Assembly: GCA_026415035.1 (NCBI GenBank) | Contig: JAOAHX010000003.1 | Span: 18,690-74,526, forward strand | Direction: 5' to 3' | Source: Thermodesulfobacteriota bacterium | Lineage (GTDB): Bacteria > Desulfobacterota > BSN033 > UBA1163 | DNA length: 55,837 nt | Shown here: positions 1 through 55,837 of the stretch, piece after piece | Position numbering within the stretch: the stretch's first letter is position 1 | Layout of the letters: every line of letters starts with the position of its first letter | Made by a program: the position numbers and the translations under genes | Notes under the pieces: model-generated | The model's input: the letters and a program-made list of their open reading frames with translations, nothing else | Database searches by the model: none | What the model was told of the DNA's origin: nothing

Positions 1-141
1 AAGATTCTTCAAACCCGGGTCGGTCAGCACCATCACTCTCTTGATCCCCATCTCGGCAAGGTCCATCCCCAATTCCCGGGTGGCCCCGGATCCGAACCGA
101 AGGTTGGACGTCGCCATCTCGAACGCATAGTCATATTCCAT
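1..141 (-). CDS. Iron-containing alcohol dehydrogenase, N-terminal fragment
   Basis: Only the first 47 codons lie inside the window; the gene runs off the left edge. The peptide opens with MEYDYAFEMATSNLRFGSG and continues with ATRELGMDLAEMG and KRVMVLTDPGL. This matches the N-terminal dinucleotide-binding part of group III iron-dependent alcohol dehydrogenases, especially the hydroxyacid-oxoacid transhydrogenase (ADHFE1)-like branch. The ATG at 141 has an AGGAGG-type ribosome site just upstream. It lies 22 bases downstream of the TIGR04076-like gene on the same strand, so the two are probably co-transcribed. The metal ligands and substrate pocket are outside the window, so the substrate is unknown. 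Confidence 0.75.
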   Translation of the reverse strand, partial: MEYDYAFEMATSNLRFGSGATRELGMDLAEMGIKRVMVLTDPGLKNL

Positions 142-163
142 CTTTCTCCCTCCTCTTTCCGGC

Positions 164-589
164 TTATGGAGACCTCGGTACCGCGTTCATCCTCACGACC
201 ACATGGCCCCATCCGCCGCATTGTGGCCCCGTGTCAAAACAGCCGGTCGTGTTAAACATCACCTCGTTGGGGTCTCTGCCGTTCATCAGGTTTTCGAAAA
301 AGGCATTGATCAGGACCGTCAGGTTGGGCATGAGGAAGGCGCAGACCCGCTCCGGACTTTCCCTGGTCAAAAGATTGCCCGAGTTATCAAAAACGATCTT
401 CTGGCCAACGACGTGCCCCGAATGGCAGCCCTTCGAATCGATCACCTCTGCCACCAGCCTGTATCTGGAGGCCTCCAGGGCATTGCGAAAGAGCTTCTGG
501 AATTTTGGATTCTGCGCGATCTTCTCCCAATCTTCCTCTGGTAGCTTTAACCGCTTCTTGATCCGCTCCGTGATGAGATGGTGATCCAA
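164..589 (-). CDS. Small TIGR04076-like protein of unknown function
   Basis: This 141-residue protein starts at a TTG preceded by AAAGGAGGG at good spacing. The middle part (YRLVAEVIDSKGCHSGHVVGQ, then a stretch with GNLLT) resembles the TIGR04076 family, short Cys-containing proteins of unknown role often found beside redox enzymes in anaerobes. The C-terminal half carries further Cys residues (TTGCFDTGPQCGGWGH), which could bind metal or a cluster; that is inference. The first 50 residues are a charged extension longer than the usual family member. There is no signal peptide or membrane segment. A terminator-like hairpin separates it from the upstream Fe-S gene, and it is followed by the iron alcohol dehydrogenase, so the pair may form its own transcript. 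No reaction can be assigned. Confidence 0.6.
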   Translation of the reverse strand: MDHHLITERIKKRLKLPEEDWEKIAQNPKFQKLFRNALEASRYRLVAEVIDSKGCHSGHVVGQKIVFDNSGNLLTRESPERVCAFLMPNLTVLINAFFENLMNGRDPNEVMFNTTGCFDTGPQCGGWGHVVVRMNAVPRSP

Positions 590-687
590 TTTGCCCTCCT
601 TTCTGGGGTAAGACCTCCTCAGATCTGTTTTGGCCGATGCCTTGCCGACCCTTTAGGTTTAAAAGAAAATGATCGAAAAATGCAAGG

Positions 688-727
688 AAAAAAGAGACCT
701 CCTCCCCCACCAAGGGGAAGGGGGAGG
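688..727 (-). terminator. Rho-independent terminator after the NuoEFG-like genes
   Basis: On the minus strand an 8-bp GC-rich stem (arms 701-708 and 720-727) with an 11-base loop is followed by a T-rich run ending in six T (plus-strand A run at 688-693). It lies 42 bases past the stop codon of the short NuoG-like gene, the expected place for the end of that operon. Confidence 0.6.
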
Positions 728-768
728 AAAGGGTGAGTGAAGGGGGATAATGGATCGCTATCGGGAGG

Positions 769-1440
769 TCAAAGCGGATTCTGATCGCAGAAACAGCCGA
801 AGGTCCCCCCGGGACAGCAGGTCGGCATCCCTTCCAGCCGGACACACCTTCCGCAGAGCTCACCAGGGTCTTTGACCCCATGGCAAGGAACGATCAGGCC
901 GGGACAGATGAAATCGCACCCCCGGCATAGACGACAGGTCTCGGGTCTTACATTAAAGGGCATGCTGATCTTCCTTCTGGTTCCCCTCCCCGCGAAACCA
1001 AGGGCCTTCCCGTCCATCTGCTCGTAACACATTCGAACGCAGAGGCCACAGAGCACACACCGATGATCCTCCATGGGAAACCGAACTTTGAGAAGTCCCA
1101 TTCGTGCCGCAATATCCTGCGCGATCTTCACGTTGGGCGCGCTGGCCACCAGAAGCTCGGCCAGCATTCTTCTGGCCCGGATGATCCTCGGGGTCTGGGT
1201 TTGGACCTCCAGCCCCTCTCTCACCTCGTAGGTGCAGGCCGTATCAATAAAAGGCCTGCCTCCGTTCTGGCTGATCTCAACGACACAGATCCGACACCCT
1301 CCATAAGGGGTGAGATGTTCCATATAGCACATCGTTGGAATGTGGATGCCAAACTCACGTCCTGCCTCAAGCAGGGTCTTTCCCTCCTCGACCTCCATCA
1401 GCCTTCCATCCATGGTGATCCGAACGGTCTTCCTTTTCAT
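769..1440 (-). CDS. NuoG-like 2Fe-2S/4Fe-4S electron-transfer subunit (short)
   Basis: This 223-residue protein corresponds to the N-terminal Fe-S part of NuoG/HoxU and of the equivalent domain in bifurcating hydrogenases. Cys38, Cys49, Cys52 and Cys69 form a plant-type 2Fe-2S site. A later stretch (DHRCVLCGLCVRMC) gives a His/Cys-flanked 4Fe-4S site, and CRLCRGCDFICPG a second Cys-rich site. It then ends with an unusual tail holding CGRC, TCCPGG and FGCFC, beyond the family core. No molybdopterin or H-cluster domain follows, so it is a wire rather than a catalytic subunit. I chose the ATG at 1440 because GAGGAG precedes it; an upstream in-frame extension would overlap the NuoF-like gene. It sits 13 bases after that gene and should assemble with it. 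The final partner oxidoreductase is not in this operon. Confidence 0.85.
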   Translation of the reverse strand: MKRKTVRITMDGRLMEVEEGKTLLEAGREFGIHIPTMCYMEHLTPYGGCRICVVEISQNGGRPFIDTACTYEVREGLEVQTQTPRIIRARRMLAELLVASAPNVKIAQDIAARMGLLKVRFPMEDHRCVLCGLCVRMCYEQMDGKALGFAGRGTRRKISMPFNVRPETCRLCRGCDFICPGLIVPCHGVKDPGELCGRCVRLEGMPTCCPGGTFGCFCDQNPL

Positions 1441-1453
1441 GGGGTTTTCTCCT

Positions 1454-3304
1454 CTATTGAACCATGATGGCCTTCTCTTTACAGACAACCTGACAGGAAC
1501 CGCATTTCGAACAGAGCTCAGGGAGGATCCGGTGAATCCTCTTCTTTTCTCCCTCAATGGCCCCTGTCGGACAGATCTTGGCACAGGCCCCGCATCCGGT
1601 ACATCCCTCCGAGATCGAGTATCGAATGAGCGAAGCACAGACGCCTGCGGGGCATCTCTTCTGGTGAACATGGGCTTCGAACTCGGGTCTGAAATACCTC
1701 AAGGCGGAAAGAACCGGATTGGGCGCCGTCTTTCCAAGTCCGCAGAGAGAGGTATCTCCAACCACAAGGGCGAGCTCTTCCAGAAGCGCGAGGCTCTCTC
1801 CGTCCCCTTTCCCCTCGGTGAGGTCATCGAGGATCTGCCCCATCCTCCTCAACCCCTCCCGACAGGGAAGGCATTTGCCGCAGGACTCCTCTTCGAGGAA
1901 GTGGACGAAGTACTTCGCCACATCGACCATGCAGGTCCCCTCGTCCATCACGATCATCCCGCCGGAGCCCATCATCGAGCCGGCATCTGTTAAACTGTCG
2001 AAATCGACAGGAAGGTCGAAGAGTGAAGCTGGGATGCAGCCCCCAGAGGGTCCTCCGGTCTGGACCGCCTTGATCTGTCGGCCATCCCTCGGCCCCCCTC
2101 CGATATCGAAGATGATCTCTTTGAGGGTGATACCCATGGGCACCTCGACCAGACCGGTATTCTTTACCTGGCCCACGAGAGAAAAGATCTTCGTCCCCTT
2201 GCTCTTCTCCGTCCCGATCTTCGAGAACCATTGACCTCCCTTTTCAATGATTAAGGGAACATTGGCCCAGGTCTCCACATTGTTCAGGGTGGTGGGCTTG
2301 CCCCACAATCCCTGTTTGACCGTGCGAATCTGCTTGCTTCGAGGTTCTCCGACCCTGCCCTCGATCGAAGCGATCAGGGCAGTGGACTCCCCGCAAACAA
2401 AGGCCCCTCCCCCTTTGACCACCTCCACGTCGAAGCTGAAGGAAGAACCGAGGATATCCTTCCCCAACAATCCCGCCCTTCGGGCCTGCTGGATGGCCAT
2501 CACGGCATTTTGGTAAGCCAGGGGATATTCATGTCTCACATAGATGAATCCCTCCTGGGCTCCCACGGCATAGGCCCCGATCATCATTCCTTCGATGACC
2601 GAATGGGGATTCCCTTCCATGAGCGCCCGATCCATAAAGGCTCCTGGGTCTCCCTCGTCGCAGTTGCAGATGACATACTTGGTCGCACTGGGCGTTTGCC
2701 TACACTCCTCCCACTTTCTCCAGGTGGGAAATCCTGCTCCTCCTCTTCCCCTCAAACCCGACTCCTTGATCTCGCCGATGACTTTCTCTGGCCCCATGTC
2801 GAAAAGGGCTTTGGCAAGCGCTCGATAGCCTCCGATGGCGATATAATCCTCGATCCGGGTCGGGTCGACGAGATCGTTTCGGCTGAGGAGGAGCCTCATC
2901 TGAGATCGATAAAAAGGGATCCTTTCGAAAGGGGCGATCTTCTCCCGGCTTCGCTCATCCTCGAAAAGGAGGCGGTCGATCCGGTTCCCCTTCTGGACGC
3001 TCTCCTCAACAATCTCCTTTACATCCTCGGGCCTCACCTTCTGATAGAAGACGTTCATGGGGTGGATGGTGACGAGAGGCCCTCTCTCGCAAAAGCCCGG
3101 GCACCCGGTCACCCTGAGATGGACTTTTCTTTCCAGTTCGCGCTTCCTCAACTCTTTTTGGAAGGTATTCTTCACCTTCTGGCAGTCGTAGGCCTGACAT
3201 CCGGTTCCCCCGCAGATAGAGACCGTGACATCAAACCTCCTCTCCCTTTCAAGGATATCCCTCTGCCACCGCTCTAACTCCTTCACGGACCGAATCGTTC
3301 TCAT
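1454..3304 (-). CDS. NuoF/HndC-like NAD(H)- and FMN-binding subunit with ferredoxin domains
   Basis: This 616-residue protein has three parts. Residues 1-110 are a thioredoxin-like 2Fe-2S domain (SICGGTGCQAYDC, then VTGCPGFCERGP). A complex I 51-kDa-type core follows, with SGLRGRGGAGFPTW (FMN and NADH site), NCDEGDPGAFMDR, GAFVCGESTALI, and SCGKCLPCREG plus a later Cys for the N3 4Fe-4S cluster. The end is a two-cluster ferredoxin (CTGCGACAKICP and CSKCGSCQVVC). This layout is typical of HndC/HydB-type subunits that pass electrons between NAD(P)H and ferredoxin-linked enzymes. Its ATG overlaps the NuoE-like stop in an ATGA, so translation is coupled. With its neighbours it forms a soluble NADH module. 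No hydrogenase or formate dehydrogenase is adjacent, so the partner is unknown. Confidence 0.93.
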   Translation of the reverse strand: MRTIRSVKELERWQRDILERERRFDVTVSICGGTGCQAYDCQKVKNTFQKELRKRELERKVHLRVTGCPGFCERGPLVTIHPMNVFYQKVRPEDVKEIVEESVQKGNRIDRLLFEDERSREKIAPFERIPFYRSQMRLLLSRNDLVDPTRIEDYIAIGGYRALAKALFDMGPEKVIGEIKESGLRGRGGAGFPTWRKWEECRQTPSATKYVICNCDEGDPGAFMDRALMEGNPHSVIEGMMIGAYAVGAQEGFIYVRHEYPLAYQNAVMAIQQARRAGLLGKDILGSSFSFDVEVVKGGGAFVCGESTALIASIEGRVGEPRSKQIRTVKQGLWGKPTTLNNVETWANVPLIIEKGGQWFSKIGTEKSKGTKIFSLVGQVKNTGLVEVPMGITLKEIIFDIGGGPRDGRQIKAVQTGGPSGGCIPASLFDLPVDFDSLTDAGSMMGSGGMIVMDEGTCMVDVAKYFVHFLEEESCGKCLPCREGLRRMGQILDDLTEGKGDGESLALLEELALVVGDTSLCGLGKTAPNPVLSALRYFRPEFEAHVHQKRCPAGVCASLIRYSISEGCTGCGACAKICPTGAIEGEKKRIHRILPELCSKCGSCQVVCKEKAIMVQ

Positions 3305-3792
3305 GACATCACCTCTTTCCCCTTATTCCGAACCCTCCCTTTGCTCATCTTCTCAACCAATCTTCTCGCCTTCATCGGGTTCATCTCTCCGTAGAACTTC
3401 CCGTCCACCATCATCACGGGCCCGATGGCACATACGCCCAGACAGTTCACCACATTCAATGTGAATCGTTGGTCAGGGGTGGTCTGGCCTGGCTCGATAT
3501 GGAGCAGGCTTTTAAGCTCTCTCAAAATCTTTGGCCCTCCCCTGACATGGCAGGCCGTCCCCATGCAGAGGGTGATGGAATGTCTGCCAACGGGAACGAG
3601 GCTGAAGGCCTTGTAGAACGTGGCCACGCCATAGATCTCGTTGATGTCCATCCTGAGCCTCGAGGCGACCACTTTCAGCGCCTCCTCCGGCAGGTACCGA
3701 TACCGGTCCTGAACCTCATGAAGGATGCTGATCAATGCCGTCCTTTTCCCCCCAAACTTGTCAACGATGAGATCGACCGTCTCTAAATCCAT
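3301..3792 (-). CDS. NuoE/HndA-like 2Fe-2S subunit
   Basis: This 163-residue protein matches the complex I 24-kDa family in length and layout: an N-terminal helical bundle (residues 1-75) and a thioredoxin-like 2Fe-2S domain. The four expected cysteines are visible in CMGTAC and in CLGVCAIGP. It would carry one 2Fe-2S cluster next to the FMN of the NuoF-like partner, whose gene overlaps its end by four bases. A promoter-like pair lies in the AT-rich 88-base gap upstream, beyond which is the XRE-cupin regulator gene on the same strand. That placement suggests the operon responds to that regulator, but this is inference from position only. Confidence 0.93.
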   Translation of the reverse strand: MDLETVDLIVDKFGGKRTALISILHEVQDRYRYLPEEALKVVASRLRMDINEIYGVATFYKAFSLVPVGRHSITLCMGTACHVRGGPKILRELKSLLHIEPGQTTPDQRFTLNVVNCLGVCAIGPVMMVDGKFYGEMNPMKARRLVEKMSKGRVRNKGKEVMS

Positions 3793-3819
3793 TTTCGCCT
3801 CCAGAGATCAATTTAAATT

Positions 3820-3872
3820 AAAATTTTTGGAGAAAATTTTATCTATGCTTAATTTTCTTGGAAAAAATTTTT
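3820..3872. repeat. Two AT-rich quasi-palindromes before the NuoEFG-like operon
   Basis: Positions 3820-3840 and 3851-3872 carry related near-palindromes: A/T runs on both sides of a central TTGG, which recurs at 3827 and 3858. The 31-base offset is close to three helical turns. They cover the proposed -10 and -35 of the nuoE-like promoter, so they could be binding sites of the adjacent regulator. The base composition is very low complexity, so chance similarity cannot be excluded. Confidence 0.35.
3836..3864 (-). promoter_or_regulatory. Candidate sigma-70 promoter of the NuoEFG-like operon
   Basis: Read on the minus strand, TTTCCA (plus 3859-3864) and TAAAAT (plus 3836-3841) are separated by 17 bases. 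The -10 matches five of six consensus bases, the -35 only four. It would start transcription some 35 to 40 bases before the nuoE-like ATG. Confidence 0.4.
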
Positions 3873-3880
3873 AGTTAATT

Positions 3881-5188
3881 TCAAAAACCTTCCCTTGGAG
3901 GGCTTATGACCCAGAGGAAAGCTGCATCCCCTTTCCCTACGTTTTCCCACCTCGTAGGAGAGATGGAGCCGATATAGAGGCTATCTCCTTGCTTTAAGAT
4001 GTACTTTTCTCCATTGAAGGCCACCTCCATCTCCCCCCGGATTACGAAGACGAATTCATCCCCCTTATGATTGAGAAAATGGTCTTTGACCTCTGCTCCC
4101 TCTGCCAAAGTGATAAGATAGGGCTCCATCCTCCGGTTAAGGGTGTCGGAGACAAGGAGGTGAAATTGAATATCCCTTCCTTTCAGACCTGGAAATCGAA
4201 CCTCCAGCCGTTCTTCGGGTTTGATCAATTTCTTCTGGATGAAATCTCCCTCCCCATCGGTTAAAAAGTAGATTGGCTGGACGTTCAACTTTTCGCTCAG
4301 CTTGAAGAGGGAGTCGAGAGATGGGCTGATGAGGTTCTTTTCGAGCTGAGAGATAAAGCTGGGGGTTAATCCAACCTGGCCGGCCAGTTCTTTCTGCGTC
4401 ATTCCCAACTTTTTCCTCATGCTCCTGATCTTCTCTCCGAGGTTTCCTGGCCTTCTCCCACCGATCGCAGGGAATAGGATCTCTTCTCCCCATACCTCAT
4501 ACTGCTTGGGCTGGAAAGCGGTCCTCGAAAACCTCCCTTCGATCTTGTTCGCTTTGAAAAAGAGCTCACCGTTCTTCTTTTCAAGTTCGATGGCCACCTG
4601 GGTAATATGTCTCAAATTGGCCTTGAAAGAGGGGGTATGGGCCTCTTTCTCAAGGATCCAATAGGCGACCGTCTGTAAATCGTATAGTCTGGGGCAGGAG
4701 TAGGTGAAGAATTTATAGGTTAGGTTTTCCTCCCCCCAGACGTCCTGCATGCCCGTTAAACTGTCAAAGACATATCGGGTCCCCTCTCCCTTCTCGACCT
4801 CGATCCGATCCATCGCCTCCCGGAAATGGGAGAGATCCCTCGGCCTCTCTACCCTGATTACATTTCCCCTATACTTCTCCTTCTCCCTCTCATAGAATTG
4901 GGTGAAGAGGGGGTCATTATTCCCTTTTCCAGAGGTGAAGCAATCGAGGATGGTCAGGTTTTCCATGTGGAAGAGACGCCCTAACCGTTTTGTGAGAGTG
5001 GTGGGAGAGTGGTTGAAGCTGACATAGACCAGTTTATAGCCGCTTCTGAGATTATGTTCCACAAACTTTTTGAGGAAGGCCTCGATATAGGTACCCGCCT
5101 CGACCTCCCAGACGACATTGTCCCCCGTTTTCAAAAACCCCAAAAGGTGGTCGATGTAGCTTATGCCCGTTGAAATTTTTAAACTCAT
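3881..5188 (-). CDS. Regulator: degenerate KaiC/RadA-like domain + XRE HTH + cupin
   Basis: This 435-residue protein has an uncommon three-part build. Residues 1 to about 230 resemble the RecA-like domain of KaiC/RadA proteins: an ISTGISYIDHLLGF opening, a Walker B-like YVFDSLTGM, and a final strand FFKANKIEGRF. The Walker A loop is replaced by VEAGTYIEAF, lacking the GKT/S Lys, so ATP hydrolysis is doubtful. About residues 245-310 form an XRE helix-turn-helix (MTQKELAGQVGLTPSFISQLE). Residues 335-430 are a cupin (HKGDEFVFVIRGEMEVAF, then a GDSLYIGS stretch), as in XRE-cupin metabolite sensors. It is therefore a predicted DNA-binding regulator with an added signal-input or oligomerisation domain. 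It precedes the NuoEFG-like operon on the same strand, and its own promoter carries an inverted repeat. The ligand is unknown. Confidence 0.8.
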   Translation of the reverse strand: MSLKISTGISYIDHLLGFLKTGDNVVWEVEAGTYIEAFLKKFVEHNLRSGYKLVYVSFNHSPTTLTKRLGRLFHMENLTILDCFTSGKGNNDPLFTQFYEREKEKYRGNVIRVERPRDLSHFREAMDRIEVEKGEGTRYVFDSLTGMQDVWGEENLTYKFFTYSCPRLYDLQTVAYWILEKEAHTPSFKANLRHITQVAIELEKKNGELFFKANKIEGRFSRTAFQPKQYEVWGEEILFPAIGGRRPGNLGEKIRSMRKKLGMTQKELAGQVGLTPSFISQLEKNLISPSLDSLFKLSEKLNVQPIYFLTDGEGDFIQKKLIKPEERLEVRFPGLKGRDIQFHLLVSDTLNRRMEPYLITLAEGAEVKDHFLNHKGDEFVFVIRGEMEVAFNGEKYILKQGDSLYIGSISPTRWENVGKGDAAFLWVISPPREGF

Positions 5189-5190
5189 TT

Positions 5191-5232
5191 CATTTTAGCT
5201 GAAATTTATTCTATCTAACTTAAGCTAAAATG
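5191..5232. repeat. Inverted repeat, likely operator of the XRE-cupin gene
   Basis: CATTTTAGCT at 5191-5200 and AGCTAAAATG at 5223-5232 are perfect 10-base inverted arms; extending inward to 13 bases adds one mismatch. Arm centres are 32 bases apart, about three helical turns. The outer arm abuts the -10 box of the regulator's promoter and covers the expected start site, and the other arm lies just before the ATG. Autoregulation by the encoded XRE-cupin protein is the simplest reading, but is inferred. Confidence 0.55.
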
Positions 5233-5261
5233 CTTTTATCCTTTTTGGCGATAAATGTCAA
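5233..5261 (-). promoter_or_regulatory. Sigma-70-type promoter of the XRE-cupin regulator
   Basis: On the minus strand TTGACA (plus 5256-5261) is followed after 17 bases by TAAAAG (plus 5233-5238). The -35 is a perfect consensus match and the -10 matches four of six. Transcription would begin near 5226, inside the inverted repeat, leaving a leader of about 38 bases. Confidence 0.6.
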
Positions 5262-5313
5262 CAAAAAATTTCATTCATCAAAAAATAGTCGTAAATTCTT
5301 GTCGAAATTTTTC

Positions 5314-5342
5314 TTGACAAAAAATGACATTTGTCTTAATAA
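5314..5342 (+). promoter_or_regulatory. Sigma-70-type promoter of the FMN glutamate synthase gene
   Basis: TTGACA at 5314-5319 and TAATAA at 5337-5342 are separated by exactly 17 bases. A palindrome, GACAAA-N8-TTTGTC (5316-5335), fills the space between the two boxes and could be an operator. The start would fall close to 5348, so the transcript begins right at the first hairpin of the leader. Confidence 0.65.
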
Positions 5343-5348
5343 AAGCCA

Positions 5349-5416
5349 CACAATACAAAGGGGTATTGTGAAGGGTTGTCTTTAGACACCCTAATCCGAT
5401 ACAAGGCCGTATTCAG
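5349..5416 (+). promoter_or_regulatory. Two-hexaloop leader RNA (ANTAR-type antitermination target)
   Basis: The leader holds two hairpins with six-base loops. P1 has a perfect 8-bp stem (5349-5356 with 5363-5370) and loop AAAGGG. P2 has a 5-bp stem (5398-5402 with 5409-5413) and loop AAGGCC. Both loops have A at position 1 and G at position 4, the hallmark of RNA targets of ANTAR-domain regulators. Between them is a small linker hairpin (5372-5392). A competing 8-bp helix (5376-5383 with 5418-5425) would instead enclose P2. A strong terminator follows. I infer that transcription into the glutamate synthase gene is released by an ANTAR protein under suitable nitrogen conditions. No ANTAR gene is in the window. 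Confidence 0.6.
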
Positions 5417-5423
5417 AAAAGAC

Positions 5424-5457
5424 AAAGGCGTCAAACAGACTTTGACGCCTTTTTTTG
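5424..5457 (+). terminator. Intrinsic terminator in the leader of the FMN glutamate synthase gene
   Basis: A perfect 10-bp stem (5426-5435 with 5441-5450), extendable by two A-T pairs, has loop CAGAC and runs into seven T. It sits between the promoter at 5314-5342 and the start codon at 5489, so it must be bypassed for the gene to be expressed; this marks the leader as an attenuator. Confidence 0.85.
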
Positions 5458-5488
5458 TTGAAAAATTTCGATAAGGAGGAGTGGAATC

Positions 5489-7057
5489 ATGACGCTTAGT
5501 AGACCCAACAGAAGTCCGGCTACCTTCACAAAGAATCGTGTTGAGCCCGCACCCATCTCCGGGATTTGTGTGACCTGCCTCGATGGGTGCCCTGGGCCAT
5601 GCGAGGTGGGTCGTTCGGCCTTGAGGGGGAGGGAGATCCTCTATCCCCAACCCTATTCCAAAGTCACCGCCGGATCGGAGAAAGACTACCCTGTGGACTA
5701 CTCCCACTTCAACATCCATGGAAGTTGTGTCGGAGCGATCGGGGTTGAAGCCGACCCGGACCATGCGGCCTTCCCTGCGGTGGATGTCTCCACGGAGGTG
5801 GGGGCCAAAGAAAAGATCAAAATGAGGGTCCCCTATTTTACTGGCGCGCTCGGCTCCACCGACATTGCCAGGATCCACTGGGAATCCATGGCCATCGCTG
5901 CCGCCATCGCAGGAACGCTCGTCGTCGTGGGAGAGAACGTCTGCGGGATGGACCCCGAAGCGGAGTTCAAAAACGGCCGGGTGGTTCGTTCACCCGAGAT
6001 GGAGCGCCGGGTCAGGACCTTTCAGCAGTGGTACGATGGATATGGTGGAATCGTCGTCCAATACAATGTGGAAGATGGACGCCTTGGGGTACCGGAATAT
6101 GTGGTTGAAAAATTGGGCGTTCAAATCATCGAACCCAAATGGGGCCAAGGAGCCAAGGATATCGGTGGTGAAGTAAAACTCCCTTCCCTCGAAAGGGCCC
6201 TCCAGCTCAAGAGCCGAGGTTACATCGTCCTTCCGGATCCTGAGGATAAGGTGATCCAGGAGGCCTTCAAACAGGGCGATTTCAAGGAGTTCGAACGCCA
6301 CTCCAGACTGGGGATGGTGGACGAGGAAGGGTTCCATAAAGAGGTGGAGCGTCTGAAAAGGCTCGGGGCCAAATATGTGACCCTGAAGACAGGGGCCTAT
6401 CGGCCTGCCGACCTGGCCAGGGCCGTAAAATATGCCTCCGATGCCAGGATCGATCTCCTCACGGTCGACGGGGCAGGCGGAGGGACCGGGATGAGCCCCT
6501 GGAGGATGATGAACGAGTGGGGGATCCCCACCGTCTACTTAGAATGCCTCCTCTACCGATACCTGAAACGCCTGGAGGAGAAAGGGGCCTTCCTCCCGGA
6601 CTGCGCCATGGCAGGAGGGCTTGCCCTCGAAGACCACATCTTCAAGGCCGTTGCCTTGGCAGCCCCCTATGTCAAGGCCATCTGCCTGGGCCGGGCGAGC
6701 ATGACAGCGGCCATGGTCGGAAATACCGTTGGAGAGATGATCAAAAAAGGGAAGGTCCCAGCAGATATCGCCAAATACGGAACCGACATCGAACATGTCT
6801 TCATCCTCGCCGCCAAGTTGAAGGATAAATACGGAAAAGATTTCGAGCGAATTCCGACCGGCGCGATCGGCATGATCACCTACTTCGACCGGCTCAATGC
6901 AGGGCTCCAGCAGCTCATGGCAGGGGCAAGAAAATTTGCCTTAAAGTTTATCACACGAAATGATCTCATGGCCCTCACCCGGGAGGCCTCAGAGATTTCG
7001 GGCATCCCCTACGTGATGGAAGGCGATCGGGAAGAAGTCGATAAAATCCTCGGTTAA
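5489..7057 (+). CDS. FMN-binding glutamate synthase family protein (GltB2-type)
   Basis: This 522-residue protein covers the FMN/TIM-barrel part of glutamate synthase as a stand-alone chain, as in archaeal-type enzymes. Visible features are a Cys-rich N-terminus (CVTCLDGCPGPCEVG), GALGSTDIARIHWESMA, the glycine-rich VDGAGGGTGMSPW and AICLGRASMTAAMV near the flavin phosphate site. The amidotransferase and GXGXG domains of full-length GltB are absent, and no GltD partner is encoded here. The family transfers ammonia to 2-oxoglutarate or a related acceptor using reduced flavin, but the exact reaction of this branch is not established. AAGGAGG precedes the ATG at ideal spacing. Expression appears to be controlled by the terminator-bearing leader. 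The next gene has its own promoter-like sequence. Confidence 0.9.
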   Translation: MTLSRPNRSPATFTKNRVEPAPISGICVTCLDGCPGPCEVGRSALRGREILYPQPYSKVTAGSEKDYPVDYSHFNIHGSCVGAIGVEADPDHAAFPAVDVSTEVGAKEKIKMRVPYFTGALGSTDIARIHWESMAIAAAIAGTLVVVGENVCGMDPEAEFKNGRVVRSPEMERRVRTFQQWYDGYGGIVVQYNVEDGRLGVPEYVVEKLGVQIIEPKWGQGAKDIGGEVKLPSLERALQLKSRGYIVLPDPEDKVIQEAFKQGDFKEFERHSRLGMVDEEGFHKEVERLKRLGAKYVTLKTGAYRPADLARAVKYASDARIDLLTVDGAGGGTGMSPWRMMNEWGIPTVYLECLLYRYLKRLEEKGAFLPDCAMAGGLALEDHIFKAVALAAPYVKAICLGRASMTAAMVGNTVGEMIKKGKVPADIAKYGTDIEHVFILAAKLKDKYGKDFERIPTGAIGMITYFDRLNAGLQQLMAGARKFALKFITRNDLMALTREASEISGIPYVMEGDREEVDKILG

Positions 7058-7069
7058 TTTTGGGGCCGC

Positions 7070-7102
7070 GCGCTGTCGGGGAAATCCTCGCCCTGACAGC
7101 GC
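7070..7102 (+). terminator. Hairpin terminator after the FMN glutamate synthase gene
   Basis: A stem of about 12 bp (7070-7081 with 7091-7102, one G-T pair) closes a 9-base loop, 12 bases past the stop codon. The downstream tract is only weakly T-rich, so termination may be partial or factor-aided. Confidence 0.5.
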
Positions 7103-7187
7103 CCCTCTTTGCCCCCCTTCCCCAAAAGCTTGACCTACCTTAGGTTTCTCACCTTGTCTCCTCTTCGAAGAGGCGACCTCCAGCCGC

Positions 7188-7216
7188 TTGAAAAATAAAC
7201 CAAATACAGATAGATT
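7188..7216 (+). promoter_or_regulatory. Candidate promoter for the PEP/pyruvate-binding gene
   Basis: TTGAAA (7188-7193) and TAGATT (7211-7216) are 17 bases apart, giving a start near 7223. It lies after the terminator-like hairpin at 7070-7102, so the downstream genes can be transcribed independently of the leader-controlled glutamate synthase gene. Confidence 0.45.
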
Positions 7217-7258
7217 AAAGGTGTTCAGACCTCCTCGAAGGGAGTGGTTTCCCCTGAC

Positions 7259-9544
7259 ATGAAGGATGTCCTCAAAACCCATCGGCTTGTAAAAAAAATC
7301 AATCGCTACCCTACCCTTACGGGTCTGATCCGAAGCATTTTTATGGACGTCCTCGAACAGAGGTCAATCATCACGCGGGAAAAACTCTATCAACAAGCCC
7401 TGGCCGCGCTCCAGGAAGATGGCCTTGTGGATTCTGAAGAGAATCGGCAGGACTACATCGAAGCCCTGATCGATGCCTACACCGCCACCCATCTCAAACC
7501 CAACGAGATCGAAGATTATATCAACCTGGCGAGGAAAAAGGATAAATGCCAGACCTTGAGCATCGTCGTAAATCGTGATCAAGCCACCGCCCTCGAAATC
7601 TTCAAGGCCCTCCGGGAATTCTGTGAAATCCCCAAAGGGGAGGTCTTCATTTCGAGGGAGGAGGCCGAAGGGATTCGGGTCGCCCTGATCACCCGTTTCA
7701 TCTCCAGTCACCTCCCTTTTATCAGCTTGGCCAAAAATTACATCACCATCCGCGACATCGACAGCATCCTCCAGAAAACCCTTTGGAGCCGGAAGAGGCC
7801 TGGAAAATTAGGAGGGAAAGCCGCCGGGATGATCCTCGCCCTGAGAATCCTCCTCCCCATCCTCGAAAAACCCGACCCTGAACTTGAAGCCACCATCCGG
7901 GTGCCCGACACCTGGTATTTGAACTCCGGGGTCTTTTCTGAATTTTTAGATCGAAACAACCTCTACCTCTTCCATACGTTCAAATACAAAGATCGCGAGG
8001 CCATCGAGGCCGAATTCGAAAAGATCGAAGAGAAATTCCGATTTGCCACCTTCGCCCCGGAAGTGGTGGAAGACTTCCGGAGGATCCTCGAGGAGATCGG
8101 CGAACACCCGATCATCATCCGCTCTTCAAGCCTGCTCGAGGACAGTTTCGGTTTGGCCTTCTCCGGGAAGTACCTCTCCGTCTTCCTCACCAATCAGGGG
8201 GACATAGAGACCCGGCTGAATCAATTCATCGCCGGATTGAAACGGGTCTTTGCAAGCACCTTCGGCCCCGACCCAATCCTCTACCGGATGGACCACGGGC
8301 TCTTAGATTACGATGAAAGGATGGCGATGGTGGTCCAGAAGGTCGTCGGACAGCGCTTCGGAGATTACTTCCTCCCCTTCGCCTCGGGCGTGATGTTCTC
8401 CCGCAATGTCTATGCGTGGAATCCCAAGATCCGGAAGGAAGAGGGCCTCGTCCGGATGGTCTTCGGCCTCGGAACGAGGGCGGTCGACCGGGTTGGGTCC
8501 GATTATCCCAGGATGATCCCCCTCAGCCATCCCCAGCTTCGACCCGAAGTGACCGCCTCTCAGATCATGAAATATTCTCAAAAAGAGGTGGACGTCCTTA
8601 ACCTAAAAGAGGGGACCCTCCAGACGGTCAGTTTCCAGACCTTGGCGGCGCAGATCGACCATCCGGACCTTTTCTACGCCGTCTCGATTGCGAAGGATGG
8701 GCATCTGGCCCCGCCCTTGTTCAAAACGCAGAATCTCAAGGGCGAGACGCTCTGCCTCACCTTCGATAACCTATTGACCCAATCGAACTTCGTTCCCATC
8801 GCCAAGAAAATCCTTTCCAAAGTCGAAGCCGCCTATGGCCGTCCTGTGGATATCGAATTTGCGTGGGATGGCCAAAAGTTCTATCTCCTCCAGTGTCGCG
8901 CCCTCTCGATCCGAAAAGAGGTCCAAAAGGTCTCCGTTCCCGATCGGGTACGGGAGGAGGAGACCCTGTTCGTCACCCACACGGCGCTCTCAAATAGCAT
9001 AGTGGAGAATCTCGAATATATCGTCTATGTCGATCCCCGGGCCTACGACCGGCTTCCCACCTATGAAGAGAAGTTCCGGATCGCTCACGTCGTCAATGCC
9101 CTGAACAAACACCTCGGCGCGAAACGCTATGCCTTGATGGGACCGGGGAGGTGGGGGAGTAACGATATCAATCTGGGAGTAAAAGTAACCTACGCAAACA
9201 TCAATAAGGCGAAGCTCCTGGCCGAGATCTCCTTTGCCAAAGATGGCTATACCCCTGAAGTCTCTTACGGGACGCATTTTTTCCAGGATCTCGTCGAGGC
9301 CGATATCCTGATCGTCTCCCTCTTTCCGGACGATCCGAAGGCCTATCTGAACGAAGCCTTTCTCTTGGACTCCCCCAATCTCCTGGGCGAGATCGTCCCC
9401 GAATTTAAAGATGCCGGAGAGGTCGTCCGGGTCCTGCACATCCCTTCCCTCCGACCCGGTCAGTTCTTGCACGTCTATACCGATGTTCAGAACCAGAGGG
9501 GCGTGGGCCTCTTGGGACCGCCCCAGAGGGGTTTAAATTCTTAA
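7259..9544 (+). CDS. PEP/pyruvate-binding domain protein, orphan form
   Basis: This protein of about 761 residues carries the ATP-grasp/PEP-pyruvate-binding domain of pyruvate phosphate dikinase and PEP synthase in its middle (KLGGKAAGMILAL, IIIRSSSLLEDSFG, GLGTRAVDRVG, and a closing YLLQCRALS). The swivelling phospho-His domain and the PEP-utilising TIM barrel of true dikinases are missing. Instead a C-terminal domain of some 190 residues with GPGRWGSNDINLGV and YGTHFFQDLVEADI follows, seen in many proteins of this unassigned family. It cannot be a complete PEP synthase; its substrate is unknown. An ATG at 7259 has GGGAG 14 bases upstream; a GTG at 7244 is an alternative start. Lying between a glutamate synthase and glutamate dehydrogenase, it may link carbon-phosphate state to nitrogen use, which is speculation. 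Confidence 0.8.
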   Translation: MKDVLKTHRLVKKINRYPTLTGLIRSIFMDVLEQRSIITREKLYQQALAALQEDGLVDSEENRQDYIEALIDAYTATHLKPNEIEDYINLARKKDKCQTLSIVVNRDQATALEIFKALREFCEIPKGEVFISREEAEGIRVALITRFISSHLPFISLAKNYITIRDIDSILQKTLWSRKRPGKLGGKAAGMILALRILLPILEKPDPELEATIRVPDTWYLNSGVFSEFLDRNNLYLFHTFKYKDREAIEAEFEKIEEKFRFATFAPEVVEDFRRILEEIGEHPIIIRSSSLLEDSFGLAFSGKYLSVFLTNQGDIETRLNQFIAGLKRVFASTFGPDPILYRMDHGLLDYDERMAMVVQKVVGQRFGDYFLPFASGVMFSRNVYAWNPKIRKEEGLVRMVFGLGTRAVDRVGSDYPRMIPLSHPQLRPEVTASQIMKYSQKEVDVLNLKEGTLQTVSFQTLAAQIDHPDLFYAVSIAKDGHLAPPLFKTQNLKGETLCLTFDNLLTQSNFVPIAKKILSKVEAAYGRPVDIEFAWDGQKFYLLQCRALSIRKEVQKVSVPDRVREEETLFVTHTALSNSIVENLEYIVYVDPRAYDRLPTYEEKFRIAHVVNALNKHLGAKRYALMGPGRWGSNDINLGVKVTYANINKAKLLAEISFAKDGYTPEVSYGTHFFQDLVEADILIVSLFPDDPKAYLNEAFLLDSPNLLGEIVPEFKDAGEVVRVLHIPSLRPGQFLHVYTDVQNQRGVGLLGPPQRGLNS

Positions 9545-9574
9545 AAATTTATCAGTGTAGAAAGGAGAAAAGTC

Positions 9575-10822
9575 ATGGCTGAGTTGAATCCCTTTACCAT
9601 TGCCCAAAGGCAACTGGATGTCGCGGCAGAACGATTGGGGTTGGACCGGGCCACCCAGGATCTGCTCCGCTGGCCTCAACAGGAACTCAAGGTCACCCTC
9701 CCCGTCCGGATGGACGATGGCAAGGTCCAGGTCTTCCATGCCTACCGGGTTCAGTACAACACCGCCCGAGGCCCTGCCAAGGGTGGACTTCGCTGGCATC
9801 CCGAGGAGACGATGGATACCGTCCGCGCCCTGGCCGCCTGGATGACCTGGAAGACCGCTGTCGTCGATATCCCTCTCGGTGGAGGAAAGGGGGGGATCAC
9901 ATGCAACCCCAAGGTGATGTCCGAAATGGAAAAGCAACGCCTGGCGAGGGCCTACATCCGGGCCATCGCCTGGACCCTTTCGGTCTCGAAGGACGTCCCG
10001 GCCCCGGATGTCTATACCACGCCTCAGATCATGGCCTGGATGATGGATGAATATGAGACGATTGTGGGCCACCACCACCCTGGCGTGATCACAGGGAAGC
10101 CCATCCCCCTGGGTGGATCGGAAGGCCGCGGGGATGCGACGGCTCGGGGAGGGATCTATGTGACCCGGGAGGCAGCCAAACAGTTGAACATCGACCTTCA
10201 CGGCAAGACGATGGCGATTCAGGGGTTCGGGAATGCCGGCCAACATGCCGCCCTCCTCGGGAACGAACTTCTCGGCCTCAAACTCGTTGCCGCCTCGGAC
10301 TCCAAAGGAGGGATTTATAATGCCAAGGGCCTCGATCCCAAAAAAGTGGTGGAATATAAAAATCGCACCGGGACGCTCGAAGGATTCCCAGAGGCTGACC
10401 GCATCACCAACGACGAGCTTCTTGAACTGGAGGTCACCGTCCTCTTCCCGGCGGCCCTTGAAAACGTGATTACGGCGAACAACGCGGGTCGGATCAGGTG
10501 CAAAATCTCCTGTGAACTGGCCAACGGCCCGACCACTCCCGAGGCCGACGATATCCTCTTTGAGAACAATGTGTTCGTCCTGCCCGACTTCCTCGCCAAT
10601 GCAGGAGGAGTGACGGTATCCTACTTCGAGCAGGTCCAGAACACCTACAACTTCTACTGGCCCCTCGAGGAGGTCCATCGCAGGCTCGATGAAAAGATGA
10701 CCCGGGCCTTTCACGGGGTCTATCAAATGTACCTCAAAGAGAGGGTGAACATGAGGCAGGCGGCCTACCTCGTCTCAGTGGCCAGGGTAGCCGAGGCTTG
10801 CAAACTCAGAGGATGGGTCTGA
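9575..10822 (+). CDS. gdhA: Glutamate dehydrogenase
   Basis: This 415-residue enzyme interconverts 2-oxoglutarate plus ammonium and glutamate with NAD(P)H. It has the normal length for the bacterial/archaeal hexameric class. The substrate region [11 protein letters not shown], the following GGGKGGI, a [10 protein letters not shown] stretch with the catalytic Asp, and the Rossmann motif GFGNAG are all present. The residue after the second Rossmann strand is acidic (AASDSKGG), which tends to favour NAD, though this is not decisive. AAAGGAG precedes the ATG. The gene starts 30 bases after the PEP/pyruvate-binding gene, so the two are likely co-transcribed. With glnA and two glutamate synthases in the same window, the cell has both GDH and GS-GOGAT routes side by side. 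Confidence 0.95.
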
Positions 10823-10925
10823 GGCGGGAGGCCCGATGCGAAAAGATCCCCCTTTTGGCTTTCGGAAAGGGCGATCTCGTGGGGCCATCCGATCCAAAAA
10901 AGGGATGGGCAGGTGAGGAGCCGGG

Positions 10926-12629
10926 ATGGACAGGCCTACTGAGGCACGGGAGATCAACGCCCTCCTCGAAATCAGCAAGGCCATCGCCTCCGGCCTCTAT
11001 CTCGAGGATGTCCTCCGCCTGATCGTCACCGTGACCGCCAACGTCATGGACTCGAAGATCTGCTCCCTCTGGATCCTGGACGAGAGGGACCAGCGGTTGA
11101 AATTGAAGGCCACCCAGAGCCTGAGCGAAGCCTACCTCAAGGAACGAAGCCTCGCCTTGGGCGAAGGGGTGGTCGGCCAAGTGGCCCTCCATAACAAACC
11201 GATGGTGATTCCCGATGTGCTGAAAGACCCCCTCTACAAGGAGAAGGACCTGGCCCGGAGGGAGGGACTGGTCTCCATGCTCAGCGTGCCGATGTGCATT
11301 AAAGAGAAGGTCATCGGCGTCATCAACTGCTACACCTCCTATCCCCGGACCTTCTCCAAAGCGGAGGAGGATTTGCTTCTAACCGTGGCCAACCAGGCAG
11401 CCATCTGCATCGAAAACTCCGGCCTGATGGAGACCCTCGACTCAGAGGAGATCCTCCGTTTGGTCCTGGAGGGGTTGACCAAGAACATCGGATTTGACCG
11501 AGCCAGACTCTATCTCATCAATGAGAGAAGAAATGTGCTCGAATGCAGGATGGCGGTGGGCGTCGATGTGGAGTTGATCCAGGGGATCGAATTCCCCCTC
11601 CGGCCAGAGGCGAGCATCGTCTCGAGGGCGGTGATCGAAAAAAAACCCTATGTCATCCCCGATGCCCGGGACGACCCGAGGGTCAACCCGTTCCTGAAAG
11701 AGAAACTCCGCCTTCACTCTTTGGTGGTCATCCCCCTGCTGGCCAGAGGGAAGGCGTTGGGAGCCATTGCCGCAGATCATACCGAACCGGGAAAGACCCT
11801 GACCGAGGAGACGCTCCAATCGGTCATGACCTTTGCCCAGCAGGCAGGGCTGGCCATCCAGATCGCCTCCATGTATCAGGAACTTAAACAGTTCAGCCGG
11901 AAGATGGAGGAAAAAATCCAGGAGACGACCGCTTCCCTTCGACAAACAGAGGCCCAGCTCATCCGTTCCGAGAAGCTGGCCGCCCTCGGCCATCTTGCGA
12001 CGGGCCTTGCCCATGAGATTCGAAACCCCCTGACGAGCATCAACATCCTCATCCATTCCCTGATGGACCGCATGCCCGAGGGGAATGCTCAACGGCAGGA
12101 TTTGAAAGTCATTGCAGGGGAGATCGAACGTATCAATGAGATCGTGAACCAGTTCTTGCGATTCGCCAAGCCCGCCCCTCCCATTTTCGAAAGGACCGAG
12201 GCGGCCTCGATTTTCGAGGAGATCCTTCCCCTGCTTCGGCCCCAGATCGAGAAACAGCAGATCGAGGTCCGAAAGGTTTTCCAGCCCCTGCCCATGATCT
12301 TGATGGATCGAGAACAGGTCAAACAGGCCCTCTTCAACCTCCTCCTCAATGCGGTCCAGGCCATGCCCTCCGGGGGGCGATTGACCCTCGCTGCCAAGAA
12401 TTCAGAGGACGGCCAATGGATCCAGCTTCTCATCGAGGACACGGGAATGGGGATCTCCGAAGAACATCTGCCGAGGCTCTTCGATCCCTTCTTCACCACG
12501 AAAGAGGAAGGGATGGGCCTCGGCCTCTCCATCGCCCATCGCATCATCGACCAGCACCACGGAAAGATCGAGGTGGAGAGCACCCCGGGAAAGGGAACCC
12601 GGTTTACGGTCTGGATCCCCATCTCCTGA
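10926..12629 (+). CDS. GAF-GAF sensor histidine kinase, NtrB-like
   Basis: This 567-residue protein has two tandem GAF domains (about residues 10-160 and 170-315), a coiled-coil linker (320-350) and a transmitter module. The phospho-acceptor His is in HEIRNPLTSI. The ATPase motifs are the N box NLLLNAVQAMP, DTGMGIS and the G boxes GMGLGLSIAHRI. It has no signal peptide or membrane segment, so it senses an intracellular signal, as NtrB does, but with GAF domains in place of PAS. It lies 10 bases before the sigma-54 response regulator, its obvious partner. GAF ligands can be small molecules or PII-linked signals; the sequence does not say which. The ATG at 10926 has GAGGAG upstream. Confidence 0.88.
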   Translation: MDRPTEAREINALLEISKAIASGLYLEDVLRLIVTVTANVMDSKICSLWILDERDQRLKLKATQSLSEAYLKERSLALGEGVVGQVALHNKPMVIPDVLKDPLYKEKDLARREGLVSMLSVPMCIKEKVIGVINCYTSYPRTFSKAEEDLLLTVANQAAICIENSGLMETLDSEEILRLVLEGLTKNIGFDRARLYLINERRNVLECRMAVGVDVELIQGIEFPLRPEASIVSRAVIEKKPYVIPDARDDPRVNPFLKEKLRLHSLVVIPLLARGKALGAIAADHTEPGKTLTEETLQSVMTFAQQAGLAIQIASMYQELKQFSRKMEEKIQETTASLRQTEAQLIRSEKLAALGHLATGLAHEIRNPLTSINILIHSLMDRMPEGNAQRQDLKVIAGEIERINEIVNQFLRFAKPAPPIFERTEAASIFEEILPLLRPQIEKQQIEVRKVFQPLPMILMDREQVKQALFNLLLNAVQAMPSGGRLTLAAKNSEDGQWIQLLIEDTGMGISEEHLPRLFDPFFTTKEEGMGLGLSIAHRIIDQHHGKIEVESTPGKGTRFTVWIPIS

Positions 12630-12639
12630 GAGGTGAACG

Positions 12640-14073
12640 ATGCAGACCATCTTGGTGGTCGACGATGACAAATCGATCCGCTACTCTCTGATGAGGATGC
12701 TGGAAGGGGAGTACACGGTCCTCACCGCCCCCAACGGGGAGGAGGCCCTGTCCCAGATGAAGGCCTCTTCTCCCGACCTCATCCTCATGGATATCCGGAT
12801 GCCCGGCCGGGGAGGCATCGAGGTGCTCAAGGAGATCAAGGCCATCGATCCCAAGGCCCTGGTCATCCTCATGACCGCCTACGGAACGACGGAAACCGCG
12901 ATCGAGGCGATGAAGCACGGGGCCTTCGACTACATCCTCAAACCCTTCCCGATCCAGCAAATGAGAGAACTGGTCCAGAAGGCGATGACCCTGAGAAGGC
13001 TCATGAAACAGGAAGTCACGGTCGCCCCTGAGCCAGCCCCTCAGAGGGAGGAGGAGCAGATCGTCGGGTCCTCTCCCAAGATGCAGGAGATCTATAAGGT
13101 GATCGGCCAGGTCGCTCCCAGCGATGTGACCGTCCTCCTCCGAGGAGAGAGTGGCACGGGAAAGGAATTGATCGCCCGGGCGATCTACCAACACAGCCTC
13201 CGATCCAACCACCTCTTCATGCCGGTCAATTGCGCCGCCATTCCCGATACCCTTCTCGAGAGCGAACTCTTCGGCCATGAGAAGGGGGCCTTCACCGGCG
13301 CCCTCACCCGACGCATCGGAAAACTGGAGCAGTGCCATGGAGGGACGGTCTTCCTCGATGAGATCGGAGACATGTCCCTTTCCACCCAGGCCAAACTCCT
13401 CCGTGTCCTCCAGGAAAAATGTTTTGAAAGGTTAGGCGGAAGGGAGACGATCCGGGTCGACATCCGCCTCATCGTAGCCACCCACAAGGACCTCGAGGAG
13501 ATGATCCTCAGGGGAGAGTTCCGTGAGGACCTCTACTACCGGCTCAATGTGGTCTCTATCAAAATCCCGCCCCTGCGAGAAAGGAAAGAGGACATCCCCG
13601 CCCTCGTCTCCTATTTTCTCAGGCGGTTCAATCGGGAATTGAAAAAGGAGATCTCGGGGGTCACCCCCGCTGCCCTGGAAAAGATACTGGCCTACCATTG
13701 GCCGGGGAACGTGAGGCAGCTTGAAAATGTCGTGAAGCGGGCCATGCTTTTCTGCCAAGGGGACTGGATCCTCGAAGACCATCTCCTGCTGGAAGGGGAG
13801 GAGAAGCAGGAGGGGACGGCCGACCGTCTCCCGAAAAATCTCGAGGGCCTTTACGATGCCCTCTTCGAGGCCTTGGCCCCGAAATCTTCAATCCGAGGGG
13901 ACCTCGATTTGATCTCGGCCATCGAGAAGGAGATGATCCTCCGGGCCCTGCGAAAAACGAAGGGCAACCAGGTCCAGGCTGCCTCCCTCCTCGGGATCAA
14001 CCGGAGCACCCTCCGGGGAAAGATGGAAAAATACCACATCAAAAAAGAGATGCTCATCTCGGAGGAGGTTTAG
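12640..14073 (+). CDS. Sigma-54 response regulator, NtrC-like
   Basis: This 477-residue protein has the full NtrC layout. It has a receiver domain with Asp51 as phosphorylation site (LILMDIRMPG) and the conserved Lys (ILKPF). Next is the AAA+ domain with Walker A GESGTGKE, the sigma-54 contact loop GAFTGA, Walker B GTVFLDEIGDM and an R-finger region [12 protein letters not shown]. It ends in a Fis-type helix-turn-helix (NQVQAASLLGINRSTLRGK). Phosphorylated by the kinase encoded just upstream, it would activate sigma-54 promoters. Candidates in this window lie before glnA (33822), the secreted protein/amt1 set (18009) and the amidotransferase/amt2 set (20772). I do not name it ntrC outright because the kinase sensor differs from classical NtrB. 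Confidence 0.92.
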   Translation: MQTILVVDDDKSIRYSLMRMLEGEYTVLTAPNGEEALSQMKASSPDLILMDIRMPGRGGIEVLKEIKAIDPKALVILMTAYGTTETAIEAMKHGAFDYILKPFPIQQMRELVQKAMTLRRLMKQEVTVAPEPAPQREEEQIVGSSPKMQEIYKVIGQVAPSDVTVLLRGESGTGKELIARAIYQHSLRSNHLFMPVNCAAIPDTLLESELFGHEKGAFTGALTRRIGKLEQCHGGTVFLDEIGDMSLSTQAKLLRVLQEKCFERLGGRETIRVDIRLIVATHKDLEEMILRGEFREDLYYRLNVVSIKIPPLRERKEDIPALVSYFLRRFNRELKKEISGVTPAALEKILAYHWPGNVRQLENVVKRAMLFCQGDWILEDHLLLEGEEKQEGTADRLPKNLEGLYDALFEALAPKSSIRGDLDLISAIEKEMILRALRKTKGNQVQAASLLGINRSTLRGKMEKYHIKKEMLISEEV

Positions 14074-14081
14074 AAAAAAAG

Positions 14082-15818
14082 ATGCGAACCCTCAGGATCG
14101 GGCTCTGCCAGATCAACACGACCGTCGGAGACATCAAGGGGAATACCCGCAAGATCCTCGATTACCTCTCAAAAGGAAAGGAGATGGGCGCGGACTTGCT
14201 CGTCTTTCCTGAGATGGCGGTGACCGGATATCCCCCCGAGGATCTCCTCTTCATGCCCAGGTTCATCGAGGCAAACCTCAAGGCCATCCAAGAGATCGCC
14301 CGGGCCACGAGATCGATCACCGCTATTGTCGGTTTTGTGCACAAAGAAGGCGATATCTTCAACTCCGCAGCCCTGCTTCACCACGGCAGGCTGGTCGATG
14401 TCTATTCGAAGGTCTACCTCCCCAATTACGGGGTTTTCGACGAGCTGCGCTATTTTCGGCCAGGAAAAGGGAATTTCATCTTCACCCTCTATTCCATCCC
14501 GATCGGGATCAGCATCTGCGAGGACCTCTGGTATCCGGGCGATCCGATCCGCACCCAGGCCCTTTATGGCGGTGCAGAGTTGATCATCAACATCTCCTCT
14601 TCGCCCTACCATTCCGGCAAGACCGAAGCGCGGGAGAAACTGATCGCCACCCGGGCCTCGGATAACCTGGCCATCGTCGCCTATTGCAACCTCGTGGGGG
14701 GCCAGGATGAACTCGTCTTCGACGGCGGCAGCATGATCTTCGATCAGAAGGGAGAGCTGATCGTCCGGGGAAAGCAGTTTGAAGAGGACCTGGTCCTGGC
14801 CGACCTCGACCTGGAGGCGGTTTTCCGGATGAGGCTCCATGACCCGCGCATCCGAAGGGAACCTCGGGTCCCAGAAGAAAGGGGATTCCGAAGGATCGAC
14901 CTCCCAGGAAAGAAAAGGCCTGCCAGGAAGCCCCCCCCTCTCCCTAAAAGGGACTCCCACCCCATGGATCGTCTCTCCGAGATCTATGCTGCCCTCACCC
15001 TCGGAACCCGAGATTATGTCCGGAAGAATGGTTTCCACACCGTTCTGGTCGGCCTGAGCGGGGGGGTCGACTCCGCCTTGACCGCCGCGATCGCGGTCGA
15101 TGCCCTTGGAAAGAAGGGGGTGGTCGGCGTGGCCATGCCCTCCCCCTATACCTCGAAAGCCTCCCTGGAGGATGCCAACCGATTGGCCAAAAACCTCGGC
15201 ATCCGGATGATGACCATTCCCATCACCGAGATCTTCCAGGCCTATCTTAAAACGCTCGCCGCCCCTTTTAAGGGGCTGAAGCCCGATGTGACCGAGGAGA
15301 ACATCCAGGCCCGCATCCGGGGAAACATTCTCATGGCCCTCTCCAACAAATTCGGATGGCTCGTCCTGACGACCGGAAACAAAAGCGAGATGAGCGTCGG
15401 TTACTGCACCCTCTACGGCGATATGGCCGGGGGGTTTGCGGTGTTGAAGGACGTTCCCAAGACCCTGGTCTATGAATTGGCCCGTTACAAGAATCAAAGG
15501 GAGGAGAAAGAGGTCATTCCAGAGAACATCCTCCTCAAAGCCCCTTCGGCAGAGCTGAGGCCCAACCAGAAGGACGAGGATTCCCTACCGCCCTACTCCA
15601 TCCTCGATCCGATCCTGCAGGCCTACGTGGAGGAGGACAAAGGGCTTCGGGAGATCACCGGGATGGGCTATAAAGAGGAGACCGTCAAGGAGGTGATCCA
15701 GATGGTCGACCGGAATGAATATAAACGACGGCAGAGCCCCCCGGGCGTCAAGATCACGCCCCGGGCCCTTGGCAAAGACCGGAGGCTTCCGGTTACCAAC
15801 AAATACCGGAATTTTTAA
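14082..15818 (+). CDS. nadE: Glutamine-dependent NAD+ synthetase
   Basis: This 578-residue enzyme makes NAD+ from deamido-NAD+ and ATP with ammonia drawn from glutamine. Its N-terminal half is a nitrilase-fold glutaminase with the Glu-Lys-Cys triad visible in FPEMAVTGYPPEDL, YSKVYLPNYGVFDE and GISICEDLWYP. The C-terminal half is the synthetase with the P-loop LSGGVDSALTAAI and a TTGNKSEMSVGYCTLYGD segment. Length and layout fit the family. It starts 9 bases after the NtrC-like gene, with GGAGGAGG about 13 bases before the ATG, so it ends the gdhA-ntrB-ntrC-nadE run. Being a glutamine user inside a nitrogen cluster fits co-regulation. Confidence 0.95.
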   Translation: MRTLRIGLCQINTTVGDIKGNTRKILDYLSKGKEMGADLLVFPEMAVTGYPPEDLLFMPRFIEANLKAIQEIARATRSITAIVGFVHKEGDIFNSAALLHHGRLVDVYSKVYLPNYGVFDELRYFRPGKGNFIFTLYSIPIGISICEDLWYPGDPIRTQALYGGAELIINISSSPYHSGKTEAREKLIATRASDNLAIVAYCNLVGGQDELVFDGGSMIFDQKGELIVRGKQFEEDLVLADLDLEAVFRMRLHDPRIRREPRVPEERGFRRIDLPGKKRPARKPPPLPKRDSHPMDRLSEIYAALTLGTRDYVRKNGFHTVLVGLSGGVDSALTAAIAVDALGKKGVVGVAMPSPYTSKASLEDANRLAKNLGIRMMTIPITEIFQAYLKTLAAPFKGLKPDVTEENIQARIRGNILMALSNKFGWLVLTTGNKSEMSVGYCTLYGDMAGGFAVLKDVPKTLVYELARYKNQREEKEVIPENILLKAPSAELRPNQKDEDSLPPYSILDPILQAYVEEDKGLREITGMGYKEETVKEVIQMVDRNEYKRRQSPPGVKITPRALGKDRRLPVTNKYRNF

Positions 15819-16238
15819 CCCGTTCAAAATCGGTTCACCTCCCTTCTCCCTGAGAATCCTTGGGATCACTTTCTCCCCCGGCTCGATTTCAACTCCTTAC
15901 CCCTTGCACATCGCATGGCTTTCCTCTCATTGTTATTTTTTCTGGGATCGCCTAACTTCCTTGCCCAACCATAGGGGGAGGGGGACCTTTTGAGGTTTGA
16001 ATGAGGACGGGTAAGGGGGCCAACCAAGATCCCTAAGTTAGTTTTTCACCAGGATGGCCAAAATTCACCAAAACCCTTGTTTATAACAACGAGGTGGCGC
16101 GCCCCTTCTTTCTCTGCCTAAGCAGATCAACCATTGGACAATCCAGGAAAATTTATATAGGAAAACCCGAAACCCCTTCCCTCGGCACCCGGATTGCTGA
16201 AAAGTTTGAACAACCTGTTTAAGGGAGGCTGGGATTCT
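15819..16238. other. Gene-free 420-base gap before the NifA-like gene
   Basis: No convincing coding frame is present on either strand. The stretch is pyrimidine-rich early on and AT-rich near 16135-16165. It contains a perfect GGCGCGCC palindrome at 16096-16103 and a small stem TTGTT/AACAA around 16078-16090. A promoter for the NifA-like gene must lie here or upstream, but no pair of boxes stands out. I see no terminator with a clear U-run after nadE. Confidence 0.5.
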
Positions 16239-17852
16239 TTGAACAGGGTGGTCCCGATCAGACCCTTTCCGGAGTTGCCGAAGAAAATTCAGGCTCCTTC
16301 CCAGGATCAATTGATCCTCTCCCTCGAAAGAAAGATCAAAGAGCTTACCGTCCTCTATCAGATCAGTCAGCTCATCGGATCGAACTTCGACTGTCAGAAG
16401 GTCTTTCCGGATATCCTCGAGACCTTTCATACCCATCTGGGGATGAGCCGCGGGACGATCACCCTCCTAAACCCCCTCACTCAGGAGTTGGAGATCCGAG
16501 CGGCCCACGGGATGACCGAAGAAGAAATCGGGAGAGGAAAATATTTGGTCGGGGAAGGCATCACGGGAAAAGTCGTAGAAACGGGCGAGCCCATGGTGGT
16601 CCCTCAAATCGGGAAGGAACCGCTTTTTCTGAACCGGACCAAATCGAGGGAGAACCTGACGAAGAGCGATACCTCTTTTATCTGCGTGCCCATAAAGAAT
16701 GGTTCGAACGTTCTGGGTGCGTTAAGCGTGGACCGCCTTTTCAAAGAAGAGATCTCCTTTGAAGAAGACGTTCGACTCCTCTCCATCGTCGCCGCCATGG
16801 TCGCCCAGGGCCTCAAAATCCAACAGATGGTCGAGGAGGAAAAGAAACAGCTCCTGTTTGAAAACACGACCCTGAAGGAAAAATTGAAGGAGAGATATAA
16901 TCTCTTCAATATCCTTGGGACAAGCCAAAAGATGGCGGAAGTGTTTCAAATGATCGAGAAGGTGGCGAACAAGGACGTCACGGTCCTCATCCGAGGGGAG
17001 AGTGGGACCGGGAAGGAACTGGTGGCCAATGCCATCCATTACAACAGTCCCCGGGCCTCAAAGCCCTTCTTAAAATTGAACTGTGCCGCCCTCCCGGGGA
17101 ATCTCATCGAGAGCGAATTGTTCGGACATGAGAAAGGGGCCTTTACGGGAGCCACGGAGCAGAGGATCGGAAAATTTGAAAGGGCCGATGGGGGCACGCT
17201 TTTTCTCGACGAAATCGGAACCCTCCATTTAGAGGCCCAGGCCAAGCTCCTGAGGGTCCTCCAGGAAAAGGAGTTCGAGAGAATTGGCGGAAACCGGACC
17301 TTGCGGGTGGATGTCCGTATCCTCGCGGCCACGAATAAAAATCTGGAAAGGGCCATCGAGGAAGGGACCTTTCGGGAGGATCTCTATTATCGCCTCAGCA
17401 TATTCCCCATCTTCCTCCCTCCTCTCCGGGAGAGGAAAACGGACATCCTTCTTCTGGCCGACTTCTTCATCGACAAATTCAACCAGAAACATAAAAAGAA
17501 GGTTCGGAGAATTTCGACGCAGGCCACAGACCTGCTCATTCAATATCATTGGCCGGGGAATGTCAGAGAGCTCGAAAATTGCATCGAAAGGGCCGTCCTT
17601 CTGTGTACGGACGGCGTGATCCGCCGTGATCACCTACCCCATAGCCTCCAGGGGGGAGAACGATCAAACCCCGTTGCGGCCCTCTCTTTCGAAGATTCCA
17701 TAAAGAACTTTCAAAAGGAGCTGATCATCGATGCCCTCAAAAAATCACGGGGGAATATGGCCCAAGCGGCCAGGCTATTGAAGACGACGGAAAGGGTTAT
17801 CTCCTACAACGTCAAAAAGCTTCGGATTAACCCAAAAGCCTATCGTTCCTGA
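16239..17852 (+). CDS. NifA-like sigma-54-dependent activator (GAF-AAA+-Fis)
   Basis: This protein of about 537 residues has an N-terminal GAF domain (roughly 35-195), an AAA+ domain with [23 protein letters not shown] and [14 protein letters not shown], and a Fis-type HTH ([20 protein letters not shown]) closely resembling NifA tails. No receiver domain is present, so it is not phosphorylated by a kinase like its neighbour. NifA-type GAF domains can take 2-oxoglutarate or PII input; that is family knowledge. I prefer the TTG at 16239, which has AAGGGAGG at good spacing; a TTG at 16194 is in frame but has a poor site. No nif structural gene lies in the window. Its position just before the amt-glnK genes suggests ammonium transport as one target. 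Confidence 0.85.
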
Positions 17853-17882
17853 TCCCACAAAATTGTGGGAATCTCTCTTTTT
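17853..17882 (+). terminator. Terminator-like hairpin after the NifA-like gene
   Basis: TCCCACAA and TTGTGGGA form a perfect 8-bp stem around an AA loop, starting directly after the stop codon. It is followed by a C/T-rich tract with five T. It separates the activator from the secreted protein-amt1 unit. Confidence 0.6.
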
Positions 17883-18008
17883 CCCAACGTAATTGTCATT
17901 TTTTTTCGCCCCCCATCGATCTCCCACTCCCCTCTAACCTTTCATCCCTATTCAAAAAACTTTTGGATTTCACTCCTTGACGTCGATTCGGGGCGAAGGG
18001 GATTGCTT

Positions 18009-18024
18009 TGGCATCCTTCTTGAT
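18009..18024 (+). promoter_or_regulatory. Sigma-54-type promoter before the secreted protein-amt1 genes
   Basis: TGGCATCCTTCTTGAT has the -24 GG and a -12 TTG with 10 bases between GG and GA; the usual GC at -12 is GA here, so the match is imperfect. The predicted start near 18035 leaves a short leader that still includes AAGGAGG before the ATG at 18052. Confidence 0.5.
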
Positions 18025-18051
18025 CCTATCGGGGAAAAAAAGGAGGCTAAG

Positions 18052-18837
18052 ATGAAAAAGACAAATCTCTTGGCATTTCCCCTTTTCGGTCTATTCCTGG
18101 TCAACGGCATGGCCTTTGGGACCCCCACCACAACCCATTGGACTCCCGCGACAACCGACATCCAGCCTTTTGGAGTGCTCCACTTGGGCGTCGATAACTA
18201 TTTCACGGTCTTCCAGAGAGCTCGAGACGGGGGAAGCGCTTTTGGAACGGACATCGGGTTGACGATCGGCGTTCTCCCCTTCGAAAAACTTCAGTTGGAG
18301 GTGGGGATCGATTACATAGAACCCACGGATCACCCTGTCTCCTTCAATGCCAAGTTAGGAACCCCCGAGAATGCCCTCTTTTCCGGGGCGCCCGCCCTCA
18401 ACCTCGGGATCTTCAATGTGGGCACCAAGAAAGACGTGACCAACCAGAATATTGTATTTGGAATGGTAGGAAAAACGATTCCCATTCTTGGGGCAAGGCT
18501 ATTTGCAGGCCCTTATATAGGAAACGGGAAAGTCTTGGTTGACAAAAATGGGAAGAGGGAAAACAAAGGGTTTATGATCGGGCTGGACCGTGGTTTCTTC
18601 CCCGCTAAGGATAAGGAAGGAAATGAATATAAGAAGCTTGTCCTGGTTGCGGATTACGCATCCGGAAAGAATGCGATCGGAGGCGGTGGCGTGGGCCTGA
18701 TCTATTACTTCACTCCCAACATCAGCCTCCTCACCGGACCCGTGTGGTTCAACGAAAAGGAGATCAACGGAAAATGGAAGTGGACGATTCAGTTCGACGT
18801 CAATCTCCCACCGGTCAATCAGTGGTTCAAGAAATAA
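18052..18837 (+). CDS. Secreted, probably outer-membrane beta-barrel protein linked to amt1
   Basis: This 261-residue protein has a clear signal peptide (MKKTNLLAFPLFGLFLVNGMAFG), so it is exported. The mature part is rich in alternating hydrophobic/polar strands with Gly and aromatics (FGVLHLGVDNYFTVF, LQLEVGIDYIEP, GVGLIYYFTPNISLL), as in a small outer-membrane barrel. It lacks a C-terminal Phe, ending in NQWFKK, so barrel assignment is tentative. I do not recognise a named family. It directly precedes amt1 and glnK1 with a 39-base gap and shares their proposed sigma-54 promoter. The likely role is therefore envelope passage or sensing of ammonium or another nitrogen source, which is inference from context. 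The start at 18052 is fixed by AAGGAGG and the signal peptide. Confidence 0.65.
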   Translation: MKKTNLLAFPLFGLFLVNGMAFGTPTTTHWTPATTDIQPFGVLHLGVDNYFTVFQRARDGGSAFGTDIGLTIGVLPFEKLQLEVGIDYIEPTDHPVSFNAKLGTPENALFSGAPALNLGIFNVGTKKDVTNQNIVFGMVGKTIPILGARLFAGPYIGNGKVLVDKNGKRENKGFMIGLDRGFFPAKDKEGNEYKKLVLVADYASGKNAIGGGGVGLIYYFTPNISLLTGPVWFNEKEINGKWKWTIQFDVNLPPVNQWFKK

Positions 18838-18876
18838 GAAATCTCCCGACATCTTCTTTCGTCAAGGAGGCTCTAA

Positions 18877-20229
18877 ATGAAAAGATTCAACTTCCTCATC
18901 CTGGTTTCCTTAATCGCCGCCATTCTGTGGCCCGATCTTGTGGGGGCAGAGGAAAAAGCGGCGCCTGATTTGAAGGTGGTCGCGGACACGCTTTGGGTCC
19001 TGATCGCGGCCGCCTTGGTCTTTTTCATGAACACCGGTTTCGCCACGGTCGAGTCTGGCCTCTGCCGGGCAAAAAACACGGTCAACATCCTATCGAAGAA
19101 TGTGATCGTCTTCTGCGTCACAAGTCTGGCCTTTTGGGCGGTCGGGTTCGGTCTTATGTTCGGCGACGGCCATCCTCTGGTCGGCCTAAAGGGTTTCTTT
19201 CTCATTGGGGCCGATAACAGTCCGGCCACGGGAGAGGCCTATCGAGGGGTCTTCTCCTCGCTCAATTGGACCGGGGTGCCCCTTTTGGCCAAATTCTTTT
19301 TTCAACTGGTCTTTGCCGGAACCGCGGCCACCATCGTTTCCGGAGCGGTGGCGGAGAGGATTAAGTATTTCTCCTTCTTCGTCTTCTCCTTTCTCATGGG
19401 GGCCTTGATCTACCCCATCCAAGGCCACTGGATCTGGGGGGGCGGATGGCTCTCTCAGCTGGGATTCAAGGATTTTGCCGGCTCGACCGTCGTCCACAGC
19501 ATCGGAGGCTGGTCTGCCCTTGTCGGGGCCGCCCTTCTCGGCCCACGGTTGGGGAAATTCGGACCCGACGGAAAGGTGAATCCCATCCCCGGTCACAATC
19601 TCGGTATGGCCACCCTGGGGATGTTCATCCTCTGGCTCGGATGGTTCGGATTCAACGGGGGAAGCACCATGGCGGCGGATCCCAAACCCATCTCTCTGAT
19701 CATCCTCAACACCAATATGGCCGCCGCTGCCGGGGGCATTGCCGCCACCTTCGTCTCCTACCTGGCGATCGGAAAACCTGACCTCAGCATGCTCCTGAAC
19801 GGAGTGCTGGCAGGCCTGGTGGGGATCACGGCCGGCGCCGATGGCGCAACCGTCTTCGGTTCCATCGTCATCGGGTTCGTCTCGGGGATTCTCGTGGTCT
19901 TCAGTGTCCTCTTCTTTGACCGGATAAAGGTGGATGACCCGGTGGGCGCTATCTCCGTCCACATGGTCAACGGCGTGTGGGGAACCCTCGCGGTCGGTTT
20001 GTTCCACTCTGAGGCAGGCCTTCTCTACGGCGGGGGACCGAAACAGCTCCTCATCCAGATCGTGGGAATCCTTTCCGTGGCTGCCTTCAGCGTTCTGGCT
20101 AACCTCCTGGTCTGGAAGATCATCAAGGGGGTTATGGGTCTCAGAGTTTCCGAGGAAGAAGAGATGGAGGGACTGGACATCGGCGAACACGGGATGGAAG
20201 CCTATCCTGACTTTTCATCGAGAGCATAG
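18877..20229 (+). CDS. amt: Ammonium transporter Amt (with signal peptide)
   Basis: This 450-residue membrane protein is an Amt/Rh channel. A cleavable signal peptide (residues 1-24, ending LVGAEE) is followed by eleven predicted membrane helices. Conserved pore features are visible: the first pore His in [15 protein letters not shown], the second in [13 protein letters not shown], and [12 protein letters not shown]. The cytoplasmic tail ([19 protein letters not shown]) resembles other Amt tails that contact GlnK. It is followed 27 bases later by a PII gene, the classic amtB-glnK pairing in which GlnK blocks the pore when nitrogen is plentiful. AAGGAGG precedes the ATG. It differs clearly from the second Amt in this window, which lacks a signal peptide. 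Confidence 0.96.
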
Positions 20230-20595
<366 letters not shown>

Positions 20596-20771
20596 AGTCG
20601 TCTTAGGGAATCAAGGGATGAGGAGGTGTTTAATTTCCAACAGCCTGATCAAATTCCAACGAGAAGACTCCCATAAGAGGCCTCGCAGGATTCTGCCCTC
20701 CCGAATTTCTCTTCTAACAACTCTTCAAAAATCTTGATCAAAACGTCCTTCGATCGGGTGGCTCCCCGCTC

Positions 20772-20787
20772 TGGCATAGCGATTGCT
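20772..20787 (+). promoter_or_regulatory. Sigma-54-type promoter before the amidotransferase gene
   Basis: TGGCATAGCGATTGCT matches the -24/-12 consensus well: TGGCA, correct spacing, TTGCT. The expected start at about 20798 lies two bases before the ATG at 20800, so the transcript would be practically leaderless, and no ribosome site is visible upstream of that ATG. Confidence 0.6.
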
Positions 20788-20799
20788 GATCTTTCTTGC

Positions 20800-21537
20800 A
20801 TGAAGGTCTTGATCCTCAAGCACGTCAACACCGAAGGACCGGGCCTGATCGAAGACTTCCTCATCCAACAAGGAGCCCCTTATCACATCATCGACCTCTC
20901 CCTATCCCCATACCTTCCAAAGCCCGATGCATTTTCTCACATCGTCATCCTCGGCGGCCCCATGAACGTCTATGAGGAGGACCGATATCCTTTCCTGAAA
21001 ATGGAGGACCTCTTTTTGAAAGAGGCGATCCAGAGGGGAAGGACGATCCTGGGTATATGCTTGGGGGCCCAGTTGATTGCGAAGGCCTTGGGGGCCAGGG
21101 TCTACAGAGCCCCCCTCAAAGAGATGGGATGGGATCAGGTGGTGTTGACCGAAGAGGGTCGAAAGGATCCCCTCTTCTCCGGCTTCCCGAAAAGATTCTC
21201 CGTATTTCAGTGGCACGAGGACACCTTCGACCTCCCGAATCAGGCGAAGTTGCTCGCCACCTCGGCCTTCGTATCCCATCAGGCCTTCCGATATGGAGAC
21301 GAGATCTACGGCCTCCAGTTTCATCTCGAGATGACTGAAGAGATGATCCGGGCGTGGGTGGAGGAAGATGAGGAAATAAGGGAGAGGAGAACGAATATTC
21401 TATTGCAGACGGAAAACGAGATGGAAGGATACCGAAAAAGGAGCATGAAATTCCTGAAACGTCTCTTTTACCAAAAGGTGCCCAAGGATCTCAGACCCCG
21501 AAGCAGGGGCAGGGTCGATTCGGAGAAAAGGAGGTAG
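20800..21537 (+). CDS. Class I glutamine amidotransferase (GuaA-N-like), stand-alone
   Basis: This 245-residue protein has a complete class I amidotransferase fold: VILGGPMNVYEED, the nucleophile elbow GICLGAQLIAKALG with the catalytic Cys, and LQFHLEMTEE with the His and Glu of the triad. It belongs to the GMP-synthase-like stand-alone group whose members hydrolyse or transfer from glutamine or gamma-glutamyl compounds. No synthetase partner is present. The C-terminal 50 residues are a charged, Arg/Lys-rich tail unlike the core family. It sits between the amt1-glnK1 and amt2-glnK2 pairs and ends four bases before amt2, so translation is probably coupled. I infer a role in releasing ammonia from glutamine or a glutamyl amide under nitrogen control, not proven. 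The start at MKVLILKH fits family N-termini. Confidence 0.82.
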   Translation: MKVLILKHVNTEGPGLIEDFLIQQGAPYHIIDLSLSPYLPKPDAFSHIVILGGPMNVYEEDRYPFLKMEDLFLKEAIQRGRTILGICLGAQLIAKALGARVYRAPLKEMGWDQVVLTEEGRKDPLFSGFPKRFSVFQWHEDTFDLPNQAKLLATSAFVSHQAFRYGDEIYGLQFHLEMTEEMIRAWVEEDEEIRERRTNILLQTENEMEGYRKRSMKFLKRLFYQKVPKDLRPRSRGRVDSEKRR

Positions 21538-21540
21538 GAG

Positions 21541-25671
<4,131 letters not shown>

Positions 25672-25697
25672 GGCCTCCTCTCCCCGCCCTCGTGGCT

Positions 25698-27863
25698 CTA
25701 TCTCTTCCATCGAAGATCGAACCGATCGAGGTTCATCACCTTGTTCCAGGCCTCGACGAAATCCCTCACAAACTTCTCTTTCCCGTCGGAAGCCCCATAG
25801 ACCTCGGCCACGCTCCGAAGCTCTCCGTGATGCCCGAAGATCAGGTCGACCCTCGTGGCCGTCCACGTGGGGGCCCCTGTCTTCCGGTCACGGCCCTGAA
25901 AGAGGTAGGCCTCCCCATCCATGGGCTGCCACTCCGTCCTCATATCGAGGAGGTTGACGAAGAAGTCGTTGCTGAGGACTCCGGGAGTCTTCGTGAAGAC
26001 GCCATGGGGCGAGAACTTATAGGTAGCCCCTAACGCCCTCAAACCCCCGACGAGGACGACCAGCTCCGGCACCGTCAGCCGCAGAAGCTGGGCCTTGTCC
26101 ACAAGAAGATATTCGGGGTTGGGGGTCTTGGGATCTTTGATATAGTTCCTGAAGCCGTCGGCCACAGGCTCCATGGCCGCATAGAAGAGGGTATCGGTCT
26201 GCTCTTGGAGCGCATCGACCCTCCCCGGCGTAAAAGGCACGGTCACATTCATCCCGGCCTTTTTTGCGGCGGCTTCGATCGCGGCGCATCCCCCCAGGAC
26301 GATGAGGTCGGCGAGGGAGACCCTCTTTCCGTCCTTCTGTCCGGAGTTGAACTCGTTCTGGATCGTTTGGTAGGTGCTCAGGACCTTGGCCAGATCTTCA
26401 GGATGGTTGACCTCCCAGTCCTTCTGCGGAGCCAGGCGAATTCGTGCGCCATTGGCTCCTCCCCTTCGGTCCGAATCGCGATAGGTCGAGGCTGAGGACC
26501 AGGCGGTATAGACGAGCTGGGCGATGCTCAGGCCGGAGGCGAGGACCCTCTCCTTCAACTTCCTGATGTCTTCCTCGTCTATCAGTCGATAATCCCTCTT
26601 GGGCAGGGGATCTTGCCAGACAAAGACCTCTTCCGGCACCTCGGGGCCGAAGTAGCACTCCCGGGGACCCAGATCCCGATGGACCAGTTTGAACCAGGCC
26701 TTGGCAAAAGCGGCTTCGAACTCTTTGGGATTTTCGAGAAATCGCCTTGCGATCTTCGCATACTCCGGATCGAATCGGAAGGCCAGATCCGCGGTCAGCA
26801 TCATGGGAGGATGCTTCTTGTTGGGATCGTGGGCATCCGGAACGATGGCGGGCGCGTTCTTGGCGACCCACTGATTCTTTCCAGCGGGGCTCTTCGTCAA
26901 CTCCCATTCAAAATTGAAAAGGAACTGGAGGTAGGCGATCCCGAATTTCGTGGGCGTGGAGGACCAAACGAGTTCGAACCCGGAGGTGTAGGTATCGGGT
27001 CCTTTTCCCGTCTTATAGGTATTCTTCCAGCCGAGCCCCTGCTGTTCCACGGGAGAGGAGTCGGGATCAGGGCCCACGTAGGTTTCGGGGCAGGCCCCGT
27101 GGCATTTCCCGAAGGCATGGCCTCCAGCGACCAGGGCGACGGTCTCCTCGTCGCTCATCCCCATCCGGTTGAAGGCCACACGGATCTGCTTGGCCGAGGC
27201 CACCGGATCGGGATTTCCCTCAGGCCCCTCGGGGTTCACGTAGATGAGCCCCATCTCCGTTGCAGCAAAGGGTTTCTCAAGCTCCCCTTCTCTGAACCGT
27301 CCCTTTCCGGAGAGCATCTCGATCTCCGGGCCCCAGTCCGGGCTTTCGTCCGGCTCCCAGATATCCTCCCTCCCGCCTGCGAAGCCGATGGTATGCACGC
27401 CCATATGCTCCAGGGCCACATTGCCGGCCAGGATGATGAGATCGGCCCAGGAGAGCTTACGTCCGTATTTCTGCTTGATGGGCCAGAGGAGCCGGATCGC
27501 CTTGTCCAGGCTCATATTGTCTGGCCAATCTCCTCTGGGAGGAAAGCGGAGGTCGCCGGTTCGCGCCCCTCCCCGGCCGTCGAAGATCCGGTAACTTCCC
27601 GCACTGTGCCAGGCCATCCGGATGAACAGGGGGCCGTAGTGGCCGAAATCGGCAGGCCACCAGTCCTGGGAGGTGGTCATCAGGGCCTTCAGGTCTTCCT
27701 TCACCTCCGAAAGGTTCAACGTTTCGAACTCCTTCACATAGTCGTAATCGGGCCCGTAGGGGTTGGCATGGGAACAATTCTGCCTCAGCATCTTCAGGTT
27801 GAGCCGGTTCGGCCACCAGTCGGTGATCCATCGCTTCTTTCCTCCTTGGTCCTTCTGTTCCAT
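25698..27863 (-). CDS. katG: Catalase-peroxidase KatG
   Basis: This 721-residue enzyme detoxifies hydrogen peroxide in the cytoplasm and has a peroxidase side activity. The distal triad Arg-Trp-His is visible in [13 protein letters not shown] and the proximal haem His in [12 protein letters not shown]. Trp, Tyr ([10 protein letters not shown]) and Met (NRMGMSDEE) of the characteristic covalent adduct are all present. The second, haem-free copy domain follows, and the protein ends in DRFDLRWKR as in the family. No signal peptide is seen. I prefer the ATG at 27863, five bases after an AGGAGG. It faces a PerR/Fur-type gene across a 141-base divergent region. KatG and a peroxide regulator suit an anaerobe exposed to occasional oxygen. 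Confidence 0.97.
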
Positions 27864-27887
27864 AGGCACCTCCTCGATTGACTTTCA

Positions 27888-27926
27888 GGCAAGCCGCCCT
27901 TCCCCTAACATATCAAATGGCTTGCC
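27888..27926. repeat. Inverted repeat around the katG start of transcription
   Basis: GGCAAGCC (27888-27895) and GGCTTGCC (27919-27926) are perfect 8-base inverted arms 23 bases apart. One arm lies inside the spacer of the proposed katG promoter, the other in the leader. This could be an operator or a leader stem. It does not resemble the AT-rich PerR box. Confidence 0.35.
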
Positions 27927-27935
27927 CCCTTTCAA
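27907..27935 (-). promoter_or_regulatory. Promoter of katG
   Basis: On the minus strand TTGAAA (plus 27930-27935) and TATGTT (plus 27907-27912) are 17 bases apart. Transcription would start close to 27900, about 37 bases before the katG ATG. Confidence 0.55.
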
Positions 27936-28004
27936 GGAAAATGTTAAGATGAAATTGCGGATTCGACCTAAATAGGATTAATTACTTTTTAGGAATTTAA
28001 CCCA

Positions 28005-28460
28005 GTGACGGGCCGGGTGTCAAGGGTGGGGCGGAATTTAGATGATTTCATCGAGGCGTGCAAGGCCTTTGGGCTAAAGATCACCCCCCAGAGGATTGCC
28101 ATTTACGAAGAGGTCCTGAAGGCCACCGACCACCCCTCGGCGGAAGGGATCTATCGGATCCTCAAGCCCTCCCATCCGAATCTCTCCTTCGACACCGTCA
28201 ACCGGACCCTCCTCACCTTTGCGGAGATGGGATTGATCCAGATCGTGGAGGGCTCCGGAGATGTCCGGAGGTTCGATCCCAACATCGAACAGCATCATCA
28301 TCTCCGGTGCCTCGGATGCGGCTCCATCACCGACTTCTACGACCGAACGTTGGACCACCTAAAAATCCCCAAGGCGATTCGCGAGACCTTCTCCGTCAAG
28401 AAGGTCCGCGTCGTGATCGAAGGGACCTGCCACCGCTGCCGCCGGATAACCTGCCAGTAG
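28005..28460 (+). CDS. Fur-family peroxide regulator, PerR-like
   Basis: This 151-residue protein is a Fur-family repressor. The winged helix occupies residues 12-90 (LKITPQRIAIYEEVLKA, FDTVNRTLLTFAEMGL). The regulatory metal site shows in HHHLRCLGCGSI, and the structural zinc site in CLGCG together with CHRCRRITC at the end. An Asp at the metal loop (RFDPN) matches PerR-type oxidation-sensitive regulators rather than ferric Fur. Its divergent position beside katG points strongly to peroxide control of that gene. The GTG at 28005 with AGGA ten bases upstream is the first possible start; nearby GTG codons at 28017 and 28026 are alternatives, so the N-terminus is uncertain. The intergenic region has AT-rich sequence near 27977-27999 where a PerR box could lie. 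Confidence 0.88.
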   Translation: MTGRVSRVGRNLDDFIEACKAFGLKITPQRIAIYEEVLKATDHPSAEGIYRILKPSHPNLSFDTVNRTLLTFAEMGLIQIVEGSGDVRRFDPNIEQHHHLRCLGCGSITDFYDRTLDHLKIPKAIRETFSVKKVRVVIEGTCHRCRRITCQ

Positions 28461-28582
28461 GAATTTCAACCTCCAATCCCTCGAAGATCCTTTGGTCCCA
28501 CTTTTAAAAAGTTCTTAATCACCCAAACCCCATGGGGGAGGCTTCATTGTTAACGGCCTTTGGATTATGTTAGGATTTTTTC

Positions 28583-29800
28583 ATGGCCGTGGAGGATCTC
28601 TCAAAGCTCAGGATCGAAAAGTCGAAGGCCATCCTCAGGCCCAGGGGGCGGAGAAGGATCTTCCTCTGGGGATTTCTGGCCCTGCTTTTGATCGCCGCAG
28701 GTGTCCTCTATCAGAGGGGAATCCTCTCCCCTGCCGTGGAGGTCCGGATCGCAACGGTCTCGCAGCTCTACCCCTCTCAGACCCTCACCGTCCTCAATGG
28801 GAGCGGTTATGTCGTCCCCCAGCGAAAATCGGCCCTGGCCTCCAAGGTGACGGGCCGTCTCGTCTGGCTCGGCGTCAAAGAAGGGGATCGGGTCAAGGAA
28901 GGCCAAATCATCGCCCGCCTCGAGAGCGAGGACGTGGCAGCCGCCAAGGAACAGGCAGAGGCCAACGTGAATGCCGCTCGTTTCAATGCGGAGCTGGCCA
29001 AGGCTGAACTCCGGGAGGCGACCCTTCAATTGGACCGAAACAGGGCCCTCCTCGAAAAGGGGGTGATCGCAAGGGCCACCTACGATACCGCCCTCGCCCG
29101 ATACGAGAAGGCCGTGGCCTCTGTGGAGGCCTCCGAGGCCAATCTCCGGGCGAGTCTTGCGGCCCTCGAAGTCGCCAAGATCAATCTCGAATATTCGTTG
29201 ATCCGGGCTCCCTTCGATGGCATCGTCCTCACCAAAAATGCGGATGTGGGAGATATCGTCACGCCCATCGGTGCGGCCGCCAATGCCAAATCGGCCGTCA
29301 TCACGATTGCGGATATGAACTCCCTTCAGGTGGAGGCCGACGTCTCCGAGTCGAATCTCAACAAGATCAGGGTCGGTCAGCCCTGCGAGATTCAGCTCGA
29401 TGCGCTCCCAGGGGAGCGTCTCCGTGGGGTCCTCCATACCATCGTTCCCACCGCGGATCGAACCAAAGCGACCGTCATGGTCAAAGTCCGCTTTGTCGAT
29501 CGAGATGCCCGGGTGCTACCGGAGATGAGTGCCAAGGTGGCCTTTCTCTCCCGTCCCCCCAGCCGAGAAGAACAGAGACCCCGAATCGCCATCCCTCCTT
29601 CCTCCATCGTCAACCGGAAAGGAGGGGAGCGCGTTTTTCTCGTCAAGGAGGAAAGGGCGATGGAGGTCCCGGTGAGGCTCGGCGATAAAATCGGCGACAT
29701 GGTGGAGGTCCTCGATGGGATCAAGGTCGGAGACCAGATCGTCCTCCATCCCCCTGACCGCTTAAAGAACGGCATGAAGGTGAAAGCCGCGGAGAAATAA
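28583..29800 (+). CDS. Efflux adaptor (HlyD/MacA-type membrane fusion protein)
   Basis: This 405-residue protein has a short cytoplasmic N-terminus, one membrane anchor (residues 26-45, FLWGFLALLLIAAG) and a periplasmic part. It shows the split lipoyl domain (VTGRLVWLGVKEGDRVKEGQ and LEYSLIRAPFDGIVL) around a coiled-coil hairpin (about 115-190), then beta-barrel and membrane-proximal domains. This is the layout of MacA-like adaptors that link an inner-membrane ABC exporter to an outer-membrane channel. The next three genes encode the matching ATPase and two FtsX-type permeases. No TolC gene is in the window. AGGA lies eight bases before the ATG. The exported substrate is not evident. Confidence 0.9.
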   Translation: MAVEDLSKLRIEKSKAILRPRGRRRIFLWGFLALLLIAAGVLYQRGILSPAVEVRIATVSQLYPSQTLTVLNGSGYVVPQRKSALASKVTGRLVWLGVKEGDRVKEGQIIARLESEDVAAAKEQAEANVNAARFNAELAKAELREATLQLDRNRALLEKGVIARATYDTALARYEKAVASVEASEANLRASLAALEVAKINLEYSLIRAPFDGIVLTKNADVGDIVTPIGAAANAKSAVITIADMNSLQVEADVSESNLNKIRVGQPCEIQLDALPGERLRGVLHTIVPTADRTKATVMVKVRFVDRDARVLPEMSAKVAFLSRPPSREEQRPRIAIPPSSIVNRKGGERVFLVKEERAMEVPVRLGDKIGDMVEVLDGIKVGDQIVLHPPDRLKNGMKVKAAEK

Positions 29801-29844
29801 AGGGGGATGGCGTTTGGAATTCGGTGACAGGAGATTGTTATCTC

Positions 29845-30540
29845 ATGCCTCCCATCGTTGAAATCCTCCATGTGAGCAAATCCTACCGCAGGGGAAACCG
29901 GGTCATCCCCGTGCTCACGGACATCAACCTCAATATCGAAGAGGGAGAATTTCTCGCCTTGATGGGACCCTCGGGGTCGGGAAAGAGCACGCTCCTCAAC
30001 CTGATCGCCGGCCTCGACCGGGTGGATTGCGGAACGATCCGGGTCGGGGGCATCGACCTCACCCACCTCTCCGAAAACGAGCTGGCCCAGTGGCGCGCGA
30101 TGAACGTCGGCTTCGTCTTCCAGTTCTACAATCTCATCCCGGTGTTGACGGCCTTCGAAAATGTGGAACTCCCCCTCCTCCTCACTGGCCTCTCTCGAAA
30201 GGAGAGGCAGGCCCATGTGGAGATGGCCCTCCGGATCGTCAACCTCGAAGAGCGGATGGATCATTACCCGGCCCAGCTCTCCGGAGGGGAACAGCAACGG
30301 GTGGCCATTGCCCGGGCCATTGTGACCGATCCCACGATCCTCGTTGCCGACGAACCCACCGGAGACCTCGATCGGATCTCCGCCCGGGAGGTCCTCGACC
30401 TGATGGATCGACTCAACGGCGAGTCCCGAAAGACGATCATCATGGTCACGCACGATCCCAAGGCGGCCGAAAGGGCGAGGGTCATTCGCCATCTCGACAA
30501 AGGATTCCTGAACGATGTTTATTCTCAAACTCCTGTTTAG
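29845..30540 (+). CDS. ABC transporter ATPase, MacB/LolD-like
   Basis: This 231-residue ATPase has Walker A (GPSGSGKST), the signature LSGGEQQRVAIARAI, Walker B (ILVADEPTGDLD) and the switch His in MVTHD. It belongs to the LolD/MacB/FtsE subgroup that works with FtsX-like permeases as mechanotransmitters rather than classical pumps. The ATG at 29845 has AGGAGA ten bases upstream and gives the usual N-terminus; a GTG at 29824 would add seven residues. Its 3' end overlaps the first permease gene by 26 bases, so the two are translationally coupled. Confidence 0.92.
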   Translation: MPPIVEILHVSKSYRRGNRVIPVLTDINLNIEEGEFLALMGPSGSGKSTLLNLIAGLDRVDCGTIRVGGIDLTHLSENELAQWRAMNVGFVFQFYNLIPVLTAFENVELPLLLTGLSRKERQAHVEMALRIVNLEERMDHYPAQLSGGEQQRVAIARAIVTDPTILVADEPTGDLDRISAREVLDLMDRLNGESRKTIIMVTHDPKAAERARVIRHLDKGFLNDVYSQTPV

Positions 30541-31672
30541 GAATGCCCTTCGTCATAAACTCCGGACCTTCTTAACCCTCCTCGGGATCACCATAGCCAT
30601 CCTCGCCTTCGGCCTCCTCCGGACCTTTATCCATGCCTGGTATGGAGGGGTGGAAGCCTCCTCTGCCACGCGCCTCGTCACCCGAAGTTCCATCTCCCTC
30701 ATCTTCCACCTTCCCCTTTCCTACAGGGAGAAGATCCGCCAGATTGATGGGGTGAAGGCCGTTTCGTGGGGAAACTGGTTCGGGGGAATTTACAAAGATG
30801 AAAAACATTTCTTTGCCAACTTCGGGGTGGACGCCAAGAGTTATCTCGAGCTCTATCCGGAATATATCCTCACCCCAGAGGAGGAGAGGGCCTTTCTCAG
30901 GGACCGCAAAGGCTTCATCGCGGGAAGGAAGTTGGCCGAGCGGTTCGGCTGGAAGATCGGCGACATCGTCACCCTCCGGGGGACCATCTACCCGGGGGAA
31001 TGGGACTTCGTCCTCCGGGGCATCTATCGGGGGAGGGATGAGACCATCGACGAGACCCAGTTCTTCTTCCATTGGGATTATCTGAACGAGGTGTTGAGGA
31101 AGAGGGGGTCCTCCCTGGCCGATACGGTGGGCTGGTATATGGTGGGCGTGTCCCGGGCCGAGCGCGCTGCGGAAGTGGCCCTCGCCATCGATCAGACCTT
31201 CAAGAACTCCCTCGCCGAGACCTTGACCGAGACCGAAAAGGCCTTCCAGCTCTCCTTCATCGCCATGTCCGAAGCGATCCTCATCGCCATCGAACTCGTC
31301 TCCTTCATCGTCATCGCCATCATCATGGCGGTCGTGGCCAACACGATGTCCATGACCTACCGGGAACGGATCGGGGAATATGCCATCTTCAAAACCTTGG
31401 GTTACCCTTCCTGGCGCATCGCAGGGATGATCCTCGGCGAATCGATATTGATCACGACCACCGGGGGCCTCTTCGGAGTCTTCCTCACCTTTCCGGTGGC
31501 CCAAAGGGTCGGCAAGATCCTCAGCACCTACTTCCCCGTCTTCAATGTGCCGGAAGGGGCCATCTATTTGCAGATCCTGGCCTGTTTGGTGGTGGGGGTC
31601 CTTTCAGCCCTTGTCCCCACCTATCGGGCGGTCACCATTCGCATCGCAGATGGGTTGAGGAGGATCGGTTAG
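30515..31672 (+). CDS. FtsX/MacB-type ABC permease, first
   Basis: This 385-residue protein has the four-helix FtsX-like layout: one helix at the N-terminus (FLTLLGITIAILAFGLL), a large periplasmic domain (about 40-240), and three C-terminal helices. The last part has EYAIFKTLGYPSWRI, a coupling segment typical of the family. It overlaps the ATPase gene and is followed directly by a second permease, so the transporter is probably a heterodimer. The periplasmic domain would bind the adaptor encoded at the front of the operon. Substrate is unknown; lipoproteins, lipids or peptides are all possible for this class. Confidence 0.88.
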   Translation: MFILKLLFRNALRHKLRTFLTLLGITIAILAFGLLRTFIHAWYGGVEASSATRLVTRSSISLIFHLPLSYREKIRQIDGVKAVSWGNWFGGIYKDEKHFFANFGVDAKSYLELYPEYILTPEEERAFLRDRKGFIAGRKLAERFGWKIGDIVTLRGTIYPGEWDFVLRGIYRGRDETIDETQFFFHWDYLNEVLRKRGSSLADTVGWYMVGVSRAERAAEVALAIDQTFKNSLAETLTETEKAFQLSFIAMSEAILIAIELVSFIVIAIIMAVVANTMSMTYRERIGEYAIFKTLGYPSWRIAGMILGESILITTTGGLFGVFLTFPVAQRVGKILSTYFPVFNVPEGAIYLQILACLVVGVLSALVPTYRAVTIRIADGLRRIG

Positions 31673-32839
31673 GTGGGTGTGCCTCTGGCCTACAGTATCC
31701 GGAATCTCTGGACCCGAAAGCTCACGACCCTTTTTACCGTCTCGGGGATGGCCCTGGTCGTCTTCGTCTTCTCTTCAATGCTCATGCTGTCCGAGGGCCT
31801 GAAGAAGACCCTCATCGAAACGGGTTCGAGCGACAATGTCGTGGTCATCCGGAAGGGTGCGGCCACCGAGGTTCAGAGCGGGGTGGATCGTTATCAGGCC
31901 TCCATCATCGAAACCCAGCCGGAGGTCGCGGTGGGAGAAGACGGAAAGCCTCTCCTCTCGAAAGAGACCGTGGTCATCATCAGCCTCCCCAGACGGGGAA
32001 GCAAAAAAGAAAATTACATCACCGTCCGGGGCATCGGGGAGGCCTCCCTCGGCCTCCGGCCCCAAGTGAAGCTGCTCGAGGGCCGGCTCCCAAGGCCCGG
32101 AACCTCAGAACTCCTGACGGGCCGAAGCGTGGCGGAACGTTTCGAAGGGGGAGGCCTCGGGGAGTCGCTCCGATTCGGATTGAGGGAATGGAAGGTGGTG
32201 GGCGTCTTCGACGCAGGCCCGACCGGGTTCAACTCCGAGATCTGGGTCGATGGAGATCAATTGATGCAGACCTTTCGGAGGAATGCCTATTCCTCGGTCC
32301 TCTTCAAACTCCGGGATCCCTCCTCCTTCGAAAGGGTCAAAGGTCGGATCGAAAACGACCCCCGTCTCACCCTCGAGGCCAAACGGGAGAACCAGTATTA
32401 TGGGGAGCAATCGAGGATGATGGCCACATTCCTTCGAATCCTCGGGACCTCCCTGACGATCATCTTCTCCCTGGGCGCCATCATCGGGGCCATGATCACC
32501 ATGTATGCCGCGGTCGCAAATCGCACCGCCGAGATCGGGACCCTTCGTGCCCTCGGGTTTAAAAGGGTGAGCATCCTGACCGCCTTCCTTCTGGAGGCCC
32601 TGTTCTTGGGATTGAGCGGAGGCCTCCTGGGCCTCTTTTTCGCCTCTTTTCTCCAATTTTTCACCGTTTCGACGATGAACTTCCAGACCTTCTCCGAGCT
32701 GGCCTTCGACTTCACCCTCACCTGGGAGATCGCCTATCAGGCCCTGGTCTTCTCCCTCATCATGGGGTTCGTGGGAGGCTTGTTGCCGGCCCTCCGGGCC
32801 GCCCGGATGAACATCGTCGAATCCCTAAGGGCGACCTGA
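31673..32839 (+). CDS. FtsX/MacB-type ABC permease, second
   Basis: This 388-residue protein repeats the FtsX layout: N-terminal helix (LFTVSGMALVVFVFSSML), periplasmic domain to about residue 255, then three helices, with EIGTLRALGFKRVSIL as the coupling segment. The GTG start touches the stop codon of the first permease and has GAGGAGG about nine bases upstream. The two permeases differ enough not to be a recent duplication, so a fixed heterodimer is likely. It closes the MacA-like/ATPase/permease operon and converges with the VanZ-like gene after nine bases. Confidence 0.88.
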   Translation: MGVPLAYSIRNLWTRKLTTLFTVSGMALVVFVFSSMLMLSEGLKKTLIETGSSDNVVVIRKGAATEVQSGVDRYQASIIETQPEVAVGEDGKPLLSKETVVIISLPRRGSKKENYITVRGIGEASLGLRPQVKLLEGRLPRPGTSELLTGRSVAERFEGGGLGESLRFGLREWKVVGVFDAGPTGFNSEIWVDGDQLMQTFRRNAYSSVLFKLRDPSSFERVKGRIENDPRLTLEAKRENQYYGEQSRMMATFLRILGTSLTIIFSLGAIIGAMITMYAAVANRTAEIGTLRALGFKRVSILTAFLLEALFLGLSGGLLGLFFASFLQFFTVSTMNFQTFSELAFDFTLTWEIAYQALVFSLIMGFVGGLLPALRAARMNIVESLRAT

Positions 32840-32848
32840 CCTCACCCT

Positions 32849-33241
32849 CTATCCTCTCCCCTTATGGAAAGATCGGTAAAAGGAAAGGGCGGCGCCGGCG
32901 AGCACAATCCCAACGAGGTTGAGCAGCAGATCGAAACCAGAGGCCTCCCGGCCCGGGATAAAGGCCTGGTTCAACTCGTCGAGGAGACCTGTCAAGAAGG
33001 AAATACCGCCGGGGAGCCAGAGGGAGGAGAAATGGGGAGCGGGAGAAGTGGCCCAATGACTTCGTCTGGCGGACAGGGCAAGGGTGAGGAGGGTCATCAG
33101 GACCCCATAAAGGGGGATGTGGAGGAGGCTATAAGGATTCCAGAGGTGGTTAAGGGCGTCACGCCCGATCAACCTCGGAAGGACCAGGAGGGAAAGTATA
33201 TAGATCGCGGATAGGGCGGTAAAGGCTCGATTCAGAGACAT
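32849..33241 (-). CDS. VanZ-like membrane protein
   Basis: This 130-residue protein has four predicted membrane helices and the family motif around DELNQAFIPGREASGFDLLLN, with conserved acidic and Arg residues. VanZ-like proteins are small membrane proteins; the founding member gives low-level teicoplanin resistance, but most, like this one, have no known job. Its ATG directly follows the stop of the upstream small gene, so both belong to one transcript. An envelope-related role is only a guess. Confidence 0.8.
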   Translation of the reverse strand: MSLNRAFTALSAIYILSLLVLPRLIGRDALNHLWNPYSLLHIPLYGVLMTLLTLALSARRSHWATSPAPHFSSLWLPGGISFLTGLLDELNQAFIPGREASGFDLLLNLVGIVLAGAALSFYRSFHKGRG

Positions 33242-33568
33242 TCAGGAAAGCAACTCCTTCAGGAGCATCTCATTTCGCTTCTGGACTTTCTGCATCTCCG
33301 CCAGCTGGAGGTCCTCGAAAGGCTGCCTCCTCCCTTTATGCCTTAACCGGGAAATCTCCCCTTCGAGGTAACGGAGCGTATTCGCCATGGCCTCGGCCAT
33401 CGAAGAAATCGACCCTTGGGCCTTCTCATAAGTCTCCTTGTCGAGATAGGCCCGGTTGACCAGGCGGAACCGCTCAAAACATTTCTTAAACTCCTCTACC
33501 ACCTCTTTCTTCCCTTTTCTCTTTCTGTCGAGGGTCTTTGCGGTCTCCAAGAATCGTTCCACATCCAT
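33242..33568 (-). CDS. Small helical protein, unknown function
   Basis: This 108-residue protein is rich in charged residues and predicted to be almost entirely helical, with coiled-coil potential at about 40-105. It has no cysteines beyond one (KKCFERF), no signal peptide and no membrane helix. I recognise no family. GGAGG precedes the ATG, and the VanZ-like gene starts directly at its stop, which supports it being real. It is transcribed away from glnA, across a 366-base gap. Confidence 0.6.
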   Translation of the reverse strand: MDVERFLETAKTLDRKRKGKKEVVEEFKKCFERFRLVNRAYLDKETYEKAQGSISSMAEAMANTLRYLEGEISRLRHKGRRQPFEDLQLAEMQKVQKRNEMLLKELLS

Positions 33569-33821
33569 AAGGCCTCCTGCCTTTCATCCAAAAATTTCTT
33601 AAATTTTATCACAAGACATCCCATTTAACCAATATTGGAAAAAGGGAAGAGGCCCCCTCCAAAAGGAAATGTTCTGATTTAATCATGATGATGAAAAACC
33701 GCCATCAATCCCATTCCATTCGGGCCTCCGACGCCATCCCCTCACGGGAGGGTTGCTAAACATCTTCTTCTTTTTCAAAAAGTTATAAAATTCACCCATG
33801 TCCCCTCATGGGGATCACCTT
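33569..33821. promoter_or_regulatory. Upstream region of glnA with a second promoter-like copy
   Basis: No gene is visible. A segment at about 33738-33760 (CCCCTCAC, then GGTTGCTAAA) resembles the sequence of the glnA sigma-54 promoter (CCCCTCAT, then GGTTTGCTAAA at 33830-33840), but it lacks a properly spaced -24 GG. The region would be expected to hold enhancer sites for the NtrC- or NifA-like proteins; I could not identify a convincing palindrome for either. Confidence 0.35.
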
Positions 33822-33837
33822 CGGCATAAGGTTTGCT
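33822..33837 (+). promoter_or_regulatory. Sigma-54-type promoter of glnA
   Basis: CGGCATAAGGTTTGCT has the invariant GG and GC ten bases apart, the GGCA and TTTGCT blocks, and lies 97 bases before the glnA ATG. The predicted start is close to 33848. The two sigma-54 activators in the window are candidate drivers. Confidence 0.65.
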
Positions 33838-33934
33838 AAATATTAAACCAATCATTGGATTCTTTGGATTGTCAAAAACTGACACGGACCGCCTTCGAGG
33901 AGTAGCAACTAAAATTAAAATATAGGAGGAAAGG

Positions 33935-35257
33935 ATGGACAAGGAGACCGTATTGAAGTTGGCAAAGGAGAACGATGTGAAATTTATCCGCCTCTGGTTT
34001 ACGGACATCCTCGGGTTCCTGAAGGGGTTTGCCATCACCATCGACGAGCTGGAGGGGGCTTTGGAGGAGGGCATGGGCTTCGATGGCTCCTCCATCCAGG
34101 GCTATGCCCGGATCGACGAGAGCGATATGATCGCCAAACCCGATCCCCAGACCTTCCAGATCATCCCTTGGCGCCCCAAAGAGAATGCGGTCGCCAGGAT
34201 GTTCGCCGACATCTATGAGCCGGACGGGACGCCCTATAAGGGCGATCCGCGATGGGTCCTGAAAAAAACCCTCAAAAAGGCCCAGGATCTCGGCTACACC
34301 TTCTATGTAGGGCCTGAACTGGAGTACTTCTACTTTAAAAGCAACGAAGGAGCTCCTCAGACCCTCGACCGGGGGGGATACTTCGATCTCACCCCGCTGG
34401 ATGTCGCCACCGAACTTCGTCGCGAAACGATCCTCACCCTTGAAGCCATGGGCATCCGGGTCGAATACAGCCATCACGAGGTGGCTCCGAGCCAGCACGA
34501 GATCGACCTTCGTTATGCCGATGCCCTGACCATGGCCGATTACGCCATGACCTACCGCCTGGTGGTCAAGGAGGTGGCCCTCAGGCACGGCGTCTATGCC
34601 ACCTTCATGCCCAAACCCATCTTCGGCCAGAACGGGAGCGGGATGCATACCCATCAATCGCTCTTCAAGGGCGACAAGAATGCCTTCTTCGACCCAAAGG
34701 ACGAATTCCATCTCTCCAAGGTCGCCAAGGCCTACACCGCTGGGATCCTTAAACACGCCAAAGAAATTACCGCCATTACCTCCCAATGGGTCAACTCCTA
34801 CAAGAGACTGGTGCCCGGCTATGAAGCCCCTGTTTACATCGCTTGGGCGAGGCGAAACCGTTCAGCCCTTGTCCGGGTTCCGATGTATAAGCCTGGAAAG
34901 GAGAAGGCGACCCGGATCGAGCTCCGCTCGCCGGACCCCGCCTGCAACCCCTACCTGGCCTTTGCTGTGATGCTCGCCGCTGGCCTGAAAGGCATCGAAA
35001 AGGGCTACGAGCTTCCTCCCCCGGTGGAGGAGGACATCTTCGAGATGTCCGAGGAGGCCCGGAGGCAACATGGCATCGAATCGCTTCCCGGCAGTCTGTA
35101 CGAGGCCATTCAGTTCGCCGAACAGAGCGAACTGGTGAGGGAGACCCTCGGAGACCACATCTTCCAAAAGTTCATCGAGAACAAGAAGATCGAGTGGGAC
35201 CAATATCGCACCCACGTCTCCCAGTTCGAAATAGAGAAGTATCTGCCGATCCTGTGA
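33935..35257 (+). CDS. glnA: Glutamine synthetase type I (alpha-like)
   Basis: This 440-residue enzyme makes glutamine from glutamate, ammonium and ATP. Motifs include FDGSSIQGYARIDESDM, the ATP/metal region VGPELEYFYFK, HHEVAPSQHEIDLRYADAL and NGSGMHTHQSLFK. At 440 residues it matches the shorter alpha class: the extra segment of the beta class and the adenylylated Tyr of NLYDLP are missing (EEDIFEMSEE stands there). It is therefore likely controlled by feedback and expression, not by GlnE adenylylation. TAGGAGGAAAGG precedes the ATG and a sigma-54-type promoter lies upstream. The giant glutamate synthase-like gene starts 54 bases after it, so GS and a GOGAT-like enzyme are probably made together. 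Confidence 0.96.
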   Translation: MDKETVLKLAKENDVKFIRLWFTDILGFLKGFAITIDELEGALEEGMGFDGSSIQGYARIDESDMIAKPDPQTFQIIPWRPKENAVARMFADIYEPDGTPYKGDPRWVLKKTLKKAQDLGYTFYVGPELEYFYFKSNEGAPQTLDRGGYFDLTPLDVATELRRETILTLEAMGIRVEYSHHEVAPSQHEIDLRYADALTMADYAMTYRLVVKEVALRHGVYATFMPKPIFGQNGSGMHTHQSLFKGDKNAFFDPKDEFHLSKVAKAYTAGILKHAKEITAITSQWVNSYKRLVPGYEAPVYIAWARRNRSALVRVPMYKPGKEKATRIELRSPDPACNPYLAFAVMLAAGLKGIEKGYELPPPVEEDIFEMSEEARRQHGIESLPGSLYEAIQFAEQSELVRETLGDHIFQKFIENKKIEWDQYRTHVSQFEIEKYLPIL

Positions 35258-35310
35258 CCCCCTCGTCTTCCTCGATCGGTCTTTTCATACCCATGAGTGA
35301 GGGCCGGTGA

Positions 35311-38300
35311 ATGAAGTCAAAACAGAAAAAATCGGCCTGGAGAAAGTATCTCCAGGCCTTTTTACAGGAGACCCCTGATCTGAAGATCATCGACGATCCG
35401 GAAAAGTTCGAATATTACCGGACCGACCTGAACGTCGACCTCCCCCCCTTGGTCCGTGACCTGATGCTCAAAAGCCTTCCCGATCTCGTCCTTAAACCCG
35501 AGACGGAGGAGCACCTGAAAAAGATCCTTTCTTTCGCCAACGAACACCGGATCCCCATGACCGTTCGGGGTGCAGGGACCTGGGGTTACGGGGGCTCGGT
35601 CCCGACGCAGGGCGGGATCCTCGTCGATCTCAGCCTGATGAACTCGGTCGAGGTCGATGCAGAGGCGCTTCGGGTAACGGTTGGGCCTGGCGCCCGTTTC
35701 CTCGACATTCAGAAGAGACTCGAATCAAAGGGGTTGGCCCTCTCCACCATCGCTTCGGGAAAAGGGGGAACCCTTGTCGGCTGGATTGCCACGGGCGGGA
35801 TGGGCCTCGGCACCTTACGGCACGGACCGGTGAAGGACCAGATCGTCTCCCTAAGGGTCATCACGCCGGACGGAACGGTCAAGGACCTTTCGAAGGAGGA
35901 CCCTGAGATCCACTATTTCATCGGCACAGAGGGGCAGTTGGGAATCATCACCCGGGTCACCCTTCGCGTGGTCAGACTTCCCTCCCAGTGGTATCCCGTC
36001 GCCCTCGCCTTTGGGAACGCCTCCTCGGCCTACTCCTTTGCAAAGGGTTTGGCCTCCAAAACGACCCTCCAACCCGAGGATATCGTCCTCTACCATCCAA
36101 ACCTCATCTCCGCCCTCCATCTCCCCTCCGATTCCAAGATCGCCACTGACCTCCGTCACCTCGTCCTGGTCTCTTTCGACAACGAGGAGGAGGTCCACCG
36201 ATTGAAAGAACATCTGGAGGCCTCCGGCATCCTCCCCCTCGACGATGCCCTGGCCCGCGACCTCTGGGAGAAACGGTTCCTTCCGATGTCGATCAAATCC
36301 CTTGGCCCATCCCTCCTGGCCAGCGAGGTGATCCTCCCTGTCGGTCAGGTGGCCCCCTATCTCGAAAGACTCCAAGAGATGGCCAGGAACCTGGCCGTGA
36401 CGCTTTATCCCATCAGCCACCTCATCAACCCGGGAGAAGTCCTCCTGCTGGTGATGATGACCACGGACAATCGGAAGAACATCTTCTACCTCGACCTCAT
36501 CTTCATCCCGATGATGCTCAAGCTGGCGGTCCAGTCTCACCAGGGAAAGCCCTATGGCATCGGCATATGGAATACGCCCTTTCTCCGCCACCTCTTCGGC
36601 CGCGAAACCCTAAAAACGCTCCGGCAATATAAGCGAAAGGTCGATCCACACGGCATTCTCAATCCAGGGAAATTCTTCGCCACCTCGGGCCGCTGGGGCT
36701 CCTTCCAGAAGGCCCTGTTCCAGGAGGATCTTTTCAATCTCGGCCTCAGCGCCTCCCAGTGGTTGATGTTCAGGCTCCTCTCCCTCTTTCCCGTGGAGAA
36801 GTTGAGGCTTCGCACTCCCATGGTCTCCGAAAGACTGGAACCGATCGCCAGGGAGATCCTCTCTTGCGCCCAATGCGGCACCTGTGTGACCCGTTGCCCT
36901 GTCTACCGGGCCACGGGAGATGAAACCCTTTCGGCCCGGGGAAAATTCTTCACCCTCAAGAAGGCCATCGAAAAGGGAGAGCTGGAACTCTCAAAAGCCC
37001 TTCCCCTCTATTTCTGTCTCCGTTGCGGCCGATGCGACGAAGAGTGTCAGGTCCATATTAACCACCTCCCTTTGTTCGAGGCCCTGGAAGGATATCTCGC
37101 CGAGGCCAGCGGATTCCCAATCGAAGAGATCAAAAGGTTCATCGCTGAGGTGGAGAACAGCCCGGACTTCCAGCGCTACCTTGACGTCGTCCGAACGGGC
37201 TTCGACCAGAAGATCCACGAAAAAAGGAACACCTTTCCGAGGTACCGGGTCTGGATCGATGAGGCCCACTGCATCCATTGTGGAACGTGCGTGGATGCCT
37301 GCATCTACAGTGTTCGGAAACGAGACGAATCCGATCCCCGTCTCATTCGAATCGAGGACGAAGGGCTCTGCCGGGGATGCGGTTCCTGCATCGAACGGTG
37401 TCCCCAGATGGCGGCGGGATTTCCGGCGACGATGGTGGAGCTCCATCCCTGTTTCCTCGAGATCGATGACCCCTATTGGACCGGTCTGACCGTGGCCCGC
37501 ATCGACCTGGAAGCCACCACCGGTAAAATCCCCGTCTCCGGCACAGGACAGGGCGATCCCCATCGAGGATCAGGGAATGATGGAATCCGTTTCGGCCATT
37601 TCCACATCGTCGGTCCGGCCCAGAACCTCCTCTACGAAAGCACCGAAGACGCCATCGCCATCCATTTGGGCCAGAAGCCGAAGTATCTGACCTTCCACGA
37701 TGGGAGGATCTTGACCCCGCCTCCCAGGCTCATTCATCTGAAGACCCCGATTCTCTTCGACCTCCTTCCCCTCAAGATCGACGAGGGCTGGCTCGAGGCC
37801 CTGCTCGAGGCGTCGAAGGCGACGGGGACGCGCCTGACCCTCACGCTCGATGATTTTGACCGCCTCCGGCCGAGGATCGGAGACCGGACAGGCCAGATCA
37901 TCCTAAGGCTCACCTCGGACGAGTTGAAGAGGGAAGGAGGGAGGTTGAGGGAGATCCCGGTCGAGCTCTTCGAAGTCGAGATCGACGAGGCGGTCCTCAA
38001 TAAGGCCGGAGATCTAAAAGGCCTTCTCCCGGAGAAAGCGCTTCTTTCCGCCGTCATCAAATTGGACCCCGAGGACATCACCCCCGACCTTCAACCCTCT
38101 TTGGCCCTCCGCGAATGGATCGATCGCCTCATGGCGTCACCCTTCGATCTTCTCTGCCTTACCTCGGACTACAATCCAACGACCAAATACTATCCGACCA
38201 CGGACGCCGTCCCAGCGGTCCATCGCTATCTCATCGAACAAAAGGCGCGCCACCGATTCTCCATCCTCGGGGCCGGAGGCATCCGCTCCGCCGCAGATAC

Positions 38301-41085
38301 CCAGAAGACCATTCAGCGGGGGGCAAACGGGGTCAAGATCGATTGGCCCGTCCTCATGGCGGGAGACCCCCACGCCCGCCAGAAATTCCTCAGGGGAGAG
38401 AGGACGGTCCTCCCCCAAGACCCGGCCACCTTGGCAAAGCGCCTGATCAACCTCATCCGGGTCTGGAACATCCAGATCATCGAGGTCCTCGGCGCCTCGG
38501 GTTTCAAAGACATCAAGAAGACCGTAGGGGAGGAGAATCGCCTGATCATCTTCGACGATTTGGAAGAGAGGATATACGACATCTTCCACGACCCGCATCG
38601 CTTGAGACGAAACGAGGAAGCCAACAAAGCTAGGGTCCAAAGGGAGGGTCTGATGGCGGGCCTTGGATGGCGTTACAGCCAGTTGAAAGGGATGATCCAA
38701 CCCACCCCGCCTCCCCATCGATTCTACGACGAAAAGATGCCCCGGGCCTGTCACCGGATCTTCGACCAAGATCACGTCTGGCCCGCCTGGCTCCTTTCGT
38801 CCGTAGGCCGAATGGCCTCGGGGGATCTGGCCACCCTCTCCCTCAAGAAGGTGGAGTCGATAGGAAATCTCGGCGATGGTTTCGATGCCATCGGGATCTG
38901 TTTCAGGCAGGACCCAGACGGGATTTCAGAGGAGAAGCTCGATGAGGTCTCGACCGCGCTCCAGCTCTCTCCCACGCTTCGACTGAAGACCCCCTTTTTA
39001 GGGGCTGGGATGTCCGTGGGATCGATCGGACCCGGAACCTGGCGGGCGAGGGTCCTGGCCACCTGCCGCCTCAAAACCCAGCTCGACACAGGAGAGGGAG
39101 GATATCCGACCTTCTACCTCCTCGATGCCAAATGGAATCCCCTCGACCTTTCCGATGAGCAGGTCATCCTCCTGGGAAGGGTGATGGAGGAGCGGAAACT
39201 GATCACGGTCGAGGAACTGATCCGGCGCTGCCTGAGGAAGGGGGCCATCTTCCCGGAATACGAGGAGATCGCAGAGATCTTGAAGCAATATCCTCCTTCC
39301 ATGCCCGTCCAATATGTGCCGATCGTCACCCCTGCAGAGGAACCCTTCGTCTCGACCCAGCTCAAGACCGGGCTCTTCGGGGTCACCAAAGAGACCATCC
39401 GCCGGGCCAGGCGGGTCGTCATCACCTACAGTCAGGGCGCCAAACAGGGCGTAGGGGGCCATCTCCTCGGACGGAAGGTCTTCGGCCTGGTCTCGAGGCT
39501 CCGGGGCGTGCCCGAAGGGGTGAGCCTCATCTCCCCCTTCCCTTTCCACAATTGCTACTCGATCGAGGATGTCAAGGCCTTTATCGATGCAGTGAGGATG
39601 ATCAACCCCAGGGCCAGCATCTGCATCAAGGTCTCCCCTTCTCCGGACATCGAGTTCATCTTCTCCGGCCTTGCGAGGATCGCCAAGGACAACCGGATGA
39701 CGATCGAGATCTGGCTCGACGGCCCACGGGGCGGAACGGGCGCGGCCCCGGACATCATCAAGGGTCAGATGGGGATGCACATGGAGTATGCGATCCCCCT
39801 CTGTCACGAGAAATTGATGGACTCTGGCCTCAGGGAATATGTGGTCTTCATGGGAAGCGGTGGCATGCGCACCTGGGCGGATATCGTCAAAGGGATCGCC
39901 CTCGGCCTCGACGGGGTCGTCCTCGGGACGGCCGATCTGGTGGCGATCGGCTGTGTCCGAGACCGCAACTGCGAATCGGGCTGCCGAAGCGGCATCTCGA
40001 CGGTCAATCCCAAGATGCAGCTGCTTCGCAACGTCGAGCTCAATACCCAGCAGATCATCAACTTCAGGGCCATCTTGCAGGCCCAGGTGATCCGGGCGAT
40101 CGCTGCCCTGGGCATGAAAGACATCCGACAACTCCGGGGTCGTTACGATACGATCCGGTGGCCCCTCCTTGAGGAGAGGGTGGAGAGGCGGCGCCAGGCT
40201 CGGACGGCCCCTCTTCCCCCAGAGGTCCAGGTCGCCCCCCCGACCCAGGAACGTCCTCCCTTTAAACCCGTGGAGGCAGGCTCCTCTCCTCCCTCCGATT
40301 GCGGGGTCGCGGCCATTGTTTCGAACCGAATCATCCCGAGTCACGTGATGGACCTGATGCTCGATCGGATGGCCAACCGGGGGATGGATGGCGTGGGGAT
40401 CTGGAAGGGAGGATGTTATCCCCATCATCTCGATCACTATGCCCTCCATGTCCTGGTCAAAGGCACCCCTCAAGACGAAATCGAAGTCCGTCTCCTCTCC
40501 CAAAACCCTGGTCTCAGCTTAGGAAAGATCCGGCAGAGGGCAAGGGAAGAGGTCCTCGCCAGACGCCAGCGGATCATCGAAGAGATCTGCCGGAGATATT
40601 TCGGGGACCTCGAGGGGGTGGATCCCGACGGCGACTTGGGGAAATGCCGTATCCCGTACCGGCTCGACCCTGAGGGCAAGGAGCAGGACTTCCGATCTTT
40701 CGGGGAGAGGGATCCGGGGGATCTCTACCGCTTCTTCGTTCGGGTCCGCCGCCAAGCCCTCTTTCGGTTCATCGAAGAGGAGCTCCTCCGGGATGAGATC
40801 TGGCCTCCCCTGAAGTTGCGGTACGCCCATCTGACCCTTGAAAATTACCATGAGAACGAGGCCTTCCTCCGAGAGGCTGAAGACGAATATATCTATCGTC
40901 TGGCCCGGAGGATCACGAGGGAGAACTACGTCGAAGCGCCCACCAAAAGGCGGCCATCCTCTCCTGCGGAAAGAACTCGGGTTGCTGGAAGAGCGATGGC
41001 CGCTATATCCCCTGGCAGCTTCCCGATGCCCCGGTCAACATCATCCACCGCAGGCTGGCCACGGGGTCCGTCGTCGATCAGCTGA
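35311..41085 (+). CDS. Giant GlcD/GlcF-ferredoxin-glutamate synthase fusion, part 1 (before frameshift)
   Basis: Residues 1 to about 460 form a PCMH-type FAD domain and FAD-oxidase C domain (GLGTLRHG, GTEGQLGIITRV, DPHGILNPGKFF), as in GlcD and D-2-hydroxyacid dehydrogenases. Next come GlcF-type clusters (Cys519/522/525/529 and Cys569/572/575/579), then a two-cluster ferredoxin (Cys654-664 and Cys687-697). A first glutamate-synthase-like barrel (about 700-1100) has lost typical motifs. A second (about 1220-1612) is canonical, with LDGPRGGTGAAP and the 3Fe-4S Cys1548, Cys1554 and Cys1558. A class II amidotransferase domain begins at Cys1664 (CGVAAIVSNR). The frame continues as nonsense after about residue 1879; the rest is encoded from 40947. 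No NAD(P)H subunit is present, so the FAD module could supply electrons from a hydroxyacid. That is inference. Confidence 0.85.
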   Translation: MKSKQKKSAWRKYLQAFLQETPDLKIIDDPEKFEYYRTDLNVDLPPLVRDLMLKSLPDLVLKPETEEHLKKILSFANEHRIPMTVRGAGTWGYGGSVPTQGGILVDLSLMNSVEVDAEALRVTVGPGARFLDIQKRLESKGLALSTIASGKGGTLVGWIATGGMGLGTLRHGPVKDQIVSLRVITPDGTVKDLSKEDPEIHYFIGTEGQLGIITRVTLRVVRLPSQWYPVALAFGNASSAYSFAKGLASKTTLQPEDIVLYHPNLISALHLPSDSKIATDLRHLVLVSFDNEEEVHRLKEHLEASGILPLDDALARDLWEKRFLPMSIKSLGPSLLASEVILPVGQVAPYLERLQEMARNLAVTLYPISHLINPGEVLLLVMMTTDNRKNIFYLDLIFIPMMLKLAVQSHQGKPYGIGIWNTPFLRHLFGRETLKTLRQYKRKVDPHGILNPGKFFATSGRWGSFQKALFQEDLFNLGLSASQWLMFRLLSLFPVEKLRLRTPMVSERLEPIAREILSCAQCGTCVTRCPVYRATGDETLSARGKFFTLKKAIEKGELELSKALPLYFCLRCGRCDEECQVHINHLPLFEALEGYLAEASGFPIEEIKRFIAEVENSPDFQRYLDVVRTGFDQKIHEKRNTFPRYRVWIDEAHCIHCGTCVDACIYSVRKRDESDPRLIRIEDEGLCRGCGSCIERCPQMAAGFPATMVELHPCFLEIDDPYWTGLTVARIDLEATTGKIPVSGTGQGDPHRGSGNDGIRFGHFHIVGPAQNLLYESTEDAIAIHLGQKPKYLTFHDGRILTPPPRLIHLKTPILFDLLPLKIDEGWLEALLEASKATGTRLTLTLDDFDRLRPRIGDRTGQIILRLTSDELKREGGRLREIPVELFEVEIDEAVLNKAGDLKGLLPEKALLSAVIKLDPEDITPDLQPSLALREWIDRLMASPFDLLCLTSDYNPTTKYYPTTDAVPAVHRYLIEQKARHRFSILGAGGIRSAADTQKTIQRGANGVKIDWPVLMAGDPHARQKFLRGERTVLPQDPATLAKRLINLIRVWNIQIIEVLGASGFKDIKKTVGEENRLIIFDDLEERIYDIFHDPHRLRRNEEANKARVQREGLMAGLGWRYSQLKGMIQPTPPPHRFYDEKMPRACHRIFDQDHVWPAWLLSSVGRMASGDLATLSLKKVESIGNLGDGFDAIGICFRQDPDGISEEKLDEVSTALQLSPTLRLKTPFLGAGMSVGSIGPGTWRARVLATCRLKTQLDTGEGGYPTFYLLDAKWNPLDLSDEQVILLGRVMEERKLITVEELIRRCLRKGAIFPEYEEIAEILKQYPPSMPVQYVPIVTPAEEPFVSTQLKTGLFGVTKETIRRARRVVITYSQGAKQGVGGHLLGRKVFGLVSRLRGVPEGVSLISPFPFHNCYSIEDVKAFIDAVRMINPRASICIKVSPSPDIEFIFSGLARIAKDNRMTIEIWLDGPRGGTGAAPDIIKGQMGMHMEYAIPLCHEKLMDSGLREYVVFMGSGGMRTWADIVKGIALGLDGVVLGTADLVAIGCVRDRNCESGCRSGISTVNPKMQLLRNVELNTQQIINFRAILQAQVIRAIAALGMKDIRQLRGRYDTIRWPLLEERVERRRQARTAPLPPEVQVAPPTQERPPFKPVEAGSSPPSDCGVAAIVSNRIIPSHVMDLMLDRMANRGMDGVGIWKGGCYPHHLDHYALHVLVKGTPQDEIEVRLLSQNPGLSLGKIRQRAREEVLARRQRIIEEICRRYFGDLEGVDPDGDLGKCRIPYRLDPEGKEQDFRSFGERDPGDLYRFFVRVRRQALFRFIEEELLRDEIWPPLKLRYAHLTLENYHENEAFLREAEDEYIYRLARRITRENYVEAPTKRRPSSPAERTRVAGRAMAAISPGSFPMPRSTSSTAGWPRGPSSIS
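40941..40952 (+). other. Single-base frameshift inside the giant fusion gene
   Basis: Amidotransferase homology leaves the first frame after codon AAA at 40945 and resumes in the -1 frame with AAG at 40947, reading on as AAILSCGKNSGCWKSDGRY. Adding one A to the run AAAA (40945-40948) would restore one open frame of about 2,539 codons. A missing base in a short A run, real or from sequencing, explains it best. The site is not a good programmed -1 slippery sequence. Confidence 0.8.
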
Positions 41086-42929
41086 ACTCCCATCCCTTCT
41101 CAGAACTCCACACCGCCCTGACCCATAACGGCGAGACGACCAATTATCGAACGATGCTCAATCGCGTCACCCAATTCAATCTCACCCCCCTTGCCCAGAC
41201 CGATACGGCGGTCGCCTCCCTGAAACTCCACCTGCTCAGCCAGTACTTTCAATATCCCTTCGATGCCCTCGTGGAATCCTTCTCCCCGACCACGGGCTGG
41301 ACATTGACCCAGTTGCCTCCGGAGGCGAAAGAACGCTTCGAACGGATCCAAGAGGTCGAACTTGAAAGTGCCCCCGATGGCCCTTACCAGTACCTCTGCG
41401 GCCGGATCGATCCCTACCGGAGGGTGATCGAGCGCCTCGACATCATCGACCCCTCCCTCTTGCGGCCCAACGTGGCGATGCTCTACGATGACGGAGAGAA
41501 TTTCGTGAGCATCATCTGTTCCGAAAAGCAGGGATGCGATGCGGGGATGGAGGAACTCCATCGGTTGGGCTTGACCAAAAGTCCCCTGGCCCCCCTGATT
41601 TTCACGGTCAACCCTGGGATGTTGAGCAGGGTCTTTTATGACGAGGCCGGCCGGATCACGGGGCACGAGGTCCTCGACAAATTCGGCCGCCGCATCGAGA
41701 TCCCGAGAGGGACCTTTCCCTCGGTTCAAATCCAAACCCTTCGACCGCCGGAGACAACCACATTCGATGGCCCTTCCCATCCTCCCGCCTTTTCCCGAAA
41801 AGAGGACTATGGAATCTGGGTCCGGGATCAAATCAAAGGTTGGAGTTTTCAGGAGTTCGAGGCCGCTCTGGATCGAATCACACAAAAGCTTCCTCCCCTT
41901 TCGGCCTTCGAAGAGCTGACCGCTCTCTATGACCGATTGCCGGGGATGGAGATCGGTGAAAAAGACCGGGCAGCCCTCCTCCACAGGGCTCGAGAAAGGA
42001 TCTATCAATTCCTCGACCGGTTGAACGGGGAGGAAGGGATGATCAAAGTCGGCCTTGAAACGGCGGGGAAATTAAAAAAACCCGGGAAGAGAGAGGAGGT
42101 CCTGGTAGTCGATGCCAGGGGATTCCTCCCGGAAGGCACCGACCCCCTCAGAGTCCTCGGCCCCTTCCTCGACCATGCCCACCGGATGGGATGGCGGAGG
42201 TTCGTCGTCTACCGGGCCGAGGGTCAGAGAGGGATCGGGATGGGTATCGGTTCAAAGGATACCTCCGATACGGTCATCGACATCTTCGGAAGCCCGGGCG
42301 AATATTGTGGGGCCTTCAATATGGGTGCCCTCCTCCGAATCCACGGCCACGCCCAGAACTTTACGGGGATGGTGATGCATTCGGGGACCCTCACCGTTCA
42401 TGGCGATGCGGGAAAGGTGACCGGATATGCCGCCAAAGGCGGGACCTTCAACATCCTCGGAAATGTCGTCGATCGGGGCTGGGTCTGCGCGGTAAGCGAC
42501 CCGAGGGGGCCCGGGCTGGAGGTCAACATTGTGGGCACCGGCCATGAACACCTCTGCCAGGCCCTCATGGGAGGGTCGGTCCTCATGCTCGGTCTGTGCC
42601 GGGGATACGATGGGCTCCTTCGAAGGCTCGAGACCCCCTACAGAGGGGCGAAAATCCTTGCCGGCGCCTCCGCGGGGGAGGTGATCTTCTACGACCCCGA
42701 AGGAAAGATCCAAGAGGCCCAGCACCGAGGCTGTCTCACCCGACCCCTCGATCCCCAGAAATGGTCCGAGATCGAGCGCCGCCTCTTAAAATTGGAGGAA
42801 ATCTTTGCCCTCGGGATCAAGGGAAAGAACGGGCAACTCACCCTCCAGGTCGAGGGAAGATCGGAGCCGCTCGGACCCGAGGCCTTCAAGTGGATCCTCC
42901 CCAAAGGGGAATTGGAAGGATATCATTAA
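40947..42929 (+). CDS. Giant fusion, part 2: class II amidotransferase remainder + GXGXG domain
   Basis: This frame carries the rest of the protein (about 660 residues) and has no start codon of its own near the beginning; the first ATG, at 41154, falls inside the amidotransferase fold. Visible are CGKNSGCW, HRRLATGSVVDQLNSHPFS (equivalent to HGRFPTNT), HNGETTNYRTM and QTDTAVASL of class II amidotransferases. A linker of about 270 residues follows, then the GXGXG beta-helix domain (GIGMGIGSKD, GAFNMGALL, GMVMHSGTLTVHGDAGKVTGYAAKGG split over several turns), as at the end of GltB. The order FMN barrel, amidotransferase, GXGXG differs from canonical GltB, where the amidotransferase is first. 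Translation as found here would fail unless the frame is corrected. Confidence 0.85.
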   Translation, partial: KAAILSCGKNSGCWKSDGRYIPWQLPDAPVNIIHRRLATGSVVDQLNSHPFSELHTALTHNGETTNYRTMLNRVTQFNLTPLAQTDTAVASLKLHLLSQYFQYPFDALVESFSPTTGWTLTQLPPEAKERFERIQEVELESAPDGPYQYLCGRIDPYRRVIERLDIIDPSLLRPNVAMLYDDGENFVSIICSEKQGCDAGMEELHRLGLTKSPLAPLIFTVNPGMLSRVFYDEAGRITGHEVLDKFGRRIEIPRGTFPSVQIQTLRPPETTTFDGPSHPPAFSRKEDYGIWVRDQIKGWSFQEFEAALDRITQKLPPLSAFEELTALYDRLPGMEIGEKDRAALLHRARERIYQFLDRLNGEEGMIKVGLETAGKLKKPGKREEVLVVDARGFLPEGTDPLRVLGPFLDHAHRMGWRRFVVYRAEGQRGIGMGIGSKDTSDTVIDIFGSPGEYCGAFNMGALLRIHGHAQNFTGMVMHSGTLTVHGDAGKVTGYAAKGGTFNILGNVVDRGWVCAVSDPRGPGLEVNIVGTGHEHLCQALMGGSVLMLGLCRGYDGLLRRLETPYRGAKILAGASAGEVIFYDPEGKIQEAQHRGCLTRPLDPQKWSEIERRLLKLEEIFALGIKGKNGQLTLQVEGRSEPLGPEAFKWILPKGELEGYH

Positions 42930-43022
42930 AAAATCCCGAGGGCCCCTTTCCCCTCATTTTTCTGTTGAAAATTGGTCGAAAGATTGGTAGGATGAGGAAA
43001 AATGATGGAGGAGGTGGGGCCA

Positions 43023-43310
43023 ATGGCAGTGCGGATCATCATCGATCGGAAGGTGAAGAAGGGCAAGGAAGCGGAATTTGCCAAATTGCTTCGAGACCTG
43101 AGAACCAAGGCGGTCTCTTCGAAGGGCTACATCTCAGGCGAGACGCTTCGTTCGCTGGAGGACCATCAAAATTACATCGTGATCACCACTTGGCAGAGCA
43201 TCGATGATTGGAAGGCCTGGGAGAAGGACCGGGAGCGGAAGAAGATCCAGGCCAAAATCGAAAAGCTTCTCTCCAAACCCTCCAAGACCAAGGTCTATGT
43301 CTATGCCTGA
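43023..43310 (+). CDS. Small ABM-domain (monooxygenase-like) protein
   Basis: This 95-residue protein has the alpha-beta fold of the antibiotic biosynthesis monooxygenase/Dabb superfamily: MAVRIIIDRKVKKGKEAEFA at the start, GYISGETL, and NYIVITTWQSIDDWKAWE. Such small dimeric proteins include haem-degrading and quinone-oxidising enzymes, but many have no known activity. I chose the ATG at 43023 because GGAGGAGG lies just upstream; an ATG at 43002 would add seven residues. It stands alone between the giant fusion and carA, which has its own promoter. Confidence 0.78.
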   Translation: MAVRIIIDRKVKKGKEAEFAKLLRDLRTKAVSSKGYISGETLRSLEDHQNYIVITTWQSIDDWKAWEKDRERKKIQAKIEKLLSKPSKTKVYVYA

Positions 43311-43322
43311 GATGAAAGGGTC

Positions 43323-43351
43323 TTGACATCTCTCGCCGGACGGGTTAATTA
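43323..43351 (+). promoter_or_regulatory. Sigma-70-type promoter of carAB
   Basis: TTGACA (43323-43328) and TAATTA (43346-43351) are 17 bases apart, giving a start near 43358 and a leader of some 95 bases that contains the attenuator hairpin. Confidence 0.65.
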
Positions 43352-43367
43352 AGGAGAAAATTTTTGT

Positions 43368-43441
43368 AGGGTTATGGCCAAACGTGTAGAAGCGGATAAA
43401 CCGACCCTCGACCCCTGAATAGGGATCGGGGGTCTTTTTTT
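43368..43441 (+). promoter_or_regulatory. Attenuator (terminator plus competing stem) in the carA leader
   Basis: A 14-bp stem with one mismatch (43403-43416 with 43421-43434) closes loop GAAT and runs into seven T, ending only 12 bases before the carA ATG: an intrinsic terminator within the leader. An upstream segment (43368-43375, AGGGTTAT) can pair with 43396-43408 (ATAAACC and ACCCT blocks), which takes up the base of the terminator's 5' arm. The two structures exclude each other, as in attenuation. I see no PyrR-binding consensus and no leader peptide, so the signal is unknown; pyrimidines or arginine are natural candidates. Confidence 0.6.
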
Positions 43442-43453
43442 ATGGGATGAAGG

Positions 43454-44587
43454 ATGAAATCGGTTCAGAAAGCCCTACTGGCCCTCGAGGATGGAACCGT
43501 CTTTGAAGGGAGGTCCTTCGGATTTCCCGGAGAGAAGGCGGGCGAACTCGTCTTCAACACGAGCATGACCGGCTATCAGGAGATCCTGACCGATCCCTCT
43601 TACGCCGGACAGATCGTCATCATGACCTATCCTCTCATCGGCAATTACGGAATCAATGAGAAGGATGTCGAATCGAAGGGCCCAAAGGTGGAGGGGTTCA
43701 TCATCAAGGAGAACAGCGCCCTCTTCAGCAACTGGCGGGCCGAGCGCTCCCTGACCGATTATCTCATCAGCCATCGGATCATGGGCGTGGAAGGGATGGA
43801 CACTCGGGCCCTCACCAAACATATTCGGGAGCGAGGGGCGATGAAGGCCATCCTCTCCACCGAGGATCTCGACGCCTCCCGCCTGATCGAGAAGGCGAAG
43901 GCCTCGCCCGGTCTGATCGGAAGGGATCTGGTCCGGGGGGTCACCTGCGAACGTCCCTATGTATGGACGGAATCGAACGACACCCAATTTTTGCGGCCTT
44001 CCGTGAAGGCCCGCTTTCGACCGAAGGTGGTGGTGATCGACTATGGCGTCAAGTTCAACATCCTCCGTTCCCTCAGGGACTGGGGATGTGAGGTGACGGT
44101 CGTTCCGGCCTCTTCGAGCGCGGAAACGGTTCTCTCTTACGGTCCCGACGGCATCCTCCTTTCCAATGGGCCCGGAGACCCGGAGGGAATCCCCTATGCC
44201 ATCGAAACGGTCAAACAGCTGATCGGGAAGAAACCGATCTTCGGGATCTGCTTGGGTCACCAACTCCTCGGGTTGGCCTTAGGAGGAAGGACCTTCAAAC
44301 TGAAGTTCGGCCACCGGGGGGCCAACCAGCCCGTGAAGAACCTCCACACCGGCAAGGTCCACATCACCTCCCAGAACCATGGATTTGCAGTGGATCCCGA
44401 TTCCCTCAACCCGAAAGAGGTGGAACTGACCGAGATCAACCTCAATGACCGAACCCTGGAGGGCCTCCGACACAAGCGGTTTCCGATCTTCTCGGTTCAG
44501 TATCATCCTGAGGCCTCTCCAGGCCCCCAGGATACCCTGGACCTCTTCGGCGAGTTTGTGAAGATGATGGAAAAGGACAAGGGATAG
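43454..44587 (+). CDS. carA: Carbamoyl-phosphate synthase small subunit
   Basis: This 377-residue subunit splits glutamine and passes ammonia to CarB for carbamoyl phosphate, used in pyrimidine and arginine synthesis. The N-terminal CPSase domain begins KALLALEDGTVFEGRSFG and contains FNTSMTGYQEILTDPSY. The class I amidotransferase domain has the nucleophile elbow GICLGHQLLGLALGG and the His-Glu pair in QYHPEASPGP. The length is typical. The ATG at 43454 lies 12 bases past the leader terminator, with a weak GGGATGAAGG ribosome site that overlaps the downstream flank of the hairpin. carB follows after 44 bases. Confidence 0.97.
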   Translation: MKSVQKALLALEDGTVFEGRSFGFPGEKAGELVFNTSMTGYQEILTDPSYAGQIVIMTYPLIGNYGINEKDVESKGPKVEGFIIKENSALFSNWRAERSLTDYLISHRIMGVEGMDTRALTKHIRERGAMKAILSTEDLDASRLIEKAKASPGLIGRDLVRGVTCERPYVWTESNDTQFLRPSVKARFRPKVVVIDYGVKFNILRSLRDWGCEVTVVPASSSAETVLSYGPDGILLSNGPGDPEGIPYAIETVKQLIGKKPIFGICLGHQLLGLALGGRTFKLKFGHRGANQPVKNLHTGKVHITSQNHGFAVDPDSLNPKEVELTEINLNDRTLEGLRHKRFPIFSVQYHPEASPGPQDTLDLFGEFVKMMEKDKG

Positions 44588-44631
44588 CTGAAAATAGAGA
44601 CCGACCTTTCGGAGAAGCACCGTAACGAGGT

Positions 44632-47600
44632 ATGCCCAAACGAACCGACATTAAGAAGATCCTCATCATCGGCTCTGGCCCGATCGTCATCGGCCAGGCC
44701 TGCGAATTCGATTACTCCGGCACTCAGGCCTGCAAGGCCCTGAAAGAGGAAGGCTACGAGGTGGTGCTCGTCAATTCGAATCCCGCCACCATCATGACCG
44801 ATCCCGAGATGGCCGACCGGATTTACATCGAGCCGATCACCCCGGAGGTCGTCGAGAAGATCATCGAACGGGAGCGACCCGATGCCCTGCTTCCGACTTT
44901 GGGAGGACAGACCGGCCTCAACGTCTCCGTCTCCCTCTATGAGGCAGGGGTGCTCGAAAAATACGGCGTCGAGATGATCGGAGCGAAGTATGAGGCCATC
45001 AAGAAGGGAGAGGACCGAAAACTCTTTAAAGAGGCGATGAAGAGGATCGGCCTCGATTTGCCTCGAAGCGGGCTGGCCTACTCCTTGGCAGAGGCCCTGG
45101 AGGTCGCCAAGGAGATCGGATTCCCCTTGATCATCCGGCCCAGCTTCACCCTGGGAGGCACCGGGGGCGGGGTGGCTTACAACATCCAGGAGTTCGAGGA
45201 GATGGCCGCCCGGGGCCTCGAATGGTCGATGATCAACGAGATCCTGATCGAGGAATCGGTCCTGGGATGGAAGGAGTTCGAGCTGGAGGTGATGAGGGAC
45301 TTAAAGGACAACGTCGTCATCATCTGCACCATCGAGAACTTCGACCCGATGGGGATCCACACAGGCGATAGCATCACGGTTGCCCCGGCCCAGACGCTCT
45401 CGGACAAGGAGTACCAGAGGATGCGAAATGCGGCCATCCAGGTGATCCGGGAGATCGGCGTGGAGACAGGAGGCTCCAACATCCAATTTGCCGTCCATCC
45501 GAAGACGGGCCGGATGGTCGTCATCGAAATGAACCCCCGCGTCTCCCGTTCTTCGGCCCTGGCCTCGAAGGCGACCGGATTTCCCATCGCCAAGATCGCG
45601 GCCAAGCTGGCGATCGGGTATACCCTGGATGAAATTCCCAACGACATCACGAAGAAGACGCCCGCCTCCTTCGAGCCCACCATCGACTATTGCGTCGTCA
45701 AAATTCCCCGTTTCACCTTCGAAAAGTTCCCCGATGCCGATCCCACCCTGACGGTCTCGATGAAATCGGTGGGAGAGGTCATGGCCATCGGTCGGACCTT
45801 CAAAGAGGCCCTCCAGAAGGCGATCCGATCCCTCGAGATCGGCCGTTACGGCCTGGGGGCGGATGGGAGAGACAAGATCCTCTGGGACGGCTCCTCCAGG
45901 GAGTGGGACCGAGGCCAGATGCTCGATCAGGTGAGAAAGAAACTCCTCACCCCGAATGCGGAAAGGCTCTTCTACCTCCGCTATGCCTTCCTCCTCGGGA
46001 TGAAGATGGAGGAAATCTACGAGCTGACTCACATCGATCCCTGGTTCCTCTCCAACATTCGCCAGCTCGTCGAGCTCGAAGGAGAGCTTCGCGCCTACGG
46101 GGCGGCCTTGAGAGATCTCACCCCCTCCCAGAGACTCCAGTCCCCTGCCTCCCTCCCCCTGCCCGATTCTCTTCTCAGACGGGCCAAGGAATGGGGATTC
46201 TCCGATGTCCAGCTCGGGTACCTCCTGGGCCTCGATCAAGAGACGATCCGTCAAATCCGAAAGGAGAGGCAGATCCTTCCTGTCTATAAACTGGTCGATA
46301 CCTGTGGGGCAGAATTCGAGGCCTTCACCCCCTATTACTACTCCACCTATGAAAGGGAGAACGAGGCCACCCCATCCTCGGGAAGGAAGAAGATCATGAT
46401 CCTGGGCGGGGGGCCAAACCGGATCGGCCAGGGCGTGGAGTTCGACTACTGCTGTGTCCACGCGGCCTATGCCTTGAAGGAGCTCGGATACGAGACGATC
46501 ATGGTCAACTCCAACCCGGAGACCGTCTCGACCGATTACGACACGTCGGACAAGCTCTATTTTGAACCCCTCACCCTCGAGGACGTCCTCCACATCGTCG
46601 AGATGGAGAAACCCGACGGGATCATCGTGCAGTTTGGGGGTCAGACCCCCCTCAACCTTGCGGTCCCCCTCGAAAAGGCGGGGGCCAAGATCATCGGCAC
46701 GACCCCTGACAATATCGACCGGGCCGAAGACCGAAAGCGGTTTCAGGAACTCCTCCGGAAACTCCGTCTCGTCCAGCCCCCCAACGGGACCGCCACCTCA
46801 TTTGAGGAGGCGAAGCGGGTGGCCAAAGAGATCGGTTATCCGGTCATCGTCAGGCCCTCTTATGTCCTGGGTGGAAGGGCGATGGAGATCGTTTACGATG
46901 AGCTCTCCCTGGAGCAATTCGTCCAGAAAGCCGTGGAGGCCTCCTCCGAACATCCCCTCTTGATCGACAAGTTTCTCGAGGACGCCATCGAGATCGATGT
47001 CGATGCCATCTCGGATGGGGCCACCTGCCTCATCGCCGGGATCATGGAGCATATCGAGGCCGCCGGGATCCATTCCGGGGACAGCGCCTGCGTCACCCCC
47101 CCTTACTCCTTGAGCGATGAATTGATCGACCAGTTGAAACAGAACACCTATGCCCTGGCCCGGGAGCTGCAGGTCGTGGGCCTGATGAACATCCAGTATG
47201 CCATCAAAAACGACGTGGTCTATGTCCTCGAAGTCAATCCGAGGGCCTCGAGGACCATCCCCTTCATCAGCAAGGCCACGGGGGTCCCTTGGGCCAAGGT
47301 GGCCGCCAAGGTGATGGTCGGAAAGACCCTTCAGGAACTCGGCATCCTGAAAGAGGTCGATCTCCCCCACATCGCGGTCAAGGAATCGGTCTTCCCCTTC
47401 AAACGTTTCTACGGGGTGGACACGATCCTCGGCCCGGAGATGAAATCGACCGGTGAGGTGATGGGGATCGATACCGACTTCGGCGTGGCCTTTGCCAAAT
47501 CCCAGATCTCTGCAGGCACGCTCATCCCCCTGAAGGGAAGGGTCTTCATCAGCGTCATGAACAAAGATAAACGGGCCATCGTCTTCATCGCCAAGAAGCT

Positions 47601-47952
47601 GGCCGATCTGGGGTTCGACATCGTGGCGACCCGGGGGACGGCCAAGGTCCTGACGAGCAACGGCATCCCGGTCCAGACCGTTTTCAAAGTAGGGGAGGGG
47701 AGGCCCGATGTCGTCGACCGGATGAAAAACGGGGAGATCCACCTCGTCATCAACACCCCGAGCGGAAAGAAACCCAAAGCGGATGAGGTGGCGATCCGGA
47801 GCCAAGCGGTGGCCCACAGCATCCCCATCATCACCACCCTCTCCGGCGCCGAAGCAGTGGTCAATGGGATCGAATCCCTTCTCAAAAAGGGCCTTTCGGT
47901 CCGTTCGATCCAGGAATATCATGCCGACCTCCGTCAAACCTCCTTTAAGTAA
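44632..47952 (+). CDS. carB: Carbamoyl-phosphate synthase large subunit
   Basis: This 1,106-residue enzyme builds carbamoyl phosphate from bicarbonate, ammonia and two ATP. Its two homologous ATP-grasp halves are both intact: [19 protein letters not shown] and [18 protein letters not shown] open them, and [20 protein letters not shown] and [19 protein letters not shown] mark the metal-binding ends. The oligomerisation domain lies between them, and a C-terminal MGS-like allosteric domain ([29 protein letters not shown]) binds effectors such as UMP or ornithine in relatives. The length is typical. It is co-transcribed with carA. Its last 32 bases overlap the proposed start of the next gene. Confidence 0.97.
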
Positions 47953-48916
47953 CCTCCCCATGTTCGCCACTCTGCTCCTCTTGTCCCTCTTCTTCCCTTG
48001 GAGGGTCCTCGCTCAGGAGGTGATCCTTTTTGAGGCCGCAGGCATCCACATGGAATCCGCTGGGGGATGGGTGGCGATCGAGAAGGGATTCTTTGGGAGG
48101 GTGAAGGTCCTTCCGGGGGGCTCGGGCACCTCACCGGTTCAAAAGGTCGCTGACTCCGTGAGGGCCGGCCAAATCGCCTTCGGACTGGACCTCCCCGAAA
48201 ATATCCTCCGGGCAAGGGAGAGGGAGGGGATCGATCTGGTGGCGGTGAGCGTCGACTTTCAGATAAGCCCGATGAGGATCATCAGCTGGCATCCGGTCAA
48301 ATCGAAGAGGGACCTTAAAGGCGACATCGCCATCTGGCCCGGGTACGAGGCCAAGGCGAAATGTGCCGTGGGAAAGGGCTGGGAGAAGCAGTTGAGGATT
48401 CAGAATCAGGGCGGGGACCTAAAACCCTGGCTCCAGGGGACCTGGCCCATGGCCTCGGCCATGACCTATCATGAACTGATCACGGCCCAGCGCGAGGTGA
48501 AGAAGATGGGGAAAAAATTCTACACCATCGATTACCCGTCCCTGGGCATAGACTGGGCGGAGAACGTCCTCTTCACCACCGGGGAGATCGTCAGGACATA
48601 TCCTGAGATCGTCCAGTCTCTCGTAACGGGAAGATACAGGGGATTTCAATGGGCCTTCGATCACCCCCGGGAGACCTTCGAGATCTTGAAAAGGCTCGAC
48701 GAGAGGGTCGAATTTGTCCGCGAAATGGATGCACTGGCCCCTCTCAAGGCCCTCATGGTCACCGTCGATACCAAACGACAGGGGTTCGGATACCTCCATC
48801 CAAAGAAATGGGAGAATATCGCCAGAGATATGTTCCGGGCAGGGCTCATCGACCGGATGCCCGATGTGAAAAAAGCCTATACCGAACGCTTTCCGAGTGG
48901 CGTCATGCCGAGGTAA
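47921..48916 (+). CDS. ABC-type substrate-binding protein, NMT1/SsuA-like
   Basis: This protein of about 331 residues has a signal sequence near the N-terminus ([19 protein letters not shown]) and a periplasmic binding-protein fold of the NMT1/THI5/TauA type: the stretch beginning [37 protein letters not shown], and a typical late segment [19 protein letters not shown]. Family members bind thiamin precursors, sulfonates or nitrate-like solutes, but no ligand can be read from the sequence. No permease or ATPase is adjacent, so it is an orphan binding protein. The ATG at 47921 overlaps carB by 32 bases; the ATG at 47960 would still keep the signal peptide and avoid overlap. Confidence 0.75.
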
Positions 48917-49109
48917 CCCCCGGCCTTCAGGGTTGGATCCTCCTCTCACTCCTCTCCCCCTCTCCCATCGATAGAATGCGATAGGTCCCATTTCCAGCAG
49001 CCCCTTGCCATGACCGCCGGTATTGATTTGGAGGTTGGAATTTGGTTAATGGTTATTCCATCTTCCCTCAGCCCAGCGGGAGACCGCTTCGGAGGCCTTG
49101 GAGGATTTT

Positions 49110-50081
49110 ATGGCAGAGCGAATCTTTCTTGAAGATATCGGGAAACCCTACGCCACCACTCCGGTGGGCCATGCCCGGGTATGGGAGGTCCGGGATCTCT
49201 TCAACGATCCCACCCTGCCCCGTTTGATCTATGTGGTGGAGAGCCGGATCGGCGAGACCTTTCTTTTGGGAAGGGGCCTCAGCGGCAGGCCCAAGTTCAA
49301 CTTGATCCGATACATCGCTAACACGATGGTCGAACTCTTCATCGAAACGTTGAAGACAAAGGATTGTTACCAATACCTCATCCTAAGAGGGGCCTATCCC
49401 TTCGACCTCCAGCACGCCTTTGCCAATGTCCCGACCTACCATCACCTCCTCCTGCCCACCGGGTTCACGAAGCTCCAGAGGGTCCTCAACCGCGACCGGA
49501 CGGACTGGGAGGTCCAGACCTTGGGCTTCATCGGAGAGTATGGAGGAGAGACCTGGCTGATCCCGGATACCGTCATCGCCTCCGGGTCCACGATCGCCGC
49601 CTTCCTTCGAAGCGGGTTCGACCACCATCGTCCCAGGGAGGTCTTTCTCTTTACCGCCTGCGGAAGCCTCCAGGGGTTACAACGGATCTATCAAGAGTGT
49701 CTGAAAAAAGGGGTCGACCTCGTCCCCATCTACTCCCAGTGCCTCTTCGAGGTCTCAAAGGAAGGGAACTTCCCCGATCTCCCCCTCACCGACCTTCCGG
49801 TGACCAATCCCGGGACCATCACCACGAAAAACTTTTATGAAAAGGCCTATCGACGCTATCAGGGGAGGCGGATGTGTTGTGTGGGGGATGTGGGAGAAAG
49901 TCTTGACCACCCCCTTCAGTACACCCTCCACACCTTATGGGAGATGCAGAGGCTGGGGATGGATCCCGCTAAGGAGGATTGGAGCCTCTGGTCGGTCAGG
50001 GTTCGCGAAGAGGGTTTCAGAGAGAAGGTTGAAGCCTTTAAGCCAGACCTGGTGGACTACTTCAAGGATCTGTGGACTTAG
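49110..50081 (+). CDS. Phosphoribosyltransferase-fold-like protein, unknown substrate
   Basis: This 323-residue protein shows a segment TWLIPDTVIASGSTIAAFL followed by VFLFTACGSLQGLQRI, which reads like the PRPP loop and next strand of type I phosphoribosyltransferases. The usual pair of acidic residues before the loop is replaced by PDT, so PRPP binding is uncertain. The rest (GRGLSGRPKFNLI, FDLQHAFANVPTYHHLL, a C-terminal stretch with MCCVGDVGESLDHPLQYTL) is not familiar to me. There is no signal peptide. GGAGG lies five bases before the ATG. It converges with the carboxypeptidase gene after three bases and has no obvious operon partner. Confidence 0.5.
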   Translation: MAERIFLEDIGKPYATTPVGHARVWEVRDLFNDPTLPRLIYVVESRIGETFLLGRGLSGRPKFNLIRYIANTMVELFIETLKTKDCYQYLILRGAYPFDLQHAFANVPTYHHLLLPTGFTKLQRVLNRDRTDWEVQTLGFIGEYGGETWLIPDTVIASGSTIAAFLRSGFDHHRPREVFLFTACGSLQGLQRIYQECLKKGVDLVPIYSQCLFEVSKEGNFPDLPLTDLPVTNPGTITTKNFYEKAYRRYQGRRMCCVGDVGESLDHPLQYTLHTLWEMQRLGMDPAKEDWSLWSVRVREEGFREKVEAFKPDLVDYFKDLWT

Positions 50082-50084
50082 GGG

Positions 50085-51398
50085 TCAGTGTCTCTTCCTC
50101 CTCGGCCTCCGGAAGAACCAGACCCCGAAGGCGCAGAGGATCGCGATCCCTAAAAATCCTGTTAAGAGGTATGGCCAAGGAGGGAGCAAACGCTTCTCAA
50201 CGTCCGAAGCCGCATAGAGGCCGATCTCTTTGAGGGTCCTTCCTTCTTTCTGGACTAATAGTTTCCCGAGGACCTGCCCCTTCTGGATAGGAGCCGAAAC
50301 AAACTCCGGCAACTGAGGAAGGACCGCCGCGAGGCTCTCCTTTCCCTTGGGAACCGTCACCCAGGCACTCTCCGAGGCGAGCAGGCCAAGTTGATCCACC
50401 TTTCCCCTTTTCACCCTGATCGGCCCGAAGGGAGCGTCCTTCTTCACCACCTCTATCGTTGAAAAATTCCTAAATCCATACTCGAGCAATTTTTGGGCCT
50501 CCGGCGCCCGTTTCTTCACCTTATCGCACCCCATCACCACCGCGATCATCCTCTGGCCATCTCGCTTCGCCGTGGCTACGAGATGGTACCCCGATTCCCG
50601 GATGTATCCGGTCTTGAGGCCATCCACCCCGATGTTCTTGTAGAGGAGGAGATTCCGGTTGCCCTGGCGAATCCCGTTGTATTCGAACTCTGTCGTGGAA
50701 TGGACGGCAAGGGCCTCGGGGTGATCTTCAATATACCGCTTGGCCAGGATGGCCATATCCATGGCCGTCACGTACTGCCCCTCCGCAGGCAGGCCATGGG
50801 AGTTTTTAAACTGCGAATCCTGCATGCCGATGGCCTTCGCCTTCTCGTTCATCTTCGCCACGAAGGCCTCTTCCGAGCCGGCCAGATGTTCGGCCAGGGC
50901 AATGCAGGCGTCGTTTCCGGAGGCGATGGCCGCTCCCTTGATCAGATCCTCGATCTTCACCCGCTCGCCCACCTTGATGTACATGGCGGAGCCATCGGTC
51001 TTGTAGGCCGCTCTCCAGGCCTTCTCACTGACCGTCACCACATCGTCCATCTTCAGCTGTCCGGCCTTGAGGGCATCGAAGACGAGGTAGAGGGTGAGGA
51101 CCTTAACGAAGCTGGCAGGGGGGATCCTCTGGTGCGGATTCTGGGCGAAGAGGACCTCGCCGGTCAACCCGTCCATCAGGAGGGCCGATTGGGCATCGCA
51201 TTGGAGCCCTTCCTGGCTTGTGGGAGCGGTGGGCTTTGGGGAGGGATCGGTCCGCTCCTGAATCGAACGGCCCTGGGTGGCCTTCCCTCGGCCTTTTGGG
51301 GAGGTCTTGGCCGAGACCTCGACCATGGGCAGCAGAACCAATCCCAAAATCAAAGGAAGGGCCACGATGAAATTTCTTTTATCTCTCAAGAGGGTCAT
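50085..51398 (-). CDS. D-alanyl-D-alanine carboxypeptidase (PBP5/6-type)
   Basis: This 437-residue envelope enzyme trims the terminal D-Ala of peptidoglycan pentapeptides. It has a signal peptide (residues 8-30, FIVALPLILGLVLLPMVEVSA), the active-site SxxK (SFVK in PPASFVKVL), the SGN triad (ASGNDACIALAEHL) and KTG (DGLKTGYIRESG). A C-terminal PBP5-like beta domain follows, and a final membrane helix (LLTGFLGIAILCAFGVWFF) with a basic tail replaces the usual amphipathic anchor. A low-complexity Pro/Thr/Lys linker follows the signal peptide. I prefer the ATG at 51398, which has GGAGGAAC upstream; longer in-frame starts would bury the signal peptide. Confidence 0.93.
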   Translation of the reverse strand: MTLLRDKRNFIVALPLILGLVLLPMVEVSAKTSPKGRGKATQGRSIQERTDPSPKPTAPTSQEGLQCDAQSALLMDGLTGEVLFAQNPHQRIPPASFVKVLTLYLVFDALKAGQLKMDDVVTVSEKAWRAAYKTDGSAMYIKVGERVKIEDLIKGAAIASGNDACIALAEHLAGSEEAFVAKMNEKAKAIGMQDSQFKNSHGLPAEGQYVTAMDMAILAKRYIEDHPEALAVHSTTEFEYNGIRQGNRNLLLYKNIGVDGLKTGYIRESGYHLVATAKRDGQRMIAVVMGCDKVKKRAPEAQKLLEYGFRNFSTIEVVKKDAPFGPIRVKRGKVDQLGLLASESAWVTVPKGKESLAAVLPQLPEFVSAPIQKGQVLGKLLVQKEGRTLKEIGLYAASDVEKRLLPPWPYLLTGFLGIAILCAFGVWFFRRPRRKRH

Positions 51399-51426
51399 CC
51401 GTTCCTCCAAAAAAATTTTTTCTGTT

Positions 51427-51455
51427 TTCATAACCGATTCACCCCTCTTTTTCAA
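51427..51455 (-). promoter_or_regulatory. Promoter of the D-Ala-D-Ala carboxypeptidase gene
   Basis: On the minus strand TTGAAA (plus 51450-51455) and TATGAA (plus 51427-51432) are 17 bases apart, giving a start about 20 bases before the GGAGG ribosome site. Confidence 0.5.
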
Positions 51456-51502
51456 TTTGGCATTGAAAAGGGCCGCGTTCTCGATTAAGATGGGCAGGGA
51501 GA

Positions 51503-52633
51503 ATGAGACAGGCTCCATCCCTTCTGCGGGAGTTCGAAAGAATCGCCACCCTCGGCGTCCCCGAGCGGGTTTCCCTTTCGCCCGAGCAGGCCGTTCCGAT
51601 CGGTTATTTCTGTCCCTACGTACCCGAAGAACTCCTCCATGCCGCAGGGGCCCTTCCCTATCGGCTCCTCGGAGACACGATCAACCCGACCCATGCTTCA
51701 ACCCATCTCCCCCCCAACTGCTGCCATCTCGTAAAGTCCTCCCTCGAAAGGCTGCTCACGGGTGAGCTCGACTTTCTGAAGGGGGTTATCTTTTCTCATA
51801 CCTGCGATACGATGCAGGGGCTTTCCGACATCTGGGCCTTTCAGAAGCGCCTTCCCCTCCACTTCGACTTCCTGATGCCCTCCAACCTCGCCTCCGAACG
51901 GGCCCGTCCCTATCTGAGGGCAGAGATCGAGAGGCTGAAAGCCTTTCTCGAAAAGCATCTCCAGCCCATCCCAGAGGATCGTCTCGGGGAGTCCATCCAC
52001 CTCTTCAACCAGATCCGGGAGAAGATCCGAACCCTCTACCGGCTCCGAAGGAGAGCGCCTCGATCTCTTACCGGGGTTGCTCTGGCCCACATCCTTCGGG
52101 CAGGTTTCGTGATGGATCGATCGCTCTATCTGGAACGGCTGACCGAACTGCTCCGGGACTTGAATGATATGGAGGAAGCGAGGTGGGATGCCGTTCCGAT
52201 CTATCTTACGGGAAATATGGTCCACCCGCCGGGCCTTATCGCCACGATCGAGGAGGCGGGGGCCTTGGTCGTCCACGACCGTCTCTGCAGCGGTGCAAGG
52301 TTCCTTCATCTGGTGACCCGAGAAGATCTCGACCCCCTCAATGCCCTCGCCGAGAGATACTTCTCCTCCTTCCTCTGCCCGACCAAACATTCGGGTCCGG
52401 AGGCCCATGTTGAGACCTTGACCAAAGAAGTGGAGGAGACCGGGGCCAGAGGCGTGGTCTTTCTCCTGTATAAATACTGCGAGCCCCATTTTTTCGACTA
52501 TCCCGATCTCAGAAAGGCCCTGGAGGCGAAAGGGATTCCTACTCTCCTTCTCGAGGTAGATGATCCGACCACCTCCCATGGACAGATGAAGACCCGGGTC
52601 CAGGCCTTCGTGGAGATGCTCTCCTCGCTTTGA
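51503..52633 (+). CDS. 2-hydroxyacyl-CoA dehydratase / benzoyl-CoA reductase-family subunit
   Basis: This 376-residue protein belongs to the HgdB/BadD-E-like family, whose members carry a 4Fe-4S cluster and accept single electrons from an ATP-driven activator. Typical features are GYFCPYVPEELLHAAGALPYRL near the N-terminus (split here by the motif YVPEE), a Cys pair in LPPNCCHLVKSSLE, FSHTCDTMQGLSDIW and a C-terminal LLYKYCEPHFFDYPDL. The cluster-ligating Cys residues are thus present. No activator (HgdC/BadF-like) or CoA-linked gene is adjacent. Another family member starts at 55500, so the two may form a dimer with the transport genes between them. The substrate is unknown. AGGGAG precedes the ATG. 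Confidence 0.85.
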   Translation: MRQAPSLLREFERIATLGVPERVSLSPEQAVPIGYFCPYVPEELLHAAGALPYRLLGDTINPTHASTHLPPNCCHLVKSSLERLLTGELDFLKGVIFSHTCDTMQGLSDIWAFQKRLPLHFDFLMPSNLASERARPYLRAEIERLKAFLEKHLQPIPEDRLGESIHLFNQIREKIRTLYRLRRRAPRSLTGVALAHILRAGFVMDRSLYLERLTELLRDLNDMEEARWDAVPIYLTGNMVHPPGLIATIEEAGALVVHDRLCSGARFLHLVTREDLDPLNALAERYFSSFLCPTKHSGPEAHVETLTKEVEETGARGVVFLLYKYCEPHFFDYPDLRKALEAKGIPTLLLEVDDPTTSHGQMKTRVQAFVEMLSSL

Positions 52634-52700
52634 AGGAGAGGGGCTTGGGCCAAGACCCGTCATCTTTTGGAAGGAAGGACGAGAAAGGAGGGAAAAGACC

Positions 52701-54254
52701 GTGACCGAACCTCTCGAGAAGCGGACCGAGGTCCAAGAGGTCCTTTCAGCGGCAGAAGAGCGTTTCGAAAGGGGGCGCAAGACGATCGGGTTGTTCCTGG
52801 GCCCCCTCGCCGGATTGGTGATCTACCTTCTCCCCATGCCGAATCTGACCCCCGCCGCCCATCTCCTCTCAGCGATTCTCACCTGGATCGTCATCTGGTG
52901 GATCTGCGAACCCGTCCCGATTCCGGTCAGCGCCCTCTTGGGCACCTCCCTCTGTGTGGTCACAGGGGTGGCCAATGCAAAAGTGGCCTTTGCTCCCTTT
53001 GCCGATCCCATCATCTTTCTCTTCCTGGGTAGCTTTTTATTGGCGGAGGCCATGGCCCATCATGGTCTGGATAAACGCTTCGCCTATGCGATCATGTCGT
53101 TCAAATTCGTGGGAAACAGCACGGCCCGCATCCTTTTGGCCTATGGGTTCATCTGCACCTTCCTCTCCATGTGGATCAGCAATACCGCGACCACGGCGAT
53201 GATGTTCCCCATCGGCCTCGGCATCGTCTCCGCCATGGGAGGCATCCTCTCCGAACAGACGGGAAAGGAGATCGCGCCGACGAGGCTCCGGTTCGGAACC
53301 GCCATGATGCTGATGGCCGCCTACGCCGCCTCCACGGGAGGGATCGGCACGCCCGTAGGCTCGCCGCCCAACTTGATCGGGATCGCCATGATCGAAAACT
53401 ACTGCAAAGTGAGGATCCCTTTCTTCCAGTGGATGCTGATCTGCGTCCCCCTCCTGATCCTCCTGTTCGGCCTCCTCTTCTTCCTTCTCTATTTCTTGCA
53501 CAAGCCGGAGCTGGCGACCCTCCGAGGGGGTCAGGAATATGTCCAACGGGAGAGGAAAAGATTGGGCCCTTGGACCCGTGGAGAGAAGAACACCCTTCTC
53601 GCCTTCTGCCTCACGGTCGCCCTGTGGATCGCCCCTGGTATTTTGGCCCTCCTTTACGGAAGCGAGGCGACGATCTCGAAAGAATACGCCAAGTACTTGC
53701 CGGAAGGCGTGGCCGCCCTGATCGGGGCAGGCCTCCTCTTTTTGCTTCCGGTGAATTGGAGGGAGAGGCGATTCACCCTTACTTGGAAGGAGGCCGTGAA
53801 AATCGACTGGGGCACCTTACTTCTGTTCGGCGGTGGCATCACCCTGGGCAATCTCATGTTCAGCACCAAACTGGCCGAGGTGATCGGCAAGGGACTGCTC
53901 GAGCTCAGCGGCGCCACATCTCTCTGGGGCATCACCTTTGGCGCCATCCTCATCGCGATCCTGGTGAGCGAAACCTCCTCGAATACGGCCTCCGCCAACA
54001 TGGTGGTGCCGGTCATGATCGCCCTGGCCATGGCCGCGAAGGTCAATCCCATCCCTCCGGCGATCGGGGCCACCTTGGGAGCCAGTTGGGGATTCATGTT
54101 GCCCGTCTCCACCCCGCCGAACGCGATCGTCTATGGTTCGGGCATGGTCCCCATCACGAAGATGATCCGGGCAGGGGTGTTTTACGACGTTTTGGGAAGC
54201 CTCGTCATCTGGATCGGTCTGAGGATCATCCTTCCGATCCTCGGTCTGGCCTAA
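52701..54254 (+). CDS. DASS/SLC13-family sodium:carboxylate symporter
   Basis: This 517-residue membrane protein has about twelve predicted helices and both SNT signatures of the DASS family: MWISNTATTAMMFPIGLG in the first half and SETSSNTASANMVVPV in the second, each near a sodium site. Relatives import di- and tricarboxylates, sulfate or related anions with sodium. A charged N-terminal cytoplasmic segment (residues 1-25) precedes the first helix. The start is a GTG with AGGAGG eight bases upstream. Lying between two dehydratase-family genes and a TAXI binding protein, it may bring in the acid used by this group. Confidence 0.93.
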   Translation: MTEPLEKRTEVQEVLSAAEERFERGRKTIGLFLGPLAGLVIYLLPMPNLTPAAHLLSAILTWIVIWWICEPVPIPVSALLGTSLCVVTGVANAKVAFAPFADPIIFLFLGSFLLAEAMAHHGLDKRFAYAIMSFKFVGNSTARILLAYGFICTFLSMWISNTATTAMMFPIGLGIVSAMGGILSEQTGKEIAPTRLRFGTAMMLMAAYAASTGGIGTPVGSPPNLIGIAMIENYCKVRIPFFQWMLICVPLLILLFGLLFFLLYFLHKPELATLRGGQEYVQRERKRLGPWTRGEKNTLLAFCLTVALWIAPGILALLYGSEATISKEYAKYLPEGVAALIGAGLLFLLPVNWRERRFTLTWKEAVKIDWGTLLLFGGGITLGNLMFSTKLAEVIGKGLLELSGATSLWGITFGAILIAILVSETSSNTASANMVVPVMIALAMAAKVNPIPPAIGATLGASWGFMLPVSTPPNAIVYGSGMVPITKMIRAGVFYDVLGSLVIWIGLRIILPILGLA

Positions 54255-54349
54255 ACCATAGAGAAGGATGGAGAGGATTGGGAAACGGACGAAAGGGTGC
54301 CGGGAAAAAGATGGGAGATGTCCGGCGATGATCAAAAGGAGGGCTCGAA

Positions 54350-55408
54350 ATGAAGCCATTTTTGTCCTCGATGATGGTCGTATGTGTCCTTTCTCTCATT
54401 TCGTTTCCGGTCAGCGGAGCCCAGGTCCGATCCGGCACGCCGAAGGAGGTGATCCTCCTCGATCAGGACGAGATCTCCGACCTCAAACGTGAGGTGAAGG
54501 TCAAACCGGGTTGGCCTAAGGAATTGACGATAGGTTCGGCTCCGGTGGGTGGGACCTACTATATGTGGGGCGGTGGATTCGCAAAATTACTGGAGGAGAA
54601 GGTAGGCGTCCCGGGTTATATGGTCATCACGGGCGGACCCCTCCCCAACACCCGGTTGGTGGACGGGAAAAGATTGGATCTCGGAATGGTCACGTCGAGT
54701 CCGCTGTGGGAAGGATGGCACGGAGAGGGCTGGGCCAAGGGGAAAAAATATCGGAACATAAGGATCATCTTTCCCATGTATGCCTCTTATTTCCAAATCT
54801 ACGTCAAGAAGACCTCGGGCATCAAAAGCCTCTACGACCTCAACGGAAAGAATATCGGGGTGGGCCCCTCCGGTGGCACGGCCGCCACCTACTGGCCTAA
54901 ACTCCTTGAAATGGCAGGCATAAAAACAGCCAGAATGGTGAGAGGGGACTCAGCGAGGCTCAACCAACAATTCAAGGAAGGGGCCCTCGATGCCAATGCC
55001 CAGGCCGTCGGACTTCCCTGGATGCTCGTCCAAGAGATGGAAACGACCCAAGAGATCCACCTCCTTTCGATCCCCAGGGCGGAAGCAGAGAAGTTCATTC
55101 AAAAATACCCCCATTTCGCCTTAGGGACCATTCCCAAAGGATATTATAAGTGCAATGCCGAGAATGAGGTGGAGACGATCACGGTCTGGAACTTTATGAT
55201 CGTCCACAAAGACGCGCCGGAGGACCTGGTCTATGAGGTGGTGAAACGGACTTTCGAAAATGTGGACCTGTTGATCTCGGCCCACCCTGCGGCCAAGGAG
55301 ACGAGGCCGGAGCATATCGTCCACAGCCCCGTTCCCCTCCACCCAGGGGCGGCCAGATATTACAAGGAGAAGAATATTCCGATCCCGCAACGGATCCTGG
55401 TGTATTGA
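54350..55408 (+). CDS. TAXI-family TRAP-type solute-binding protein
   Basis: This 352-residue protein has a signal peptide (residues 1-23, ending FPVSGAQ) and a TAXI binding fold: LTIGSAPVGGTYYMWGGGFA, DLGMVTSSPLWEGWHG, the GVGPSGGTAATY glycine-rich segment and DANAQAVGLPW. TAXI proteins normally deliver a small acid or amino acid to a fused TRAP permease; none is encoded in the window. A charged linker of about 35 residues after the signal peptide is longer than usual. AAAGGAGGG lies before the ATG. The adjacent DASS permease is of another class, so a direct partnership would be unusual. Confidence 0.9.
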   Translation: MKPFLSSMMVVCVLSLISFPVSGAQVRSGTPKEVILLDQDEISDLKREVKVKPGWPKELTIGSAPVGGTYYMWGGGFAKLLEEKVGVPGYMVITGGPLPNTRLVDGKRLDLGMVTSSPLWEGWHGEGWAKGKKYRNIRIIFPMYASYFQIYVKKTSGIKSLYDLNGKNIGVGPSGGTAATYWPKLLEMAGIKTARMVRGDSARLNQQFKEGALDANAQAVGLPWMLVQEMETTQEIHLLSIPRAEAEKFIQKYPHFALGTIPKGYYKCNAENEVETITVWNFMIVHKDAPEDLVYEVVKRTFENVDLLISAHPAAKETRPEHIVHSPVPLHPGAARYYKEKNIPIPQRILVY

Positions 55409-55499
55409 GATGGCCCCTTTTGCCACCTCTTCGAATCTTTTTTGGGGAAGGCGCGGAGGCCGGGAACAGGATATTGGATAGGCCTTAGACTTGCGAAGA

Positions 55500-55837
55500 A
55501 TGACCCTTAAGATGGGCCAAAATAGATTCCAGGACAACCCCTACCGAAAGCTCCGCTCCACGGGCGCTTATCGTCGTCTGATGATGGCTTACTATTTTAT
55601 GGTGAAGCACCCTGCCTGGTTCGGCAAGAAGGTGGCCTGGATCACGAGCGGCGCCCCTGTCGAGCCCCTCTATGCCATGGGCATCCTGCCCTTTTATCCG
55701 GAAAACTATGGGGCCATGTGCGGCGCCTCGAGAATGTCTCCTTCACTCTGCGAGGCGGCCGAGCAGCAAGGATACTCCCCTGACCTCTGTTCCTATGCCC
55801 TCACCGATATCGGCTCCTCCCTGACGGGAAGGGGGCC
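55500..55837 (+). CDS. 2-hydroxyacyl-CoA dehydratase-family protein, N-terminal fragment
   Basis: The window ends 112 codons into this gene. The peptide shows MMAYYFMVKHPAWFGKKVAW, then a stretch with GAPVEPLYAMGILPFYPENY, and Cys residues in MCGASRMSPSLCEAAEQ and SPDLCSYALTDIG. This is the N-terminal pattern of HgdB/BadE-type subunits: a CoA-binding entrance and Cys ligands for the 4Fe-4S cluster. It is more typical of the family than the gene at 51503. The ATG at 55500 has only GAAG nearby; an ATG at 55512 is an alternative start. Pathway genes may follow beyond the edge. Confidence 0.75.
   Translation, partial: MTLKMGQNRFQDNPYRKLRSTGAYRRLMMAYYFMVKHPAWFGKKVAWITSGAPVEPLYAMGILPFYPENYGAMCGASRMSPSLCEAAEQQGYSPDLCSYALTDIGSSLTGRG

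Follow-up and report, generated by a model that had tools for sequence, protein, structure and literature searches.

A probable glutamate synthase fused to a rebuilt GlcD/LctD-type FAD module and predicted to work without GltD

Which electron donor serves a glutamate synthase (GOGAT) that is encoded in one gene with FAD and iron-sulfur domains of its own? The window, a 55,837-nucleotide stretch of a Thermodesulfobacteriota contig, raises this question with a locus read in the original prediction as a fusion of a GlcD/GlcF-like dehydrogenase with a whole glutamate synthase, directly after glnA. Pfam matches far above chance (Glu_synthase 3e-76, FAD_binding_4 1e-34, Fer4 5e-14 and 1e-10, GXGXG 1e-10) recovered all the domains at the predicted positions, and glnA was found upstream, its end separated by a 54 bp gap from the start of the fusion. 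From 5' to 3', the order is FAD module, GlcF-type 2x[4Fe-4S], ferredoxin 2x[4Fe-4S], degenerate barrel, FMN/3Fe-4S barrel, class II amidotransferase and GXGXG domain, with the following features.

33935..35257, + strand: glnA, type I glutamine synthetase, 440 aa (TIGR00653, 4e-165)
35311..41085, + strand: fusion ORF 1, 1924 aa, its last ~50 codons (past ~40,930) out of frame
35479..36672, + strand: GlcD/LctD/LDHD-type FAD module, FAD_binding_4 plus FAD-oxidase_C (Pfam, AF2, fold search)
36274..36276, + strand: Arg322 codon, aligned with LDHD Arg347, invariant in 30 aligned sequences
36550..36573, + strand: PYGIGIWN in place of (S/T)GEHGIG, with the metal Glu and catalytic His lost
36862..37050, + strand: GlcF-type dicluster, 8 invariant Cys for two [4Fe-4S] (PF13183; Cys kept in 15 fusions)
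37267..37401, + strand: 8Fe ferredoxin domain, 8 invariant Cys (Fer4 matches; Cys kept in 15 fusions)
37438..38580, + strand: degenerate Glu_synthase-like barrel, approximate boundaries (second PF01645 stretch)
38950..40116, + strand: FMN/synthase barrel with 3Fe-4S motif (PF01645, 3e-76; aligned with solved GltB)
39946..39984, + strand: C-x5-C-x3-C, [3Fe-4S] cluster ligands (solved-GltB alignment, invariant Cys)
40300..40302, + strand: internal amidotransferase nucleophile Cys codon, aa 1664, predicted cleavage site just before it
40300..41900, + strand: class II glutamine amidotransferase, approximate 3' boundary, interrupted by the frameshift (catalytic residues compared with canonical GltB)
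40921..40962, + strand: frameshift, one base short of all intact relatives (G+C phase, sequence comparison)
41154..42929, + strand: fusion ORF 2, 591 aa, remaining amidotransferase and GXGXG
42267..42719, + strand: GXGXG domain (PF01493, 1e-10)
43454..47952, + strand: carA and carB, glutamine-using carbamoyl-phosphate synthase (identity named from sequences)

The synthase core has kept its amidotransferase, FMN and 3Fe-4S residues. The amidotransferase catalytic Cys, NRG Arg, HxR Arg, HNGE Asn-Gly and TDT Asp align with canonical GltB of the same phylum. On the negative side, the profile of this domain matched no sequence in the PDB, and the AF2 model of amidotransferase and linker was poor (pLDDT 54.8) and was not used. 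Alignment of the FMN barrel to GltB of known structure reached about 1e-39, and the three-Cys [3Fe-4S] motif is present with x3 instead of x4 as its second spacing. The claim of two glutamate synthase barrels stands for the second, to which the FMN/3Fe-4S features are restricted; the first is a weak, degenerate homologue and probably a counterpart of the GltB central domain: PF04898 has no match in the fusion, and the PF01645-like stretch occupies its place. The order had also been called permuted, which is true relative to GltB (amidotransferase-central-FMN-GXGXG), since the amidotransferase here lies between the FMN barrel and GXGXG, but split operons have their genes in just this order, with the first barrel as a separate gene (Fd-CEN). 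Judged from these sequences, the fusion very probably functions as a glutamate synthase whose electron-input module is not GltD.

On the input side, 24 Cys are invariant across 15 fusions, including 8+8+3 cluster ligands and the nucleophile. As in GlcF/YdiJ-type dehydrogenases, the FAD module is followed by a 4Fe-4S dicluster; unlike in these proteins, a Pfam search of the fusion gave no match to the CCG cysteine-rich domains (PF02754), so that the "GlcF-type" label holds for the clusters but not for the rest of GlcF, and there is no sign of a quinone-linked route. Canonical GltB (PF04898) is absent throughout the host order. The predicted lack of GltD was also supported: none is encoded near the fusion, and the best full-length GltD-like match in the order is NfnB beside NfnA. 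Compared with GltB/GltD (A. brasilense, 6S6X and 1EA0), the fusion shares the class II amidotransferase catalytic residues, the FMN/3Fe-4S barrel and GXGXG, and is predicted to feed FMN likewise from FAD and [4Fe-4S] clusters; it differs in a GlcD/LctD-type instead of a GltD-type FAD module, four predicted [4Fe-4S] clusters instead of two, and a FAD-FeS-Fd-barrel-FMN-amidotransferase-GXGXG order in one gene with an internal nucleophile Cys. The best explanation, to which we assign a probability of roughly 0.7, is a complete glutamate synthase in which the fused FAD module and two 2x[4Fe-4S] modules replace GltD.

The distribution of these parts is consistent with such a coupling, which both domains and synteny support. 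The fusion, carried by some uncultured anaerobic bacteria, is present in 15 of the 17 genomes of the host order and absent from two; longer versions (2,806-2,890 aa) occur in Calditrichota MAGs, and all fusions form a single clade (support 100/100). A stem of about 3 changes per site separates their strongly diverged FMN barrel from that of the split forms, which, like the two genomes lacking the fusion, counts against the best explanation. In many relatives the FAD/Fe-S and synthase parts are separate genes, but not unrelated neighbours, which bears out only half of the objection foreseen in the original prediction: a collinear four-gene operon with adjacent, co-oriented genes in the order of the fused domains was found in Smithella, Syntrophomonas, ANME-1, Methanocellales archaea, Aminicenantes and others. 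Because the same parts recur in this arrangement, the association appears old and functional. Archaeal-type split and F420-dependent synthases (MTH193 region; ANME FrhB10 clusters) are similar in having separate synthase pieces and an exchangeable electron-input subunit; that subunit is FrhB-like there and GlcD/GlcF-like here, where the pieces are fused and a domain search of the fusion itself found no FrhB-type domain. In the open-access literature searched, neither a GlcD-glutamate synthase fusion nor the operon is described.

In the proposed mechanism, a two-electron donor would reduce the FAD, and single electrons would reach FMN by way of four [4Fe-4S] clusters and the [3Fe-4S] one. The amidotransferase would release ammonia from glutamine supplied by the adjacent GlnA; at the FMN barrel the ammonia would meet 2-oxoglutarate, and the intermediate would be reduced to glutamate. 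The donor would most likely be a soluble redox carrier or other small reductant, rather than a 2-hydroxyacid that reacts through the metal and His in the customary way.

The FAD module was compared with its nearest relatives. Pfam, the AF2 model (pLDDT 84.8) and fold search all gave a VAO/PCMH fold with FAD-binding segments, closest to mLDHD (Z 33.5), LctD (Z 32.8) and D2HGDH (Z 30.8). With LctD (7QH2, electron-bifurcating lactate dehydrogenase), LDHD and D-2-hydroxyglutarate dehydrogenase it shares this fold, the FAD-binding segments and the carboxylate Arg; unlike them, it has lost GDGNxH and EHG, carries PYGxGxWN, and is joined to Fe-S and synthase domains. In 30 of 30 aligned members other residues stand in place of the metal ligands His405 and Glu442 and of the base His443 (LDHD numbering), the third Mn ligand His398 is retained only in part of the family, and an invariant Tyr415 occupies the former base-His site. 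The PYG motif was one of the two patterns used in the genome scan, and its conservation there is partly due to selection; two loci found without that pattern (L038, L039) still carry it, and three Elusimicrobia loci (L094, L095, L101) lack the exact motif yet have the Tyr and no EHG. Stand-alone PYG-motif FAD proteins have mixed neighbours, including CCG Fe-S and aldo/keto reductase genes (L100) and CobW-like and CoA-ligase genes (L114, L116), and gave no clear lead to the donor.

A narrower version of the best explanation is that the FAD takes hydride, as in GltD, from NAD(P)H or another general two-electron carrier (F420H2 in the archaeal forms). This is the foremost candidate, at somewhat under even odds: the substrate site has been rebuilt, glutamate synthase input modules differ in the literature (GltD, ferredoxin, FrhB-like/F420) and serve general carriers, and related cores without the FAD module adjoin HdrA, MvhD or MetVF genes, but the module has no recognisable nucleotide-binding motif. 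MurB and DHCR24 are relatives of the same fold that take NAD(P)H. Considerably less likely is that the FAD trades electrons with another flavoprotein such as EtfAB, perhaps within a complex that confurcates electrons. LctD of the Ldh-EtfAB complex offers the model, being the best PDB sequence match and tied for the best fold, and the hosts are syntrophs and methane oxidisers, but LctD retains its EHG and GDGNxH motifs, and an unsystematic look at the conserved neighbourhoods noticed no etfAB pair.

Slightly more doubtful again is the electron source originally proposed, a 2-hydroxyacid, here taken as the D-form, whose oxidation would drive glutamate synthesis and, if it were 2-hydroxyglutarate, would let the protein make its own 2-oxoglutarate. 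The fold and the invariant Arg, whose LDHD equivalent Arg347 contacts the substrate carboxylate (PMC10589216), agree with it, Tyr415 could act as base, and a 2-hydroxyglutaryl-CoA dehydratase-like gene 9 kb away is a weak further hint; against it, two of the three Mn ligands and the catalytic His443 are gone, each of which is essential in mouse LDHD (PMC10589216). Because the carboxylate Arg and one invariant Tyr remain, an unusual carboxylate donor may still be conceivable.

The locus had been taken as one unit of about 2,539 codons. A single intact ORF of about 2,530-2,570 aa exists in 12 relatives (11 genomes of the order and one outside), whereas in the present assembly 35311-42929 comprises two ORFs in different frames. 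In-frame coding of ORF 2 extends upstream to ~40,950, and the third-position G+C phase changes at ~40,840-40,900. Since the window copy has 41 nt between two conserved residues where intact relatives have 42, comparison indicates that the sequence is one base short near 40,930-40,950. A programmed frameshift was ruled out, as no relative needs one and the similar break in genome G016 is a run of N; the window copy, being frameshifted, could be a broken gene. That the fusion as a whole is a pseudogene or annotation artefact, as this frameshift might suggest, is highly improbable given the intact relatives, the strong residue conservation and the run of N in G016, so any damage would be confined to the window copy. 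A hairpin at 35334-35358 is not conserved.

The nucleophile Cys lies at about residue 1664-1680 across fusions (SDCGVAA in Syntrophaceae, SNCGVAA in Calditrichota), after a linker with 34% identity compared with 84-86% on either side; in split genes it is at positions 12-51, never at 2. Since the Cys is inside the chain behind a variable linker, maturation probably includes a cut just before it, which would leave two associated chains, one of ~185 kDa running from FAD to FMN and one of ~95 kDa with amidotransferase and GXGXG. Tentatively, the family might be a new class of glutamate synthase, with a rebuilt LctD-like FAD site, a donor new to these enzymes, and a fused ~280-kDa precursor cut into a two-chain enzyme.

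The window encodes a nitrogen-assimilation context (GDH, two Amt, GlnD, sigma-54 regulators, GlnA and CarAB). In most relatives glnA adjoins the fusion, as it adjoins the ANME-1 split operons, and carA/carB are conserved neighbours. GDH is encoded 24 kb from the fusion and in most relatives, so the fusion enzyme need not be the sole source of glutamate. Much ammonia enters biomass through glutamate synthase, one of the principal routes, and the enzyme's electron donor sets which reductant the cell spends; syntrophs and anaerobic methane oxidisers, both spanned by the operon, live near the energetic limit. The family poses a testable question, namely what reduces an LctD-like flavin without its hydroxyacid chemistry, and is a natural case for asking whether activation of an N-terminal-nucleophile amidotransferase is possible in the middle of a 2,500-residue protein.

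Judged by its sequence, the gene at 35311-42929 is a real and conserved form of glutamate synthase whose electron-input module is of a new kind. No description of this form was found in the open-access literature searched. Pfam matched, in order, FAD_binding_4 and FAD-oxidase_C, a 4Fe-4S dicluster, an 8Fe ferredoxin, two Glu_synthase stretches (the first weak, the second strong) and GXGXG. The anatomy in the original prediction was right. The locus consists of two open reading frames:

35311-41085, forward strand, first open reading frame of the fusion, 1924 aa
41154-42929, forward strand, second open reading frame of the fusion, 591 aa

A single frame change separates them: third-position G+C shifts phase near 40,840-40,900, and 41 nt lie between two conserved residues, compared with 42 nt in relatives. 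Because twelve related genomes encode the same protein in one open frame (2,528-2,570 aa), the break is specific to this genome or to its assembly. Another seeming frame break, in one related genome (G016), proved to be a run of N. A perfect 10-bp terminator-like hairpin followed by TTTTT (35334-35358), within the first codons of the fusion, is not conserved in relatives and is probably due to chance.

The window genome belongs to a Syntrophaceae-like Desulfobacterota, its closest named relatives being Syntrophaceae and Deltaproteobacteria MAGs, and the fusion gene is present in 15 of the 17 genomes of the order. The usual gene order is glnA, fusion, a small ABM gene, carA and carB. Outside the order, the domains are found, collinear, as four adjacent genes:

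split gene 1, FAD-FeS, about 615 aa
split gene 2, Fd-barrel, about 470 aa
split gene 3, Fd-FMN barrel, about 493 aa
split gene 4, amidotransferase-GXGXG, about 870 aa

This version occurs in Smithella, Syntrophomonas, Dehalococcoidales, Aminicenantes, Brocadiaceae, Methanophagales/ANME-1 and Methanocellales. In two ANME-1 loci (L090, L113) glnA lies upstream of the operon and carB-carA downstream, which resembles the bacterial arrangement and suggests an old or transferred block. Partial fusions were detected in Chloroflexi (1219 aa) and Acidobacteriota (963-993 aa), and long fusions (2,806-2,890 aa) in Calditrichota-type MAGs. In two Calditrichota loci (L102, L109) the fusion is in pieces (ORFs of 1857+1037 aa and 1419+754+661 aa), reflecting natural fission or sequencing frameshifts. 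The split genes carry a second ferredoxin ahead of the FMN barrel, whereas both fusion types lack it. All fusions form one clade in the FMN-barrel tree (support 100/100), which points to a probable single origin of the complete fusion, though the long stem calls for caution.

The FMN barrel could be aligned to GltB proteins of solved structure (about 1e-39), the alignment covering GEGG, QGAK, SPxPxHxxYSIED, GGTGA and the three cluster cysteines. The amidotransferase is too diverged to reach the Pfam cut-off or to find a match in a PDB sequence search; aligned with canonical GltB of the same phylum, it retains the nucleophile Cys, NRG Arg, HxR Arg, HNGE Asn-Gly and TDT Asp. Across 15 fusions 24 cysteines are invariant, including 8 + 8 + 3 cluster ligands and the nucleophile.

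Class II amidotransferases require an N-terminal Cys (Cys1 of GltB). The split genes have this Cys at position 12-51, which requires removal of a propeptide; the fusions have it at position 1663-1680 in Syntrophaceae and 1932-1942 in Calditrichota. The 38 residues preceding it are 34% conserved, compared with 84-86% on either side. The simplest reading is a predicted cleavage immediately before the internal Cys, by which the whole front half would act as a 'propeptide' and the mature enzyme would consist of two chains.

The AF2 model of residues 1-640 was good (pLDDT 84.8), and the FAD module came closest in fold to LDHD of mouse (Z 33.5), followed by the LctD subunit of Ldh-EtfAB (Z 32.8) and D2HGDH of humans (Z 30.8); Foldseek agreed. 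In LDHD, Mn2+ is coordinated by His398, His405 and Glu442, the carboxylate is bound by Arg347, and His443 serves as the base; all of these residues are essential (PMC10589216). The FAD modules share the equivalent of Arg347 (R322, invariant), but none of the 30 aligned members retains His405, Glu442 or His443. GEHGIG has become PYGxGxWN in most of these, a frequency partly due to selection, as one of two search patterns contained the PYG motif; two loci recovered without it (L038, L039) carry the motif, and Elusimicrobia, likewise recovered, keep the Tyr and not EHG. Stand-alone PYGxGxWN FAD proteins (L114:228-5183 and L116:9782-14665) precede genes for a CobW-like protein and succinyl-CoA-ligase-like genes, predicting from gene neighbours another pathway with the same flavin module.

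With the three residues replaced, the usual 2-hydroxyacid chemistry is unlikely, and the originally proposed 2-hydroxyacid donor is probably wrong; an unusual carboxylate may still be the donor. With no GlcF CCG domains detected by Pfam in the fusion, nothing points to a quinone route. A 2-hydroxyglutaryl-CoA dehydratase D-component-like protein (51503-52633), tempting for the 2-hydroxyglutarate idea, lies 9 kb off among unrelated genes. Known glutamate synthases take electrons through GltD for NADPH, directly from ferredoxin (PMC8097209), or, where methanogens and ANME use F420, through an FrhB-like subunit (PMC3087415; PMC9012536). Related three-gene cores without the FAD module (L041, L042, L043, L045) adjoin MetVF-like, MvhD-like or HdrA-like genes, named by sequence reading rather than profile search, which suggests further electron-input modules. 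By analogy with these exchangeable inputs, a general two-electron carrier would be the expected partner of the FAD module.

Apart from the fusion, no gene of the host genome matches Glu_synthase strongly, and no canonical GltB central domain was found in genomes of the order. No dedicated GltD was found: the closest full-length GltD-like protein is NfnB, adjoining NfnA. The window also holds an upstream nitrogen-assimilation supercluster:

9575-25671, GDH, a histidine kinase, two sigma-54 activators, a glutamine-type NAD synthase, two Amt transporters and a GlnD-like protein

A 522-aa protein (5489-7057), similar to FMN-binding glutamate synthase, carries part of a Glu_synthase domain, and a NuoF-like gene lies nearby (1454-3304, reverse strand). 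A catalase-peroxidase-type protein with two PF00141 stretches is encoded at 25698-27869 (reverse strand); the host is presumably anaerobic. Taken with the FMN-barrel, amidotransferase and cysteine conservation, the lack of canonical GltB and of a dedicated GltD and this context make a role of the fusion in nitrogen assimilation well supported, and because GDH is present it need not be the only route to glutamate.
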